The notes beneath the pieces are model-generated. The model worked only from the letters and a program-made list of their open reading frames with translations, made no database searches and was not told the DNA's origin. The position numbers were made by a program, and so were the translations under genes. From contig JAPLJO010000167.1 in the NCBI GenBank assembly GCA_026388515.1, positions 1 through 54,407 on the forward strand: a DNA stretch of 54,407 bases, in the 5' to 3' direction. The first letter of the stretch is position 1; every line of letters starts with the position of its first letter. This DNA comes from Deltaproteobacteria bacterium. GTDB taxonomy: Bacteria; Desulfobacterota; Syntrophia; Syntrophales; UBA2210. Of the stretch, positions 1 through 54,407 are shown piece by piece.

Positions 1-226
1 TTTCCTCCACCGTCACGGCGTAGCTCATGGTATCCATATCGGCGCCGCCCAGTTCACGGGGCGCCTGGATGCCGAAGTAGCCGAGCTTCCCCATCCGCTC
101 CACCATTTCCCAGGGGAAGCGGGCCTCCCGGTCGATGTCGCCGGCAATGGGCGCGAGTTCACGCTCGCAGAACGCCCGTACCGACCGCCGGACGGCACGG
201 CTTTTTTCAGAAAGCAGTGTGTTCAT
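1..226 (-). CDS. Acyl-CoA dehydrogenase, N-terminal part (cut by window edge)
   Basis: Seventy-five codons are visible, read leftwards from the ATG at 226-224; the rest lies outside the window. The peptide has the all-helical N-terminal domain of FAD-dependent acyl-CoA dehydrogenases: an Arg/Glu-rich helix followed by a segment reading MGKLGYFGIQAPRELGGAD, the typical turn before the domain binds acyl-CoA. A GAGG stretch lies a few bases before the ATG. It would oxidise an acyl-CoA to the enoyl-CoA in the cytoplasm, passing electrons to ETF. It is divergent from the Nudix gene, so the 244-base gap between them should hold both promoters. Substrate cannot be told. Confidence 0.85.
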   Translation of the reverse strand, partial: MNTLLSEKSRAVRRSVRAFCERELAPIAGDIDREARFPWEMVERMGKLGYFGIQAPRELGGADMDTMSYAVTVEE

Positions 227-360
227 GTCGCCTCAATCGAATCCGTGACGGCAGGATATTATTCACTAATACTCGCAGGTAGGGCGTGACGCTACCAGAA
301 ATCGGAAGGCGAGTCAATACACAGGGCCGATCCTTGACGGGAGAGCAAATACTATAGATT

Positions 361-382
361 CCTCCCCCTTTGATGGGGGAGG
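361..382. repeat. Hairpin of a C/G-rich interspersed repeat
   Basis: CCTCCCCC and GGGGGAGG form an 8-bp stem around the loop TTTGAT. C-run/G-run hairpins of this style recur in the window at 50705-50721 and 50984-51004, always outside genes. It sits in the spacer between the divergent acyl-CoA dehydrogenase and Nudix genes and lacks a clean T-run, so it reads as an interspersed repeat rather than a terminator. Confidence 0.5.
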
Positions 383-470
383 GGACGTACACAAGGAATG
401 GTGAAATTTCCTTTACAGGACCTGGCTTCTGGATTACAAGGCAGGGGCATTTTTCAAAGAGGCGCAATTC

Positions 471-1298
471 ATGACGACGGTACCGAAGGATGCGGCAACG
501 GTCATGCTTGTCCGGGACATGAGCGGGCAGGAGGGCGGGGGAATGCAGATCCTCATGATGCGCCGTCACCCGAAAAGCGACTTCGTCCCCGGTTCATATG
601 TATTCCCGGGCGGCGCCCTCGAGGATGAGGATTGCCTTTCCGGAACGGAGTGCCGGTGCGCCGGGCTTGACCGCAGTCGTGCCACTGCAATCCTCGCGGA
701 TGCGGCAGTCCCGGAGTACGCCCTCGGGATATGGGTGGCGGCAATCCGCGAGACCTTCGAGGAGGCGGGCATTCTTCTCGCCAGCCGTGAGAATGGGGCG
801 CTCGTCTCCGTGGAGTCGCCCCGTGAGCGTGAGAACTTCTCATCATACCGCCGGATGCTCGCCGTGCGGGAGTTATCCTTTTCGGAAATGCTCGAAAGGG
901 AGAAGCTCACGCTGGCAACCGACAGGCTTCACTACTACTCCCACTGGATCACCCCGGAGCTTTCACCCATACGGTACGACACGCGGTTCTTCGTCTGCGA
1001 AGCGCCGCCGTTCCAGACGGCCTTTCATGACGGCGTCGAGCTGACGGCTCACCACTGGATCGAGCCGCAGCGGGCCCTCGAGGACTATGACAAAGGAACG
1101 ATCCGAATGGTGATTCCCACCGTTGTGACGCTTGAAGAGCTTTCCCGTTTTTCCAGCGCCGCCGATGTCATTGCGTCGACTGAAGGGAAGACAATCCCGG
1201 CAAACCTTGTGCAGATTTCCATTGACGAGGCGAACAACATCATCGCGTATACACCCGACGGGCGCGAGTTCACAATCAAGACCCGCGCCGTTCGATAA
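471..1298 (+). CDS. Nudix hydrolase, NUDT19-like (probable CoA/acyl-CoA diphosphatase)
   Basis: 275 residues. The Nudix signature is split: the PGG part lies at residues 46-48 and the RETFEEAG part at 93-100, about 30 residues further apart than in the ordinary Nudix box. An insertion inside the box is characteristic of the NUDT19/RP2-type branch, whose known members split CoA and acyl-CoA into 3',5'-ADP and phosphopantetheine. The Glu pair of REXXEE, which binds the metal, is present. There is no signal peptide, so it is cytoplasmic. The start ATG follows an AGAGG-type ribosome site. Only 24 bases separate it from the SDR gene, so the two are probably co-transcribed. A housekeeping role in CoA turnover fits the acyl-CoA-rich setting; the exact substrate is inferred. 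Confidence 0.82.
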   Translation: MTTVPKDAATVMLVRDMSGQEGGGMQILMMRRHPKSDFVPGSYVFPGGALEDEDCLSGTECRCAGLDRSRATAILADAAVPEYALGIWVAAIRETFEEAGILLASRENGALVSVESPRERENFSSYRRMLAVRELSFSEMLEREKLTLATDRLHYYSHWITPELSPIRYDTRFFVCEAPPFQTAFHDGVELTAHHWIEPQRALEDYDKGTIRMVIPTVVTLEELSRFSSAADVIASTEGKTIPANLVQISIDEANNIIAYTPDGREFTIKTRAVR

Positions 1299-1322
1299 AA
1301 CTTCTCACGAGGAGAGTACACT

Positions 1323-2111
1323 ATGAAACTGATGGAGTTATTCAGGCTTGACGGCAAGACCGCGCTCATTACGGGCGGCGGTCGCGGCATCGGAAAATTC
1401 ATCGCCACCGGGCTCGCCGAGGCGGGGGCGAATATCGTCATCACGTCCCGCAAGCTCGCGAACCTCCAGAAGACGGCAGATGAGATCGCCGCATCCTGCG
1501 GCGTGAAGACGCTGGCTATGGCGGGCGACATCGCGAAGGAAGAAGACATTGACGCGATTCTCGCCGCGATGAAGGAACGGTTCCCCCGTATCGATATACT
1601 GGTCAACAACGCGGGCGCCACCTGGGGCGCACCGACACTCAAGTTCCCCCTCGAGCGGTGGGACCAGCTGTTCAACGTGAATGTGCGCGGCGTGTGGATA
1701 CTCACGCAGAAGGTCGGGAACATGATGAAGGATGCCGGCGGCGGCACGATTATCAACATTTCATCGGTCATGGGATTCCGCGGCTCCGAGGAAATGTCGC
1801 ACCCCGCGGTGGCATACAACTCCACCAAGGCGGCCATCAACATCCTCACCATGAACCTCGCCGTGAAGCTGGCGCCCCATAAAATCAGGGTCAATGCCAT
1901 CGCGCCGGGCTTTTTCCGCACCGATATGATGGCGTACATTGAAAAGCCGGAATTCGAAAAAGCGCTTGAAGCGACGATGGACAAGATTCCGCTCCGCCGT
2001 ATGGGCGACATCGACGACATGAAGGGTGTGGCCGTGTTCCTCGCCTCCGACGCCTCGGCCTACATGACGGGACATATCCTTCTCGTGGACGGGGGAATGC
2101 TGGCAAAGTAA
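1323..2111 (+). CDS. Short-chain dehydrogenase/reductase (SDR, FabG-like)
   Basis: 262 residues, the usual length of a classical SDR. The cofactor loop TGGGRGIG is at residues 17-24, NNAG at 95-98, a Ser of ISS at 147-148 and the catalytic pair YNSTK at 165-169, so the active site is complete. Near the end the motif AYMTGHILLVDGG is typical of 3-oxoacyl-ACP reductase and related NAD(P)-dependent alcohol dehydrogenases. A GAGGAGAG ribosome site precedes the ATG. It follows the Nudix gene closely. It probably interconverts a 3-hydroxy- and 3-oxoacyl thioester or another secondary alcohol and ketone; substrate is not readable from sequence. Confidence 0.88.
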   Translation: MKLMELFRLDGKTALITGGGRGIGKFIATGLAEAGANIVITSRKLANLQKTADEIAASCGVKTLAMAGDIAKEEDIDAILAAMKERFPRIDILVNNAGATWGAPTLKFPLERWDQLFNVNVRGVWILTQKVGNMMKDAGGGTIINISSVMGFRGSEEMSHPAVAYNSTKAAINILTMNLAVKLAPHKIRVNAIAPGFFRTDMMAYIEKPEFEKALEATMDKIPLRRMGDIDDMKGVAVFLASDASAYMTGHILLVDGGMLAK

Positions 2112-2184
2112 AAAAAGACCGAGGGGTGCGTGTAACCATTACCACTTCAAATATTTGTCTCGTCTCGAAAATCTATTTAAAACA

Positions 2185-2213
2185 TTGACAGCCCCCGTTA
2201 AAAATGGTTTATC
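2185..2213 (+). promoter_or_regulatory. Sigma-70-type promoter of a short leader-like transcript
   Basis: TTGACA (2185-2190) and TTTATC (2208-2213) are separated by exactly 17 bases. Transcription would start near 2220. The -10 box lies inside a palindrome (2202-2223), and a strong ribosome site with a two-codon frame and a terminator follow within 90 bases. Confidence 0.55.
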
Positions 2214-2223
2214 TAAACCGTTT
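2202..2223. promoter_or_regulatory. Operator-like palindrome over the -10 box
   Basis: GGTTTA-TC-TAAACC is a perfect 6+2+6 inverted repeat. After one mismatch on each side it is extended by AAA on the left and TTT on the right, giving 22 bases of near-perfect symmetry. It covers the -10 element of the promoter at 2185-2213, where a bound repressor would block transcription. The cognate regulator is not identified. Confidence 0.45.
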
Positions 2224-2254
2224 CAACGGGGGTTTACATACTAAGGAGGAACCA

Positions 2255-2263
2255 ATGTCGTAA
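2255..2263 (+). other. Two-codon open frame (Met-Ser-stop) behind a strong ribosome site
   Basis: AAGGAGGA at 2243-2250 stands four bases before ATG TCG TAA. Such a strong initiation site with an immediate stop can be the remains of a gene that lost its body, or a start-stop element that holds ribosomes on the leader. The terminator begins five bases after the stop, so a ribosome parked here would cover the base of the hairpin; this is inference. Confidence 0.4.
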
Positions 2264-2267
2264 CGTT

Positions 2268-2306
2268 ACCCTGTTTTCTCGTTGTGGTGAGAAGCAGGGT
2301 TTTTTA
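2268..2306 (+). terminator. Rho-independent terminator (or attenuator)
   Basis: ACCCTGTTTTCTC pairs, with one bulge, with GAGAAGCAGGGT around a short GTTGTGGT loop, followed by TTTTTTATTT. It ends the short unit begun at 2185, about 270 bases before the next gene. Confidence 0.65.
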
Positions 2307-2523
2307 TTTAATCCCCTGCTCAACACACACAATCAGCGAGCGGTATCGTTTACATTACCCTGTTCCACTTCGAGCGGCGGCGTAAGAACTCCGGTTCAGG
2401 TTGGCTTCACTTCACTATCGAACGCACGACTCCACTTCGCACGCCACTCTCTGCCGCCAGTGAGTGAAAGATGAACGCATAGTGTGCAAATGTCCTGGAA
2501 TTACGTATCGGTTCACGGTGCGG

Positions 2524-2539
2524 TGGCAAATCAATTGAA
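2524..2539 (+). promoter_or_regulatory. Candidate sigma-54 (-24/-12) promoter
   Basis: TGGCAAATCAATTGAA matches the -24 element TGGCA, with correct spacing to TTG of the -12 element; the usual GC there reads GA. It lies 41 bases before the SCP2 gene that opens the 2580-8351 operon. A sigma-54 activator is encoded directly after that operon, which raises the plausibility. The region 2307-2520 holds nothing else recognisable. Confidence 0.35.
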
Positions 2540-2579
2540 AGCATAATATTAATGAGCATCCATGAAAGGAGGAAGTACT

Positions 2580-2969
2580 ATGTCGGTCGTGTTTAAAGAT
2601 ACCGTGAAAGCAAAAGAGTTTTACAAGGCGTTCTGGACGGATCTCATCAACGAATTGGGTTCACAGATTGACATTTCATTGCTTTTTATCGTGAAGGATC
2701 CTGATTTCATGATGTACATCGACTCGAATGGAATCAAGATTGATGATGAGATTGGTGATGCGAAAGCGGATATTCAATTCACCCTTTCCGTCGACACCGC
2801 CCATCAGTTCTGGCTCAAAGAACTCAGCCTTCCCAAAGCACTTGCCACGCGTCGGGTCAGAACAAAAGGTTCGTTGCCGAAGGTAATGAAACTTCTGCCC
2901 CTTCTGAAACCCGCGTACGCGCGATACCGGGAATACTGTGAAAAATACAACCTGCCCCAGAAGATTTAG
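2580..2969 (+). CDS. SCP2 sterol-carrier domain protein
   Basis: 129 residues, about the size of one SCP2 lipid-binding domain. The pattern of a central DADIQFTLS-like strand followed by helices and a strand/helix hinge (RRVRTKGSLPKVMKLLPLL) is typical of SCP2-like proteins. These hold hydrophobic ligands such as acyl-CoA in a tunnel. The ATG at 2580 is chosen because AAAGGAGG lies 8 bases before it; the earlier in-frame ATG at 2562 would put that site inside the gene. It opens an operon with acyl-CoA dehydrogenase, thiolase and CoA ligase, so a carrier or chaperone role for acyl-CoA intermediates is likely. No enzyme activity is expected. Confidence 0.75.
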   Translation: MSVVFKDTVKAKEFYKAFWTDLINELGSQIDISLLFIVKDPDFMMYIDSNGIKIDDEIGDAKADIQFTLSVDTAHQFWLKELSLPKALATRRVRTKGSLPKVMKLLPLLKPAYARYREYCEKYNLPQKI

Positions 2970-3064
2970 CATCGCGGCCTGCCGAGGAATCACCACATAT
3001 CCGGCTGTGAGACCGGTGCCATAATGAAACGCCGTGAAAGTAACCAGAACGAGGAGGTTTAAGC

Positions 3065-4315
3065 ATGGATTACTTGGATATAAGCCTGCAGCTGTCAGAG
3101 GATGACATCGCGATAAAAAACGCAGCCCACGAGTTTGCGGAAGAAATAATGCGGCCTGCCGCAAAAGCCCTTGACGAGATGTCCGCGGAGGATGGCGTGG
3201 CGAAGAAATCTCCGCTGTGGCCGTTCCTGAAAAAGTCTTACGAACTGGGATACCACCGGATACTGCTTCCCGAGGCATATGGCGGTTTAAGTCTCTCCCC
3301 CCTTCAGCTCAACCTTGTGCTTGAAGAGTGGGGCTGGGGGAGCATGGGGCTCGGAGTGCTGCTGGGAGTCGCCGCGTTTCCCTTTTTCGCGATTGCCCTC
3401 ACGGGTGACGATGAACTTATTGAAAAGTACGTTATTCCCTTTTGCGAGTGTACCGATGGAAGCATACGAGGCTGCTGGTGCGGCACCGAGCCGGAACACG
3501 GAAGCGACATTCTATATTTCGACGATTTCTTCAAGAACCCCAAAATCAAAGGCAACGTGCAGGCCCGGCTCAAAGGCGATTCGTGGATTATAAACGGCCA
3601 GAAATCCGCCTGGGTCTCCGGTGGAACAATTGCCACTCATGGGCTTACCTTTCTTCAGGTCGATCCATCGAAAGGCATGGCGGGAGGCGGCGTGTGTGTC
3701 GTGCCACTCGACAAGGGCGTATCGCGGGGGAAGCCCTTGGAAAAAATTGGACAGAGGGACCTCAACCAGAGTGAAGTCTTTTTCGATGACACGAAGATTC
3801 CCGCCAATCACATGATTACAGAGCCCGACTACTACCCGGAAATGGTTGATCTTATTCTCGGTGCAGCGAACGCGGCGATGTCCGCCCTGGCAACGGGGGT
3901 GGCGCGGGCGGCATTTGAAGAAGCGCTCGTTTACGCACGGGAACGGGTGCAGGGAGGGGTGCCCATTACGAAACACACCTCCGTCAGGCAGCGGCTTTTT
4001 GACATGTTTGCCAAAGTGGAAGCGTGCAGAGCCCTCTCGCGGGCGGTGTTTAATTTCAATTTCAATGTATCGCCGCCCGTCACGGAATATTCCATAGCGG
4101 CCAAGACACGGTGCACCCAGACGTGTTTTGAAGTAACCCATGAGGCAATTCAGATTCTCGGTGGGAACGGGCTTGCCAGGGAGTATCTTGTCGAAAAAAT
4201 ATTCAGGGACGCCCGGGCCTCGCTGGTGGAAGACGGCCTCAATGAAATGCTCGCGGCGGCCGGCGGCCTGACCATCACGGAAACATATCCAAGAAAAAGC
4301 AGCGATATTTATTAA
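3065..4315 (+). CDS. Acyl-CoA dehydrogenase
   Basis: 416 residues with the three-part acyl-CoA dehydrogenase fold: N-terminal helices to about residue 130, a beta domain with CWCGTEPEHGSD and the KSAWVSGG strand, then the C-terminal helical domain ending in ILGGNGLAREY. Near the end LVEDGLNEML replaces the usual YEGTSEI, but the Glu at the position of the catalytic base is kept. An internal stretch (FFKNPKIKGNVQARLKGDSW) is slightly longer than usual. GAGGAGG precedes the ATG. It sits between SCP2 and thiolase genes and should catalyse the first oxidation of the operon's acyl-CoA; electrons would go to ETF, which is not encoded here. Confidence 0.88.
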   Translation: MDYLDISLQLSEDDIAIKNAAHEFAEEIMRPAAKALDEMSAEDGVAKKSPLWPFLKKSYELGYHRILLPEAYGGLSLSPLQLNLVLEEWGWGSMGLGVLLGVAAFPFFAIALTGDDELIEKYVIPFCECTDGSIRGCWCGTEPEHGSDILYFDDFFKNPKIKGNVQARLKGDSWIINGQKSAWVSGGTIATHGLTFLQVDPSKGMAGGGVCVVPLDKGVSRGKPLEKIGQRDLNQSEVFFDDTKIPANHMITEPDYYPEMVDLILGAANAAMSALATGVARAAFEEALVYARERVQGGVPITKHTSVRQRLFDMFAKVEACRALSRAVFNFNFNVSPPVTEYSIAAKTRCTQTCFEVTHEAIQILGGNGLAREYLVEKIFRDARASLVEDGLNEMLAAAGGLTITETYPRKSSDIY

Positions 4316-4371
4316 GGCGGTGACTCTGGGGGCCGGCCTCTTCATCCTAAAATTAACCTCTATCAAGGAAT

Positions 4372-5664
4372 ATGAATATGAGCGGTGATGTGTATATTAT
4401 TGGAACAGGGATGACCAGGTTTGGAAAGCACCTCGACAGGAGTATCAAGTCGTTGACGGGAGAGGCTCTCGATCTTGTCCTCGCGGATTGCGGCCTGGCT
4501 CGCGCCGATATTGAGGCCGCGTGGTTCTCCAACACCTTCTGGGGCTATTACTCGTCCCAGCATTCCATACGTGGGCAGGTTGCCCTCTCCGCCGCCGGTC
4601 TTGAAGAGATTCCTATCATCAATGTGGAAAATGCCTGTGGAAGCGGCGCCACCGCCCTTCACAGTGCGTGGATGTCCGTCAAGGCGGGCCTTTACGACTG
4701 CGTCCTCGCGATAGGAGTTGAAAAGCTCTACGATCCCGACAGGGCCAAGGTCATGATGAGTTTTATCGCCGGCACCGACCTGGAAGTGACCTCACAGATG
4801 CTTGTGCGGTTCCAGGAGGAAGAAAAGAAAAGAAACGCACGTGGAGCCGAAGAAAAGCCGGGGGGCCATTCTGCCGCGATGGATCTTTATTCCATCGCCG
4901 CGCGGATCCATATGAAGAAATTCGGCACGACCCAAAAGCAATTCGCCGTCATAGCGTCGAAAGCACATAACAACTCCGTCCTAAACCCCCTGGCGCAATA
5001 CAATTTTCCCATGACGGTGGAAGAAGTGCTTGCCGACCGGGAGATTTCATATCCTCTCACACGGGCCATGTGCGCGCCGATCGGAGATGGCGCGGCTGCG
5101 GCTGTTATCTGCAGTGAGCGATTCCTGCGACGGAGCGCGTCCCCGGGCCGCGCGGCTCGTGTACGGGCTTCCGTCCTGCGATCGGGAAAAAACCTGGACC
5201 AGGATACCCTGCTCTCCATCATGCTGGAGCCTTCGGGTCACGCCGCGAAGACGGTTGCCAGCAACATCGGCGCGCGCACCTCAAAAGCGGCCTACGAAAT
5301 GGCCGGCCTCGGCCCGGAGGACCTGGATCTTGCAGAGGTGCACGACGCGAGCGCCTATGGCGAGCTCAGCCAGACGGAGCAGATGGGTTTCTGTCCCGTG
5401 GGTGAGGGAGGGCTGTTTGCCGAAAGCGGCGCCACTGCACTGGGCGGAAAGATGCCGGTGAACCCCAGCGGAGGGCTCATCGCCCGCGGGCACCCCTTGG
5501 GCGCCTCCGGCCTGGCGCAGATTCATGAGCTGATATTGCAGCTCCGCGGTGATGCGGGGGCGCGGCAGGTAAAGGGCGCCCGGATCGCCCTTGCTGAAAA
5601 CGGCGGGGGCATTATCGGCATCGGTGAGGCTTCAATGGCCATCCATATCCTGGAGAAAGCGTGA
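4372..5664 (+). CDS. SCP2-type thiolase / acetyl-CoA acetyltransferase family
   Basis: 430 residues. The nucleophile motif ENACGSG puts the active Cys at residue 89, and the GHPLGASG motif puts the His at 374. The second Cys of classical thiolases (CxGGG) is replaced, the text reading ENGGGIIGIG, as in several SCP2/SCPx-type thiolases. It should split 3-ketoacyl-CoA with CoA. ATG codons at 4372 and 4378 are both possible starts; an AAGGA site favours the first. It belongs to the SCP2-ACAD-thiolase-nitroreductase-ferredoxin-ligase operon. Unlike the four thiolase-like proteins further right, this copy keeps the catalytic Cys and His. Confidence 0.87.
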   Translation: MNMSGDVYIIGTGMTRFGKHLDRSIKSLTGEALDLVLADCGLARADIEAAWFSNTFWGYYSSQHSIRGQVALSAAGLEEIPIINVENACGSGATALHSAWMSVKAGLYDCVLAIGVEKLYDPDRAKVMMSFIAGTDLEVTSQMLVRFQEEEKKRNARGAEEKPGGHSAAMDLYSIAARIHMKKFGTTQKQFAVIASKAHNNSVLNPLAQYNFPMTVEEVLADREISYPLTRAMCAPIGDGAAAAVICSERFLRRSASPGRAARVRASVLRSGKNLDQDTLLSIMLEPSGHAAKTVASNIGARTSKAAYEMAGLGPEDLDLAEVHDASAYGELSQTEQMGFCPVGEGGLFAESGATALGGKMPVNPSGGLIARGHPLGASGLAQIHELILQLRGDAGARQVKGARIALAENGGGIIGIGEASMAIHILEKA

Positions 5665-5684
5665 ATACTAAAGGAGGAAACGGC

Positions 5685-6413
5685 ATGGGGGCGGAAGAAA
5701 AAAACAGCAACGAAACAGTCGAACGGCTGAAGACGGAATTTACCGAAACGGAAAAGATAATCCTGAGCCGCAGGAGCGTGCGCCTTTTCAAAAAAGAGCA
5801 GGTCCCCGCATTCATGATAAAAAGAATTCTGGAAGCGGGAAGGTTTGCACCGTCGGCGGGAAACAGCCAGCCCTGGAAGTTCATCGTGGTGCGGGAGCCG
5901 GAAATTATAGCGGGCATCACGAAGGATGTCGTGACGATCTGCAAGCTCTCCACGGCGCTCATCGATTACCGGCGGCCGGGGTACGGCTGGCTGCGGCCCC
6001 TTTCAAAACTCTTTATCAGGCTGAAGCACAATGACCTGCACCCCGTCCCCTTCGAGATAGTTCCCCTCATGGCAGAGGGAAAGGCCGATGTCTGGTGGGG
6101 CGCGCCCACGGTAATTCTCATATTCAAGGATGTCCGCGGCGTATCGTGCCCCGATCTTGACTGCGGCATCGCCGGCCAGAATATGGTGATCGCCGCCCAC
6201 AGCATGGGGCTTGGGACATGCTGGGTGGGCTTCGCGCGGCCCGCCTTTCAATACATGAGAAAGTGGAGCAAGTGCCTCGGCGTGGAGTATCCTTATAAAT
6301 TCGCCAGCACCCTGGCAATCGGCTGGCCCATGGGCAGTCCCAACGGCATGGTGCCACGGGATACCCATGCGACGGAATGGTTTGAGAACGGAACAAAGAC
6401 TACCATTTATTAG
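5685..6413 (+). CDS. Nitroreductase-family flavoprotein
   Basis: 242 residues. The N-terminal motif SRRSVRLF followed by RFAPSAGNSQPWKF is the FMN-binding signature of the nitroreductase fold, and the later GLGTCWVGF strand is also typical. The start is taken at the ATG at 5685 behind AAAGGAGG; a GTG at 5661 overlapping the previous stop is less likely. The gene directly precedes a ferredoxin. A nitroreductase-fold protein paired with a ferredoxin in an acyl-CoA operon may be an FMN enoyl reductase or ferredoxin-linked oxidoreductase rather than a true nitroreductase; this role is inferred from context. It is cytoplasmic, with no signal peptide. Confidence 0.83.
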   Translation: MGAEEKNSNETVERLKTEFTETEKIILSRRSVRLFKKEQVPAFMIKRILEAGRFAPSAGNSQPWKFIVVREPEIIAGITKDVVTICKLSTALIDYRRPGYGWLRPLSKLFIRLKHNDLHPVPFEIVPLMAEGKADVWWGAPTVILIFKDVRGVSCPDLDCGIAGQNMVIAAHSMGLGTCWVGFARPAFQYMRKWSKCLGVEYPYKFASTLAIGWPMGSPNGMVPRDTHATEWFENGTKTTIY

Positions 6414-6430
6414 GGACGAGGAGGTTTTAT

Positions 6431-6748
6431 ATGGCACAGATCAGCCTTTGGGAAAAGATATGCATCCCCACCTACAACGATCCCCGCGACACCCACCATG
6501 GGGAGGTGGCCTTCGATCATGAAAAGTGCAAGGGCTGCGCCATGTGTGCAAAGATATGCCCTGCCAATGCAATCGTCATGAAAGAAAAGAAACCTGTCAT
6601 GGTCGTCCCGCAGTTTAATTACTGCATCGCCTGCGGGTGCTGCATCGCCATATGCCCGGATGACGCAATCACCCTGAAATCGCTGTACCGGTACACAAAG
6701 TACTTCAAGACCATCGACCGCGGGGCGCCGCAGCCGCCGCGTCTGTAG
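6431..6748 (+). CDS. 2[4Fe-4S] ferredoxin
   Basis: 105 residues with two clusters of four cysteines: Cys33, 36, 39, 43 in CKGCAMCAKICP and Cys65, 68, 71, 75 in CIACGCCIAICP. An extra Cys at 70 lies inside the second motif. About 30 residues precede the first cluster. It is a low-potential electron carrier and lies 17 bases after the nitroreductase-fold gene, its likely partner. GAGGAGG precedes the ATG. Confidence 0.92.
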   Translation: MAQISLWEKICIPTYNDPRDTHHGEVAFDHEKCKGCAMCAKICPANAIVMKEKKPVMVVPQFNYCIACGCCIAICPDDAITLKSLYRYTKYFKTIDRGAPQPPRL

Positions 6749-6773
6749 CAGCAACAAGGGAAAGGGATCAATC

Positions 6774-8351
6774 ATGGGAGACACGAGACTGAACTGGGCG
6801 GTCATCCTGGAAGAGCAGGCGGAAAAATGGAACGACAAACCGTTTCTCCATGTTCTCTACAACGACCGGTTCATCACTTACGGGGACATGGACCGCAATG
6901 CCAACAGAATGGCCCGCTATCTTCTTCAAATCGGCGGCGCGCCCGGAACCGGCGTCTCTGTGCTGATGGGAAACTCGCCCCAGTTTCTCGATATATTTTT
7001 CGGCATACAGAAGATCGGCATGTATATGAATCCCGTCAACACCGCGCTCCGCGGTGAGAGCCTTGCCTACATCATCGATAACAGCGACACGGAAATACTC
7101 GTCGTCGATCACGATCTTCTTGATTTATACAAAAGCGTACAGAGCGAAATACCCAAAATTAAAAACGTGGTCATCAATACGCTGGAAGCCCCCGATGGGT
7201 TTGTGATGCCGCGGGACATGTATGACCTCAAAGAAGCGTACCGGGACGAGATCCCATCCACAAAACCGCAGGTGGAGTTCAGCGATGATTCAATCCTGAT
7301 AATCATGTATACGTCCGGCACCACAGGCCTGCCAAAAGGCGTGGTGGCACGATACAACAGGAATATCCTGGAAAGGTTGAAACCCCTCGTTGGGCTGCTC
7401 CTGCCGCCGGATACCATTTATTACACCCCGCTTCCTCTTTTTCACGGCAACGCCCTTTTCGTTACCGTGACAATGGCATTGATTGTGGGAGGAACCGTCG
7501 CGCTCAACAAAAAATTCAGCGCGAGCCGCTTCTGGGAAGACATCCATCACGCCCGGGCCACCATCTTCAATACCATAGGCGCCATACTGCCGATTCTCAT
7601 GAAGCAGCCTGAAAACGTTCATGAAAAAAACAACACCATCAATTACGTTCTCTCGGGAGGATGCCCGGCGAGTCTCTGGGAGCCTTTTGAAAGCCGCTTC
7701 GGGGTGAAACTCTGGGAAGTGTACGGCGCCGTGGACGGCACCGGGCAGCTTATCAATCTCGGCGACGGCCCCAAAGGCTCAATAGGAAAACCGGTGAATT
7801 ACGTGATCAGGATCATCGATGAAAAGGGAAACGATATTCCCCCCGGACAGCCCGGAGAGCTTCTTTTTCAGGTACAGAAAGACAGGAAAAGCACCGTCGA
7901 GTATTATAAAAACAGAGAGGCAACCGAAGAAAAGACACGGGGCGAATGGGAGTACACGGGCGACCTGGTGTATCAGGATGAACAGGGATACCTTTACTTC
8001 GTCGGCCGATGCACCGATTCCATGAGAAGGCGTGGTGAGAATGTGTCGGCATACGAAGTGGAAAAAATAATTCTCAAACACCCTGCGGTGCTGGAATGCG
8101 CGGTCTACGGCGTACCCTCGGAACTGACCGAAGACGATATAATGGCCGCCGTAAAACCGGTCGAAGGTATGAAAATAGAGCCGAAGGAATTATGGAACTT
8201 TCTTGAGGACAAACTCGCTCGCTTTGCCATCCCGCGCTACATTCGAATCGTCGACGATTTCCCCAGAACAGAAACCTTCAGAATCAGGAAGAACGAACTG
8301 AAAGCAGAAGGCATCACACAGGATACCTTTGACGCCGAAGAGGGGAATTAA
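6774..8351 (+). CDS. AMP-forming acyl-CoA ligase
   Basis: 525 residues. The P-loop YTSGTTGLPKG is at residues 179-189, and YTGDLVYQDEQGYLYFVGR followed by RRRGENVSAYEVE holds the hinge Asp/Arg and adenylate-binding motifs of ANL-family ligases. The C-terminal lobe with the catalytic Lys region (FRIRKNELK) is present. The RRRGEN hinge is also seen in CaiC-type and other short/medium acid CoA ligases. It activates a carboxylic acid with ATP and CoA, giving acyl-CoA, AMP and PPi. It is the last gene of the 2580-8351 operon, and a strong terminator follows at 8438-8474. Confidence 0.9.
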   Translation: MGDTRLNWAVILEEQAEKWNDKPFLHVLYNDRFITYGDMDRNANRMARYLLQIGGAPGTGVSVLMGNSPQFLDIFFGIQKIGMYMNPVNTALRGESLAYIIDNSDTEILVVDHDLLDLYKSVQSEIPKIKNVVINTLEAPDGFVMPRDMYDLKEAYRDEIPSTKPQVEFSDDSILIIMYTSGTTGLPKGVVARYNRNILERLKPLVGLLLPPDTIYYTPLPLFHGNALFVTVTMALIVGGTVALNKKFSASRFWEDIHHARATIFNTIGAILPILMKQPENVHEKNNTINYVLSGGCPASLWEPFESRFGVKLWEVYGAVDGTGQLINLGDGPKGSIGKPVNYVIRIIDEKGNDIPPGQPGELLFQVQKDRKSTVEYYKNREATEEKTRGEWEYTGDLVYQDEQGYLYFVGRCTDSMRRRGENVSAYEVEKIILKHPAVLECAVYGVPSELTEDDIMAAVKPVEGMKIEPKELWNFLEDKLARFAIPRYIRIVDDFPRTETFRIRKNELKAEGITQDTFDAEEGN

Positions 8352-8397
8352 GGTATCCTCATCAGTCCATGCCGAGGCCGACCCGTTGACCTCTGCC

Positions 8398-8420
8398 GTC
8401 ATTCCCGCGCAGGCGGGAAT
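8398..8420. repeat. Interspersed hairpin repeat beginning GTCATTCCCG
   Basis: ATTCCCGC-GCAG-GCGGGAAT is a perfect 8-bp stem with a 4-base loop, entered by GTC. The same opening, GTCATTCCC, starts the larger palindromic element at 47212-47299. Short intergenic repeats of this look are common in bacterial genomes. Confidence 0.55.
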
Positions 8421-8437
8421 ACAGACATGTTTCTCAA

Positions 8438-8474
8438 GCAGGGGGCCGACCCGTGTATCGGCCCCCTGCCTTTT
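8438..8474 (+). terminator. Strong rho-independent terminator
   Basis: GCAGGGGGCCGA and TCGGCCCCCTGC form a perfect 12-bp stem around an 8-base loop, followed by CTTTT. It lies 86 bases after the CoA ligase and separates that operon from the sigma-54 activator gene. Confidence 0.8.
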
Positions 8475-8559
8475 CTCCCCCTCTTGAGAAGGACCGGGGT
8501 GTGTTTCCTTAATGTATCTCAACGCCCTGGATTCCATTGAATGATCAACATGAATGACC

Positions 8560-8587
8560 TTGCAGGTTAGTCACACTTCCCTTATAT
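8560..8587 (+). promoter_or_regulatory. Probable sigma-70 promoter of the activator gene
   Basis: TTGCAG and TTATAT are separated by 16 bases and end 31 bases before the ATG at 8619. A GGGAGA-type ribosome site follows. This would give the activator its own constitutive transcription. Confidence 0.4.
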
Positions 8588-8618
8588 ATTAAAGTTATCC
8601 AGTCATGGGAGAATATTC

Positions 8619-11399
8619 ATGAGTAAAACATCAAGGGAAAATCATGAGGAGATAGTGGATAAGCATCGTTATATGCTGAAAAAATCTTTAAAGTCATCGG
8701 CGTCCACTAAGAATATTCAACAACTATTAAAAATCCCTGCCTTTACCAATATCGCAATTCTAATAATTGACGCCAGTTGCAGGATTATATTCTGCAACAG
8801 AGCCTATAAAAAACTTTCTGCGCACAAAGGCAAGGATAGCATCGGCACAGGCAAAAAACGGAAGTCCCCTCAACTGCAGGGAATTAAATCGGTCGCCGAA
8901 CTCATTGTTGAAGGTACAACACCCGCGAAAATCAAGCGTTACTATGGCGCACATGCCCGGCATGTCGAGTGTGCTGACGGTGAGTATAGCCTTGAGATAT
9001 TTCCCCCTCATCTTGGAGAGAGAGGGATGTGGCTGTTTTCCACGGCAGCACCCCTGACAGATAAAAAGGGAATTCTGATTGGTGCGGTGCAGACCCTGCA
9101 GGACCTCAACGCGAGAAAAAAGATCGAAGACGATCTGTTTGATTCCGAACAGAAGACGCAAACCATTCTGAATCAAATAGAAGACGGCTATTACGAAGTT
9201 GATCTCCGCGGTCATACGCTCTCCTGTAACGATGCGCTCTCCAGGATTTTTGGATATTCCCGCAGTGAGCTGATCGGAAAATCGTACAAGGTCATGATGG
9301 GCGACAAAGACTCGAGTGAGGTATTCAAGATATTTAACAGAGTGTACAAGAGCGGAAAACCTTTGAGTGCAATAGAAATGGAGATTGTCAGAAAGGACAA
9401 ACATCCAAGGATTATTCAGCTGTCCACTTCCCTGATGCGGGACGCTGAAGGCACGCCAACGGGATTCCGCGGCATCATCCGGGACGTCACGGACATGCGA
9501 AATGCAGAGCGTGCGTTGATTCAATATAAAGAGCGCCTTGAGGATCTTGTCCGTATCCGCACGAAAAAATTGCGAACGGCCAATAAAATGCTCAGGGATG
9601 AGATCAGAGAACGGGAAAAGGCGGAACAGAATCTGAGGCGGGAAAAGAATATTTCGGAAGATATCATCGAATCCATCCCATCTCTTTTCTATGTCATCGA
9701 TGAAAAATTCAAACTGATTAAGTGGAACAAGAATGTGGAGTTGGTGACGGGTTTTTCGCCGGATGAACTCCTGGGGATGAATACGCTGGAATTTTTCCGT
9801 AACGAAGACGTTCCCTTCGTAAGGGAGAAAATCAAGGAAACGTTCACCAAAGGACGGGCAACGGCGTATGTCAGTTATCGCGTCAGGAGCGAGATGATTC
9901 CCTATTTTTTCACCGGCGTGAGAACAATGATCAATGACAAGTATTATCAGGTGGGGGTCGGCATAGATCGGGCCGAACTGCAGGAGACCAGAGAGGCGCT
10001 GCAGGAAAGTGAAGCCCGCCTGAGCCTGGCCGCGGATTCCGCTGAAGCCGGCCTGTGGTCTTTGAATATCAACAGCGGTCATATCTGGGCCACCCTGAAA
10101 TCTCTGGAGCTGCACGGAGTTACTCCCGGCAGGGAAATAAACTTTGAGGGGTTGCTCGATATCATTCATCCCGAGGATCGCGCACAGTTTGCAGAGGCCG
10201 TTCAGAAGACCTTAAAGACAGGGCAGGACTTCAAGATTGAATACCGCATTCCACTTCCCGATGGAGGCATACGCTGGCTCGCCGCCCGGGGTCGCCAGCA
10301 TTCCACCGCAATGGAGGATACAGAGCGTTTGATGGGCGTATCCATAGATATTACTGAACGTAAACTCATGGAAGTGCAGCTTCAGGAACGCCTGAAAGAA
10401 ATCGAGAAACTCAAAGAGCAACTGGAAAAGGATAATGTGTATCTGCGCGAAGAGGTCAAGCTTCTTTTTGAGCACGAGAATATTGTCGGCGTGAGTAATG
10501 TTTTCAAGGAAGTCCTGGCCAAGGCCGAACAGGTGGCGCCGACGGATTCCACGGTACTTATTCTCGGTGAAACCGGCACCGGGAAAGAACTGCTTGCGCG
10601 GGCGATTCACCACATGAGCTGGCGGAGGGATCGGCCGCTGATAACGGTAAACTGTGCATCCCTGCCGCCGTCATTGATAGAGAGTGAATTGTTCGGTCGT
10701 GAGAAGGGCGCGTATACCGGAGCCTTGACAAGAATGATCGGGCGCTTTGAGGTGGCCGACGGATCGACTCTCTTCCTGGATGAGATTGGTGAGCTTCACT
10801 ATGAATTGCAGAGTAAACTTCTCAGAGTGCTTGAGATCAGCCAGTTTGAGCGCCTGGGATCGACAAAGACCATTCAGGTCAATGTCCGTTTTATCGCAGC
10901 CAGCAACCGGGATCTGTCCAAAGCGGTGAAAGAGGGGAAATTCCGGAGAGATTTGTATTATCGCCTGAATGTCTTTCCCATTGTGATTCCACCGCTCCGT
11001 GATCGTCGGGAAGATATTCCTGCCCTGATCTGGGCATTCGTGAAGAAGTTTGAAAACAGTCTGGGTAAAAAAATCGAGAGCATTCCTCAAAAAAGCATGG
11101 ATGCCCTCCTGCAGCATCAGTGGCATGGGAATGTTCGTGAGCTGAAAAATGTCATTGAACATGCAATGATCATGAGCAATAAAACCCTTAATGTAGCGCC
11201 GACGGGCTTGACTTCACAGGAAGATGTTGAGTATACCGATGACCTTGAAAATATCGAGCGCAGACATATCATCGGGGTGCTCAATAAGACCGGCTGGCGC
11301 ATTGCGGGGAAAAATGGGGCTGCCGATATGCTTGGACTGAAGCGTACCACCCTTATCTCAAAAATGAAGGTTTTAGGCATCACGCGGCAGAAAACATGA
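8619..11399 (+). CDS. Sigma-54-dependent activator with four PAS domains
   Basis: 926 residues. Four PAS-like sensor domains lie roughly at residues 35-165, 180-300, 345-460 and 465-595, with coiled-coil linkers rich in Lys/Glu between them. The AAA+ domain follows: Walker A GETGTGKE near 648, the sigma-54 contact loop GAYTGA near 697 and Walker [10 protein letters not shown] near 720. A Fis-type helix-turn-helix ([16 protein letters not shown]) closes the protein. No response-regulator receiver domain is present, so it likely senses a small molecule or redox state directly through PAS. It stands between two catabolic clusters, each with a sigma-54-like site upstream, and is the natural candidate activator for both. 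Confidence 0.95.
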
Positions 11400-11417
11400 T
11401 GTCTATATATCGACACC

Positions 11418-11435
11418 ATGTCGAATAATCGACAT
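11418..11435. promoter_or_regulatory. Palindrome, possible upstream activator site
   Basis: ATGTCGA-ATAA-TCGACAT is a perfect 7-bp inverted repeat, and another TCGAC half lies just left of it at 11410-11414. It sits 117 bases before the candidate sigma-54 promoter at 11535, the usual distance for an enhancer of a sigma-54 activator. No T-run follows, so it is not a terminator. Confidence 0.4.
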
Positions 11436-11534
11436 TTCCAGTGATTGTGAACCCTTCGTCCTGCCACCGTTTTTATATAGGATATATCAATTATTTAAGT
11501 ATGTTGCTTGCCTGAATCACATCTCCTCGCCTCC

Positions 11535-11550
11535 TGGTACAAATTACGCA
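11535..11550 (+). promoter_or_regulatory. Candidate sigma-54 promoter (weak)
   Basis: TGGTACAAATTACGCA has GG and GC at the required 12-base spacing and fits TGGYAYR; the two T bases before GC are replaced by AC. It lies 206 bases before the ABM-fold gene. Nothing else is recognised in the 341-base gap 11400-11740; a 61-codon open frame there lacks a ribosome site and domain pattern. Confidence 0.28.
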
Positions 11551-11740
11551 TATACAATACCTCATCAACGTACAACCGGCGACGGGAAGCATCGCATGTG
11601 GAGAAATTTGCCAAAGAAAATCTTAAATGCGCACCACCCGATAGTTGCCCTGTCCTTTATGCCGGTGTCGGCGCGTATAAACGATTAGTGTAAACCATGT
11701 CGTATGACCGCATCAACGCACGCAACCGGAATGGTGATAC

Positions 11741-12067
11741 ATGATTCACGCGACAGTAAAAATCGAGCTTAGCCCCGATAAACATGATGAGGCCCTGCAG
11801 ATATTACGTCCGATTGTTGACCGAATCAGAAACTCGAACAGCTGTATAAGCTGCTCCATCTATCAAGACATTGAGGAGGCGCATCTGATCGTGCTGGAAC
11901 AATTCTGGGAAAGCGAAGAGGGAATGACGCGTCACCTTCGTTCTCAGGATTACCAGAAGATTCTTATTGTTATGGAGATGGCGATGAAACCGCCGGAAAT
12001 CCAGTTCAACACTATTACAGGCTCGACCGGCGTAGAGACAATAGAAAAGGCAAGGATGAGCAAATAA
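11741..12067 (+). CDS. ABM-fold (antibiotic biosynthesis monooxygenase-like) small protein
   Basis: 108 residues with the ferredoxin-like ABM pattern: an N-terminal strand (IHATVKIELSPDKHDEAL), a helix, a strand with CISCSIYQDIEEAH, then the WESEEGMTRHLRSQDY helix typical of this dimeric alpha/beta-barrel family. Family members include quinol monooxygenases, but many only bind ligands or act as cofactor-free isomerases, so an oxygenase role is not claimed in this anaerobic setting. The ribosome site is weak. It is the first gene of a five-gene cluster ending with a GMC flavoprotein. Confidence 0.72.
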   Translation: MIHATVKIELSPDKHDEALQILRPIVDRIRNSNSCISCSIYQDIEEAHLIVLEQFWESEEGMTRHLRSQDYQKILIVMEMAMKPPEIQFNTITGSTGVETIEKARMSK

Positions 12068-12107
12068 TAATATCCGCGATACGCAGCCGGTAAAAGGGAG
12101 GCAAAAA

Positions 12108-12857
12108 ATGAGCAGCTTGATTTGGGCAGGAATTGTACTGGCGGTTCTCGTTTTCTGGATGTGGCTGGAGAGATGGAGGCTGCTTCAGCCTTCCGTTCCG
12201 TGGGCCCTGAAGATCGGGGTCAAGAAGTATGGATTGAAATATCTGTTGGACGGAAGAGGCCTGAACATCTTTGCCTATGGTCGCTTTTTACCCCATTATA
12301 TTGCGGTCTATCAGTGGTTTATGGTGCGAATGGGGGCAAAAGGAAAAAAATGGATGGCGGAGACATACCATGGCAAGGTTTTACCGACGGAGCTTGCAAA
12401 AGCCATCATCACGGTCGATCATAATATTCCCCTGCAGGACCTCGGCACAAGGATCATACCCTATGGAAAGGCCAGGGAGATCATGATGGAAGCGAATCCG
12501 GACATCGCTCTTACGCATTGCGCATGCAGAACGGCATCGGGAAAGAATTGCGGACCGAAAGATGTCTGCATGGCCATCGGACGGCCTTTCACGGATTTCG
12601 TCCTTGAGCACCAGCCGAAAACTACCCGACGGATCACCAAGGAAGAAGCCCTCAAGATCCTGGATGATGCGCACAAGCGCGGATGTGTGCACAATGCCTA
12701 TTTCAAGGATGCCGCGTTCGACCAGTTTTATGCCATCTGCAGCTGCTGCTCCTGCTGTTGTACCGGCATCATGGCCATGGGTCTTGGGATAGATATGGTA
12801 TGTGCATCCGGATACATTGCGGAAGTTGAAAATGTCCTCAACAGGCCAGGAAACTGA
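12108..12857 (+). CDS. Membrane-anchored cysteine-rich Fe-S protein
   Basis: 249 residues. An N-terminal hydrophobic helix (about residues 4-20) should anchor it. Cysteines cluster at 138, 140, 148 and 154 (HCACR...C...C), at 193, and at 211, 213, 214, 216, 217 and 218 in CSCCSCCC, enough for one or two Fe-S clusters. It is a paralog of the protein at 13789, sharing the paired-Cys motif, the KEEALKILD-like helix and the ICSC motif, but it lacks that protein's C-terminal ferredoxin domain. GGGAGG precedes the ATG. An electron-transfer role beside the GMC flavoprotein is inferred. I do not recognise a named family. Confidence 0.7.
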   Translation: MSSLIWAGIVLAVLVFWMWLERWRLLQPSVPWALKIGVKKYGLKYLLDGRGLNIFAYGRFLPHYIAVYQWFMVRMGAKGKKWMAETYHGKVLPTELAKAIITVDHNIPLQDLGTRIIPYGKAREIMMEANPDIALTHCACRTASGKNCGPKDVCMAIGRPFTDFVLEHQPKTTRRITKEEALKILDDAHKRGCVHNAYFKDAAFDQFYAICSCCSCCCTGIMAMGLGIDMVCASGYIAEVENVLNRPGN

Positions 12858-12942
12858 TTTTAGGCGGCGAGCTTAAACCCATGGATGTTCGAACGCTGAA
12901 TTAAAAGAAGCACCGTTCAAGGATGACATCGATCTGAAGAGC

Positions 12943-13704
12943 ATGGATAAAAATAATTTCAGCACGGGATCAGGCGTACAGGAAAATAAAAAAAGCAGAA
13001 TCAGGACGATCGCCGCAGTTCTCCTGGTGGTCGGAATTTTCGTCTGTGGATATACCTGGCTGCTTGCCCCCTGGCTTCTGAACTGGGGAACAACCGCGGA
13101 AGAGGCAGTCAGGGTGCTGCCGGGCGATACATATGTGTCAGGCCCCACCAGAGTCGGGATGACACAGGCCATTACCATCGATACGCCGCCCGACAAAATC
13201 TGGCCATGGCTTGTTCAGATGGGACAGGATCGTGCAGGATTCTATAGTTATGAGAAGCTTGAAAGACTCTTCGGATTTGGCATCCATAATACCTACCGGA
13301 TCGTCCCGGAGTGGCAGAATCTTGAAGCAGGTGATTTCGTCAAATTCCATCAATGGGGCATAGGAATGCAGGTGGTCTCCGTGGAAAAAGATAAGAACAT
13401 TTTGATGGTGACCGACTCACGAACGCCGATGAAAGATACTCCGGGGAAAAAAGAATTAAGACTTCCTCTTCCTGAAGGGATGTATATCGTGTGGGACTGG
13501 GATTTTAATCTCATCTCGCTCCCTGATAAAAAAACCCGACTCGTCATCCGTGCATTGGCCGGCTGGAGCGACATGAATCCGGTGATAAGCTGGATTCTTC
13601 AATTCGCAGTGGGTTTTCCAAGCTCGATTATGCAAATGCAGATGCTGAAGGAATTGAAACAATGTTCTGAAGGAACCCATCCGGCCCTTGCAGTAAATAA
13701 ATAG
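12943..13704 (+). CDS. SRPBCC-fold protein with N-terminal membrane helix
   Basis: 253 residues. After a short basic stretch, a hydrophobic helix at about residues 22-44 anchors the protein, leaving the rest outside or membrane-facing. The body has the helix-grip pattern of SRPBCC (START/Bet v1-like) proteins: ITIDTPPDKIWPWLVQMGQDRAGF is the usual first strand and helix, and the last long helix ends the fold. Such domains bind hydrophobic ligands. It lies between two related Fe-S protein genes, so a lipid- or substrate-binding role in that membrane system is inferred. The ribosome site is poor. Confidence 0.68.
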   Translation: MDKNNFSTGSGVQENKKSRIRTIAAVLLVVGIFVCGYTWLLAPWLLNWGTTAEEAVRVLPGDTYVSGPTRVGMTQAITIDTPPDKIWPWLVQMGQDRAGFYSYEKLERLFGFGIHNTYRIVPEWQNLEAGDFVKFHQWGIGMQVVSVEKDKNILMVTDSRTPMKDTPGKKELRLPLPEGMYIVWDWDFNLISLPDKKTRLVIRALAGWSDMNPVISWILQFAVGFPSSIMQMQMLKELKQCSEGTHPALAVNK

Positions 13705-13788
13705 CTGACTTTCATTATGCATTAAGAGAAATTAATCTTTTAGTAATAGAAACAGTTATCAACCACGCGAAAAAGGAGGATGAAACCG

Positions 13789-14691
13789 ATGAGAGGATCC
13801 ACAAGAAGGCTGATGGCCAAACATGGCTGGCGGATCGACAAGGCGATTCACAATTACATCTACTTTGCCTTTTATTATCCCTATGTCTGGACATTGACCC
13901 AGTATGCGGGGAAGCTGTTTCCGAAGACAACGTGGTTCAAACCGATAAACCCCATCCTGCGGATGATAACAAGTCGCTACCACGCCAAAATGCTCTCGGG
14001 CGGGGATGTCCAGCAGATACTCACCCTTAACGAAGATGTGGTTGCCACATCCGACAAGAACAAGCGGATCATTCCCTTTACCTATGCGCACAAAATCCTT
14101 TTCCAGAATCCGGACTATATTGCCGTTATGGATTGTCCCTGCAAGCGTTCACTCGGCGTGAAGGATCCGAAACTGCTCAATTCCTGTATCTGCGTGGGAA
14201 AGAACACGGCCGAATTCTGGGTGGATCGCTGCGGTAAAAAGTATCATGCCCGCAGGATAAATCAGAAAGAAGCACTCGATATCGTGACGAAGTTCAGAAA
14301 GATGGGTTATATCACCCAGATTTTTTTCAAGGTGGCCACAGGGGGAGCGGCGGGGGTTATCTGCAGCTGCCACAAAAGCAGCTGCCCGGAATTAAGGGCT
14401 CATCTGGCTATGAGGAAATGCGCGCCGGACCTCCGGATGACGGCCGATTCGGGGTACTCGATACGGCATGATGAGTCGATATGTAAGCACTGCGGCACCT
14501 GCGCCAAGATTTGCCAGTTTGAAGCCATTACGTTCAAGAATAACCGTGTGGAGTATGAAAGACGGAACTGTCTGGGGTGTGGTTTGTGTACGGAGCATTG
14601 TCCTCAAGGCGCCCTCAAGCTTTATCAGGATCCGGGGAAAGCAGTCCCCTTAAACATTGATATCGTAAAAAGAGAATATTTAAGCCATTGA
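13789..14691 (+). CDS. Fe-S protein with C-terminal 2[4Fe-4S] ferredoxin domain
   Basis: 300 residues from the ATG at 13789, which has AAGGAGG nine bases upstream; an ATG at 13780 touches that site and is rejected. The N-terminal two thirds resemble the protein at 12108: paired cysteines in MDCPCKRS, a later CICVG, and ICSCHKSSC. The C-terminal third adds two ferredoxin motifs, CKHCGTCAKICQF and CLGCGLCTEHCPQG, for two [4Fe-4S] clusters. There is no clear transmembrane helix, but hydrophobic aromatic stretches occur near residues 20-45. It is probably the electron conduit between the GMC flavoprotein encoded 15 bases downstream and a membrane acceptor. Confidence 0.78.
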   Translation: MRGSTRRLMAKHGWRIDKAIHNYIYFAFYYPYVWTLTQYAGKLFPKTTWFKPINPILRMITSRYHAKMLSGGDVQQILTLNEDVVATSDKNKRIIPFTYAHKILFQNPDYIAVMDCPCKRSLGVKDPKLLNSCICVGKNTAEFWVDRCGKKYHARRINQKEALDIVTKFRKMGYITQIFFKVATGGAAGVICSCHKSSCPELRAHLAMRKCAPDLRMTADSGYSIRHDESICKHCGTCAKICQFEAITFKNNRVEYERRNCLGCGLCTEHCPQGALKLYQDPGKAVPLNIDIVKREYLSH

Positions 14692-14706
14692 AATAAGGAG
14701 GGATCC

Positions 14707-16044
14707 ATGAGCGCTGAACCCAGCAAAAAGAAACAGGATGTGAAGAGCACACGCAATGAGTATGATGTCATCGTTGTTGGATCGGGTGTGGGAGGGACCA
14801 CCGTTGCGCGTGAGATGAGCCGGCGGGGAAAGAAAGTATTGCTGTTGGAGCGCGGGGGAAACTGGACCGCCCTCGGCAACTCTATGGCAAACCTGATGGT
14901 GATGCAATGGAGTCCTCTGATCTTCAGCAAGCAGTTGAGTGCCATATATTGCACATCCAACTATGGCGGCGCTTCCGTAGTCAGTTGCGGTGCTGCCGTC
15001 CCGCCGCCTAAAAAAGTGTTCGACAAAGTAGGCATCGATCTCAGCGTCGAAACCGAGGAAGCCCGCAGTGAGATGTGGATCAACAAGATGCCCGATGTGC
15101 TTGTGGGGCCAACCACGCTGCGCCTGCTTGAGTGCGCAAACGATCTTGGATACCACTGGACGAAGCTGGAGCGTTTTGTTGACGTGAACCGGTGTGTGCC
15201 GAACTGCTCCGACTGCATGCTCGGCTGCCCCCGGGGGGCCAAATGGACCGGCCGTATTTACGGAGACGACATGCTCAGAAACGGTGGAGATCTGCAGCTC
15301 AACACAAAAATCATGAACATCATCGTGGAGAACGGTAAGGCTGTCGGCGTCCAGGACAGCAAAGGCAAGAAATACTACGGCAAGAAAATCATACTGAGCG
15401 CGGGCGTGGGCAATGTGGGACTTCTCCGACGTGCGGGTCTTAATGAAGCAGGCAGGAGTTTTGCCGTCGATTATCTTCAATTCATCGGTGGCGTCATTCC
15501 CCATATGAATTCGGTGTATGAGCAGCCCATGACAATCGGCACCCAGGAACATTACGAAGAGGATGGATTCATCCTCGTACCTGTGTTTACCAACTGGTAC
15601 TTTCTTGCCATACTGCTCACGCTCAAAGGGCCGTGGCACTATTCGTGGTTAAAGAACGCCTTTCGCAGTACGGGTATCATGGTGAAGGTGCAGGACGAAC
15701 TGGCAGGAGAGATCTATCCTGATAATTTCTTTTATATGGCTTCCAAAACGCCGAGCGAGAGGGATAAAAAGCGGCTGAAAAAGGGAGCGGATATAGTAAA
15801 GCGGGTACTCAGGCGAGCGGGAGCGACGGACAATTCTTTTATGGAACTGCCGCCCATGGGGGCTCATCCTTCAGCCACATGCCGTATCAACGACACGGTG
15901 GACAAGAATCTTCAGACCAGAATTGAAAATTTGTACTGCTGTGACGCAAGCGTGGTGCCCGAATCGCTCGGTGAGCCGGTTGTCTGGACGGTGGTTGCTC
16001 TTGGCAAGCGTCTTGCCAAGCACCTGGACGCACAGCTTGCCTGA
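14707..16044 (+). CDS. GMC-type FAD oxidoreductase with a four-Cys motif
   Basis: 445 residues. The FAD-binding VVGSGVGGTTVAREM is at about residues 23-37, followed by LLLERGG. The C-terminal block, with MGAHPSATCRIND and NLYCCDASVVPESLGEP, is the hallmark of GMC oxidoreductases such as choline, alcohol and sterol dehydrogenases. The motif CVPNCSDCMLGC near residues 163-174 supplies four cysteines, as in GMC-like enzymes that pass electrons to an Fe-S cluster. It is probably a dehydrogenase of an alcohol or ring hydroxyl, donating electrons to the adjacent Fe-S proteins rather than oxygen. TAAGGAGGG precedes the ATG. Confidence 0.85.
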   Translation: MSAEPSKKKQDVKSTRNEYDVIVVGSGVGGTTVAREMSRRGKKVLLLERGGNWTALGNSMANLMVMQWSPLIFSKQLSAIYCTSNYGGASVVSCGAAVPPPKKVFDKVGIDLSVETEEARSEMWINKMPDVLVGPTTLRLLECANDLGYHWTKLERFVDVNRCVPNCSDCMLGCPRGAKWTGRIYGDDMLRNGGDLQLNTKIMNIIVENGKAVGVQDSKGKKYYGKKIILSAGVGNVGLLRRAGLNEAGRSFAVDYLQFIGGVIPHMNSVYEQPMTIGTQEHYEEDGFILVPVFTNWYFLAILLTLKGPWHYSWLKNAFRSTGIMVKVQDELAGEIYPDNFFYMASKTPSERDKKRLKKGADIVKRVLRRAGATDNSFMELPPMGAHPSATCRINDTVDKNLQTRIENLYCCDASVVPESLGEPVVWTVVALGKRLAKHLDAQLA

Positions 16045-16060
16045 AACTCACGAGAGGGGA

Positions 16061-16123
16061 ATGACCTCTCTTTACAATAAGGTCCTCGGGGACCTGGGTA
16101 TGGAAGACAAGATCATTGACTGA
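16061..16123 (+). CDS. Possible 20-residue peptide after the GMC gene
   Basis: An ATG directly after GAGAGGGGA opens 20 codons ending in LGMEDKIID and a TGA. The acidic, codon-like text fits a small protein or the tail of a decayed gene. The ribosome site is too close to the ATG for efficient start, so support is weak. Confidence 0.2.
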   Translation: MTSLYNKVLGDLGMEDKIID

Positions 16124-16140
16124 CTGATTCAAGCGTTCCG

Positions 16141-16177
16141 TGGTGGGAGGGTCCGGACGAACCTCCCACCTTGTTTC
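16141..16177 (+). terminator. Terminator of the 11741-16044 cluster
   Basis: GGTGGGAGG and CCTCCCACC form a perfect 9-bp stem around an 11-base loop that contains the palindrome GTCCGGAC. TTGTTT follows. It stands about 100 bases after the GMC gene. Confidence 0.65.
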
Positions 16178-16356
16178 CCGCCTGACTTCTATTCCCTGTT
16201 TACAATATGCTGTTTCAATTTCAGAGGGTATGCTGTGTCTGCCAGTACAATCTTCTGTAAACCCTGTGATCCGGTTGATTCTCGGGGACTTTTTTTACGT
16301 AACTTTAATTCCTGGTTGCTTATTCATTAAAAAATTATTTCTCCACAAATTTTTTC

Positions 16357-16385
16357 TTGACAAGAAGTTTGGATGTCTATTATAT
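16357..16385 (+). promoter_or_regulatory. Sigma-70 promoter of the TetR operon
   Basis: TTGACA (16357-16362) and TTATAT (16380-16385) are separated by 17 bases. Transcription would start at about 16392, inside the palindromic operator at 16392-16407, leaving a leader of about 95 bases before the TetR gene. Confidence 0.65.
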
Positions 16386-16391
16386 GGTGAC

Positions 16392-16407
16392 GACTGACCA
16401 ATCAGTC
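16392..16407. promoter_or_regulatory. TetR-type operator at the transcription start
   Basis: GACTGA-CCAA-TCAGTC is a perfect 6+4+6 inverted repeat directly downstream of the -10 box. Its core ACTGACCAATCA recurs with one change in the promoter at 22206-22234, pointing to one repressor for both. Position and symmetry fit autoregulation by the adjacent TetR protein. Confidence 0.65.
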
Positions 16408-16486
16408 ATATTTATTCGATTCAAAATATTTAAAGTAATTACAATACGTTAATATCTTTTTATTCAAAAAGACGGGGAGATTTGCA

Positions 16487-17089
16487 ATGGACAAAGCGCC
16501 CGCCAAAAGAGACATCATTCTGGATGCCGCCATACGGGTTTTCGCTGAAAAAGGATACTCTTCCAGCCGGACCCTGGACATTTCCAAAGAAGCCGGTGTC
16601 GCCTATGGATCTCTCTACAGCTATTTCAGCAGCAAGGATGAAATTCTTCTGTCCATTTTCCGGGAACGCTGGCGAATCCTCCTGGAGCGGATAGATCAGA
16701 TCAACCGCACCCTCTCGGACCCCGATGAGAGGTTTCTTGCCATCATCGACTTCATTTTTCGAAGCTACCAGCGCAATCCGGCCATGATGAAGGTCCTCAT
16801 CATGGATGTCCCGCGGCATAAGGAGTTTTACACCCCCGAGAACTGGAAATTATACAATGCTTTTTTTAAAGCACTGGCGGACATTTTCCGCGAAGGCCAG
16901 GAGAAAGAGATATACAATCGAAATATTTCCCCTTTAATAGCCACCTACTGCATATACGGTGCGGTTGACACAACCATCCGTCAATACGTCTACAACCCCG
17001 AATTCAATCATGAAGAGTTTCCCATCGAGCAGACCAGGCAGCAGATTGTTGGAATGCTGAAACAGGGTTATTCAAAAAGAGAGGTATGA
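16487..17089 (+). CDS. TetR-family transcriptional repressor
   Basis: 200 residues. The N-terminal helix-turn-helix spans about residues 8-55 with the family hallmarks IRVFAEKGYSSSRTLDISKEAG and GSLYSYFSSKDEIL. The C-terminal domain, which would bind the inducer, resembles FadR/AcrR-type regulators of fatty-acid genes. Such proteins often respond to acyl-CoA. The ATG follows GGGGAGA. It overlaps the next gene by four bases (ATGA), so it is translationally coupled to the acyl-CoA dehydrogenase. Its likely targets are its own promoter (operator 16392-16407) and the 20-kb operon at 22256 (site at 22219-22230). Confidence 0.9.
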   Translation: MDKAPAKRDIILDAAIRVFAEKGYSSSRTLDISKEAGVAYGSLYSYFSSKDEILLSIFRERWRILLERIDQINRTLSDPDERFLAIIDFIFRSYQRNPAMMKVLIMDVPRHKEFYTPENWKLYNAFFKALADIFREGQEKEIYNRNISPLIATYCIYGAVDTTIRQYVYNPEFNHEEFPIEQTRQQIVGMLKQGYSKREV

Positions 17090-18894
17090 AAATGGGCCAG
17101 AATATGTACAGGCGGGACGACCGGGATTTACGATTTGTCCTGAAAGAGCATCTGGATATCAGCCGGTTATTGAAGCTGGATCGGTACCGGGAATTTACAA
17201 TGGAGGATTTCGACATGATCCTCTCCCAGGCGCACCGGATTGCCGCCGACATTATCGCGCCGACATTTCAGGATGGAGATCGGGAAGGTTGCCGATTTGA
17301 GAACGGCCGGGTGACGGCACCACGGTCCTTTCACGATGTATGGCGAGTGTATCGTGAGGGATGCTGGTTCGCCCTTGCCTCAAAAACAGAATATGGCGGA
17401 CAGGGTCTGCCTCTGGTCATCGCGGAAGCGGCACAGGAATTTTTCATGAGCGCCAACTTTGCGTTCGGCTGCTATGCCGGCCTCGGGCCCGGGAACGCTT
17501 CGATGATCGAAAAATACGGGACACAGGCACTGAAGGATCTGTTTCTGCGCAAGATGTACGATGGCACATGGGGTGGTGGGATGTGCCTGACCGAGCCCGG
17601 GGTAGGATCGGACGCACATATGGTGACGACCAAGGCGATTCCTGACGGAGATTTATTCCGCATTCAGGGCACAAAAACTTTTATCACCTCCGGGGAGCAC
17701 GATCTCACGGAGAACATCATTCATCTGGTCATAGCCAGGATCGAAGGAGCTCCGGAAGGCGCCAAGGGAGTGTCACTGTTCGCCGTACCCAAGATCTGGG
17801 TCAACCCTGACGGTTCCCTGGGAGAGTCCAACGATGTTGCATGCGTCGGCATTGAACACAAGATGGGTCTTAACGGTTCAGCCACCTGTGTCATGAATTT
17901 TGGAGAGAACGGCGTGTGCCGGGGTCACCTGATCGGCAAGTCCGGGATGGGATTGGCCTACATGTTCGACATGGTGAACCTGGCCCGGATGGCCGTGGGA
18001 CTCGAGTCGGTGGCCTTCGGGGCCAACATCTACGCCAATGTCCTGGCGTACGCCAAAGAGCGGGTCCAGGGGGTTCCCTTCGGGAAGAAGGGGATCCGGG
18101 TGCGGATCGTGGAACACACGGATATCCGGCGGATGCTGATGAACATCAAGGCCCTGACGGAGGGACTGCGGGCACTTGTCTTCAAAGCCTATTTCATGGA
18201 GGACCTGGCCAGGGCGGCGGCCACGGAGGAAGAGCGGAAAACCGCACTGGGGCGGCTGGAGTTCCTGACGCCCCTGGTGAAGGCTTACGGCTCCGACCGG
18301 ATCTTCGAAATGGGCCGGGAGGGCATCCAGATCCTCGGCGGCTACGGCTTCACCAGGGAGTATCCCGTGGAGCAGTACACGCGGGACTGCAAGATCTTCT
18401 CCATCTGGGACGGCACGAACTACATCCAGGCGGTTGATCTCATCGGCCGGAAGCTCAACATGGAAGGCGGAAAGATTTTCCGGGACTGGAAGGACGAAGT
18501 CCTGGCCCTCATCCGGAAGGGACGGACAGAGAACCGCTATCCCGGCGAGTTCGCCCTCCTCGAGGAGGCCCTCGAGACCATTACGGAGATCGCGCTCCTC
18601 TACGACTCCCTGCTCAAAGAGGGGAAACCCGATCTCGTGCCCCTGACGGCAACCCGTTTTCTCGACTGCGTTGCCGAGGTGGCCATCGCCCACCTTCTGA
18701 TGGAGCAGGCCCTCCTCGTCGACGACAAGCTACGGAACCCGGCCACCGATCCGGCGGACCGGGCCTTCTACGAGGGGAAAATCCACACCGCCGGCTACTA
18801 TCTCAACAACTTCCTTCCCCAGGTCTTCGGGCGGGCACGCATCATCAAGCTCCAGAATGATTCGGCCGTCCGGATCCCCGAAGACAGCTTGTAG
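17086..18894 (+). CDS. Large acyl-CoA dehydrogenase (DmdC-like, with C-terminal extension)
   Basis: 602 residues, the size of the DmdC/FadE5-type branch that carries an extra C-terminal domain after the normal dehydrogenase core. Core motifs are present: MCLTEPGVGSD, TKTFITSGEHD and ILGGYGFTREYPVEQYTRD. At the catalytic-base position the text is IWDGTNYIQA, with Asp (about residue 442) where most relatives have Glu. Asp as base is known in cyclic-acyl-CoA dehydrogenases, so a ring substrate is possible. The ATG at 17086 overlaps the TetR stop; an ATG at 17092 is an alternative. The second half looks more GC-rich than the first. Confidence 0.88.
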   Translation: MKMGQNMYRRDDRDLRFVLKEHLDISRLLKLDRYREFTMEDFDMILSQAHRIAADIIAPTFQDGDREGCRFENGRVTAPRSFHDVWRVYREGCWFALASKTEYGGQGLPLVIAEAAQEFFMSANFAFGCYAGLGPGNASMIEKYGTQALKDLFLRKMYDGTWGGGMCLTEPGVGSDAHMVTTKAIPDGDLFRIQGTKTFITSGEHDLTENIIHLVIARIEGAPEGAKGVSLFAVPKIWVNPDGSLGESNDVACVGIEHKMGLNGSATCVMNFGENGVCRGHLIGKSGMGLAYMFDMVNLARMAVGLESVAFGANIYANVLAYAKERVQGVPFGKKGIRVRIVEHTDIRRMLMNIKALTEGLRALVFKAYFMEDLARAAATEEERKTALGRLEFLTPLVKAYGSDRIFEMGREGIQILGGYGFTREYPVEQYTRDCKIFSIWDGTNYIQAVDLIGRKLNMEGGKIFRDWKDEVLALIRKGRTENRYPGEFALLEEALETITEIALLYDSLLKEGKPDLVPLTATRFLDCVAEVAIAHLLMEQALLVDDKLRNPATDPADRAFYEGKIHTAGYYLNNFLPQVFGRARIIKLQNDSAVRIPEDSL

Positions 18895-18978
18895 GACGGA
18901 AGCCGAGCGAAGGCAGGAAGGACAACACCCTTAGGCCGCAAGGCAGGAAGGGATAATCCATTTCAGAGAGGAGATATC

Positions 18979-19437
18979 ATGGAGAAGCTGTTTTTCGAGG
19001 ATTACACCGTAGGTGAAACCATGAAATCCCCGGCCCGGACCATTACCGAGACGGACATCACCTTCTTTGCCATGCTCACGGGGGACTGGCACCCCATCCA
19101 TACGAACGTCGAATTCGCCAAGAAGGCTTTCTTCGGCGAGCGGATCGCACACGGCATGCTGACGCTCTGCATCGGCAGCGCCCTCATCTTCCGGCTGGGG
19201 CAGTACGTGGCCCTGCCCAAGTCCTTCATCGCCTTCTACGGCATGGACTCGGTGCGGTTCACCGGCCCCGTGAAGATCGGTGACACGATCCATTGCGAGG
19301 TCCTCGTGGAAAAGCTGGATGTGAAGGACGAAAAGTCGGGGATCATCGTGTCGAAGAATTCCATCAGGAATCAGAGAGGCGAGGACGTGGTTATCTACAC
19401 GACGCGGGCCCTGGTGGGAAGAAAGCCGCAGGGCTGA
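18979..19437 (+). CDS. MaoC-like hot-dog hydratase
   Basis: 152 residues with the hydratase-2 motif: GDWHPIHTNVEFAKKAFFGERIAHGML, read in parts, gives the Asp/His pair (D..HPIH) and the HGM helix of MaoC-type (R)-specific enoyl-CoA hydratases. It would add water to an enoyl-CoA made by the neighbouring dehydrogenases. GAGAGGAGA precedes the ATG. The 84-base gap before it holds two imperfect copies of AAGGCAGGAAGG. Confidence 0.88.
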   Translation: MEKLFFEDYTVGETMKSPARTITETDITFFAMLTGDWHPIHTNVEFAKKAFFGERIAHGMLTLCIGSALIFRLGQYVALPKSFIAFYGMDSVRFTGPVKIGDTIHCEVLVEKLDVKDEKSGIIVSKNSIRNQRGEDVVIYTTRALVGRKPQG

Positions 19438-19444
19438 GAAGGAG

Positions 19445-20329
19445 ATGCTGCAAGATCCCGGCTATCTCGTTAACCGGCACCGCCGCTCCGTCCGCTTCCC
19501 CGGGCTCCTCGGTGCGCGGCTGCGCGCGGGCTCGACCGGATCCTTGCAGGCGGCGGGAGTCGGCGACGGAATCCTGATCCATCCCGACAAGGCCTTCTTC
19601 GCCGTCGGAGACGGTTCCGACCGGAATCCGCGGGCTGTCCGGCAGGCAATGGAGTGCTTCGTCGCGCTGCTGGAGGGATTCCCCGGTCTGAAGGCGGGCA
19701 GGATTTACCGGGAAGAGGAAGCGGCTGAACTCCGTGACAGCGTCCTTCTGGCCGCGGCCGGACTGATCAGGGATCTCTATCCGTCCGACGGCTGCACCTT
19801 CACCGGCATCCTGCTCTTCAGGACGGCCGGCGGTTTTCGAGGCCTGTTGTTTCATGCGGGAGACAGCCTTCTGTACCGGATCGACACGGAGAGCGGAGAA
19901 ACCCAAAGGCTGACGGAGAACAACTTCTGGTTCGTCGGCCGGACGAGCCGGTTTTCCCAGGTAGAGGAAATTCCGCTCCGGCCCTCCTCCCTCCTGCTTC
20001 TCGCCACCGACGGATTCGCCGCGCTGCTCCCGTCCGGAGAGGGCGACGGGACTTCCCTCGGGGAGGTCTGCCGCCGTCATCCGGTGGAGGAGCTCCCGGA
20101 CCTCCTGTTCGATCGGTATGACCGGCCCGGGGAGGTCCTTGATGACGCGGCGGTCCTGTGCCTTGTCCCCGCCGGACAGACGGGCGGCAGTTGTCAACCG
20201 ATCATCCTCGGGGGAACAAATGCCGAGGAGGAAAAACAAAGGAGCAAAGACATCCGGGAGCATCCTCCGGGAGACTGCTACCAAAGCGGTACCCCGGACA
20301 CCGCAGCAGGCTGCGGGGCGATTTTATAG
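19445..20329 (+). CDS. PP2C-like phosphatase-fold protein
   Basis: 294 residues. Motifs of the PP2C/SpoIIE metal-phosphatase fold appear in order: FFAVGDGSDRNPRAV near residue 55, LLFHAGDSLLYRID near 137, LLLLATDG near 185 and LDDAAVLCLV near 233. The usual metal aspartates (VGDG, ATDG, DDAAV) can be placed. It probably removes phosphate from a Ser/Thr protein, or is a regulatory relative. AAGGAG touches the ATG at 19445 without spacing, so the true start is uncertain. It lies between a MaoC hydratase and an acyl-CoA dehydrogenase, an unusual place for a signalling enzyme. Confidence 0.65.
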   Translation: MLQDPGYLVNRHRRSVRFPGLLGARLRAGSTGSLQAAGVGDGILIHPDKAFFAVGDGSDRNPRAVRQAMECFVALLEGFPGLKAGRIYREEEAAELRDSVLLAAAGLIRDLYPSDGCTFTGILLFRTAGGFRGLLFHAGDSLLYRIDTESGETQRLTENNFWFVGRTSRFSQVEEIPLRPSSLLLLATDGFAALLPSGEGDGTSLGEVCRRHPVEELPDLLFDRYDRPGEVLDDAAVLCLVPAGQTGGSCQPIILGGTNAEEEKQRSKDIREHPPGDCYQSGTPDTAAGCGAIL

Positions 20330-20367
20330 AAGGAATCGGAAGATTCCGTAAACACAAGGGAGGATCC

Positions 20368-21507
20368 ATGTACAACGAATATTTCAGTGAATCGCATACC
20401 ATGTTGCGGGACAGCATCCGCCGTTTCATCGCACGGGAAATCACACCTCATCTCGACAAATGGGAAGAAGAGGGGATCATTCCCCTGGAGCTTTACAAGA
20501 AGGCCGGCGATGCCGGGTTTATCGGGCTCGGCTATCCTGAGGAGTATGGAGGAACGCCCGGCGACATCTTCCACCAGGTGGCCTACATGGAGGAGATCAT
20601 GCGCTGCGGTGCCGTGGGTCTCGCGTCGAGCCTCGGCGTCAGCGCCATTGCGGTGCCGCCCATCCTGGTCCTGGGCACCGAGGAGCAGAAGAAAAAGTAT
20701 GTCCCTCCGGTTCTGGCGGGCGACAAGATCGCCGTCCTGGGCGTCACGGAGCCGAGCGGTGGCTCCGATGTGGCGAACCTTCTCACGCGGGCCGTCCGGA
20801 AGGGTGACCGGTACATCGTCAACGGGTCGAAGACCTTCATTACCAGCGGCACCCGGGCGGACTACGTAACCACCGCCGTCAGGACCGGCGGGCCGGGCCA
20901 CAAGGGAATCAGCATCCTGATCATCGAAAAAGGCACGCCGGGGTTCACCGTCTCGAAGAAACTCGAAAAGATGGGCTGGTGGTCTTCCGACACGGCGGAG
21001 TTGAGCTTCCAGGACTGCGAGGTCCCCGCCGAAAACCTCCTCGGTGAAGAAAACAAGGGCTTTGCCGGAATCATGGTCAATTTCCAGAAGGAGCGGCTCT
21101 ACCTCGCGGTGGAAGCCCACGCCGTGGCTGAGCTGGCCCTGGAGGAATCGATCAAGTACGCCAGGGAGCGCGTCGCCTTCGGCAAGCCCCTGACGGGCTT
21201 CCAGGTGACCCGGCACAAGCTGGCCGAAATGGCGACCCTCGTGGAGGCATCCAAGCAGCTCAACTACAGCATCGCCGCCAAGATCGGAAACGGGCAGCCG
21301 TGCTTCAAGGAAGTCTGCATGGCGAAAAACTTCGCCACGAAGGCCTGCGACCGGGTGGTATACGATGCCGTCCAGATCCACGGCGGCTATGGCTACTGCC
21401 GTGAATACGTCGTGGAGCGCCTCTACCGCGATTCCCGTCTCTTCGCCATCGGCGGCGGGACGTACGAAATCATGAACGAAGTTATAAGCAAGCAGATGGG
21501 GCTGTAG
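20368..21507 (+). CDS. Acyl-CoA dehydrogenase (short/branched-chain type)
   Basis: 379 residues from the ATG at 20368 behind AAGGGAGG; an open frame extends upstream to 20158 but has no ribosome site and overlaps the previous gene. Domain motifs are VTEPSGGSD, SKTFITSGTRAD, ARERVAFGKPL and IHGGYGYCREYVVERLYRD. The usual catalytic YEGT reads IGGGT, as in isovaleryl- and long-chain acyl-CoA dehydrogenases, which take the base Glu from another helix; the AELALEES segment near residue 255 could supply it. It acts with the MaoC hydratase and CoA ligases nearby. Confidence 0.92.
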   Translation: MYNEYFSESHTMLRDSIRRFIAREITPHLDKWEEEGIIPLELYKKAGDAGFIGLGYPEEYGGTPGDIFHQVAYMEEIMRCGAVGLASSLGVSAIAVPPILVLGTEEQKKKYVPPVLAGDKIAVLGVTEPSGGSDVANLLTRAVRKGDRYIVNGSKTFITSGTRADYVTTAVRTGGPGHKGISILIIEKGTPGFTVSKKLEKMGWWSSDTAELSFQDCEVPAENLLGEENKGFAGIMVNFQKERLYLAVEAHAVAELALEESIKYARERVAFGKPLTGFQVTRHKLAEMATLVEASKQLNYSIAAKIGNGQPCFKEVCMAKNFATKACDRVVYDAVQIHGGYGYCREYVVERLYRDSRLFAIGGGTYEIMNEVISKQMGL

Positions 21508-21522
21508 ACAGGGGTATTCACC

Positions 21523-22170
21523 GTGGAAATGGACCTCCACATTCACACGAACCGCTACTCCGGGTGCAGCAACCTGGATCCGTCGGCCCTCCTCCGGAAG
21601 GCCCGCGATGTGGGGCTGGACGGGATCGTCCTGACGGAGCACGGCATCCGCTGGTCCGATGAGAACCTCCGGGAACTCGTCGAGGCAAGCGGCGTGAAGG
21701 ACCTGCTGGTCCTGGTGGGGCAGGAGGTGGCCTGCTACACCCCGCGGGGCGAATTTCAGGGGGAATTCCTGCTGTTCGGTTATCCCCGGAGTCTCGGGTC
21801 GAGCCGTTCCCTTGAGGTGATTCTCAAACTTGTCCATGGAGAAGGGGGCGTCGTCATCGCCGCCCATCCCTTTAAAAAGATAATTTCCGCCAATGGCGAC
21901 GGGTTTTACGGGGCCGGACACCTTGTGTATGAGTACGACCTGGACGGACTCGAAGTGGCCCATCCGTCCTATGACCGTGAAAGCACCGCCCTGGCGGAAG
22001 AGGCCATGAGGAAGCGGAACCTCGCCGGCATCGGCTGTAGCGATGCTCACGACCTGATGAGCGTCGGCCTCTGCCGGTCCGTATTCCCGGACCCTGTCAC
22101 CGACATGGAGGGCCTCTGCGAGGCGATCCGGGAGCGCCGCGTAAAAGCGATCTCCATGAAAGCAGTTTAA
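21523..22170 (+). CDS. PHP-domain metal-dependent phosphoesterase
   Basis: 215 residues. All PHP motifs are present in order: MDLHIHTNRYSGCS at the N-terminus, LTEHG near residue 46, GQEVACY near 67, AAHPFKK near 115 and GIGCSDAHD near 170. These His and Asp residues bind two or three metals. Single-domain PHP proteins hydrolyse phosphoesters such as nucleotides, RNA ends or histidinol phosphate. The start is GTG at 21523; an ATG six bases later is an alternative. It closes the TetR operon, next to a PP2C-like protein; its link to acyl-CoA metabolism is unknown. Confidence 0.85.
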   Translation: MEMDLHIHTNRYSGCSNLDPSALLRKARDVGLDGIVLTEHGIRWSDENLRELVEASGVKDLLVLVGQEVACYTPRGEFQGEFLLFGYPRSLGSSRSLEVILKLVHGEGGVVIAAHPFKKIISANGDGFYGAGHLVYEYDLDGLEVAHPSYDRESTALAEEAMRKRNLAGIGCSDAHDLMSVGLCRSVFPDPVTDMEGLCEAIRERRVKAISMKAV

Positions 22171-22205
22171 TCCAGTTCCCTTATCAGCCGAACGGGCTCC
22201 GGATA

Positions 22206-22234
22206 TTGATAATGACTAACTGATCAATCATAAA
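22206..22234 (+). promoter_or_regulatory. Promoter of the 20-kb operon with embedded TetR-type site
   Basis: TTGATA (22206-22211) is followed after 17 bases by CATAAA. The spacer holds ACTGATCAATCA (22219-22230), which matches ACTGACCAATCA of the TetR operator at 16394-16405 in 11 of 12 positions. Binding there would block RNA polymerase. The ATG of the first gene follows 22 bases later behind AAGGAGG. Confidence 0.5.
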
Positions 22235-22255
22235 TTTACAGAAGGAGGCGTTGCA

Positions 22256-23719
22256 ATGTCGAACAAGTTCAAGGTACCCCGTAATCCTGAAGAGATCATG
22301 ACATGGATCAACAGCATACCCATGTACCGGGAGGATCATCCGAACGATCTTTCTTTTAAAAGCAAAGAAGCCATTCGAGACATTCAGGATGCATGCCTGG
22401 TAAAACAGATGGACCGCCTGGAAAAATTCAGCCCGTACTACCGGGAGAGATTCAAGGAATGGGGTCTGGATCCCACGTCGATCAAGACCATTGATGATCT
22501 TGAAAAAGTGCCGCTGACCGGCAAGGGCGACTTTATGAAAGACCGCGGCGAATCCTTCAAGCTGGATATGGATTTTGCCAACATCATGGAATACATTCTT
22601 TACGAGATCACGTATACGACGGGCACCACGACGGGGATGCCCTCCCGTTTTTACAACACGACATACGACATGTTCATGCAGTCCTGGATGTTCCGGATCG
22701 GATGCAAGATCTGCTATCTTGAGCCGGACGATATTCTCATGAATCTCTTTCCATTCCACTTCATTCCCCATATCGGGTACTACAAGACGCTCCATTTTGC
22801 CTCTGCAGTGGGGATGACTCTGTGCTTCGGCTTCACCGGCGCGGCTCTGCCCGGATTCCCCCACAACATCCACCGGTCCATGCAGCAGGCCATCGAGGAC
22901 ATTGAAAAGAAGAAAGTCAATGCCATCTCGGGCATTGCTTCCTATATACGCCGTCTCATCATTACGGCCGAAGAGCAGGGCAGGGATTTTTCCCGGATCA
23001 ACAAGATTCAGGCCCTGGGCGAGCCGGTTCCCAAAGGAATGCGCGAAGACATGCGGCGCCGCCTCCAGGGGATGGGTGCCGGAGAAGTCTTTATCAGCAA
23101 CGCCTTCGGTTTTACGGAAGGCCAGACCGCGTTTCAGGAATGCCGGGAGCTCGGAGGGGCCCATAGCGGGACACCCCAGCTTTACTATTTTGAGGCTGTT
23201 GACGAGAGCGGCAAGCGAAAGCCCGATGGTGAACCGGGACTGCTCGCCATCACGCACCTGGACCGGCGGGGCACGTGTCTCCTGCGCTATCTTGTGGGAG
23301 ATATTGTTGCCGTCACGAACGAGCCATGCCCCCACTGCGGACGGAACGATCAGCGGCTCGTCACGGCGGCGGGCAGCACGTATGGGACCCGCACCAAGGA
23401 ACTCATGAAGGTGAAAGGAACCCTGATCAACCCTGAGATTATGAGGGATGCCGTGGCCAATACGCCGGGCGTGATCGAATACCAGTTTATCATCACCAAG
23501 GAGAAAGCCGACGATCCGTATTCGATGGATGTGCTGAAGCTCAAGGTCGGAGCGGATGCCGGCGTCGATCTCAAGAAGCTCGAATCAACCCTCAAGGAGA
23601 AAGTGAAGAGGGCGGTAGAACTCACGCCCAGGGTGGAGTTTGTCCAGTGCTCCGATATCTTCAACCCCGGCCAGACGCTCAAGGCCACCCGTGTGATTGA
23701 CGAGCGGCCCCAGGGATAA
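22256..23719 (+). CDS. Phenylacetate-CoA ligase-like (PaaK family) acyl-CoA ligase
   Basis: 487 residues. The adenylate P-loop YTTGTTTGMPSRFYN (about residue 120) is the PaaK-type form of the ANL motif. Later parts include ISNAFGFTEGQTAF, and CPHCGRNDQRL, a Cys pair common in PaaK-like enzymes. The small C-terminal lobe with hinge follows. These ligases activate aromatic or bulky acids. AAGGAGG precedes the ATG. As first gene of the 20-kb operon, directly behind the TetR-controlled promoter, it probably makes the pathway's entry CoA thioester. The aromatic or alicyclic nature of the substrate is inferred. Confidence 0.85.
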   Translation: MSNKFKVPRNPEEIMTWINSIPMYREDHPNDLSFKSKEAIRDIQDACLVKQMDRLEKFSPYYRERFKEWGLDPTSIKTIDDLEKVPLTGKGDFMKDRGESFKLDMDFANIMEYILYEITYTTGTTTGMPSRFYNTTYDMFMQSWMFRIGCKICYLEPDDILMNLFPFHFIPHIGYYKTLHFASAVGMTLCFGFTGAALPGFPHNIHRSMQQAIEDIEKKKVNAISGIASYIRRLIITAEEQGRDFSRINKIQALGEPVPKGMREDMRRRLQGMGAGEVFISNAFGFTEGQTAFQECRELGGAHSGTPQLYYFEAVDESGKRKPDGEPGLLAITHLDRRGTCLLRYLVGDIVAVTNEPCPHCGRNDQRLVTAAGSTYGTRTKELMKVKGTLINPEIMRDAVANTPGVIEYQFIITKEKADDPYSMDVLKLKVGADAGVDLKKLESTLKEKVKRAVELTPRVEFVQCSDIFNPGQTLKATRVIDERPQG

Positions 23720-23776
23720 GCCAATGACAGACTTGTGCGGTCTTGATCCAGGATAATGCACACGAGCGGTGATTGG

Positions 23777-25159
23777 ATGAACCATTATGACGCTGTCATC
23801 ATCGGTGCGGGTATTGCCGGCCTCGGCGTTGCCGGCCTTCTCCAGGGCAGGGGATTGAAGACCGTGGTGCTTGAGAAAAGCAAAACCCCCGGCGGACGAT
23901 CGAAGACCTATGAACTGCCCGGGGGATGGAAGGTGGACACGGGAACCCACTGTGTCGATCTCGGTAAATATTCCGCATGCGCCACCCTGCTGCGGAAGCT
24001 GGGAAAGGAAATCGCCTGGTCGCGCAATCTCGAGGGCTTCATGTTTTATGACGGGGGTACATGGAAACCCATGACGGAGTATCTCGCCCTCAGCCCGAAG
24101 GAGATACGTAAGCTTGCGGAGATGGAGAATTGGATACGGCAGACCGGTGATGAAGAGATCGACGCCCTTGACAATGTGTCGCTGACGAAATTCATTGAGG
24201 AGAAAGTTTCTTCACCCCGGATTGCGGAATTCGTGAAGACGGTGGGCATGGTTCAGACAACTCTGACGGAGGCGGATATTATTTCTGCAGGAGAATTCGT
24301 CGCCATCTACCGGGATTCGCTGCGGCTCAGTTCCCGAAACAATTTTCCCTTTGACAACGTGAGAATGCCCGTCGGCGGGATAGCCACGATGATCGGGGCC
24401 ATGGCGGAGGCATATACGGAATGGGGCGGCGCGCTTCTGCCGGGTACTCCTGTCCGCCGCGTCAACGTGAAGTTGGGCGGGCTTATGGAGGCCGTGACGG
24501 ATAATGAAACGTTCCGGGCTCCCGTCGCAGTTATCGCAGCGCCCATCTGGCACATGCTCAAGGTGCTTTCAATGGAGGAAATGTCCGGATTCGTGCCGGA
24601 GTGGACAGTGCGCATGCGCGGCTTTGAGAGGGAAACAAGCGCATCCATGGGGTTCACCATCGGGACGAAAGCGCCCCTTTTCACAAGCCCATGCTATTTG
24701 TCCGCACGGCGCCTCCCCGATATGGATCTCCCTTTACAGATTCTGGGACACTCGCTGTTCGATGACACCATCGCACCCCCCGGCCACATGGTCGCCTTCA
24801 TGGGCGCCTGCTGCACGCCGGCTCAGGCGATTGACAAGGATTTCCGCGAGAAAACCCTCGCCGCATTCTGGGAATTATTGAAAAAAATGTTCCCCTCAAT
24901 GGAAGCCGATCTCCTGTGGAAGCATGACGGCTTCTATGTGGGAATCGACGGGCTGAGCCGCTCTCCGGGCATGACGGGCCGCTACAGACCGCCGGTGTAT
25001 CTGCCGGAGGTACCCGGACTTTATTTTGCAGGCGACTGCTATACGGGCCGCGGCGTCGGGATGAATGCGGCGGCGAACTCGGCGATGATCTGCGCGGATA
25101 CAATTCTGAAGCAATTCAATACAACTACAAAAACCATCAGGAAGGAGGAATCACAGTGA
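23777..25159 (+). CDS. Phytoene-desaturase-like FAD oxidoreductase, copy a1
   Basis: About 460 residues. The dinucleotide fold DAVIIGAGIAGLGVAGLL followed by PGGRSKTYELPGG, and near the end YFAGDCYTGRGVGMNAA, mark the CrtI/amine-oxidase-like flavoproteins. It is clearly related to the protein at 40104: same length, the same LGAGIAGLG-type start, and the same EIEAWDN/EIDALDN and DxSRSPG/GLARQPG regions. ATG codons at 23756 and 23777 are possible; the second is chosen because the paralog starts at the equivalent place. It likely desaturates, saturates or isomerises a C-C bond in a hydrophobic substrate. It overlaps the next gene by four bases. Confidence 0.8.
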   Translation: MNHYDAVIIGAGIAGLGVAGLLQGRGLKTVVLEKSKTPGGRSKTYELPGGWKVDTGTHCVDLGKYSACATLLRKLGKEIAWSRNLEGFMFYDGGTWKPMTEYLALSPKEIRKLAEMENWIRQTGDEEIDALDNVSLTKFIEEKVSSPRIAEFVKTVGMVQTTLTEADIISAGEFVAIYRDSLRLSSRNNFPFDNVRMPVGGIATMIGAMAEAYTEWGGALLPGTPVRRVNVKLGGLMEAVTDNETFRAPVAVIAAPIWHMLKVLSMEEMSGFVPEWTVRMRGFERETSASMGFTIGTKAPLFTSPCYLSARRLPDMDLPLQILGHSLFDDTIAPPGHMVAFMGACCTPAQAIDKDFREKTLAAFWELLKKMFPSMEADLLWKHDGFYVGIDGLSRSPGMTGRYRPPVYLPEVPGLYFAGDCYTGRGVGMNAAANSAMICADTILKQFNTTTKTIRKEESQ

Positions 25160-26043
25160 ACGTACAGAAGATCACCGTATTAGGTGCCGGCACCATGGGA
25201 CACGGCATTGCGCAGGCCGCCATAGCGGCGGGATTCAACGCGGTCCTCTATGACGTCAGCCGGGAATTCGTTGACAAGGGAGCGGGCCGGATCAGGAAAA
25301 GCCTCGCAAAACGTGTGGAGAAGGGAAAGCTGAAGGATGAAGAGATGAAGGCGATTCTCTCACGTTTGACGACCGCCACGGACCTCAAGGAAGCGGCCGC
25401 CGGCGCGGATTTTGTGGTCGAGGCTGTTCCCGAAAATCTGGATCTCAAGAAAAAGATCTTCGCGGAGCTGGACAGGATCTGCAAGCCCGAAGCCATTCTG
25501 GCGACGAACACGTCCGTGCTGTCCGTCACTGCCATGGCGGGGGCGACGCAGCGGAAGGACCAGGTGGTGGGCACCCATTTCTTCAATCCCGCCGCGGTCA
25601 TGAAGCTGGTGGAAATCGTGTGCCCGATCGGCGTCTCGGAGAGCATTGTCGCGATTGCACTCGACACCATGAAAAAGATGGGCAAAGTTCCCATCCGTGT
25701 GAAGGACACCCCGGGCTTCATCGTGAACCGCCTCCTGGGACCGTTGTACATGACCGCAGCCCAGATGGTTCTGGAAGGCACGGCATCGGCGGAAGATATT
25801 GACACGGCGATGAAGCTTGGAGCGGGTCATCCCATGGGACCCTGCGAACTGGCCGATTTCGGAGGCTTCGATGTCATCCAGATGGCCCAGGATTCCGTCT
25901 TTGAATATACCCACTCGGAATCGGACAAGCTCAATATCCTTTACCGAAAGATGATCGAGGCGGGACGGCTTGGATTCAAGAACGGCAAGGGTTTCTACGA
26001 TTATCTGCCGGATGGCACCAAGAAACCATTCAAAGTCTTTTAG
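25156..26043 (+). CDS. 3-hydroxyacyl-CoA dehydrogenase (HBDH type), copy 1
   Basis: 295 residues, the single-function 3-hydroxybutyryl-CoA dehydrogenase length. NAD loop GAGTMGHGIAQA at residues 9-20, EAVPENLDLKKKIF, NTSVLSV, THFFNPAAVMKLVE with the catalytic His, and DTPGFIVNRLLGP with the catalytic Asn region are all present. It oxidises (3S)-hydroxyacyl-CoA to the ketoacyl-CoA. The start is GTG, overlapping the previous stop, with AAGGAGG eight bases upstream. A paralog lies at 41523; each stands directly after a CrtI-like flavoprotein. Confidence 0.93.
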   Translation: MNVQKITVLGAGTMGHGIAQAAIAAGFNAVLYDVSREFVDKGAGRIRKSLAKRVEKGKLKDEEMKAILSRLTTATDLKEAAAGADFVVEAVPENLDLKKKIFAELDRICKPEAILATNTSVLSVTAMAGATQRKDQVVGTHFFNPAAVMKLVEIVCPIGVSESIVAIALDTMKKMGKVPIRVKDTPGFIVNRLLGPLYMTAAQMVLEGTASAEDIDTAMKLGAGHPMGPCELADFGGFDVIQMAQDSVFEYTHSESDKLNILYRKMIEAGRLGFKNGKGFYDYLPDGTKKPFKVF

Positions 26044-26056
26044 GAGGACGCATACT

Positions 26057-26842
26057 ATGGACTACAAAGATATTCTTGTTACCAAAGATGGAGCAGTAGC
26101 CACCATCGCCATCAATCGCCCCGAGGTCCTCAACGCCATCCGGGACAATACCATGTTTGAAATCCAGGACGCGCTGAATGACATAGAAAAGGATGATGCC
26201 ATTCGCGTGGTAGTGCTCACCGGGACGGGGGACAAAGCGTTTGTGGCGGGTGGCGATATTTCCATCATGGCCAAGGGAGCGGGATACCTCGACGTCATCC
26301 ACGGACTGCCGGCCGGTCAGCAGATCACCTGGAACATTGAACATTTCAGGAAACCGGTCGTAGCGAGGATCAACGGAATTGCCCTGGGCGGCGGAACGGA
26401 GCTGGCCTTGTGCTGCGATATCCGCGTGGCGGCCGATACGGCGATTATGGGAGTCCCTGAAATCAATCTCGGAATTATCCCCGGCTACGGCGGCACCCAG
26501 CGTCTCCCGAGGATTGTCGGCACGGGCATGGCCAAAAAGATGGTGTTGACGGGTGAGCATATCAGCGCCCAGGAGGCGTACCGGATTGGTCTCGTGGATG
26601 TGCTCGCACCAAAAGCAGAACTGGATGATGCCGTCGCCAAGCTGTGCAAACGCATCGCCTCCAAAAGTCCTATAGCCCTCGCCATGGGCAAGGAAGCCAT
26701 CAACATGGGGATGCAGGCGGATTTGCGCACGGGGCTTTCCATTGAAGCCCGCTGCTTCTGCATGTGCTTCGGGTCGGAGGACCGGGTGGAAGGAATGAAT
26801 GCGTTCCTGGAAAAGCGGAAACCCGATTTCAAGGGACGCTGA
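26057..26842 (+). CDS. Enoyl-CoA hydratase (crotonase family)
   Basis: 261 residues from the ATG at 26057, which has TAGGAGG ten bases upstream. The crotonase motifs are complete: AFVAGGDISIM, the oxyanion loop INGIALGGGTELALCCD with the first catalytic Glu, and PEINLGIIPGYGGTQRLPR with the second. Both glutamates suggest a true hydratase, adding water to the 2,3-double bond. It lies 13 bases after 3-hydroxyacyl-CoA dehydrogenase and 26 before a thiolase, so these three make one complete beta-oxidation turn. Confidence 0.93.
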   Translation: MDYKDILVTKDGAVATIAINRPEVLNAIRDNTMFEIQDALNDIEKDDAIRVVVLTGTGDKAFVAGGDISIMAKGAGYLDVIHGLPAGQQITWNIEHFRKPVVARINGIALGGGTELALCCDIRVAADTAIMGVPEINLGIIPGYGGTQRLPRIVGTGMAKKMVLTGEHISAQEAYRIGLVDVLAPKAELDDAVAKLCKRIASKSPIALAMGKEAINMGMQADLRTGLSIEARCFCMCFGSEDRVEGMNAFLEKRKPDFKGR

Positions 26843-26868
26843 TAACCTGTATGATGAGGAGTGATATT

Positions 26869-28053
26869 ATGAGAGAAGTCTTTATCGTGGATGGCGCAAG
26901 GACACCAATCGGCCGGATGGGCGGAGCGCTCGCGGCCTTCCGCCCCGAGGAGCTGGCGGCTTTCGCACTCAAGGGCCTGCTGGATAAAACCAAAATCGAC
27001 CCCTCGATTGTCGAGGACATACTGATCGGCCATGCATGTACGAACAATGCCGCGGTGAACATCGCCCGCTGGGCTGCGCTGAAGGCCGGCTTCCCTGTGA
27101 CGGGGACGGCACAAACCATTGAACGGCAGTGCGGTTCCTCACTTCAAACGATCAATACGGCGGCGGCAAATATCCTTGCCGACTTCGGCGAGGTGTATAT
27201 CGCCGGCGGCTGCGAGAGCTGGAGCAACCAGCCGTATCTGATGGAGCGCCAGAAGGCGCCCTATTCACTTTCTCCGAATGCATGGATTACGCGTGAAGTG
27301 GGGCCGACCCCGGACACGAATGTCCCCATGGGCATCATCGCCGAGGGCCTGGCGTCTGAATGGTCGGTGACGAGAGAGGAACAGGACCGGTGTGCCCTCC
27401 GCAGCCAGGAGTGCGCAATCCGGGCCATTGATGCGGGACACTTCAAGGATGAGATCGTTCCGATTAGTATTCCACAGAAAAAGGGAGACCCGGTGATCTT
27501 CGACCGGGACGAGCACCCGCGGGCTACCAGCATGGAAAAGCTCGCCGCACTGAGGCCGGTTTTCAAGAAGGACGGCACCGTGACCGCGGGCAACTCATCG
27601 GGACTGAACGACGGGGGTGTGGCCGTGCTGCTGATGTCCCGGCAGAAATGCGAAGCGCTGACACTCAAGCCGCTGGGGCGATTTGTGGCATGTGCCCTGG
27701 CGGGAGTGGAGCCCCGGTACATGGGAATCGCGCCGGCGTATGCGGTTCCCAAGGTGCTGGCAAAAGCGGGCCTGAAACTCGAAGACATGTCCGTCATCGA
27801 ATGCAATGAGGCCTTCGCCGCCCAGACTCTCGCCGTGATGAAAGAGCTGGCCAAAAATGGCCACAAAGTGGAAGAGGATAAATGGAACCCCAACGGCGGA
27901 GCCATTGCCTTTGGACATCCGAACGGCATGAGCGGCGGTCGCCTGGCCCTGGCAGTCCTCCATCAGCTTCGCCGGACAGGTGATCGCTATGGTCTCGCGA
28001 CGCTCTGCATCGGCGGCGGCCAGGGAATAGCCACCATCTTCGAGAGCGTGTAA
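26869..28053 (+). CDS. Acetyl-CoA acetyltransferase / 3-ketoacyl-CoA thiolase
   Basis: 394 residues from the ATG at 26869 (GAGGAGTGAT ribosome site). All catalytic motifs of a classical thiolase are present: ERQCGSS with Cys88, GGAIAFGHPNGMSG with His350, and LCIGGGQG with the second Cys near 380. It cleaves a 3-ketoacyl-CoA, releasing acetyl-CoA. It directly follows enoyl-CoA hydratase. It serves as a useful contrast to the Cys-less thiolase-like proteins that begin 33 bases downstream. Confidence 0.93.
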   Translation: MREVFIVDGARTPIGRMGGALAAFRPEELAAFALKGLLDKTKIDPSIVEDILIGHACTNNAAVNIARWAALKAGFPVTGTAQTIERQCGSSLQTINTAAANILADFGEVYIAGGCESWSNQPYLMERQKAPYSLSPNAWITREVGPTPDTNVPMGIIAEGLASEWSVTREEQDRCALRSQECAIRAIDAGHFKDEIVPISIPQKKGDPVIFDRDEHPRATSMEKLAALRPVFKKDGTVTAGNSSGLNDGGVAVLLMSRQKCEALTLKPLGRFVACALAGVEPRYMGIAPAYAVPKVLAKAGLKLEDMSVIECNEAFAAQTLAVMKELAKNGHKVEEDKWNPNGGAIAFGHPNGMSGGRLALAVLHQLRRTGDRYGLATLCIGGGQGIATIFESV

Positions 28054-28086
28054 ATCCACCACAGCCGGTGACCAAGGGAGGTAGAC

Positions 28087-29232
28087 ATGTCAGATAGAGT
28101 TGCCATTGTAGGGGTGGCCCAAACACGGTTTGCTCCGAAGCGCCCGGACGTCAACTACGGAGAGATGGCATACGAAACCATCTCGCAGGTGCTCCGGCAG
28201 ACGAACCTGGCGCTGCCCGATGATATCGACAATGCCATCAGCTGTTCCCATGATATCTGGGATGGCCAGACCATTTCCAACATCAGCATCACGGATGTCA
28301 TCGGCGGACATCTCAGGACAGAGGAGAAAATGGCTCTCGATGGTTCGACAGCCGTTTATTATGGTGCGGTGGGCATCCTGTCGGGAGAATATTCCTGCAC
28401 CCTCCTGATGGCCCACACGAAAATGTCCCAGACGAACAGGAACATCGTCAACAATGTTGCATTCGATCCCATCTACAGCAGAATGCTGGGATTCGACTAC
28501 ACGTCCGCAGCGGCGCTGCAGGCAAGGCGCTACATGTACAAGTACGGCATCACCCGCGCGCAGATCGCCGAAGTCGTGGTGAAGAATCTGTCCAATGCCA
28601 GATTCAATCCATCGGCCCATCAATCCGGGGAAATTTCCATCGCGGATGTGCTGAGCTCTCCCGTGGTGGCTGCCCCGATCCACAGGCTGGACATTGCCCC
28701 CGATACCGATGGAGCCGTCGCCGTCATCCTCGCCTCGGAAGAGCGGGCAAAATCCATCACGGACAAACCGGTCTGGCTTCTGGGGATGGGGACCAGCTAT
28801 GACGCCCATTACCTGGGTGACCGCGATCTGGCGGACTGCCGCGCGCTGCAGCAAGCCGCAGAGCGCGCATATCGTATGGCCGGCATCAGGAATCCCCGCC
28901 GGTCTGCGGATCTCGCGGAAGTCGGTGATGAATTTTCGTATCAGGAGCTGCTCTGGATGGAAGGATTGGGCCTGTGTGACAAGGGAGATGCCGGTCGACT
29001 TGTCGAAAGCGGCGCCACTGCCATCGGCGGAAAACTTCCCGTGAATCCATCGGGCGGACTTTTATCGGGTGTACCGATCAATGTGGCCGGCCTGAACAGG
29101 GTCGCGGAGGCGGTGCTCCAATTGCGCGGTGAGGCGGGAGAACGCCAGGTCAAGGGTGCGAAGATCGCCATAGCCCAGGGACATAGCGGATTCTGCGGAC
29201 AGCACCAGTGTGTGCTGGTGCTCGGCAACTGA
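28087..29232 (+). CDS. Thiolase-like subunit A1 lacking catalytic Cys and His
   Basis: 381 residues with the SCP2-thiolase fold (start RVAIVGVAQTRFAP; LPVNPSGGLL; RGEAGERQVKGAK). At the nucleophile position the text is KMALDGSTAV (residues 81-90), so Cys is absent, and the GHPxGA motif reads GVPINVAG, so the His is absent too. The usual EVHD motif reads EVGDEFSYQELLW, leaving a Tyr. It cannot work as an ordinary thiolase. Paralog A2 at 35951 shows the same losses. It is followed by partner B1 and two DUF35 genes, the arrangement of DUF35-bound thiolase-fold enzymes such as the aldolase Ltp2. Its reaction, perhaps retro-aldol cleavage of a 3-hydroxyacyl-CoA, is inferred. Confidence 0.82.
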   Translation: MSDRVAIVGVAQTRFAPKRPDVNYGEMAYETISQVLRQTNLALPDDIDNAISCSHDIWDGQTISNISITDVIGGHLRTEEKMALDGSTAVYYGAVGILSGEYSCTLLMAHTKMSQTNRNIVNNVAFDPIYSRMLGFDYTSAAALQARRYMYKYGITRAQIAEVVVKNLSNARFNPSAHQSGEISIADVLSSPVVAAPIHRLDIAPDTDGAVAVILASEERAKSITDKPVWLLGMGTSYDAHYLGDRDLADCRALQQAAERAYRMAGIRNPRRSADLAEVGDEFSYQELLWMEGLGLCDKGDAGRLVESGATAIGGKLPVNPSGGLLSGVPINVAGLNRVAEAVLQLRGEAGERQVKGAKIAIAQGHSGFCGQHQCVLVLGN

Positions 29233-29247
29233 AAGACGGAGGAAGAT

Positions 29248-30417
29248 ATGAAACGAAATGTGGCCATCATCGGCGGGGGTCAGACGTTCCATGCGGCCCG
29301 GCGACATGATGTCGATCAGGCGGAAATGGTGAACGAGGCCGTACGTGCCGCACTCAATGACGCCCGGATGACCATGGATGAAATCGACCTGGTCATTCTC
29401 GGAAATATGGAGTTCTTCGAAGGCACCCACATGACGGATTGCTGGCTTGTGCATGGGACGGGCGCCTACGGAAAGCAGGGTCTCAAGATCACGACGGGAG
29501 GAACGGTCGGCGCCACCGCGGTCGTCACGGCAGCCCATCATGTGGCAAGCGGACTTTTCCCCAGGGTTCTGTGCATCGGTTTCGAGAAGCAGGAGGAGGG
29601 AGACACGGGAGCGATTCTCAGCGGCGTGGCCCATCCCTTGTGGGGCCGCTCTCTCGCCGGTGCGGCGGTAGGCTATTTCGCCATGATGGGCTCGTCCTAC
29701 ATGGCCGCGTGGGGTGCCACGGAGGAGCATTCCGCCATGGTTGCCGTCAAGGCGAGACAGAACGCGAGAAAGAATAAGTATGCCCATCTGAAACTCGATA
29801 TCGGCATCGAGGACGTCCTCAATTCCCGGATGCTCTCCTGGCCCATCCGGATGCTGGACATGTGTCCGGCCTCCAATGGCGCCTGTGCGATGATCCTGGC
29901 GGATGAGAAGACGGCGAAGGCACGATGCAAGAAGCCGGTATGGATTCGTGCCATGGACACGGCCCATAACGAGCAGTTCGAACTGGATTGGCGTGATGTG
30001 AAAACGACACGCCCCATCTTTTCCAGGACCTGTGCAAAACGTATTTACAGGAAGCTCGGTGTCCAGAAGCCGTCCGAATATTTCGATGTCTTTGAGGTGT
30101 ATGAACCCGCCACATGGTCGGAGCTTGTATGGTACGAAGACCTTGGGCTCTGCGCCCCGGGAGAAGGTTTCCGCCTCATTGAAAAAGGGGTGACGGAAAT
30201 CGGAGGTGCGATACCTGTCAATCCTTCCGGCGGCGTGTTGTCCACGAACTGCATCGGCGCATCGGCCATGCTCCGCGTCTGGGAAGCGGCCCTGCAGATC
30301 CGGGGAGATGCCGGAGAACACCAGGTGCCCAAGGATGTCCGGCGCGCGCTCACGACGGCCTACGGCGGCACCAACTGGACGGTCATGACGGCCCTTTCCA
30401 GGACACTGGATGATTAA
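29248..30417 (+). CDS. Thiolase-like subunit B1 lacking catalytic Cys and His
   Basis: 389 residues of thiolase fold (start NVAIIGGGQTFHAARRHDV). The nucleophile region reads ITTGGTVGAT (residues 81-90) without Cys, and the GHP region reads VLSTNCIGAS without His. Near the end TTAYGGTNW replaces the second-Cys motif. A conserved FEVYEPATWSELVWYEDLGLC segment holds Tyr and Trp. It differs from A1 but closely resembles B2 at 37102, so A and B are distinct subunit types that probably form a heterodimer. GGAGGA precedes the ATG, 15 bases after A1. Alternatively one subunit might be purely structural. Confidence 0.82.
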   Translation: MKRNVAIIGGGQTFHAARRHDVDQAEMVNEAVRAALNDARMTMDEIDLVILGNMEFFEGTHMTDCWLVHGTGAYGKQGLKITTGGTVGATAVVTAAHHVASGLFPRVLCIGFEKQEEGDTGAILSGVAHPLWGRSLAGAAVGYFAMMGSSYMAAWGATEEHSAMVAVKARQNARKNKYAHLKLDIGIEDVLNSRMLSWPIRMLDMCPASNGACAMILADEKTAKARCKKPVWIRAMDTAHNEQFELDWRDVKTTRPIFSRTCAKRIYRKLGVQKPSEYFDVFEVYEPATWSELVWYEDLGLCAPGEGFRLIEKGVTEIGGAIPVNPSGGVLSTNCIGASAMLRVWEAALQIRGDAGEHQVPKDVRRALTTAYGGTNWTVMTALSRTLDD

Positions 30418-30428
30418 GGAGGAAACCT

Positions 30429-30908
30429 ATGGCAACAAAAATTCAGGAACCGATTTCCATCCCCATGACGGTGAGCGTACCGTATCGTTTTGCGGCGGGA
30501 TCATATCTGACAAAATGTCTGATCGGGCTTCGTGATCATGGCACGCTCTTCGCCGTAGAATGCCCGAAGTGCAAGCGTGTCCAGCTTCCCCCGCGTATCG
30601 TGTGCGCCACGTGCCATGTCAGGAATGAGCGCTGGGTGGAGTTAGGTCTGGAAGGAACGCTGGTCGCGTTTACCATCATGTATCTGCCGTTGACCGACCC
30701 CACGACGGGCAAGCCGCATAATCCCCCCTTCGTATACGGAACCGTGCGGCTCGACGGCGCCACTTCAGTCCTGGACCATTTCATCAATGTGGAGCCCGAT
30801 CTGGAAAAGATCAGGGTGGGCATGCGATGCCGGATGATCCTGCGCCCGCAGGCTGAGAGGATAGGAGATCTCAGCGACATCCTGTACTTCGATCCGATAC
30901 CGGGCTAA
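30429..30908 (+). CDS. DUF35 Zn-ribbon/OB-fold protein, type a1
   Basis: 159 residues. A short helix leads to a rubredoxin-like Zn ribbon with Cys45, Cys48, Cys59 and Cys62 (CPKCK...CATC). An OB-fold half follows, with VYGTVRLDGATSVLDHFI and a final VGMRCRMI strand. DUF35 proteins bind thiolase-fold partners and help hold the acyl-CoA; known examples are the ChsH2 DUF35 domain with Ltp2 and BbsA with BbsB. It is most like the protein at 38280 (same length, same PFVYG/PYTYG region). It follows B1 by 11 bases behind TAAGGAGG. Confidence 0.88.
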   Translation: MATKIQEPISIPMTVSVPYRFAAGSYLTKCLIGLRDHGTLFAVECPKCKRVQLPPRIVCATCHVRNERWVELGLEGTLVAFTIMYLPLTDPTTGKPHNPPFVYGTVRLDGATSVLDHFINVEPDLEKIRVGMRCRMILRPQAERIGDLSDILYFDPIPG

Positions 30909-30959
30909 CGCACCACGAAGAGCGAATGCCTCAACCTATTGAGAAAGGAGATATGTGGC

Positions 30960-31415
30960 ATGGAAGAAAAACACACCACGGATACGTTCGAGGTGGATCA
31001 GCGACTCACGGCCCATGGAACGTACTGGGCAGGCAAGATGGGCACCCGCTTTTACACTGCCCTGAGGGACCAGCAAAAGATTCTGGGAACACCATGCACA
31101 ACCTGCAATAAAGTCTTCTGGCCTCCCCGTTCAATCTGTACATTCTGTTTTTCCGAATTGAAGGACGTCGTTGAAATCGGTCCGCGTGGTACCGTTGAGA
31201 CGTTTACGCTGGTTACCTATACCGAACCGATTCATCCCCGGACTGCACCATTCCTCTATGCAGTGATCAAACTGGACGGCGCCGACACCGGCATGGCCCA
31301 TTTTCTTGATGAAGTGGAAATCGACAAAGTCCATATCGGCATGCGCGTGCAGCCGGTATTTGCAAAAGACCGGAAGGGCAACATTCTGGACATACAGTAT
31401 TTTAAACCCATTTGA
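30960..31415 (+). CDS. DUF35 Zn-ribbon/OB-fold protein, type b1
   Basis: 151 residues from the ATG at 30960, which has GAAAGGAG eleven bases upstream. Zn-ribbon cysteines are 46, 49, 60 and 63 (CTTC...CTFC). The OB half contains LYAVIKLDGADTGMAHFL and IGMRVQPVF. It pairs in sequence with the 151-residue protein at 35475, both carrying RFxxALRDxxKILGT before the ribbon. Two different DUF35 types next to two different thiolase-like types suggest one DUF35 per subunit, that is, a four-protein complex. Confidence 0.88.
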   Translation: MEEKHTTDTFEVDQRLTAHGTYWAGKMGTRFYTALRDQQKILGTPCTTCNKVFWPPRSICTFCFSELKDVVEIGPRGTVETFTLVTYTEPIHPRTAPFLYAVIKLDGADTGMAHFLDEVEIDKVHIGMRVQPVFAKDRKGNILDIQYFKPI

Positions 31416-31430
31416 CCGAGGAGACGTTCC

Positions 31431-32453
31431 ATGGAGGAAAAAGAAAAACGTTGCTACCTTGCCTCGTTTGAAGGTGAGCGGCGGGCCGAGCGGAATCCCG
31501 TAAACTACCAGCGCAGGGACGATGCGCACCACATCTATCAGGGTGATGAGTACTATGAGTGGTGGTATATCGACTGTTCGTTCGATAACGGATATCACAT
31601 GGTCTTGACCTATCACTACATGAACGGATTCCTCAAACCCATCATTCCCACCACACAGCTCATGGTGTATCGGCCTGACGGGAAACAGACGCTTCGCATG
31701 GCCGCCTGGAAGCCGGAAGAAATCCAAGCCGGCGCCGACTGGTGCGACGTAAAGATGGGAGACAGCTGGATGTGTGATAAGGGCAACGGGGTCTATGATT
31801 TGTCCATGATCATCAACGGCGTGGGGGCGCAACTCACGATGAAAAGCATTGTCCCGGGCTGGAAGCTGGGCGCAGGATTCAATTACAAAAACGAGGAAAC
31901 GGGCGCGGTTGCCGGATGGGTGGTGCCGGTGCCGCATGCGGAGGTGGAAGGCGAACTGTATCTGAAGGGGGAAACCCTGCAGGTTAAAGGTACTGCGTAT
32001 CATGATCATAACTGGGGGAACCGGCGGTTTTACCGGATTTTTTCTTCATGGTACTGGGGGCGGATTCACAGCAGCCAGTATACGGTGGATTACGCATGGG
32101 TGTTCCCGCGGGACCCGGAAGCCCCCATCTTCGCTCCCCTTCTCATTGCGAAGGGAGGGGAGATCGTCCTGTCCACCAACATCATGAACACCGCGTTGAA
32201 TGATATTGTTCGTGATCCCACGATACAGCAGGACTATGCAAGAAACCTTGTTGTCTCGACAGACAACCTGGGTGTAAAGATGAACCTGACCATCGACACG
32301 ACCCGCCTGGTGGAAACGATGCAGCTTCCTCAGGCGGCGGAATGGAACCAGTATTATTTCCGTTTCCTGGCGGATTACCGCATGGACATTGAGATCGATG
32401 GAACAAAGGAAACCATAGGGGGCGAGATGCTCCATGAATATATGGTGCTGTAA
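31431..32453 (+). CDS. CrtC/AttH-like lipocalin-type protein
   Basis: 340 residues. The N-terminal half has EYYEWWYIDCSFDNG and later VKGTAYHDHNWGNRRF, the WWY and YxDHNWG signatures of the CrtC/AttH-like double lipocalin family. Named members are carotenoid 1,2-hydratase (CrtC), which adds water to an isoprenoid double bond, and diverse plant-type cyclases. The His-Asp-His cluster is a likely catalytic site. No signal peptide is seen. With CrtI-like flavoproteins on both sides, it suggests a hydratase or isomerase acting on a hydrophobic, perhaps isoprenoid or alicyclic, CoA substrate. The exact reaction is unknown. A GAGGAGA site precedes the ATG. Confidence 0.72.
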   Translation: MEEKEKRCYLASFEGERRAERNPVNYQRRDDAHHIYQGDEYYEWWYIDCSFDNGYHMVLTYHYMNGFLKPIIPTTQLMVYRPDGKQTLRMAAWKPEEIQAGADWCDVKMGDSWMCDKGNGVYDLSMIINGVGAQLTMKSIVPGWKLGAGFNYKNEETGAVAGWVVPVPHAEVEGELYLKGETLQVKGTAYHDHNWGNRRFYRIFSSWYWGRIHSSQYTVDYAWVFPRDPEAPIFAPLLIAKGGEIVLSTNIMNTALNDIVRDPTIQQDYARNLVVSTDNLGVKMNLTIDTTRLVETMQLPQAAEWNQYYFRFLADYRMDIEIDGTKETIGGEMLHEYMVL

Positions 32454-32482
32454 ATCAAGATGAAAGAGAGGGCTGCAACGAC

Positions 32483-34009
32483 ATGAACGATGAAACACGC
32501 TACGACGCCATCGTCATTGGTGCCGGTGTAGGCGGGCTCGCAGTGGGCACACTCCTTGCCCGGGAAGGGAAGAAGGTACTGATTCTTGAACAGCTCGATC
32601 GGCCGGGGGGTCGTGCCCTGTCCGTCCGTGGTGAAGAGATCGCCGACAGGGGACTTGACTGGTACAGGAAACTCCTTTCTTCCCAGTATACGTACATTGC
32701 CGGTTCCGAACCGGATCTGGAAACAATTATCAAAAAGCGTCTTCTCGACGGGTATACCCTCGATATCGGATATCACGCCATAAGCGCCAACGGCGCCGGA
32801 TACATGCTTGATTTCGAAGACTGCATCGGGGGGCTCCCTGAAGTGGAGAAGCATGGCGCCCATTTCGGCAGCCACTATAAAGGAAAGATTTACCGTGACG
32901 TGGCAGGTTCTTCCATTGATCCGGAACTCAAGCGGATTGCAAAAGAAGGACGAATTCCTTATTTGTCATTTTATACGGATCCCTATGGATTGTCCGACGA
33001 TGATATCGATGAGCTGGAAAAGGTGTCCTTCAAGGAATGGGCGGACAAGAAGGGCATATCGAAAAGCGATGTCATCTTCAATCACCTCCACACAGTCAGC
33101 ACACTTTTTTCGACCATTAACGACCCCGGCGATATCTCGATAGGAGATATCTTCCGATATTTCAAGCATGCATTCCTCCCAAAACTGCACAGGGGCGTCC
33201 TGGGCTGGGCGGGAGGATTTATCGGCCATGGAGCCATGGAATGGTCGAAGGCCGTTGCACAAAAAATCCGGGATCTGGGCGGAGAGATCCGCTTTGAGGC
33301 GCGGGTCACACAAATTCTCGTGGATCAGGGCAGGGTGAGCGGCGTGCGGGTTGAGCTGCCGAAGGGAGAAACAACGTTCCAGGCTGATATCGTTATCAGC
33401 AACATTCCCGCCCAGCACACCTTCAAAATCATCGACCGGAAATATTTTCCCGAAGCATGGGCGACCAGAGTTGAGACCATGTACGGCTACGGCAGCTATG
33501 TTCCCTATATGGGACTGAACAGGCTCGTGATGCCGGAGGGGGAAGCAAAAATGGGACTCAAGAATACCTGTGTCCTGCCCAAGTCGGAAGGCTTTGATTA
33601 TGATGTCTACATCTGCTGGAATATCCAGTCAGCCGTGGATCCTTCCGTGGCGCCGGGGGGAAAGTACCTGTATACGGCGTACCTGCCGGTCACGGAAAAA
33701 GAGGCAATGAACCGTAAGCTGATCAGCAAGATCATGCACAGGCTTCCGGAATTCATGGAGGAGATATACCCCGGTTTCAAGGCCAGCATCGATTGGAAGC
33801 TTGACCTTGTCTGCTGGAAGCTCGAAGGTGTCGCGAAGAGCATCTCCCAGGCCGGCACACAGAAAGTGCCGGTACGGTCGGAGCATGTCAAGGGGCTCTT
33901 CTTTGCAGGTGATACGGCCAAGGGATACGGTGTGGCCATGGACTGCGCCATCGCGTCGGGGATGATCTGCGCGGGTGAGATCCTGGGCAAGGACTTCGGA
34001 ATCCGTTAA
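32483..34009 (+). CDS. Phytoene-desaturase-like FAD oxidoreductase, type b
   Basis: 508 residues. YDAIVIGAGVGGLAVGTLL and LEQLDRPGGRALSV form the FAD fold; GVLGWAGGFIGHGAM near residue 235 and FFAGDTAKGYGVAMDCA near 480 complete the CrtI-like pattern. It is longer than, and distinct from, the a-type copies at 23777 and 40104. Such proteins transfer hydride between FAD and isoprenoid, retinoid or cyclic enones. It follows the CrtC-like gene by 29 bases, and the two may act on the same intermediate. Confidence 0.8.
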   Translation: MNDETRYDAIVIGAGVGGLAVGTLLAREGKKVLILEQLDRPGGRALSVRGEEIADRGLDWYRKLLSSQYTYIAGSEPDLETIIKKRLLDGYTLDIGYHAISANGAGYMLDFEDCIGGLPEVEKHGAHFGSHYKGKIYRDVAGSSIDPELKRIAKEGRIPYLSFYTDPYGLSDDDIDELEKVSFKEWADKKGISKSDVIFNHLHTVSTLFSTINDPGDISIGDIFRYFKHAFLPKLHRGVLGWAGGFIGHGAMEWSKAVAQKIRDLGGEIRFEARVTQILVDQGRVSGVRVELPKGETTFQADIVISNIPAQHTFKIIDRKYFPEAWATRVETMYGYGSYVPYMGLNRLVMPEGEAKMGLKNTCVLPKSEGFDYDVYICWNIQSAVDPSVAPGGKYLYTAYLPVTEKEAMNRKLISKIMHRLPEFMEEIYPGFKASIDWKLDLVCWKLEGVAKSISQAGTQKVPVRSEHVKGLFFAGDTAKGYGVAMDCAIASGMICAGEILGKDFGIR

Positions 34010-34033
34010 TCTTAAGAAAGGTGGAAACTCATT

Positions 34034-35257
34034 ATGAAACCAGATGATGTGGTCATTGTCAGTGCCGTTCGAACTCCTTTCGGCAGATTCGACGGTGTGC
34101 TCAAAACCGTTCTGAGCATGGACCTCGGTGTGCTCGCACTCAAGGAAGTGGTGCGGCGGATCAATCTCGATCCCGCACAGGTGGATGAAGTCTATTACGG
34201 CACATGCATTCCCGCCGAGTATGCCATTTATACCAATGTTCCCGCCCGGCAGATTACGCTCCTGGCGGGATTCCCGGAGAATAACATCTCGCTCACCATC
34301 GACCGCGCCTGCTGTTCATCCATGACGGCCCTGCGGCTTGGATGGAGAGCGATCAAATCGGGAGCGGCGCAGATTGTCATCGCCTCCGGCGCTGAAAACA
34401 TGGGCAACGTTCCGCTCATCGCCAGTGCGGAAAAAACCCGCTGGGGAAGCCGCCTCGGAAACGTGCCACTCGAAGACGTGCTGTTCGAGCTCGGCTACAG
34501 CCGCAAGGGATTTGCGCCGGTGGCCACCGATGCAGGCGAAGTGGCCGTCGAATACGGCGTCACCAGACAAAAGCAGGACGAATGGGCCATCCGAAGCCAC
34601 CGGAAATACTTCGAGGCCTTCAAAGCGGGAAAATTCAAAATCGGCGAGGAACTGATGCGCCTGGAAATTCCCCAGAAGCGGGGCGATCCGATTGTGCTCG
34701 AAAAGGATGAATCTCCCAGGGAGAATCTTACCCTGGAGAAGATGGCCGCGCTGAAGACCGTGTACGGAAGCCCGACCGTCACCGCGGGCAATGCCCCGGG
34801 CCTCAATTCGGGAGCATCGGCGGTGGTGATCATGGCACGGCGGAAAGCTGACGAACTTGGACTGGAGCCGCTGGGAGAAATTGCAGCCTGTGAGCCCGCG
34901 GCGGGATCGCCCAAATACATGGCTTGCGTCCCGGCCCAGACCATCGACAAGATGCTTGCCAGGACCGGCCATGCCATCGGTGATATCGATCTCGTAGAAA
35001 TCAACGAGGCCTTTGCCGCAGTCACCCTGGTATCGCTCAAGATGCTGGCCAAGGACGATCCGGGCAAGTGGCAGGAGCTCCAGGACAAGTCGAACGTGAA
35101 TGGAGGCGCCATTGCCATCGGACATCCGGTAGGGGCAAGCGGTGCGAGGATCACCATGGCCCTTCTGTACGAGCTTCGGCGGCGAGGCGGCGGCCTCGGA
35201 GTTGCCGCCATCTGCGGAGGCCTTTCGCAGGGGGAAGCGCTCCTTTTGAAAGTATAA
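34034..35257 (+). CDS. Acetyl-CoA acetyltransferase / thiolase
   Basis: 407 residues. RACCSS puts the nucleophile at Cys93; GGAIAIGHPVGASG holds the catalytic His and ICGGLSQG the second Cys. The enzyme is therefore complete and should cleave ketoacyl-CoA with CoA. It is a second functional thiolase of the same operon as the gene at 26869, so more than one chain length or branch type is probably handled. AAAGGTGG precedes the ATG. Confidence 0.92.
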   Translation: MKPDDVVIVSAVRTPFGRFDGVLKTVLSMDLGVLALKEVVRRINLDPAQVDEVYYGTCIPAEYAIYTNVPARQITLLAGFPENNISLTIDRACCSSMTALRLGWRAIKSGAAQIVIASGAENMGNVPLIASAEKTRWGSRLGNVPLEDVLFELGYSRKGFAPVATDAGEVAVEYGVTRQKQDEWAIRSHRKYFEAFKAGKFKIGEELMRLEIPQKRGDPIVLEKDESPRENLTLEKMAALKTVYGSPTVTAGNAPGLNSGASAVVIMARRKADELGLEPLGEIAACEPAAGSPKYMACVPAQTIDKMLARTGHAIGDIDLVEINEAFAAVTLVSLKMLAKDDPGKWQELQDKSNVNGGAIAIGHPVGASGARITMALLYELRRRGGGLGVAAICGGLSQGEALLLKV

Positions 35258-35292
35258 CTGACGGAAGAAGAAAAAAGAGACAGGGGAAGCCA

Positions 35293-35443
35293 ATGGGAAG
35301 AAAAGTGATTGTCACCTGCGCACTGGTCGGTTCGGCGACGCGCAAAAATCAGAACCCCAGTACGCCCTATGACATCGGCCCTCGACCACGATCCGGTAAC
35401 TCCGGATGAAGCCCGGGCGATCATGGGGACCACCAGGCGATGA
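35293..35443 (+). pseudogene. Remnant of a BKACE (beta-keto acid cleavage enzyme, DUF849) gene
   Basis: An ATG behind AGGGGAAGCC opens MGRKVIVTCALVGSATRKNQ, the usual N-terminus of 3-keto-5-aminohexanoate cleavage-type enzymes. After NPSTPY the frame drifts and stops at 35409. The family's continuation, PVTPDEARAI, is readable in another frame (35394-35425), which stops at 35443. So a frameshift and loss of about 260 codons are visible. BKACE enzymes condense a beta-keto acid with acetyl-CoA. The remnant fills the 217-base gap at the junction between the two paralogous halves of the operon. Confidence 0.6.
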
Positions 35444-35474
35444 AAGAAATCAACATGCATGGAGAGGAGCGCAT

Positions 35475-35930
35475 ATGACTGAATGGTTAAAAAGCGTTGA
35501 ACCGTTGACACTGAAGGGGCAAATCGCCGTTCCCTATACATGGTGGGTCGGTGAGACGGGCGGCAGGTTCATGGCTGCCCTCAGGGACCATCGGAAGATT
35601 CTCGGAACAAAATGCAGCTCCTGCAAAACGGTGTATGTGCCGGCACGCAAGAGTTGCGGCCGCTGCTTCATTGACATGGAGGAGTGGGTGGATATCGCCG
35701 ATGAGGGCGTCATTCAGGCCTATACGATCGTGCATTACGGGCATCCCGTGCAGCCTGCAAAGCCGCCGTTCGCGTACGCACTGATCAGGCTCGACGGGGC
35801 CGATGTGGGCTTTCTGCACGTGATAAAAAAAGATCTGGACAGGATCAAAAACGGCCTCAGGGTGAAGGCAAAATTCAGGGCGGAGCGAACGGGGACCATC
35901 CTTGACATCGACTCCTTTGAACTCATGTAG
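35475..35930 (+). CDS. DUF35 Zn-ribbon/OB-fold protein, type b2
   Basis: 151 residues from the ATG at 35475 (GGAGAGGAG upstream); longer frames to the left run into the BKACE remnant. Zn-ribbon cysteines are 47, 50, 61 and 64 (CSSC...CGRC). The OB half has FAYALIRLDGADVGFLHVI. It is the paralog of the protein at 30960. In this second set the b-type DUF35 comes before, not after, the A and B genes, so gene order was changed after duplication. Confidence 0.88.
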   Translation: MTEWLKSVEPLTLKGQIAVPYTWWVGETGGRFMAALRDHRKILGTKCSSCKTVYVPARKSCGRCFIDMEEWVDIADEGVIQAYTIVHYGHPVQPAKPPFAYALIRLDGADVGFLHVIKKDLDRIKNGLRVKAKFRAERTGTILDIDSFELM

Positions 35931-35950
35931 GCGCCTGTGGAGGAACTGAA

Positions 35951-37093
35951 ATGGACAAAGCGGCAATAGTCGGAGTCGCGCAGATAAAATATGAAAGAAG
36001 AAAGAAGGACCAGATCTTCGCCGATATGGTGTTTGATGTGACCCGGGAGGCCCTTGATGATGCAGGCCTTACCATCCATGACGTGGACAATGTCGTCACG
36101 GTGTCGAATGACTTTTTTGACGGCCGGACGATATCGGGCATGGCGGTCGGTGATGCGTGCGGGGGCCAGGACAAGAATATCTCGACGGTTTCCGGTGACG
36201 GCACGTTTGGAGCCTTCTACGGCCTCATGCGGGTCCTTTCCGGATACAAGGCCACCATCGTCGTCGCGCACTATAAAGGCAGTGAAGGCGATATCAATAT
36301 AACGACCAACGGCATGTTCGACCCGGTCTTTCATCGCCATCTCGGGATAGACGCCGTATCCTCGGCGGCTCTGCAGGCGAACGCCTATATGACCAGATAC
36401 GGCATACGTGAAGAGGATATTGCGCAGGTATCAGTGAAGAATCACGGCAACGCAAAGAATAATCCCTTCGCCCAGCTTCCGATGGATATCACAGTAAATG
36501 ATGTCATGAAGTCGAGAAAAATAGCTGAGCCGCTGAAGCTTCTCGACTGCTGTCCCATCAGTGATGGGGCTGCGGCGGTCATTATCGCGGGCGAGGACAT
36601 TGCAGCAAAATGCAGAAAAAAGCCCGTGTGGGTGAGGGGAGTCGCGCACTGCTGCGAGGAATATTTCCTCGGTGACCGTGACCTTTCCAATCCGGTTGCG
36701 CTGCGTGAAGCGGCAACGCGGGCATACGCGATGGCAGGAATCAGGAACCCGATCGAAGATATCGATGTGGCCGAAGTGCTTGAGCCGTTCAGTTACATGG
36801 AACCCCTGTGGCTTGAAGGGCTGGGGTTCTGCGAACCGGGAGCGGGCTGCAGTCTCATCACAAAAGGAATTACCGTCATGGGTGGGAAGCTTCCCGTCAA
36901 TCCATCCGGCGGCGCACTGTCGGCAAACCCTGTGCTTGTGGCCGGGCTTGCGAGGCTGATTGAAGCCGCGCTCCAGGTCCGGGGCGAAGCCGGGGCACGA
37001 CAGGTGAAGAACGCCGACACGGCGCTCGCGCAGGGCTTCAACGGACCGTGCGGTCAAAGCCACTGCGTGTGGATCATCAGCGGGACGAAGTGA
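35951..37093 (+). CDS. Thiolase-like subunit A2 lacking catalytic Cys and His
   Basis: 380 residues, paralog of A1 at 28087: shared start (AAIVGVAQIKY), YFLGDRDL, AYAMAGIRNP, GKLPVNPSGG, and the C-terminal GPCGQSHCVW. At the nucleophile site STVSGDGTFG (residues 78-87) has no Cys, and the GHP site reads SANPVLVAG. The EVHD motif is EVLEPFSYMEPLW, keeping the Tyr found in A1. These shared features suggest conserved, repurposed chemistry rather than decay. GGAGGAACTG precedes the ATG, 20 bases after the DUF35 gene. Confidence 0.82.
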   Translation: MDKAAIVGVAQIKYERRKKDQIFADMVFDVTREALDDAGLTIHDVDNVVTVSNDFFDGRTISGMAVGDACGGQDKNISTVSGDGTFGAFYGLMRVLSGYKATIVVAHYKGSEGDINITTNGMFDPVFHRHLGIDAVSSAALQANAYMTRYGIREEDIAQVSVKNHGNAKNNPFAQLPMDITVNDVMKSRKIAEPLKLLDCCPISDGAAAVIIAGEDIAAKCRKKPVWVRGVAHCCEEYFLGDRDLSNPVALREAATRAYAMAGIRNPIEDIDVAEVLEPFSYMEPLWLEGLGFCEPGAGCSLITKGITVMGGKLPVNPSGGALSANPVLVAGLARLIEAALQVRGEAGARQVKNADTALAQGFNGPCGQSHCVWIISGTK

Positions 37094-37101
37094 GGTGACC
37101 A

Positions 37102-38262
37102 ATGGCACGAAGAGTAGCTATCGTAGGAACGGGACAGACATACCACAAGAGCCACAGGCCTGATGTGACGTCGCGGGAAATGATCAAGGAAGCCGTGTCA
37201 AGCGCGCTTGCCGATGCCGAACTGACCATCAGGGATATCGATGCCATTGTCATCGGCAATATGGACCACTTCGAGTCCATCAACTACGTTGACACCTACA
37301 GCGTTGAAGGCTCCGGCGGCGTGATGAAGCCGATCATGAAGGTGACGACCGGCGGCACCACGGGGGCGACGGTGGCAATCGCGGCATACTACCATGTGTC
37401 TTCAGGTTTCTTTGACAGGGTGCTGGCGATCGGATTCGAGAAGAACTCCGAATCGGATACCACGGGAGCAATCATCACCTGCTCCGATCCGGTGTGGGAT
37501 CGGTTCTCGTATTCCGGGGCGATACCGAGCCTTGCCACGGAGGCAACGGCATACATGGAGAAGTACGGTGCGACCCAGGAAGATGCCGCGCTTATCGCGG
37601 AGCGGGACCGCGGCCATGCGATGAATAATCCTTACGCGCACCTGAGGCGGCCCCTTACCGTTGCGGATATCATGGCGTCGCCGATGCTTGCGTATCCGAT
37701 CAAGCTGGGTGACATCTGCCCGAGATCGGATGGCGCCTGCGCCATCGTGCTGGCGGCTGACGGTATAGCCCAGAAAATTACCGGCAAGCCGGCATGGTTC
37801 AAGGCCGCCGCCGTGAGACATACCTACACCTGGTTCGGCGACTCCACGGATTATAACAAGGGACTCGTATCGATGCAGCGCGCCTCAAAGGACGCCTATG
37901 CGCAGGCAGGAATCACGAAGCCCGTTGACGAGATCGATGTGGCGGAGCTCTATCTTCCCTATACGTGGGCCGGCCTCAAGTGGATTGAGGATATCGGATT
38001 CTGCGGTCCCGGGGAGGCCTCGAAATTTGTAGGCGACGGGCACACCCACATGGGCGGCAAGCTCCCCATCAACCCGTCGGGGGGCGTGATTTCAACAAAC
38101 TGCATCGGGGCAACAGCCCTGCTCCGGGTTGCGGAAGCGGCCATCCAGGTCATGGGCAAAGGCGATACAAGGCAGGTCCCCGATGTCAGGAATGCCATCG
38201 CCACAGGATTCGGCGGCTGCTTCTGGAGTGATATCGTCATTCTAAGCTCAGAGAGACCATAA
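37102..38262 (+). CDS. Thiolase-like subunit B2 lacking catalytic Cys and His
   Basis: 386 residues, paralog of B1 at 29248: start RVAIVGTGQTYHKSHRPDV, KVTTGGTTGATVA at the nucleophile site without Cys, and GVISTNCIGATALLR in place of GHP. The AELYLPYTWAGLKW segment matches FEVYEPATWSELVW of B1. Unlike B1, which has TTAYGGT, the last motif reads ATGFGGC. It follows A2 by eight bases (GAGGTGACC ribosome site). It probably forms the second half of an A2-B2 heterodimer. Confidence 0.82.
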   Translation: MARRVAIVGTGQTYHKSHRPDVTSREMIKEAVSSALADAELTIRDIDAIVIGNMDHFESINYVDTYSVEGSGGVMKPIMKVTTGGTTGATVAIAAYYHVSSGFFDRVLAIGFEKNSESDTTGAIITCSDPVWDRFSYSGAIPSLATEATAYMEKYGATQEDAALIAERDRGHAMNNPYAHLRRPLTVADIMASPMLAYPIKLGDICPRSDGACAIVLAADGIAQKITGKPAWFKAAAVRHTYTWFGDSTDYNKGLVSMQRASKDAYAQAGITKPVDEIDVAELYLPYTWAGLKWIEDIGFCGPGEASKFVGDGHTHMGGKLPINPSGGVISTNCIGATALLRVAEAAIQVMGKGDTRQVPDVRNAIATGFGGCFWSDIVILSSERP

Positions 38263-38279
38263 CAGGAAGGGGAACAACC

Positions 38280-38759
38280 ATGTCGACACAGAACAGGCAA
38301 GGTGAACTGATGCAGTTAACCTTCGCATACCCGATGCCGTACGAATGGTCCATCGGGCTCTACGGAAGCAGGTTCTTTCAGGAAATAAAGGAGAAGAGAC
38401 GTTTCATCGGCATCAAGTGCAATGGCTGCGGTATGGTGTACGTTCCGCCGCGCCGTGTGTGTGGCCCCTGTTTCAAAGAGCTGTCAGAGCTCGTTCCTCT
38501 GTCCGACACGGGCGTGATAACGGCGTTCTCCGTGGTGAATTATCCTTTTATCGATCCGAACACGGGACTTCAGCGACCCATTCCCTATACGTACGGCTAT
38601 ATCAGGCTCGACGGCGCCGACAATATCTTTTCACACATCATCAATGAAACGGACCTCGGCAGAATCCATGTCGGGATGAAGGTGCGGGCGGTATTCAAGG
38701 AACCCGATCGAATGCAGGGCAACATCCAGGACATCAAATATTTTGATATCATCAGCTGA
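38280..38759 (+). CDS. DUF35 Zn-ribbon/OB-fold protein, type a2
   Basis: 159 residues with Zn-ribbon cysteines 47, 50, 61 and 64 (CNGC...CGPC) and an OB half with YTYGYIRLDGADNIFSHI. It pairs with the equally long protein at 30429. It completes the second set (DUF35b-A-B-DUF35a). The MFS transporter gene starts three bases after its stop, so the two are co-translated. Confidence 0.88.
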   Translation: MSTQNRQGELMQLTFAYPMPYEWSIGLYGSRFFQEIKEKRRFIGIKCNGCGMVYVPPRRVCGPCFKELSELVPLSDTGVITAFSVVNYPFIDPNTGLQRPIPYTYGYIRLDGADNIFSHIINETDLGRIHVGMKVRAVFKEPDRMQGNIQDIKYFDIIS

Positions 38760-38762
38760 ATC

Positions 38763-40088
38763 GTGGATATGCATTCACCGACACTAAGCTCTGCAGTTGC
38801 GACGGGGGGCAGATTCCGCTGGTTCATTGTCGCATGGTTCTTTCTCATGCTTCTCATCGTGTATATGGACAGGGTGAACCTGGCCATGGCAGCGCCGCTG
38901 ATCATGAATGAATTTAACCTGAGGCCTTCCATGCTCGGCCTCGTGATGAGTGGCTTTACGATCGGATATACGATACTGCTCTTCCCCGGAGGATTCCTGG
39001 TTTCACGGTTTTCCGCCCGGAAGATCCTGGCGGCCATCATGGCGCTGCGATCAGCCGCAAGCGTTCTTACGGGATGTGCGTGGGGTTTTGTCAGCCTCAT
39101 GGTCTTCAGGATCGGCTTCGGGCTGGCGGAGGGTCCCATGCTGCCGGCCATCAATGCCACCGTCAACCACTGGATGCTCAATCGTGAAAAAGCCACCGCG
39201 GCGGCGCTCTACATCACGGCGCTGCCTCTGGGCATCATCTCTGGAAACATTGCAAGCGGCTATGCCATCAATGCGTTTGGCTGGCGATTCATGTTTTATG
39301 TGTTCGGCGCACTCGGTCTTGCAGCGGGGGGCCTGGGCTGGATCATCATTCGGGACACACCGGCGGAACATCCTGCAATCTCGCGCCGGGAACTGGAGCG
39401 CATCGAAGCGGACTATCATCCCGCGGTCGACGGGTCGCCCGGCGGCTCCACGTTTCGCCAGTTGATGAAAGATCCCTGGTTATGGGTCAATGCCGCCTAC
39501 AACTTTTTCTACAGCTTTCCCTTCTGGGCCAATCTGCACTGGCTGCCGACCTATTTCGTGATGGCGAGGGGCACCTCTATTCTCAAGTCGGGATATCTTT
39601 CCTCCGTGCCGTGGATATCGGGTCTGCTGGGGCTCCTGGTGCTCGGCGCCCTGTCGGACAGAGTCGGGAGAAAATATCGCGGCAATTGGATGGCTGCCTG
39701 CCAGTTTTTATCCATCCCTTTTACGGCTTATGCGGTCGTGACCCCGTCGGTTATCATCAGCCTGGTATGCTTTTCCGTTTCTTTGTTTTTTGTCCTGGGC
39801 TCGATGAGCATAGGTACCGCCCTCATCTGGGAACTCTTCGACAGGGCCGACGTGGCCAAGGCCTACGGGCTGCTTGCGTCATGGATGACGGGGGCGGGTA
39901 TTCTCGCGCCCTATATTTTGGGCATCATCCTCGAGAAAACCAATTCATTCAATATGGCCTATTATATTTTTTCCTGCTGCGCATTTCTGGCAGGCTGCAC
40001 TGCGGTGGCACTGCATGTCAGGGAACGACGCGTCAGGGAAATGAGGATTCATCGAAGTCATGAAATGCAGACGGCTTCAGCTACGTAG
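38763..40088 (+). CDS. MFS transporter (anion:cation symporter-like)
   Basis: 441 residues with about 12 hydrophobic helices and a longer central loop near residues 195-225. VYMDRVNLAMAAPLI in the first helix and the FGLAEGPMLPAINATVNHW region resemble the ACS branch of MFS, which imports organic anions such as sugar acids, phthalate or other carboxylates by proton symport. No ribosome site is obvious: the start may be GTG at 38763 or ATG at 38769, with coupling to the previous gene. As the only transporter in the operon it likely imports the carboxylic-acid substrate. Confidence 0.85.
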   Translation: MDMHSPTLSSAVATGGRFRWFIVAWFFLMLLIVYMDRVNLAMAAPLIMNEFNLRPSMLGLVMSGFTIGYTILLFPGGFLVSRFSARKILAAIMALRSAASVLTGCAWGFVSLMVFRIGFGLAEGPMLPAINATVNHWMLNREKATAAALYITALPLGIISGNIASGYAINAFGWRFMFYVFGALGLAAGGLGWIIIRDTPAEHPAISRRELERIEADYHPAVDGSPGGSTFRQLMKDPWLWVNAAYNFFYSFPFWANLHWLPTYFVMARGTSILKSGYLSSVPWISGLLGLLVLGALSDRVGRKYRGNWMAACQFLSIPFTAYAVVTPSVIISLVCFSVSLFFVLGSMSIGTALIWELFDRADVAKAYGLLASWMTGAGILAPYILGIILEKTNSFNMAYYIFSCCAFLAGCTAVALHVRERRVREMRIHRSHEMQTASAT

Positions 40089-40103
40089 CCGGGAAAGGAA
40101 GCC

Positions 40104-41510
40104 ATGAAAAAGAAAATTGACACCATTATTATCGGAGCCGGGATTGCCGGATTGGGAGTGGCAGCCATCCTGAGCAGGGAAGCTCACCAGAAAGTCCTCG
40201 TCATTGACCGTTTTCCAAAGTCCGGCGGACGCATGATGAGCTATGATGGATATCCGGCAAAAGGATGGCGCATTGAAATCGGCCTGCACATGATCGAGCT
40301 GGGTGAAAAATCTTCCTGCGATGCCCTCAACCGGCGAGTGGGGAAAACGGTATCATGGGGGCCGTTCAGCGATACAGTCGATATCTGGAACGGAGAGAAG
40401 TTTGTCAGCGTCGCCGACCTCGTTCCTATGAGCCGGGAGGACAAGGTTGCCTTCCGAAACCTTGTCCAGAAGATTGCCACCCTGAAAGATCATGAGATTG
40501 AGGCATGGGATAACCGCTCCCTTGAAGAATGGCTGGCAGAGCATGTCGAGCAGCCGCCGGTGCGGGAGCTCTTTACAGACCTGGGAATGATTATGACCAC
40601 CATTCCCCGGGCCATTGACATGGCAGCCGGGGAAGTCCTGTACATTGCCAGGGATAATTTGCTGAAGACGCAACAGGTCCTGCAGGCCAGCTTCCCTCTC
40701 GACGGCATGGAGGGGGTTACAAGGGGTCTCGCCGAAGTGGTCCGGGACGCAGGCGGAGAGATCCGGCTCAACTGCGACGTGCAGGAAGTCGTCATCAAGG
40801 ACGGCCGGGCCATCGGAGTCCGCATTCCCACCGGGCGCCATCCCTATGAAGAAGAGTATCGCATCCCGGAGACGGAAACCATTCATGCGGATCGTGTGGT
40901 GTGTGCTTTGCCGATCTATCAACTCCAGAAGCTCCTCGATTTCAACTCCGATACAAGCCCTCTCCCGCGGTGGTGGCGAAAGCGTATCACTGACATTCAG
41001 CATGAAGTGACCGGTCTTATCGGGTTCATGCTTGGCCTTTCGGAACCGGTCGTTGACCCGGCGAAGAAATGCTTCTTCTCTGCTTTGAAGACGCGGCATG
41101 CGGGTTTTCCTTTCCAGGGATTCCCGGCCTCCAATTTTACCGATCATGTCGCACCTCCGGGCAAACAGCTTCTTCATACGGACATCGTGGTCGAGCACGA
41201 AGAGGCCTCGGACAAATTCAAGCGGGAGAGACTCCTTGCCCTTCTATGGGAGGACCTCAAGGATATGTTCCCCGGCATTGAAGGCAAAATGGAATGGCGC
41301 CTGCCATACTATGTGGATGGGTGCGATGGTCTTGCCCGGCAACCGGGCCTGGTGGGCAATTTCAAACCGGGCCTGAAAGCTCCGGGCATTCCAAATCTTT
41401 ATTTTGCCGGCGATACGTATCTGGGCCGCGGTCTGGCCATCAACAGCGCCGCACTGAGTGGAATGAACTGCGCGGATCTCATCCTCGCAGAACTGAAAAA
41501 AAATAAATGA
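40104..41510 (+). CDS. Phytoene-desaturase-like FAD oxidoreductase, copy a2
   Basis: 468 residues. TIIIGAGIAGLGVAAIL at residues 7-23 and SGGRMMSYDGYPAKG form the FAD fold; FAGDTYLGRGLAINSAA closes the protein. It is the paralog of the protein at 23777 and, like it, is followed at once by 3-hydroxyacyl-CoA dehydrogenase. The a1 and a2 copies are much diverged, so the duplication is old or the two were recruited for different substrates. AAAGGAAGCC precedes the ATG. Confidence 0.8.
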   Translation: MKKKIDTIIIGAGIAGLGVAAILSREAHQKVLVIDRFPKSGGRMMSYDGYPAKGWRIEIGLHMIELGEKSSCDALNRRVGKTVSWGPFSDTVDIWNGEKFVSVADLVPMSREDKVAFRNLVQKIATLKDHEIEAWDNRSLEEWLAEHVEQPPVRELFTDLGMIMTTIPRAIDMAAGEVLYIARDNLLKTQQVLQASFPLDGMEGVTRGLAEVVRDAGGEIRLNCDVQEVVIKDGRAIGVRIPTGRHPYEEEYRIPETETIHADRVVCALPIYQLQKLLDFNSDTSPLPRWWRKRITDIQHEVTGLIGFMLGLSEPVVDPAKKCFFSALKTRHAGFPFQGFPASNFTDHVAPPGKQLLHTDIVVEHEEASDKFKRERLLALLWEDLKDMFPGIEGKMEWRLPYYVDGCDGLARQPGLVGNFKPGLKAPGIPNLYFAGDTYLGRGLAINSAALSGMNCADLILAELKKNK

Positions 41511-41522
41511 AAGGAACGGGTC

Positions 41523-42377
41523 ATGATTAAGAAACTATGCGTTATCGGCGCAGGAACGATGGGAGCCGGCATCGCCCAGGTCGCTGCAGAAAACGGTATC
41601 GAAGTGGTCCTGCGGGATACGGAAGATGCGTTTGTTCAGCGGGGAGTCGGGATCATCAGGAATTTTATCGGCAAGAAACTTGAAAAGGGAAAGATTTCGC
41701 AGGATGCTCATGATCAGATAATCGGCCGTGTCCGGGGGACGACAAATCCGGAAGAGGGCTTTTCCGGCGTCGATATGGTCATCGAAGCTGTCTTCGAAAG
41801 CCTGCCTCTCAAGCAGAAGATCTTTGCGGAAGCCGACCGTCTCTGCAATCCCGGGGTCATTCTGGCATCCAACACATCGACCTTGAGTATTGCGAAGATC
41901 GCTTCGGAAACTGCAAAGCCCGAGAGGGTCATTGGAACCCATTTTTTCAGTCCCGTCCCTGTCATGCGCCTGGTGGAAGTCATCCGTGGAGATAAAACCG
42001 CCGATCGTGTTGTCACTGCCACCCTGGATTTCTGCAAAGCCATCGGGAAAACCCCCATCCTGGCGAAAGACATTCCCGGCTTCATCGTGAATCGTTTTCT
42101 ATGCCTTCTTTACAACGAGGCGGCCAACCAGATCCATCAGGGACTGGCCACTGCGGAAGACATAGACCTGGGCCTGAAACTTGGCTCCAACCATCCCATG
42201 GGACCGGTGGAGATCATGGACCTTGCCGGAGTGGACGTGGTCAACAATGCGCTGAAGGCCATGTATGAAATGACCGGCGAAGAGCGGTATAAGCCATCCC
42301 CGATTTTCGAGGAGATGATCCGGGCCAACCGTCTCGGCCGGAAAACCGGGCGCGGCTTCTATGAATATGCAAAGTAG
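41523..42377 (+). CDS. 3-hydroxyacyl-CoA dehydrogenase (HBDH type), copy 2
   Basis: 284 residues. NAD loop GAGTMGAGIAQV at 9-20, EAVFESLPLKQKIF, SNTSTLSI, THFFSPVPVMRLVE with the catalytic His, and DIPGFIVNRFL are all there. It oxidises 3-hydroxyacyl-CoA with NAD+. It is the last gene of the 20-kb run; a hairpin terminator lies 107 bases downstream. Its position after the a2 flavoprotein mirrors the a1-HBDH1 pair at 23777-26043. Confidence 0.93.
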   Translation: MIKKLCVIGAGTMGAGIAQVAAENGIEVVLRDTEDAFVQRGVGIIRNFIGKKLEKGKISQDAHDQIIGRVRGTTNPEEGFSGVDMVIEAVFESLPLKQKIFAEADRLCNPGVILASNTSTLSIAKIASETAKPERVIGTHFFSPVPVMRLVEVIRGDKTADRVVTATLDFCKAIGKTPILAKDIPGFIVNRFLCLLYNEAANQIHQGLATAEDIDLGLKLGSNHPMGPVEIMDLAGVDVVNNALKAMYEMTGEERYKPSPIFEEMIRANRLGRKTGRGFYEYAK

Positions 42378-42483
42378 GTAAGGCCGAAAAATTTCAGCAC
42401 CGTAAAACAATAAGGGGATAACGACGGGGTATCCGGGAGTTCCTTGTTGAGGATATCGATATTACCACATTATAAAACACAAA

Positions 42484-42515
42484 AAGGCAGGGTCAAAACA
42501 GCCCTGCCTTCATTA
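42484..42515. terminator. Hairpin terminator after the 20-kb operon
   Basis: AAGGCAGGG and CCCTGCCTT form a perfect 9-bp stem around a 9-base loop. On the plus strand CATTATATTG follows. On the minus strand a run of T bases follows, so it may work in both directions. Confidence 0.65.
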
Positions 42516-42606
42516 TATTGATTTCCGATTAATGTTCCAATGAATTTCTTGACAGTGGATGAAAATGAATGGTAAACGGCTATACCCTGCAAGGGACTGT
42601 CGACAC

Positions 42607-42924
42607 ATGAGAACCCACAGTGGACGCAATCTAAATATCATCGTTGCCGCGTTATTCTTTTTTACGTCGCTGGGGCTGGCCATTCACCATGACGACCTTC
42701 CCTTCCAGTCAATTTCCTGTTCGACATGCAAGGTTAAAGGCGCGGCCACAGGTACGCCTCAGAAGATAAAAACGGATTTCAGCTTTTCAGTAACGGTTAA
42801 TCCGTCCCTTGTTGCAGAGGCATGCCTCGTTTATTCGGGCAGGGTCCCCGAGGCTGTCGTGTTCCACTCGTCATCAAATTATTTCTTTGCCTTCAACAAC
42901 AAAGCCCCTCCGATCCAGCTCTAA
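42607..42924 (+). CDS. Small secreted/membrane protein with CxxC motif, function unknown
   Basis: About 105 residues from the ATG at 42607; ATG codons at 42559 and 42565 are alternatives, none with a good ribosome site. A hydrophobic segment (NIIVAALFFFTSLGLAIHH) can act as signal or anchor and is followed by HHDDLPFQSISCSTCKVKG, holding two His, two Asp and a CxxC. This looks like a metal- or thiol-active site outside the membrane. It lies 84 bases before a CDF metal transporter, suggesting a metal-handling pair. I recognise no family. Confidence 0.5.
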   Translation: MRTHSGRNLNIIVAALFFFTSLGLAIHHDDLPFQSISCSTCKVKGAATGTPQKIKTDFSFSVTVNPSLVAEACLVYSGRVPEAVVFHSSSNYFFAFNNKAPPIQL

Positions 42925-43008
42925 TACCATCCTTTTTATATCGCATTCAATTAGAAGAGGGGATTTCTCAACGACTTGTTCGATTAAAGTGATGCAGGTA
43001 ACAAACGC

Positions 43009-43995
43009 ATGGATGTGCAGATAAGAAAAACCCGGGTTGCGCTTCTGTCAGTGATTTCCAATACGGTTCTCGTTGTGATGAAACTCGTCGTGGGAATCAT
43101 GATCAGCTCGGTTTCCGTCATCTCCGAGGCCATTCACTCCGGGATGGACCTGGTAGCGGCGCTCATCGCCTGGTTCTCCGTCAGGACATCCAGCAAGCCT
43201 GCCGATGACGATCATCCGTTCGGTTATGGGAAGATCGAAAATGTCTCGGGTACGGTTGAGGCACTGCTGATCTTTCTCGCCGCCGGATGGATCATCTATG
43301 AAGCCGTCAAGAAGTTTATCCATCCGGAGCCCATCGAAACGGCCTTTTGGGGCGTCGGGGTCATGCTCATCTCGGCCGTCACGAACATCATCGTTTCCCA
43401 TACGTTATTCAAAGTGGGCAGGGAAACGGACTCTGTAGCTCTCCAGGCCGATGCATGGCATTTAAGAACGGATGTCTATACCTCGGTCGGTGTCATGGCG
43501 GGCCTTGCGCTGATCTGGCTGGGGCAATGGATATTTCCAGGTTATGACCTTAACTGGCTGGATCCGGCCTGCGCCATTGCCGTTGCGCTCCTGATTATCA
43601 AGGCGGCATACGAATTGACGATACAATCCGCCCGGGATCTTCTTGATGCAAATCTTCCCGAGATAGAGGCAAACTGGATAAGGAATCTCATCGAATCCCA
43701 TTGCGAGGCTGTCAGGGGATATCACAATCTTCGAACGCGAAAAGCCGGACATTACAGGTTTGTAGAATTCCATATTCAGGTTGATCCTCAGATGACGGTC
43801 GATACTTCACATCAACTGACGCAGAAATTGAGCAGAAAAATCAAAGAGCATCTTCCTCATTCGACAGTGACGATTCATATTGAACCATGTAACGGGGAAT
43901 GCAATGAAAAATGCCTCGCCGGTTGCCTGCGATCGGAATTGGATCGTCGGAGAATCAAGAGTAACAAGAAACTACTATCTGACGCGGCGAATTAA
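43009..43995 (+). CDS. Cation diffusion facilitator (CDF) with C-terminal Cys cluster
   Basis: 328 residues. Six membrane helices fill the first two thirds, with the CDF metal-site motifs SEAIHSGMDLVAA near residue 40 and a second Asp/His pair in LQADAWHLRTDV near 146. HPFGYGKIENVSG is the family's cytoplasmic loop. The cytoplasmic C-terminal domain ends in HIEPCNGECNEKCLAGC, a four-Cys cluster not needed for the basic fold that could sense or bind a metal. It exports divalent cations such as Zn or Fe in exchange for protons. The ribosome site is weak. Confidence 0.9.
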   Translation: MDVQIRKTRVALLSVISNTVLVVMKLVVGIMISSVSVISEAIHSGMDLVAALIAWFSVRTSSKPADDDHPFGYGKIENVSGTVEALLIFLAAGWIIYEAVKKFIHPEPIETAFWGVGVMLISAVTNIIVSHTLFKVGRETDSVALQADAWHLRTDVYTSVGVMAGLALIWLGQWIFPGYDLNWLDPACAIAVALLIIKAAYELTIQSARDLLDANLPEIEANWIRNLIESHCEAVRGYHNLRTRKAGHYRFVEFHIQVDPQMTVDTSHQLTQKLSRKIKEHLPHSTVTIHIEPCNGECNEKCLAGCLRSELDRRRIKSNKKLLSDAAN

Positions 43996-44141
43996 AAACA
44001 AGTATATATCACGCGGAGAAATATTCGGACTACGGCATGAAAGCGACCGCACATGATTAAAATGATATTTTCAAGAGAAGACCGATTAAACGAAGATTCA
44101 CGTGCGCGTCAGATTTATCACTACAATTAAAGGGGGAATAT

Positions 44142-44273
44142 ATGAAAGGAAATAAAGGTTTCACACTCGGTGAAATTGCCTACACAGGAAGAAATATTAT
44201 ATCCGCGACGTTTACTATAACAAGTGGAACGCAAACCAATCCTGCCACAATTTTATTGAGTATAACACCATGA
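44142..44273 (+). pseudogene. Prepilin-like remnant
   Basis: A strong ribosome site (AAAGGGGGAA) precedes an ATG opening 43 codons. The N-terminus reads MKGNKGFTLGEIA, matching the type IV prepilin cleavage motif G|FTLxE. The hydrophobic spine expected after it is lost: the text turns polar and stops. Another start (MKKFAALKE, then stop) follows at once. It looks like a decayed pilin/pseudopilin gene, in the 366-base gap between the CDF gene and a membrane protein gene. Confidence 0.45.
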
Positions 44274-44315
44274 AGAAGTTTGCAGCATTGAAAGAATGAA
44301 AGGGGGGTTATTTAT

Positions 44316-44345
44316 ATGAAGAACCCTTTTTATCAGGAAAATTAG
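44316..44345 (+). other. Nine-codon open frame behind a strong ribosome site
   Basis: AAAGGGGGGTT is followed by ATG and nine codons (MKNPFYQEN, then stop), ending 16 bases before the membrane protein gene at 44362. It may be a leader peptide or part of the decayed pilin locus. Confidence 0.25.
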
Positions 44346-44361
44346 AAATGAGGCGTGGATA

Positions 44362-45162
44362 ATGAGGACCAACTCGGTACAACTAAAAAAAATTGCCTAC
44401 CTATTCATTACTGTAATGCCCATAACAATCGGAGTAGGTATTCTGAAATTTATTTTCCATTATTTCGGCTGGGAACCGATCGGTTCAAGTCTTTTCCCCT
44501 TTCTGTCGAGTGCCTTTGCGGGCACATTTTTCATTCTCGGCTTCATGCTGGCAGGTGTGCTGTCGGATTTCAAGGAAAGTGAAAAATTTCCTTCGGACAT
44601 ACTCAGTTGCCTCTATGTTATTCAGCAGGAGGCAGAAATTCTCATTAAAAAGGGACTGTCTCAGGCCGCAGACATGCAATCAAAGTTATGCACGTTCATC
44701 GAAGTATTTAAACACAACTTTCTTGTCACGAAAAATGACCGAATTTTTGATCTTCTTGATTCATTTTCGGATGATTTTCTTTCAATGGATGAAAAAGGTG
44801 TTCCACCACCCTTCATGGCCCGACTCAGAAATGAACAGGCAAATCTTAAGAAAATCCTTGTGCGGATAAAAGTAATCCGTGACACAAGTTTCGCTCCCGG
44901 GGTGTATGCAGTAATAGAAGCCATGATTCTTTTTCTCACTATTTCACTTTTGCTGCTGAAATTTGAGTCCTTCGGTATCCTGGAGATGTCGTTTGTATGC
45001 CTATTTTTCTTTCTCCTCTTCTCAGTTTTCAGTCTTCTGAAAGATCTGGATGATCCTTTTGAATACCAGGAGGGAAAGGTACGGATCAATGAGATAAGTT
45101 TCGACGTACTGTTCGATTTCGGGGAACGAATCAAGAAAAGAATCGCTGATCGTCCACATTGA
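44362..45162 (+). CDS. Four-helix membrane protein of unknown function
   Basis: 266 residues. Two hydrophobic helices at about residues 9-30 and 40-66, then a long charged stretch (about 75-180, partly coiled-coil), then two more helices at about 183-203 and 205-225. The tail reads LLKDLDDPFEYQEG. This layout and the LxDLDxPF end recall bestrophin-like/DUF4239 proteins, but the match is too weak to name it. GAGGCG precedes the ATG. The gene is AT-rich compared with the catabolic operons. Confidence 0.6.
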   Translation: MRTNSVQLKKIAYLFITVMPITIGVGILKFIFHYFGWEPIGSSLFPFLSSAFAGTFFILGFMLAGVLSDFKESEKFPSDILSCLYVIQQEAEILIKKGLSQAADMQSKLCTFIEVFKHNFLVTKNDRIFDLLDSFSDDFLSMDEKGVPPPFMARLRNEQANLKKILVRIKVIRDTSFAPGVYAVIEAMILFLTISLLLLKFESFGILEMSFVCLFFFLLFSVFSLLKDLDDPFEYQEGKVRINEISFDVLFDFGERIKKRIADRPH

Positions 45163-45185
45163 AGCAAATTGCGAAAGCTTCTTTT
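45161..45185 (+). terminator. Weak hairpin terminator
   Basis: GAAGC and GCTTC form a 5-bp stem around an 11-base loop followed by TTTT, overlapping the stop of the membrane protein gene. The stem is short, so support is modest. Confidence 0.3.
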
Positions 45186-45268
45186 GATGAAACCAAATAA
45201 ATATTACACAAAAATATATGAGGGTTTGGCTGATTTAAAATATTACAGTTTGTGGGAGTCGGGTCAGC

Positions 45269-45685
45269 CTACACGGAATATACCCTATTGATTCCTGTTA
45301 TAAATGAGTAAATAAACGCGTTGGGATGCCAGAACCATACGGGCGAACCGAGAAACACGAGCCGGTACTTCGACAGATCGATCTTCTGTGGTGTGATCTC
45401 CACAAATTCATTTCGCCTGGGGACTGAAATAATAGAGTCTTGCGAGCCTTCCGGGACATCGAGTCGGACATAGTCGGAGTTCATCTGCTCGGATATAAGC
45501 ATGCCCATGTGTGCCGTATTTCCAGAACGGGAATGAACAACCACAATACTGCCTGCATCAGGCCGGGTGATCGACATATCCGCCGGGGTGAGTTTTTGCA
45601 CCGGGCCGACACAACCCAGGAATAGTACGGTGAGCAGTAAAATCAGCCATGTCCTGCCTGCAGAAGTCGCCACGTTTGTTTTCAT
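45269..45685 (-). CDS. Flavodoxin-like lipoprotein, C-terminally truncated
   Basis: 138 residues from the ATG at 45685, which has AAGGA upstream. The N-terminus has a lipoprotein signal, LILLLTVLFLGC, with the Cys at about residue 24. The flavodoxin fold follows: IVVVHSRSGNTAHMG is the FMN phosphate loop and YRLVFLGSPVWFWHPN the second flavin loop. It then stops after ITGINRVYSV, where a whole flavodoxin would continue for some 60 residues more. An earlier in-frame ATG at 45784, also with a ribosome-like site, would add a hydrophobic segment. It is probably a broken or shortened gene. Confidence 0.6.
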   Translation of the reverse strand: MKTNVATSAGRTWLILLLTVLFLGCVGPVQKLTPADMSITRPDAGSIVVVHSRSGNTAHMGMLISEQMNSDYVRLDVPEGSQDSIISVPRRNEFVEITPQKIDLSKYRLVFLGSPVWFWHPNAFIYSFITGINRVYSV

Positions 45686-46301
45686 GAGAGTATCCTTATC
45701 GTGTTTTGTTATATCATTTCCCGGCAGTCGCCTTTCGAAGAGGGCAAGCCCGAAGATGATGAGGAGAGCGGATGAGATATCCATTTCAGCCTTCCCGATT
45801 TATGACAATTGAATTATTGATGTTGTTAAGAACTTACTTTGTCATGGAGGGAGTATAAGGAAAGCACCCTTGTGAGTCAATGGCATAGTAACCGGAAGAT
45901 GCAGGGCGGTGTATCAATGATCGTCTAGGAAACATGATCATTGAGGTTCGGTATCCATCCGGGAAAGGCAGGTCCATTGATTTCAGCAGCAAGACGATAA
46001 TTTAAATTGACTTAGGTCGGTCATCTCATTTAGACTTTCGCGCATCTCTGGGAAAGAGGACCATAGAATTTCGATCTCACCCCACTGTGGCGCCAGGAAG
46101 TGCGGATGGCTGATGTGACCGCCCGCGGCTGTGAAACTGTCAATGGGGGAAAATCAGTTCCTTCGATATGGAAATAGAGCTGTAACCCCCGCAAAGACAT
46201 GGCCCGTCGAGTTCGTCACCCATCGCTATCCGCTGTAAGAACATAACAAGGCTTTCAACACAATCCATCCAACCAACCTGCAGGATTAAAAGGAGTACAC
46301 C
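45686..46301. other. 616-base gap with one long inverted repeat
   Basis: No convincing gene was found. TCAATGATC at 45914-45922 and GATCATTGA at 45936-45944 form a perfect 9-bp inverted repeat with 13 bases between the arms, a possible operator or hairpin. The region separates the AT-rich accessory block from the transketolase operon, and no clear promoter was seen. Confidence 0.4.
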
Positions 46302-47141
46302 ATGCCCCTCAGCGAACAGGAAATTGCCGGGTTGCGGCAGCACGCGCGACAGCTCCGACAGGACATACTGGACGTGACGTTCTGGGCGGGAGGCGCCCAT
46401 ATTGGAGGAGCATTGAGCATCGTCGAAATCCTGGTGCTGCTCTATTACAAATACCTTTCCATCGATCCGAAGAATCCGGAGAAAGAGGACCGGGACCGGT
46501 TCATTCTCAGCAAGGGCCATGCGGGGGTGGGGTTCGCCGCCCTTCTGGCGCGGAAGGGATACTTCGATTTCGAGCTGCTGAAAGACTTCAACAAATTCAA
46601 TTCGCCCTTCGGCATGCACCTGGACAAACACAAAGTGCCCGGGCTGGATGCCTCGACGGGTTCCCTGGGTCACGGACTCCCCATGGCGGTGGGGCTTGCG
46701 CTCGGCGCCCGGCTGCAGAAGAGACAGTGGCTCACCTATTGTCTCCTGGGTGACGGCGAGTGCAACGAGGGGTCCATCTGGGAGGCGGCGATGGCGGCCG
46801 CCCATTACAAGCTCACAAATCTCATTACCTTCGTGGACCGCAACAGATTCTCGGTGGACGGCAATACCGAAGATGTCATGGCGCTCGAGCCGTTTGCCGA
46901 TAAGTGGCGTTCCTTCGGCTTCATCGTACACGAGGTGGACGGCCACAGCTACACCGAGCTTTCCCGTGCCATCGAGGCCGCGATGAAAGAGAAGGCGGCG
47001 CCGGTTCTGATAATGGCCCATACCGTGAAGGGTAAGGGAGTGGACTTTATGGAAGGCGATGTCCGGTGGCACTACGGGGGGCTCGATTCCGATACGCTGG
47101 CAAAGACGAAACAGTCCCTGGCGAGCACGGCAAAGGACTGA
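46302..47141 (+). CDS. Transketolase, N-terminal subunit
   Basis: 279 residues, the size of the separate N-terminal half of split transketolases. The thiamine-diphosphate motif is complete: LLGDGECNEGSIWEAAMAAAHY near residue 147 leading to ITFVDRNRFSVDG. SKGHAGVGFAALLA near 68 and HGLPMAVGLALG near 123 are also family marks. It forms the active enzyme with the protein at 47355, moving two-carbon units between sugar phosphates. AAAGGAG precedes the ATG. The C-terminal half follows after 213 bases that hold a palindromic repeat. Confidence 0.92.
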   Translation: MPLSEQEIAGLRQHARQLRQDILDVTFWAGGAHIGGALSIVEILVLLYYKYLSIDPKNPEKEDRDRFILSKGHAGVGFAALLARKGYFDFELLKDFNKFNSPFGMHLDKHKVPGLDASTGSLGHGLPMAVGLALGARLQKRQWLTYCLLGDGECNEGSIWEAAMAAAHYKLTNLITFVDRNRFSVDGNTEDVMALEPFADKWRSFGFIVHEVDGHSYTELSRAIEAAMKEKAAPVLIMAHTVKGKGVDFMEGDVRWHYGGLDSDTLAKTKQSLASTAKD

Positions 47142-47211
47142 TGCCCGCATGTGCCAAAACGCACCGGCATAGAAATAGCTATTAAAAACGGTATAATAAT
47201 GTCCGCTTTTG

Positions 47212-47299
47212 GTCATTCCCCGACTCGATCGGGGAATTCAGAAAAGACTGGATTCCGGAGCCTGCCCCGTACCCGATACGGGGTCAAGCCCGGAATGAC
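47212..47299. repeat. 88-bp palindromic intergenic element
   Basis: The element is bounded by GTCATTCC (47212-47219) and GGAATGAC (47292-47299) in inverted orientation. Inside are two more hairpins: ATTCCCCGA paired with TCGGGGAAT, and CCCCGTA paired with TACGGGG. It could fold into a cruciform and looks like a MITE-like or REP-like repeat inserted between the two transketolase genes. The related half-element is at 8398-8420. Confidence 0.6.
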
Positions 47300-47354
47300 A
47301 CACAGAGGACATTAATTTACAGTCATCAATAATTTGTCGTGAGGGAGGTATAAG

Positions 47355-48365
47355 ATGGCAGAGGGCCTGACGTGGAATGTGTATGACGCCAATACGATGA
47401 CACAGGCCGATATTTACGGCGACGTGTTATGCCTGCTTGGTGAAAAATACGACCGTATCGTCGGTCTTTCGGCCGACCTTGCCAAGTCTACGAAGATCGG
47501 AAAATTCGCTGAAAAATATCCCCACCGGTTCTTCAATGCGGGCATCGCGGAGCAGAATATGTTCGGCATGGCGGCGGGGCTTGCCCTTTCGGGCCTCGTG
47601 CCTGTCGTCTCGACCATGGCTGTGTTTACCACCATGCGTGCGGCGGAGCAGGTCCGGACCGACATATGCTATCAGAACCTCGACGTGAAGATAATCGCCA
47701 CGCACGGCGGGATCTCCTTCGGGCAGGCCGGCACCACGCACCAGTGCACCGAGGACATCGCGATAATGCGCTCCATGGCCAATATGACGGTGGTGGTGCC
47801 CGCGGACGGCATCGAATGCGGCAACGCAGTCATCGCCTGCATCGAACATCCCGGCCCGGTCTATATCCGGATCGGCCGCGGGTTCGAACCGACATGCTAT
47901 GAAAACGACACGTATGGCTTTGAAATCGGGAAGTCCGTGGAAATCGTCCCCGGCAGCGATATCACGCTCATCTGCTGCGGCATCACCGTACTGCAGGCGC
48001 GGGAGGCGGCGCAGATACTGAAGAAAACCGACGGCCTGAGTGTCAGGGTCATCAATATGCATACGATAAAGCCCCTCGACGCCGAGGCGGTGCGGAAGGC
48101 CATTGCCGAGACGCGCCGGATCATCACCTTCGAGGACCATAACATTTATGGGGGGCTCGGAAGCGCGGTGGCCGAAGTCATCGCCGAAAGCGGCAAGGCC
48201 TGCGCCTTTACCCGTGTGGGCATACCGGACTGTTATTCCCTCGTGGGATATCCGGAAGACCTCTACCACCACTATAAATTCGACGCGGACGGTATCGTCG
48301 GAAAGGTGAGAGAGGTTATGGGAAAAGACTTCGAAGAGGATGAAAACTGGGAGGACGGTTTCTGA
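47355..48365 (+). CDS. Transketolase, C-terminal subunit
   Basis: 336 residues covering the pyrimidine-binding and C-terminal domains of transketolase. FFNAGIAEQNMFGMAAGLA near residue 57 carries the Glu that activates the thiamine cofactor. THGGISFGQAGTTHQC and the last domain, with TIKPLDAEAVRKAI and FEDHNIYGGLGSAV, are typical. It partners the protein at 46302. GAGGGAGG precedes the ATG. Confidence 0.92.
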   Translation: MAEGLTWNVYDANTMTQADIYGDVLCLLGEKYDRIVGLSADLAKSTKIGKFAEKYPHRFFNAGIAEQNMFGMAAGLALSGLVPVVSTMAVFTTMRAAEQVRTDICYQNLDVKIIATHGGISFGQAGTTHQCTEDIAIMRSMANMTVVVPADGIECGNAVIACIEHPGPVYIRIGRGFEPTCYENDTYGFEIGKSVEIVPGSDITLICCGITVLQAREAAQILKKTDGLSVRVINMHTIKPLDAEAVRKAIAETRRIITFEDHNIYGGLGSAVAEVIAESGKACAFTRVGIPDCYSLVGYPEDLYHHYKFDADGIVGKVREVMGKDFEEDENWEDGF

Positions 48366-48366
48366 C

Positions 48367-49152
48367 ATGGCACCCGACAAGGACAGAATGGCGGCACAGC
48401 TTTTTCTGCAGGCCCTTTTCCCCTTATTGAAGGTGGTCCTGGGGGATAACCAGAACATCAGAAAAAAGTTCGAGGGCGTGACTGCGAAAATTCAGTTTGT
48501 GGCGCGGGATGCCAGGCAGGGGGACCTTGGCGCCTATCTCTCGTTCAATAACGGTACTCTCGATGTGGTACAGGGCATATGCCCCGATCCCGCTATTGCG
48601 TTCAAGTTTTCCAGCGTCAAAAGGATGGCGGCCATGCTGGCAGGCAAACCGGCTCTCTTCCGCATCGGGGGCTTCTACCGGCTTGGCCTGCTCTTTAAGC
48701 TGCTCTCCCTCCTGATGACCCTCACGCTTCTCATGCCCACGGCAAAACCGAAAGATCCCGCCAAGAAACGGCTGAAAGTGAAACTTTCAATATACATGAT
48801 GGCAGCTTCGCTGAGCAGGTATAACAAGCTGGGAGATCCCGAGATCAACAAGTGGACCGGAAAACAGCCCGAGCGGGTGTACCAGTTTTCCGTGACCGGT
48901 GAAGATGATATCGCCGCCTATCTGCGGGTGAAGGCTGGCAACACGCAGGCGGCGCCGGGCAGGTATACCAAGAGAAAGCCCTTCGTGCACATGAAGTTCA
49001 GGGGCATCGACGAAGCCATTCCCATACTGCTGAATGAAATCAACATGGTGAAGGCCGTCGAGAAGGGGTACCTTTCGCTCGAGGGGTCGCCGGAATACGC
49101 ACGTGACCTCGGCAATTTTCTCATGAGGATTCAGACGCTCGTCATGGGGTAA
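48367..49152 (+). CDS. SCP2-like lipid-binding protein (long form)
   Basis: 261 residues from the ATG at 48367, one base after the transketolase stop. The first part, with LGAYLSFNNGTLDVVQGICPDPAIAFKFSSVKRM read in pieces, and MLAGKPALFRIGG have the SCP2 strand/helix pattern. A hydrophobic stretch (LLSLLMTLTLLMP) near residue 120 may be a buried or membrane helix. The C-terminal half may be a second domain, with SVTGEDDIAAYLRVKAG. It probably binds lipids or acyl groups. It is a different type from the small SCP2 protein at 2580. Confidence 0.55.
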   Translation: MAPDKDRMAAQLFLQALFPLLKVVLGDNQNIRKKFEGVTAKIQFVARDARQGDLGAYLSFNNGTLDVVQGICPDPAIAFKFSSVKRMAAMLAGKPALFRIGGFYRLGLLFKLLSLLMTLTLLMPTAKPKDPAKKRLKVKLSIYMMAASLSRYNKLGDPEINKWTGKQPERVYQFSVTGEDDIAAYLRVKAGNTQAAPGRYTKRKPFVHMKFRGIDEAIPILLNEINMVKAVEKGYLSLEGSPEYARDLGNFLMRIQTLVMG

Positions 49153-49176
49153 CCACCATCCGGGGAGGAAAGAGCA

Positions 49177-50127
49177 ATGGCTCCATCAGGAAATATTCTC
49201 GGCATCACCGGCGCATTCGGCTACATAGGCAAGCGCCTGATGAAACGCCTTGAGCAGGACACGGAGTTTGAGCGGATAGTGTGCGTTGACATCGCGCCCG
49301 CCCCCTCCGACCTCCCGCATCGCTATGAATACCGCCAGTGCGATATCCGGGATGGAGAAAAGCTTCTCTCTGTGTTCAAGCAGGCCGGCGTCACGACGGT
49401 GATACACCTTGCCTTCATCGCCTATCCGACGCGTGACCCTCAATTCGAGTACAATGTGGACGTGAAAGGTACCGCACACGTATTGAAGGCGTGCGGGAAG
49501 ACGGGGGTGAAGAAACTCGTCGTCGCCAGCTCCGATTGCGCCTATGGATTCTTCGAGGGAACGCCTGACTACCTCCCCGAGAACGCGCCGATTCGCTCGA
49601 CGCCCGGGTTTCCCTATTCCGAAAACAAGGCCGAAATAGAAAAACTGGTGGCGGAATTTGCCGGCTCCAATCCCTCATGCCAGGTCGTCGTGCTGCGGCC
49701 GTGCATCGTCATGGGACCCACGTGCAGGAGCACCACCGCGAAGTCCATGAAAGATCCCGTCATCGTCGGCGTCAAGGGCTATGATCCCATCATGCAGTTT
49801 GTTCACGAAGACGACACCGCGGAGGCATTCTATCAGGTTGCCGTACGCAACGTATCAGGCGCGTTCAATCTTGCAGCCGACGAGGGGTTACGATACTCCG
49901 AGCTCGCGAAGTTTCTGAAGAAGCCTTTCGTGGCCCTCCCTCCCTGGCTGATTTATAATCTCGTGGAGATTCTCTTTCGTCTCAGGATAGTTCCTTTCGG
50001 GAAGGCTCAAATCGATTATATCCGCTACCCGCTTTCCATGGACATCACAAAAATAAAAAGGGAACTGGGCTTTGCGCCCCGGTATACCAGCAGGGAAACC
50101 CTGCGCTCCTTCATGGACGCCGTATAG
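49177..50127 (+). CDS. NAD-dependent epimerase/dehydratase (extended SDR)
   Basis: 316 residues. The nucleotide loop GITGAFGYIGKRL is at about residues 9-21, and the catalytic region reads GFPYSENKAEIEKL, giving YxxxK at about 147-151. The C-terminal part holds the substrate domain of extended SDRs. Such enzymes act on nucleotide sugars, steroid-like alcohols or aldehydes. GGGGAGGAAAG precedes the ATG, 24 bases after the SCP2-like gene. The pairing with a lipid-binding protein leaves a lipid or hydroxyacyl substrate possible. Confidence 0.83.
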   Translation: MAPSGNILGITGAFGYIGKRLMKRLEQDTEFERIVCVDIAPAPSDLPHRYEYRQCDIRDGEKLLSVFKQAGVTTVIHLAFIAYPTRDPQFEYNVDVKGTAHVLKACGKTGVKKLVVASSDCAYGFFEGTPDYLPENAPIRSTPGFPYSENKAEIEKLVAEFAGSNPSCQVVVLRPCIVMGPTCRSTTAKSMKDPVIVGVKGYDPIMQFVHEDDTAEAFYQVAVRNVSGAFNLAADEGLRYSELAKFLKKPFVALPPWLIYNLVEILFRLRIVPFGKAQIDYIRYPLSMDITKIKRELGFAPRYTSRETLRSFMDAV

Positions 50128-50279
50128 TTCACCCGTCCGGATGAAATGTTTCTGAAAGAATTCAGGCATGCCTCCCCGATTCTTTGCCTGTCTGAACTTT
50201 ATCTGGCATAAGCAAAAAAGCCGCGATACAATCAAGCCGAAGTGTGCACTGCCACTCTATGAAGGAACGGGGGTATATC

Positions 50280-50639
50280 ATGAAACTACGAATTTATTTC
50301 ATTGCAGTGGTTCTGCTTTTTGTCAGTGTGACGGCAGTCCACGCTCAGGAATACGGCAAGATTCGCGCCCTGCAGCAGAGGGCAATTCATGTAGTCACAC
50401 TCAAGAACGATTTTGTTTCGCGGGTGCTGACCTCATACGACATCCCCCATGAACGTAATGCACAGGGTGCCGTGGTGCGCATCAACATGGACGGCCAGTG
50501 GCTGAATATAAATGCCATTGAAATTGTTCCCGTGCTCAAGGAAGCAGCCGACAAACACCAGCAGGTCACGGCGCATGAATTATTTTTCTACACGGATGAC
50601 GGCATACTGGATCTGGTCTCGGAATTGATAATTCGCTGA
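50280..50639 (+). CDS. Small secreted protein, function unknown
   Basis: 119 residues. An N-terminal signal peptide is clear: MKLRIYFIAVVLLFVSVTAV followed by the cleavage site HAQ-E. The mature part of about 97 residues is mixed alpha/beta with a central VVRINMDGQWLNINAIEIVP. It has no cysteines, so it is soluble in the periplasm. The ATG at 50280 is chosen because it starts the signal peptide. I recognise no family. Confidence 0.6.
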   Translation: MKLRIYFIAVVLLFVSVTAVHAQEYGKIRALQQRAIHVVTLKNDFVSRVLTSYDIPHERNAQGAVVRINMDGQWLNINAIEIVPVLKEAADKHQQVTAHELFFYTDDGILDLVSELIIR

Positions 50640-51025
50640 TCTGACGGCTCTGTAGAAATACCAGGAACACAACCTGAACAGGAAGAAAACGGCTCCCTTT
50701 TTCTCCCCTCTTTGAGAGGGGCTGGGGGTGTGTTGAATTTATTCAGGGATAAACCCATGTCTGTCCTCTACATCTCGAATCCCGCAATAAACAGCATTGC
50801 CAGTTCTTCTTTGCAGCGGGGACACACTTGAGCATCGCGGGAGGGATCGGCAGAATCAAGGAACGTATCCGTCATTTCCTCCAGAGGTGCCTATTCCGCT
50901 GATATCTCCACCTGATTCCGGAAGAAGGCGCCACAGGAATATGATCCATTGCGCCAATGGAAATAAAAGAACACCCCCCTGTGGTCCCCTCTCGAAGAGG
51001 GGACGAAAAAATTCTGAAAAAATAT
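50640..51025. repeat. 386-base gap with two C/G-run hairpins
   Basis: CCCCTCT-TTG-AGAGGGG at 50705-50721 and GTCCCCTCT-CGA-AGAGGGGAC at 50984-51004 are perfect stems. The first is followed by CTGGGGGTGTGTTG, resembling CCGGGGTGTGTTTC after CTCCCCCTCTTGAGAAGG at 8474-8510, so these are copies of one interspersed repeat. They lie between convergent genes and could also act as terminators. No gene was found here. Confidence 0.5.
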
Positions 51026-51607
51026 TTATTCCTTGGTATGCAGCTTCTTCAACAGCCACGCCATGTTCTCACCAAGGGTTTTCATAGTCTGAATACCTTC
51101 CTCGTCTTTGAGTACATCTCCAGGATCTCTGCCTATCCCCAGGCTCCAGTAACTCGATCCGGGCATTATCATCTGCATATAATGCAGAAACAGGTTCATG
51201 GAACTGAAGGCGGGTATGGCGCCTGCCCGCCTGACTGCGACAACAGAAGCTCCCACCTTTCTTTTGAACATGTAGTCATTGGCACGTGCGACAAAACCGC
51301 CGCGCTCGATAAACGCCCGCATGCCTGAGGTAACGTCCGAGAAGTAGGTGGGCGATCCAAGAAGAATGCCATCCGCAGGTTCCATCTTTTCCAGTATGTC
51401 GTTCAAATAATCATTTTTAACGGCACAGCGGCGGTCCTTATTCTGAAAACACTTGTAGCAGGCCTTGCAGCCGGCAATCTGGTGCCCCGCCAGCTGGATC
51501 AGCTCTGTTTTTATGTGCTCCTTTTTCAGCTCATCCAGAACCGTGTTCAGCAGAATTGCCGTGTTGCCGTCTTTCCTCGCGCTGCCATTCAGGGCCACTA
51601 CTTTCAT
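51026..51607 (-). CDS. NADPH-dependent FMN reductase / iron-sulfur flavoprotein-like
   Basis: 193 residues. KVVALNGSARKDGNTAILL at the N-terminus is the flavodoxin-like FMN loop, and LLGSPTYFSDVTSGMRAFIE the second flavin loop. AGCKACYKCFQNKDRRC near residues 46-65 supplies four cysteines, the pattern of archaeal/anaerobe iron-sulfur flavoproteins. It probably transfers electrons between FMN and a [4Fe-4S] cluster, perhaps in oxygen or metal detoxification. It reads leftwards, 164 bases from the start-distal end of the regulator gene at 51772. Confidence 0.85.
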   Translation of the reverse strand: MKVVALNGSARKDGNTAILLNTVLDELKKEHIKTELIQLAGHQIAGCKACYKCFQNKDRRCAVKNDYLNDILEKMEPADGILLGSPTYFSDVTSGMRAFIERGGFVARANDYMFKRKVGASVVAVRRAGAIPAFSSMNLFLHYMQMIMPGSSYWSLGIGRDPGDVLKDEEGIQTMKTLGENMAWLLKKLHTKE

Positions 51608-51771
51608 AAGTTTTCTCCCGGACTATTGATTTCGGACGTACCGCATTGCACGGCCACTCTCGCATTTCTTTTCGTGATGTCTGATAAAAGCCGGCGCGTA
51701 GTACCTATTTTATCGGTTCAGAAACTCTAAAATCATTAACAACTATTGCGTTTAAATCTATAGAACGACTT

Positions 51772-52668
51772 TCAAATCTGAGGATGGTTTCCGTTTCTGA
51801 TAAATGTGAGAAAAAAGAACTCTATGATATCGGTAAGTGAATGCTTGCTAAGACCAATTATTTGAGAATAACAAGTGAAATCAAATCCCCCAAAAATAAT
51901 ATGGGCCATGAGCCTTGGGTCTTTTTTTGCGATTGGAGGCAAGCCTATGTCTGTCGCTTTAATGAGATCTGCTGCTATGAGATCTATAATAAAATTATAG
52001 ATTGTTTTGATATTTACTCGTGTGAGATTTTTTTTACCGATTGATTCAGCTCTGATGATTTCGAAGATACGGCTATATTTTTTGTGAAAATTGAAATATG
52101 ACCGTGCCCTTTCACGCATCCTTATAATGATATCATCAATATTGGATATTTTTTTCTCGATATTCGTCATTTCACGGACGAGATGTTCAAATACCGTGAC
52201 AAGTAAATCTTCTTTATTCGTAAAGTAAATATAAAAAGTCCCCTTTGAAATGTTTAAGGCATCGGTAATGTGATTGATATGAACGGAATGATATCCCTTT
52301 GATGAGAACAGTTCGATCGCTTTCTCAATAATCCTTTCTTTTTGTTTTTCACCTTTCGTCGCGTCTTTTCTTTTATGAATTGTGGTTATTATTGCTTCTG
52401 GCGAATTCCAATATTTAGCAAAACGCAGTTTTACCTCACGTCGTATACCGGCAATGGGCATATGGTGTTCTTCGCGGAGCGTGCGTATGTATTTCAGTGC
52501 CTCTACATGAATATCTGTATAGAGAGACATGGTCTTTCCTGATTTAACAGGAGGCGGCAACAGTCCTTCTCTCAAATAATAATGAATGTTATGGCGTGAC
52601 ACCCCGCTTTCCTCAATCAATTCTTTGATACGCATCCAGTTTGTTCGAGTTATCTTCCGCTTGGGCAT
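51772..52668 (-). CDS. MerR-TetR fusion transcriptional regulator
   Basis: 298 residues from the ATG at 52668 (AGGAGA seven bases upstream). The first part is a MerR-type winged helix: MRIKELIEESGVSRHNIHYY and LREGLLPPP at about residues 12-40, with the wing helix to about 90. After a Lys-rich linker comes a complete TetR helix-turn-helix (IIEKAIELFSSKGYHSVHIN, then ISKGTFYIYFTNKEDLL, about 113-157) and a TetR-like C-terminal domain. Two DNA-binding modules in one chain could read a composite operator. It is divergent from the FAD oxidase gene, its likely target. The gene is AT-rich. Confidence 0.85.
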   Translation of the reverse strand: MPKRKITRTNWMRIKELIEESGVSRHNIHYYLREGLLPPPVKSGKTMSLYTDIHVEALKYIRTLREEHHMPIAGIRREVKLRFAKYWNSPEAIITTIHKRKDATKGEKQKERIIEKAIELFSSKGYHSVHINHITDALNISKGTFYIYFTNKEDLLVTVFEHLVREMTNIEKKISNIDDIIIRMRERARSYFNFHKKYSRIFEIIRAESIGKKNLTRVNIKTIYNFIIDLIAADLIKATDIGLPPIAKKDPRLMAHIIFGGFDFTCYSQIIGLSKHSLTDIIEFFFLTFIRNGNHPQI

Positions 52669-52717
52669 ATCTATTCTCCTATAGACAAGAATCATTCTCT
52701 TTATTTATGACGCCACA

Positions 52718-52907
52718 ATAACTGTATAGAAAAAACACACTGTTGTCAAAATATGTACTGTATATTTGAAAGCATCAGGGATTTTCTGCAGAAGAAATTT
52801 GGTGATATAAAGATTATTTTCCCTTTCAGCACCCTCTCGTCGTTAAAAAACACCCTCAAATAGGTTATCTCATGCGTAAGTTATGTCTCATTGCACTATA
52901 CAGTTAT
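52718..52907. promoter_or_regulatory. Inverted 12-mers and related ACTGTATA copies, operator candidates
   Basis: ATAACTGTATAG at 52718-52729 and its exact reverse complement CTATACAGTTAT at 52896-52907 are 166 bases apart. A third copy of the core ACTGTATA lies at 52757-52764. One copy covers the regulator's -10 box and one sits just upstream of its -35, a layout fitting a repressor that can loop the DNA. Confidence 0.45.
52721..52749 (-). promoter_or_regulatory. Sigma-70 promoter of the MerR-TetR gene
   Basis: On the minus strand TTGACA (52749-52744) and TACAGT (52726-52721) are 17 bases apart, and the start codon follows about 50 bases downstream. The -10 box overlaps the 12-base repeat at 52718-52729, so autoregulation is likely. 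Confidence 0.5.
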
Positions 52908-52922
52908 GATATTATAATACTC

Positions 52923-52936
52923 GACAATAGATTGTC
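52923..52936. promoter_or_regulatory. Palindrome GACAAT-AG-ATTGTC
   Basis: A perfect 6+2+6 inverted repeat in the AT-rich spacer, about 110 bases before the FAD-oxidase promoter. TetR-type operators have this form. It may be the activator or repressor site for the oxidase. Confidence 0.35.
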
Positions 52937-53035
52937 AATTAACAACATCAATGATGGTATTCGGTTATTAAAATTATATATAATAATGGTATTATTAATT
53001 AAATAGACGTTCTCGGTCATTTGATAAAAAATGTA

Positions 53036-53064
53036 TTGACAGGCTTATTAAGCTATAATAAACT
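53036..53064 (+). promoter_or_regulatory. Promoter of the FAD oxidase with a palindrome in the spacer
   Basis: TTGACA (53036-53041) and TAAACT (53059-53064) are 17 bases apart; the spacer holds GCTTA-T-TAAGC (53043-53053). GCGTAAGTT follows at 53068-53076 and is also found upstream at 52874-52882. MerR-type proteins often bind within the spacer, so control by the divergent fusion regulator is likely. Confidence 0.45.
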
Positions 53065-53106
53065 GACGCGTAAGTTCTATAAATTGTCCATCAGGGAGGT
53101 GATCAT

Positions 53107-54407
53107 ATGACTGTAATTAGTGCGCTTGAATCTATAGTCGGATCAGGGAACGTCTATTATGAAAACGATATTCTGGATGATCATTCACATGATAAGAGTT
53201 TCGTTCCGTCAATACGTCCCCGGTGCATTGTCAAACCACAGAAACGAAGCGAGGTAGAACATATTGTTAAATGGGCCAATGATACATTGACGCCATTGAT
53301 ACCTATAAGCTCCGGTCCCCCTCATTTTTATGGAGATACTGTTCCTCAAGCCGGGGGGTCCGTCATTGTTGATTTGAGCGGCTTGAAACAAATTATTCGT
53401 ATTGACCGGCGCAATCGCGTGGCGACGATAGAGCCGGGTGTTACCTTTCCGGAGTTAATACCGGCTTTACACAAAGAGGGATTGGCCCCGCTCATCCCAT
53501 TTATGCCGCGGCCATCGAAATCTGTTCTCGCCAGTTTTCTTGAAAGAACACCGATAACGGCTCCCCGCTTTCACTGGGAATCTATGGATCCGCTCTGCAG
53601 CCTTGAGGTTGTCTACGGAAATGGTGACATCCTCTGGACGGGTTCAGCAGGAGGTCCCGGCAGCATTGAAGAACAGTTACTCGCCGGGCGTGCCCTGATG
53701 CGGGGCATGGGACCAGGTCAGATTGATTTCACCCGCCTACTCCAGGGTGCCCAGGGCACCCTGGGAATCGTTACGTGGGGCACAATCAGATGCCGGCCAT
53801 TATTCAAAGTGCAAAAGATGTTCCTCGCACCCAGCAGTTCTCCTGACCCGTTGATAGAAATGGCATACCAAATAACATACAAAAAACTGGGAGAAGATTT
53901 ATTCATCATCAATCGATCCAATCTTGCGGCGGTCCTGGGACACACGAGAGATGAAATCAATTCCTTGAAAAAGAAACTTCCCGCTTGGATTCTTGTGTTC
54001 AGTATTGATGGTGCGGGTCTCCTGCCTGAGGAAAAGATCGCATACCAGAAAATTGAAGCCGATCAAATAGCTCAACAATTAGGGCTTAAGCTCAAGACCG
54101 CAATACCAGGGGCTAAAGCAGATGATATTTTAAAAGCGCTCGCTCATCCTTCTCAAGGGACCTATTGGAAACTGCGGTCCGACGGCGAATGCAGTGACCT
54201 GTTCTTCCTCACCACAATGGATAAGGCTCCCGGATTCATACAAAAGATGACAGAACTAGCGGACAGTCACCACTATGATTCTTCAGAAATGGGCGTCTAC
54301 ATTCAACCATGCGTTCAGGGCGCCAATTGCCATCTCGAGTTTAATTGTCCCTATGAGACAGACCCTCCGGATGACAAAGAGAATATAAAGCAGTTCATGA
54401 CACACAG
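53107..54407 (+). CDS. FAD-linked oxidase/dehydrogenase (FAD_binding_4), 3' end missing
   Basis: 433 codons are open to the window end. The N-terminal FAD domain shows RPRCIVKPQKRSEVEHIV, ISSGPPHFYGD in the FAD loop, GGSVIVDLSGLKQI and IEPGVTFPELIP, the pattern of VAO/GlcD-type flavoproteins. QGTLGIVTWGTIR near residue 219 is the usual end of that domain. The rest is the substrate-binding cap. Enzymes of this type oxidise hydroxy acids, phenols or benzylic alcohols. GGGAGGTGATC precedes the ATG. The short vanillyl-alcohol or hydroxy-acid assignment cannot be settled from this part. Confidence 0.82.
   Translation, partial: MTVISALESIVGSGNVYYENDILDDHSHDKSFVPSIRPRCIVKPQKRSEVEHIVKWANDTLTPLIPISSGPPHFYGDTVPQAGGSVIVDLSGLKQIIRIDRRNRVATIEPGVTFPELIPALHKEGLAPLIPFMPRPSKSVLASFLERTPITAPRFHWESMDPLCSLEVVYGNGDILWTGSAGGPGSIEEQLLAGRALMRGMGPGQIDFTRLLQGAQGTLGIVTWGTIRCRPLFKVQKMFLAPSSSPDPLIEMAYQITYKKLGEDLFIINRSNLAAVLGHTRDEINSLKKKLPAWILVFSIDGAGLLPEEKIAYQKIEADQIAQQLGLKLKTAIPGAKADDILKALAHPSQGTYWKLRSDGECSDLFFLTTMDKAPGFIQKMTELADSHHYDSSEMGVYIQPCVQGANCHLEFNCPYETDPPDDKENIKQFMTH

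Follow-up and report, generated by a model that had tools for sequence, protein, structure and literature searches.

A cysteine-less thiolase-fold pair with two DUF35 partners in an anaerobe: a candidate heteromeric lyase of the Ltp3-Ltp4 family

What might two adjacent thiolase-fold proteins do when neither possesses the nucleophilic cysteine of a thiolase? The question is raised by positions 28087–31415 of the window, the whole 54,407-nucleotide stretch of DNA analyzed here, which comes from an anaerobic member of the Syntrophales. Among the open reading frames called on the window is a row of four on the + strand, A1-B1-DUF35a-DUF35b, spaced by 11–51 bases: A1 (28087..29232, 381 aa) is followed after 15 bases by B1 (29248..30417, 389 aa), then by DUF35a (30429..30908) and DUF35b (30960..31415). 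A sequence-only reading had described two different thiolase-fold proteins followed by two distinct DUF35 proteins, and the reading frames, Pfam matches and AlphaFold models agree with this. A1 and B1 both match Thiolase_C_1 (7.5e-38 and 8.4e-29), and their models (pLDDT 90.7 and 90.2) match SCP2-thiolases, BbsB, ST0096 and Ltp2 across the whole length, with ST0096 (4yzo) the best structural match of A1. DUF35a (zf-ChsH2 2e-7, OB_ChsH2_C 1.7e-12) and DUF35b (zf-ChsH2 1e-8, OB_ChsH2_C 5.8e-13) each combine an OB fold with an intact zinc ribbon, whose four cysteines are arranged as CPKC-x10-CATC in the former and CTTC-x10-CTFC in the latter. The DUF35b frame opens at TTG 30939, but ATG 30960 appears the likelier start because it is preceded by a Shine-Dalgarno-like AAGGAG.

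The earlier reading also held that both proteins lack the nucleophilic cysteine and the GHP histidine, and both absences are borne out by alignment. In B1 the cysteine position is occupied by Gly85, the GHP histidine by Asn334, and the EVHD position reads EVYEPATW, with Tyr285 aligning without gaps to Tyr294 of TcLtp2. The cysteine is gone from A1, where the corresponding loop is three residues shorter, the GHP histidine is replaced by valine and the EVHD position reads EVGDEFSY. A rebuilt active site of the Ltp2 kind, as had been suggested for the pair, is therefore seen in B1 (Gly85, Tyr285) and not in A1, which has no aldolase-like tyrosine; even in B1 the resemblance is partial, as the glycine and Tyr285/Tyr294 correspond while Tyr344 and the YDHF motif of Ltp2 find no match. 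A catalytic A1 was rejected as improbable, its active-site columns holding no tyrosine, histidine or cysteine. Because the aldolase-like tyrosine is found only in B and is absent from A1, the two proteins are probably not equivalent catalysts; we propose from these residues that B1 is the catalytic subunit, with A1 probably its non-catalytic partner.

The residues of B1 are those of its whole family. All 57 B-family sequences (57/57) have glycine at the cysteine position, tyrosine at the position of Ltp2 Tyr294 (the HDCF histidine) and asparagine in place of the GHP histidine. The column of Sal Cys304 is proline, nearly invariant in the family and Pro287 in B1, while that of Ltp2 Tyr344, next to the GHP position, holds either cysteine (Cys335 in B1) or, in most relatives, proline. 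The dN/dS ratios are low for both A1 (0.07–0.11) and B1 (0.05–0.07), although these are rough values with dS above 1, and B follows directly after A at 51 of 58 A-like genes. Since glycine and tyrosine are invariant across the B family, dN/dS is low and the order of A then B is kept, the loss of the cysteine from A1 and B1 is neither chance nor decay. Distances among A and among B proteins are also correlated (r 0.92, 50 pairs), as shared inheritance of one operon would also produce.

In the phylogenetic tree, A-type proteins cluster with actinobacterial Ltp4 (support 99/97) and B-type proteins with Ltp3 (94/80), and the two types together form one clade (99/99) that stands apart from thiolases, including SCP2-thiolase, and from BbsB. 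The best NCBIfam match of B1, and of a second B-type protein of the window, B2, is PRK08313, to which Ltp3-type proteins of actinobacteria belong, with scores below its cut-off. Clade positions, the adjacency of the two thiolase-fold genes, the two DUF35 domains beside them, the lack of the thiolase cysteine from both proteins and the tyrosine of the Ltp3 partner all place the A1-B1 pair, by sequence, in the Ltp3-Ltp4 family, of which it is an anaerobe-borne member. The arrangement had been thought new, but Ltp3-Ltp4 has already been named a heteromeric aldol-lyase, acting on C24-branched sterol side chains (PMC6678751), and Ltp3 and Ltp4 are both required for branched side chains (PMC6273163), the published support being genetic. 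Nor is the quartet tied to anaerobes: its occurrences extend over Desulfobacterota, Chloroflexota and Bacillota to an archaeon and to Cupriavidus, an aerobe that, together with the actinobacterial relatives, rules out an anaerobe-specific system.

The closest known counterpart is thus Ltp3-Ltp4 (Rv3523-Rv3522) with its Rv3521-like tandem-DUF35 protein, which shares with the window the adjacent cysteine-less pair in the same two clades, the glycine, tyrosine and asparagine of the Ltp3 partner, two accompanying DUF35 domains and a proposed aldol-lyase function. In the actinobacteria examined, a fused DUF35-DUF35 protein adjoins ltp4-ltp3; in Tsukamurella and Streptomyces both domains lie in a single protein with two OB_ChsH2_C stretches, and in Tsukamurella the first of the two is without the zinc-ribbon cysteines. 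The window differs in having two separate DUF35 proteins, each with an intact ribbon, and in the gene order A-B-DUF35-DUF35 rather than DUF35DUF35-Ltp4-Ltp3. The setting differs as well: the actinobacterial system belongs to sterol catabolism, and the Tsukamurella pair of the tree sits among sterol genes that encode KstR, MlaD-family (Mce-type) proteins and a steroid thiolase, whereas no Mce or CYP genes and no sterol gene set were found among the proteins of the anaerobe's window scanned with Pfam. Elsewhere in the anaerobe's genome, however, an A-B pair adjoins a DUF35-SCP2 fusion.

Other thiolase-fold systems are more distant. The steroid aldolase Ltp2-ChsH1-ChsH2 resembles the quartet in joining a thiolase fold to DUF35, in the change of cysteine to glycine and in the tyrosine at the HDCF histidine, and the bile acid aldolase Sal-Shy does so in its fold, its DUF35 and a catalytic tyrosine at the same place. 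However, Ltp2 is homodimeric, and membership of its group was rejected because YDHF is absent (B1 has YEPA, keeping the tyrosine and not the histidine) and Tyr344 is replaced by Cys335 or proline in the B family; the Sal group was rejected because the YDC(Y) motif with Cys304 is unmatched, B1 having Pro287. Furthermore, neither DUF35 protein of the quartet is fused to a hydratase, unlike ChsH2 and Shy, the latter carrying a MaoC hydratase and a Cys3His zinc site. BbsAB, the benzoylsuccinyl-CoA thiolase, also pairs a thiolase-fold protein with a separate DUF35 in an anaerobe, at about 29% identity over the fold, but it has one type of thiolase subunit and one DUF35, and BbsB retains the cysteine, HD-A-F and GHP; the cut-off of the NCBIfam BbsB model is 750 bits, and the scores of 137 and 140 exclude membership. 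ST0096 of Sulfolobus, likewise a cysteine-less thiolase-like protein, retains ELHD and GHP and falls outside the A-B clade, and an SCP2-type thiolase was dismissed because the nucleophilic cysteine, HDCF and GHP are all missing from both A1 and B1.

On balance we favor, with somewhat better than even confidence, a heteromeric Ltp3-Ltp4-type carbon-carbon lyase acting on CoA esters, with B1 as catalytic subunit and A1 as structural partner. The reaction that the sequence-only reading had put forward, retro-aldol cleavage, does appear the most likely one, as TcLtp2 shows the same two changes as the B family, cysteine to glycine and the HDCF histidine to tyrosine. In Ltp2 and Sal this tyrosine is the catalytic base and the glycine contacts the hydroxyl (PMC12329534). 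By analogy, Tyr285 would remove the proton from the beta-hydroxyl, Gly85 would make space for and bind the beta-hydroxyl oxygen, and Asn334 would hold the thioester carbonyl, so that cleavage of the C-alpha to C-beta bond would release a ketone or aldehyde together with acetyl-CoA or propionyl-CoA. A1 and B1 would form a thiolase-fold heterodimer with one DUF35 on each, the four-subunit complex being suggested by gene order, and A1 would complete the active site or substrate channel. An assignment of one DUF35 subtype to A and another to B could not be drawn from sequence, there being no clear pairing among the window DUF35 proteins, all of which are 32–40% identical to one another. Against the lyase stands the absence from B1 of both known proton donors, Tyr344 of Ltp2 and Cys304 of Sal.

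The likely substrates would be branched beta-hydroxyacyl-CoAs that an ordinary dehydrogenase and thiolase cannot handle, and it would therefore make sense for ordinary thiolases to be encoded alongside. Two of them share the gene run with the cysteine-less sets, one directly upstream of A1 (26857..28053, +; Thiolase_N 3.6e-75, Thiolase_C; cysteine in QCGSS, and GHP) and one downstream (34034..35257, +; Pfam, and TIGR01930 above cut-off; cysteine in ACCSS, and GHP). The same run includes a 3-hydroxyacyl-CoA dehydrogenase (25156..26043, +; 3HCDH_N 8.8e-66) and an enoyl-CoA hydratase (26051..26842, +; ECH_1 6.8e-73) that is conserved along with the quartet and possibly supplies its hydroxyacyl-CoA substrate. 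The context as a whole is beta-oxidation-like, with a CoA ligase, acyl-CoA dehydrogenases, hydratase, hydroxyacyl-CoA dehydrogenases, thiolases and an MFS transporter.

This context and the requirement of Ltp3-Ltp4 for degradation (PMC6273163) make it rather unlikely, though still the best of the alternatives, that the pair is another lyase or decarboxylase, or forms carbon-carbon bonds on CoA esters by aldol addition or decarboxylative condensation, with no covalent acyl-enzyme. The same residues could run the reverse reaction, the proton donor of the known aldolases is absent, and TbSLP, with a similar site, shows weak malonyl-CoA decarboxylase activity (PMC12329534). That both thiolase-fold proteins are dead and, with the DUF35 proteins, scaffold the channeling of acyl-CoA between the neighboring thiolase, hydratase and dehydrogenase is less probable again; DUF35 does join enzymes in the archaeal thiolase/HMG-CoA synthase complex and in PhlABC (PMC12329534), and neither A1 nor its window homologue A2 has any known catalytic residue, but a mere scaffold would not need the glycine, tyrosine and asparagine that B retains without exception over distant phyla. 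An ordinary thiolase, SCP2-type or BbsAB-like, with another cysteine as nucleophile is very improbable despite the overall fold and family and the position of Cys335 beside GHP, since proline at that position in most relatives and the invariant Gly85 speak against a displaced cysteine, the GHP histidine and HDCF are absent, two ordinary thiolases are encoded nearby, and the clade is separate from BbsB and SCP2-thiolase.

Returning to the lyase, a broader and distinctly more tentative proposal is that anaerobes use a set of A-B-DUF35-DUF35 complexes, each a dead partner with a cysteine-free aldolase and a novel proton donor, and thereby cleave the branched or tertiary beta-hydroxyacyl-CoAs that derive from isoprenoid- or steroid-like compounds. 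If so, these sets would give an oxygen-independent route past branch points. Literature searches that sought a substrate turned up no comparable clusters from anaerobes. The present analysis shows an Ltp3-Ltp4-type system to be widespread in anaerobic degraders, with several sets per genome. The bacterial and archaeal quartets, in which the DUF35 genes are separate and the order is conserved, are tractable targets for the role of each thiolase-fold subunit, and an anaerobe member is useful because the PDB copy searched holds no structure of an Ltp3-Ltp4 pair, the best matches being about 30% identical.

The window itself carries a second set at 35475–38759, also on the + strand, in which DUF35 genes flank the pair. 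An upstream DUF35 (35475..35930; Pfam, four cysteines) precedes A2 (35951..37093; Thiolase_C_1 2e-36; A clade, motifs EVLEPF and ANP) and B2 (37102..38262; Thiolase_C_1 6.1e-36; B clade, with glycine, tyrosine and asparagine and the motifs ELYLPYTW and TNC), both cysteine-less. The downstream DUF35 (38280..38759), recognized by similarity and bearing a four-cysteine zinc ribbon, is 33–40% identical to the three other DUF35 proteins of the window, and its orthologues adjoin B2-type genes. From its residues A2 looks like a non-catalytic partner; several A2 orthologues retain a YD-A-F/Y motif and the histidine, and the division of labor between A and B may differ from clade to clade. The genome holds several A-B sets beyond these two, and on another of its contigs the DUF35 zinc ribbon adjoining an A-B pair shares one fused polypeptide with two SCP2 sterol-carrier domains.

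The four genes proposed in the sequence-only reading stand where it had placed them, all on the forward strand and separated by small gaps. Two thiolase-fold proteins, A1 (28087-29232) and B1 (29248-30417), are followed by DUF35a (30429-30908) and DUF35b, which ends at 31415 and, judging from its sequence, probably starts at ATG 30960, with AAGGAG ahead, rather than at TTG 30939. A1 and B1 each match the Pfam family Thiolase_C_1, and the two partners each match zf-ChsH2 and OB_ChsH2_C, that is, DUF35; the zinc motif CxxC-x10-CxxC is found in all four DUF35 proteins of the window and in 108 of 109 relatives. AlphaFold single-chain models, built from 42-sequence alignments, have a mean pLDDT of 90.7 for A1 and 90.2 for B1, and in Foldseek comparisons each aligns along its full length with SCP2-thiolase, BbsB, ST0096, archaeal acetoacetyl-CoA thiolase, Ltp2 and Sal.

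The quartet had been proposed as new, a claim that fails because the Ltp3-Ltp4 pair is already known. In a maximum-likelihood tree of 68 proteins every A subunit groups with Ltp4 (support 99/97) and every B subunit with Ltp3 (94/80, slightly below the star threshold), within a joint clade (99/99) that leaves SCP2-thiolase, BbsB, ST0096 and Pyrococcus thiolase outside; the A-B split therefore predates the separation of these lineages' copies. The Tsukamurella plasmid pair was taken as Ltp4 and Ltp3 because it scores above the cut-offs that NCBIfam sets for PRK07937 and PRK08313 and the plasmid carries sterol genes, including KstR, six MlaD-family proteins with two permeases, cytochromes P450 and a steroid 3-ketoacyl-CoA thiolase. 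On the Tsukamurella and Streptomyces plasmids the pair adjoins a single protein holding both DUF35 OB domains, whereas the window has two separate DUF35 proteins. In M. tuberculosis the gene order is Rv3521, Rv3522 (ltp4), Rv3523 (ltp3) (PMC6429209).

As far as the papers found show, this enzyme family is known from genetics only, and conserved, unfused quartets from anaerobes provide material for working it out. The published function of Ltp3-Ltp4 as a heteromeric aldol-lyase (PMC6678751) reportedly rests on a mutant study by Wilbrink in 2012.

Active-site columns were read from an alignment of A1 and B1 with SCP2-thiolase, BbsB and TcLtp2, the last taken from a PDB search queried with the Ltp2-like protein of the Chloroflexota locus L045 (429 bits). 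Both proteins indeed lack the thiolase Cys and the GHP His. In B1 the nucleophilic Cys is Gly85, the His and Cys of HDCF are Tyr285 and Pro287, and the GHP His is Asn334; in A1 the nucleophile loop is three residues shorter, and the HDCF and GHP His are Gly and Val. Across 57 B sequences (43 B1-like, 14 resembling B2 of the window's second pair, 37102-38262) the Gly, Tyr and Asn are invariant and Pro287 is kept in 56. TcLtp2 has Gly in the Cys column, Tyr294 (chain numbering, matching that published) in YDHF and Tyr344 at the GHP place. In Ltp2 and Sal this Tyr serves as catalytic base, and the corresponding Gly touches the substrate hydroxyl (PMC12329534). Set against these residues, B1 has the two hallmark aldolase changes but not the proton donors of Ltp2 and Sal, and the retro-aldol chemistry suggested earlier is plausible from sequence.

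Purifying selection acts on A1 although the known catalytic residues are absent, with dN/dS of 0.07-0.11 against close relatives, a rough estimate since dS exceeds 1. Its conserved residues D56, D59, G60 and T62 all lie within one loop, which in thiolase dimers faces the partner subunit and is the lowest-confidence region of both models; our guess is that A helps to form the B active site. Orthologues of A2 (35951-37093) at six loci (L014, L030, L032, L061, L062, L063) keep ELYDAF-like motifs, and most also AHP; YDAF/YDAY with His-Pro at the GHP place is seen at L014:2758-3891 (reverse strand), L030:11568-12704 and L063:1339-2472. The window A2, with EVLEPF and ANP, has lost both features, and A subunits have therefore decayed independently; A1 also differs from these three proteins.

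Scanning genome contigs for relatives yielded 45 loci, in Syntrophales, Desulfatibacillum alkenivorans, Desulfobacterales, Anaerolineae, Dehalococcoidia, a Bacillota bin and Candidatus Methanolliviera. B directly follows A on the same strand for 51 of 58 A-like genes, 46 of which have two flanking DUF35 genes, and the window's own genome holds 26 Thiolase_C_1 matches, several as A-B pairs. The window's order A-B-DUF35-DUF35 also occurs in an aerobe, Cupriavidus necator, where a complete plasmid quartet (L072:6733-10200) is unannotated in the plasmid collection. Mirror-tree r values of 0.90-0.94 among A, B and DUF35 proteins would also follow from joint operon inheritance. Ltp2-like aldolases (QFYDAF, EAY) lie near A-B quartets in Chloroflexota bins, at L045:11111-12340, the protein scoring 429 bits against TcLtp2, and L051:15922-17151.

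The surrounding gene run encodes a CoA ligase-like protein, acyl-CoA and hydroxyacyl-CoA dehydrogenases, an enoyl-CoA hydratase, two ordinary Cys-bearing thiolases, an MFS transporter, three Amino_oxidase/phytoene desaturase-like flavoproteins (23756-25159, 32483-34009, 40104-41510) and a CrtC/AttH-like lipocalin (31431-32453; weak match to 7a0q), whose gene is conserved with the A1-B1 run in Desulfatibacillum and Anaerolineae. This content fits breakdown of a branched acyl-CoA, the branch point of which would stop hydroxyacyl-CoA dehydrogenase and thiolase. The sole substrate clue, a protein that joins a DUF35 zinc ribbon to two SCP2 sterol-carrier domains and is encoded next to an A1-B1-like pair on contig C39 of the same genome (L016:11366-12535, reverse strand), hints at a sterol- or lipid-like compound.

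Elsewhere in the window, an ARAGORN tRNA-Cys call (anticodon ACA, 21996-22072, reverse strand) lies within an opposite-strand open reading frame and is probably false. At 13780-16044 a 4Fe-4S protein precedes a GMC-oxidoreductase-like flavoprotein, with a TetR regulator and acyl-CoA dehydrogenases downstream.
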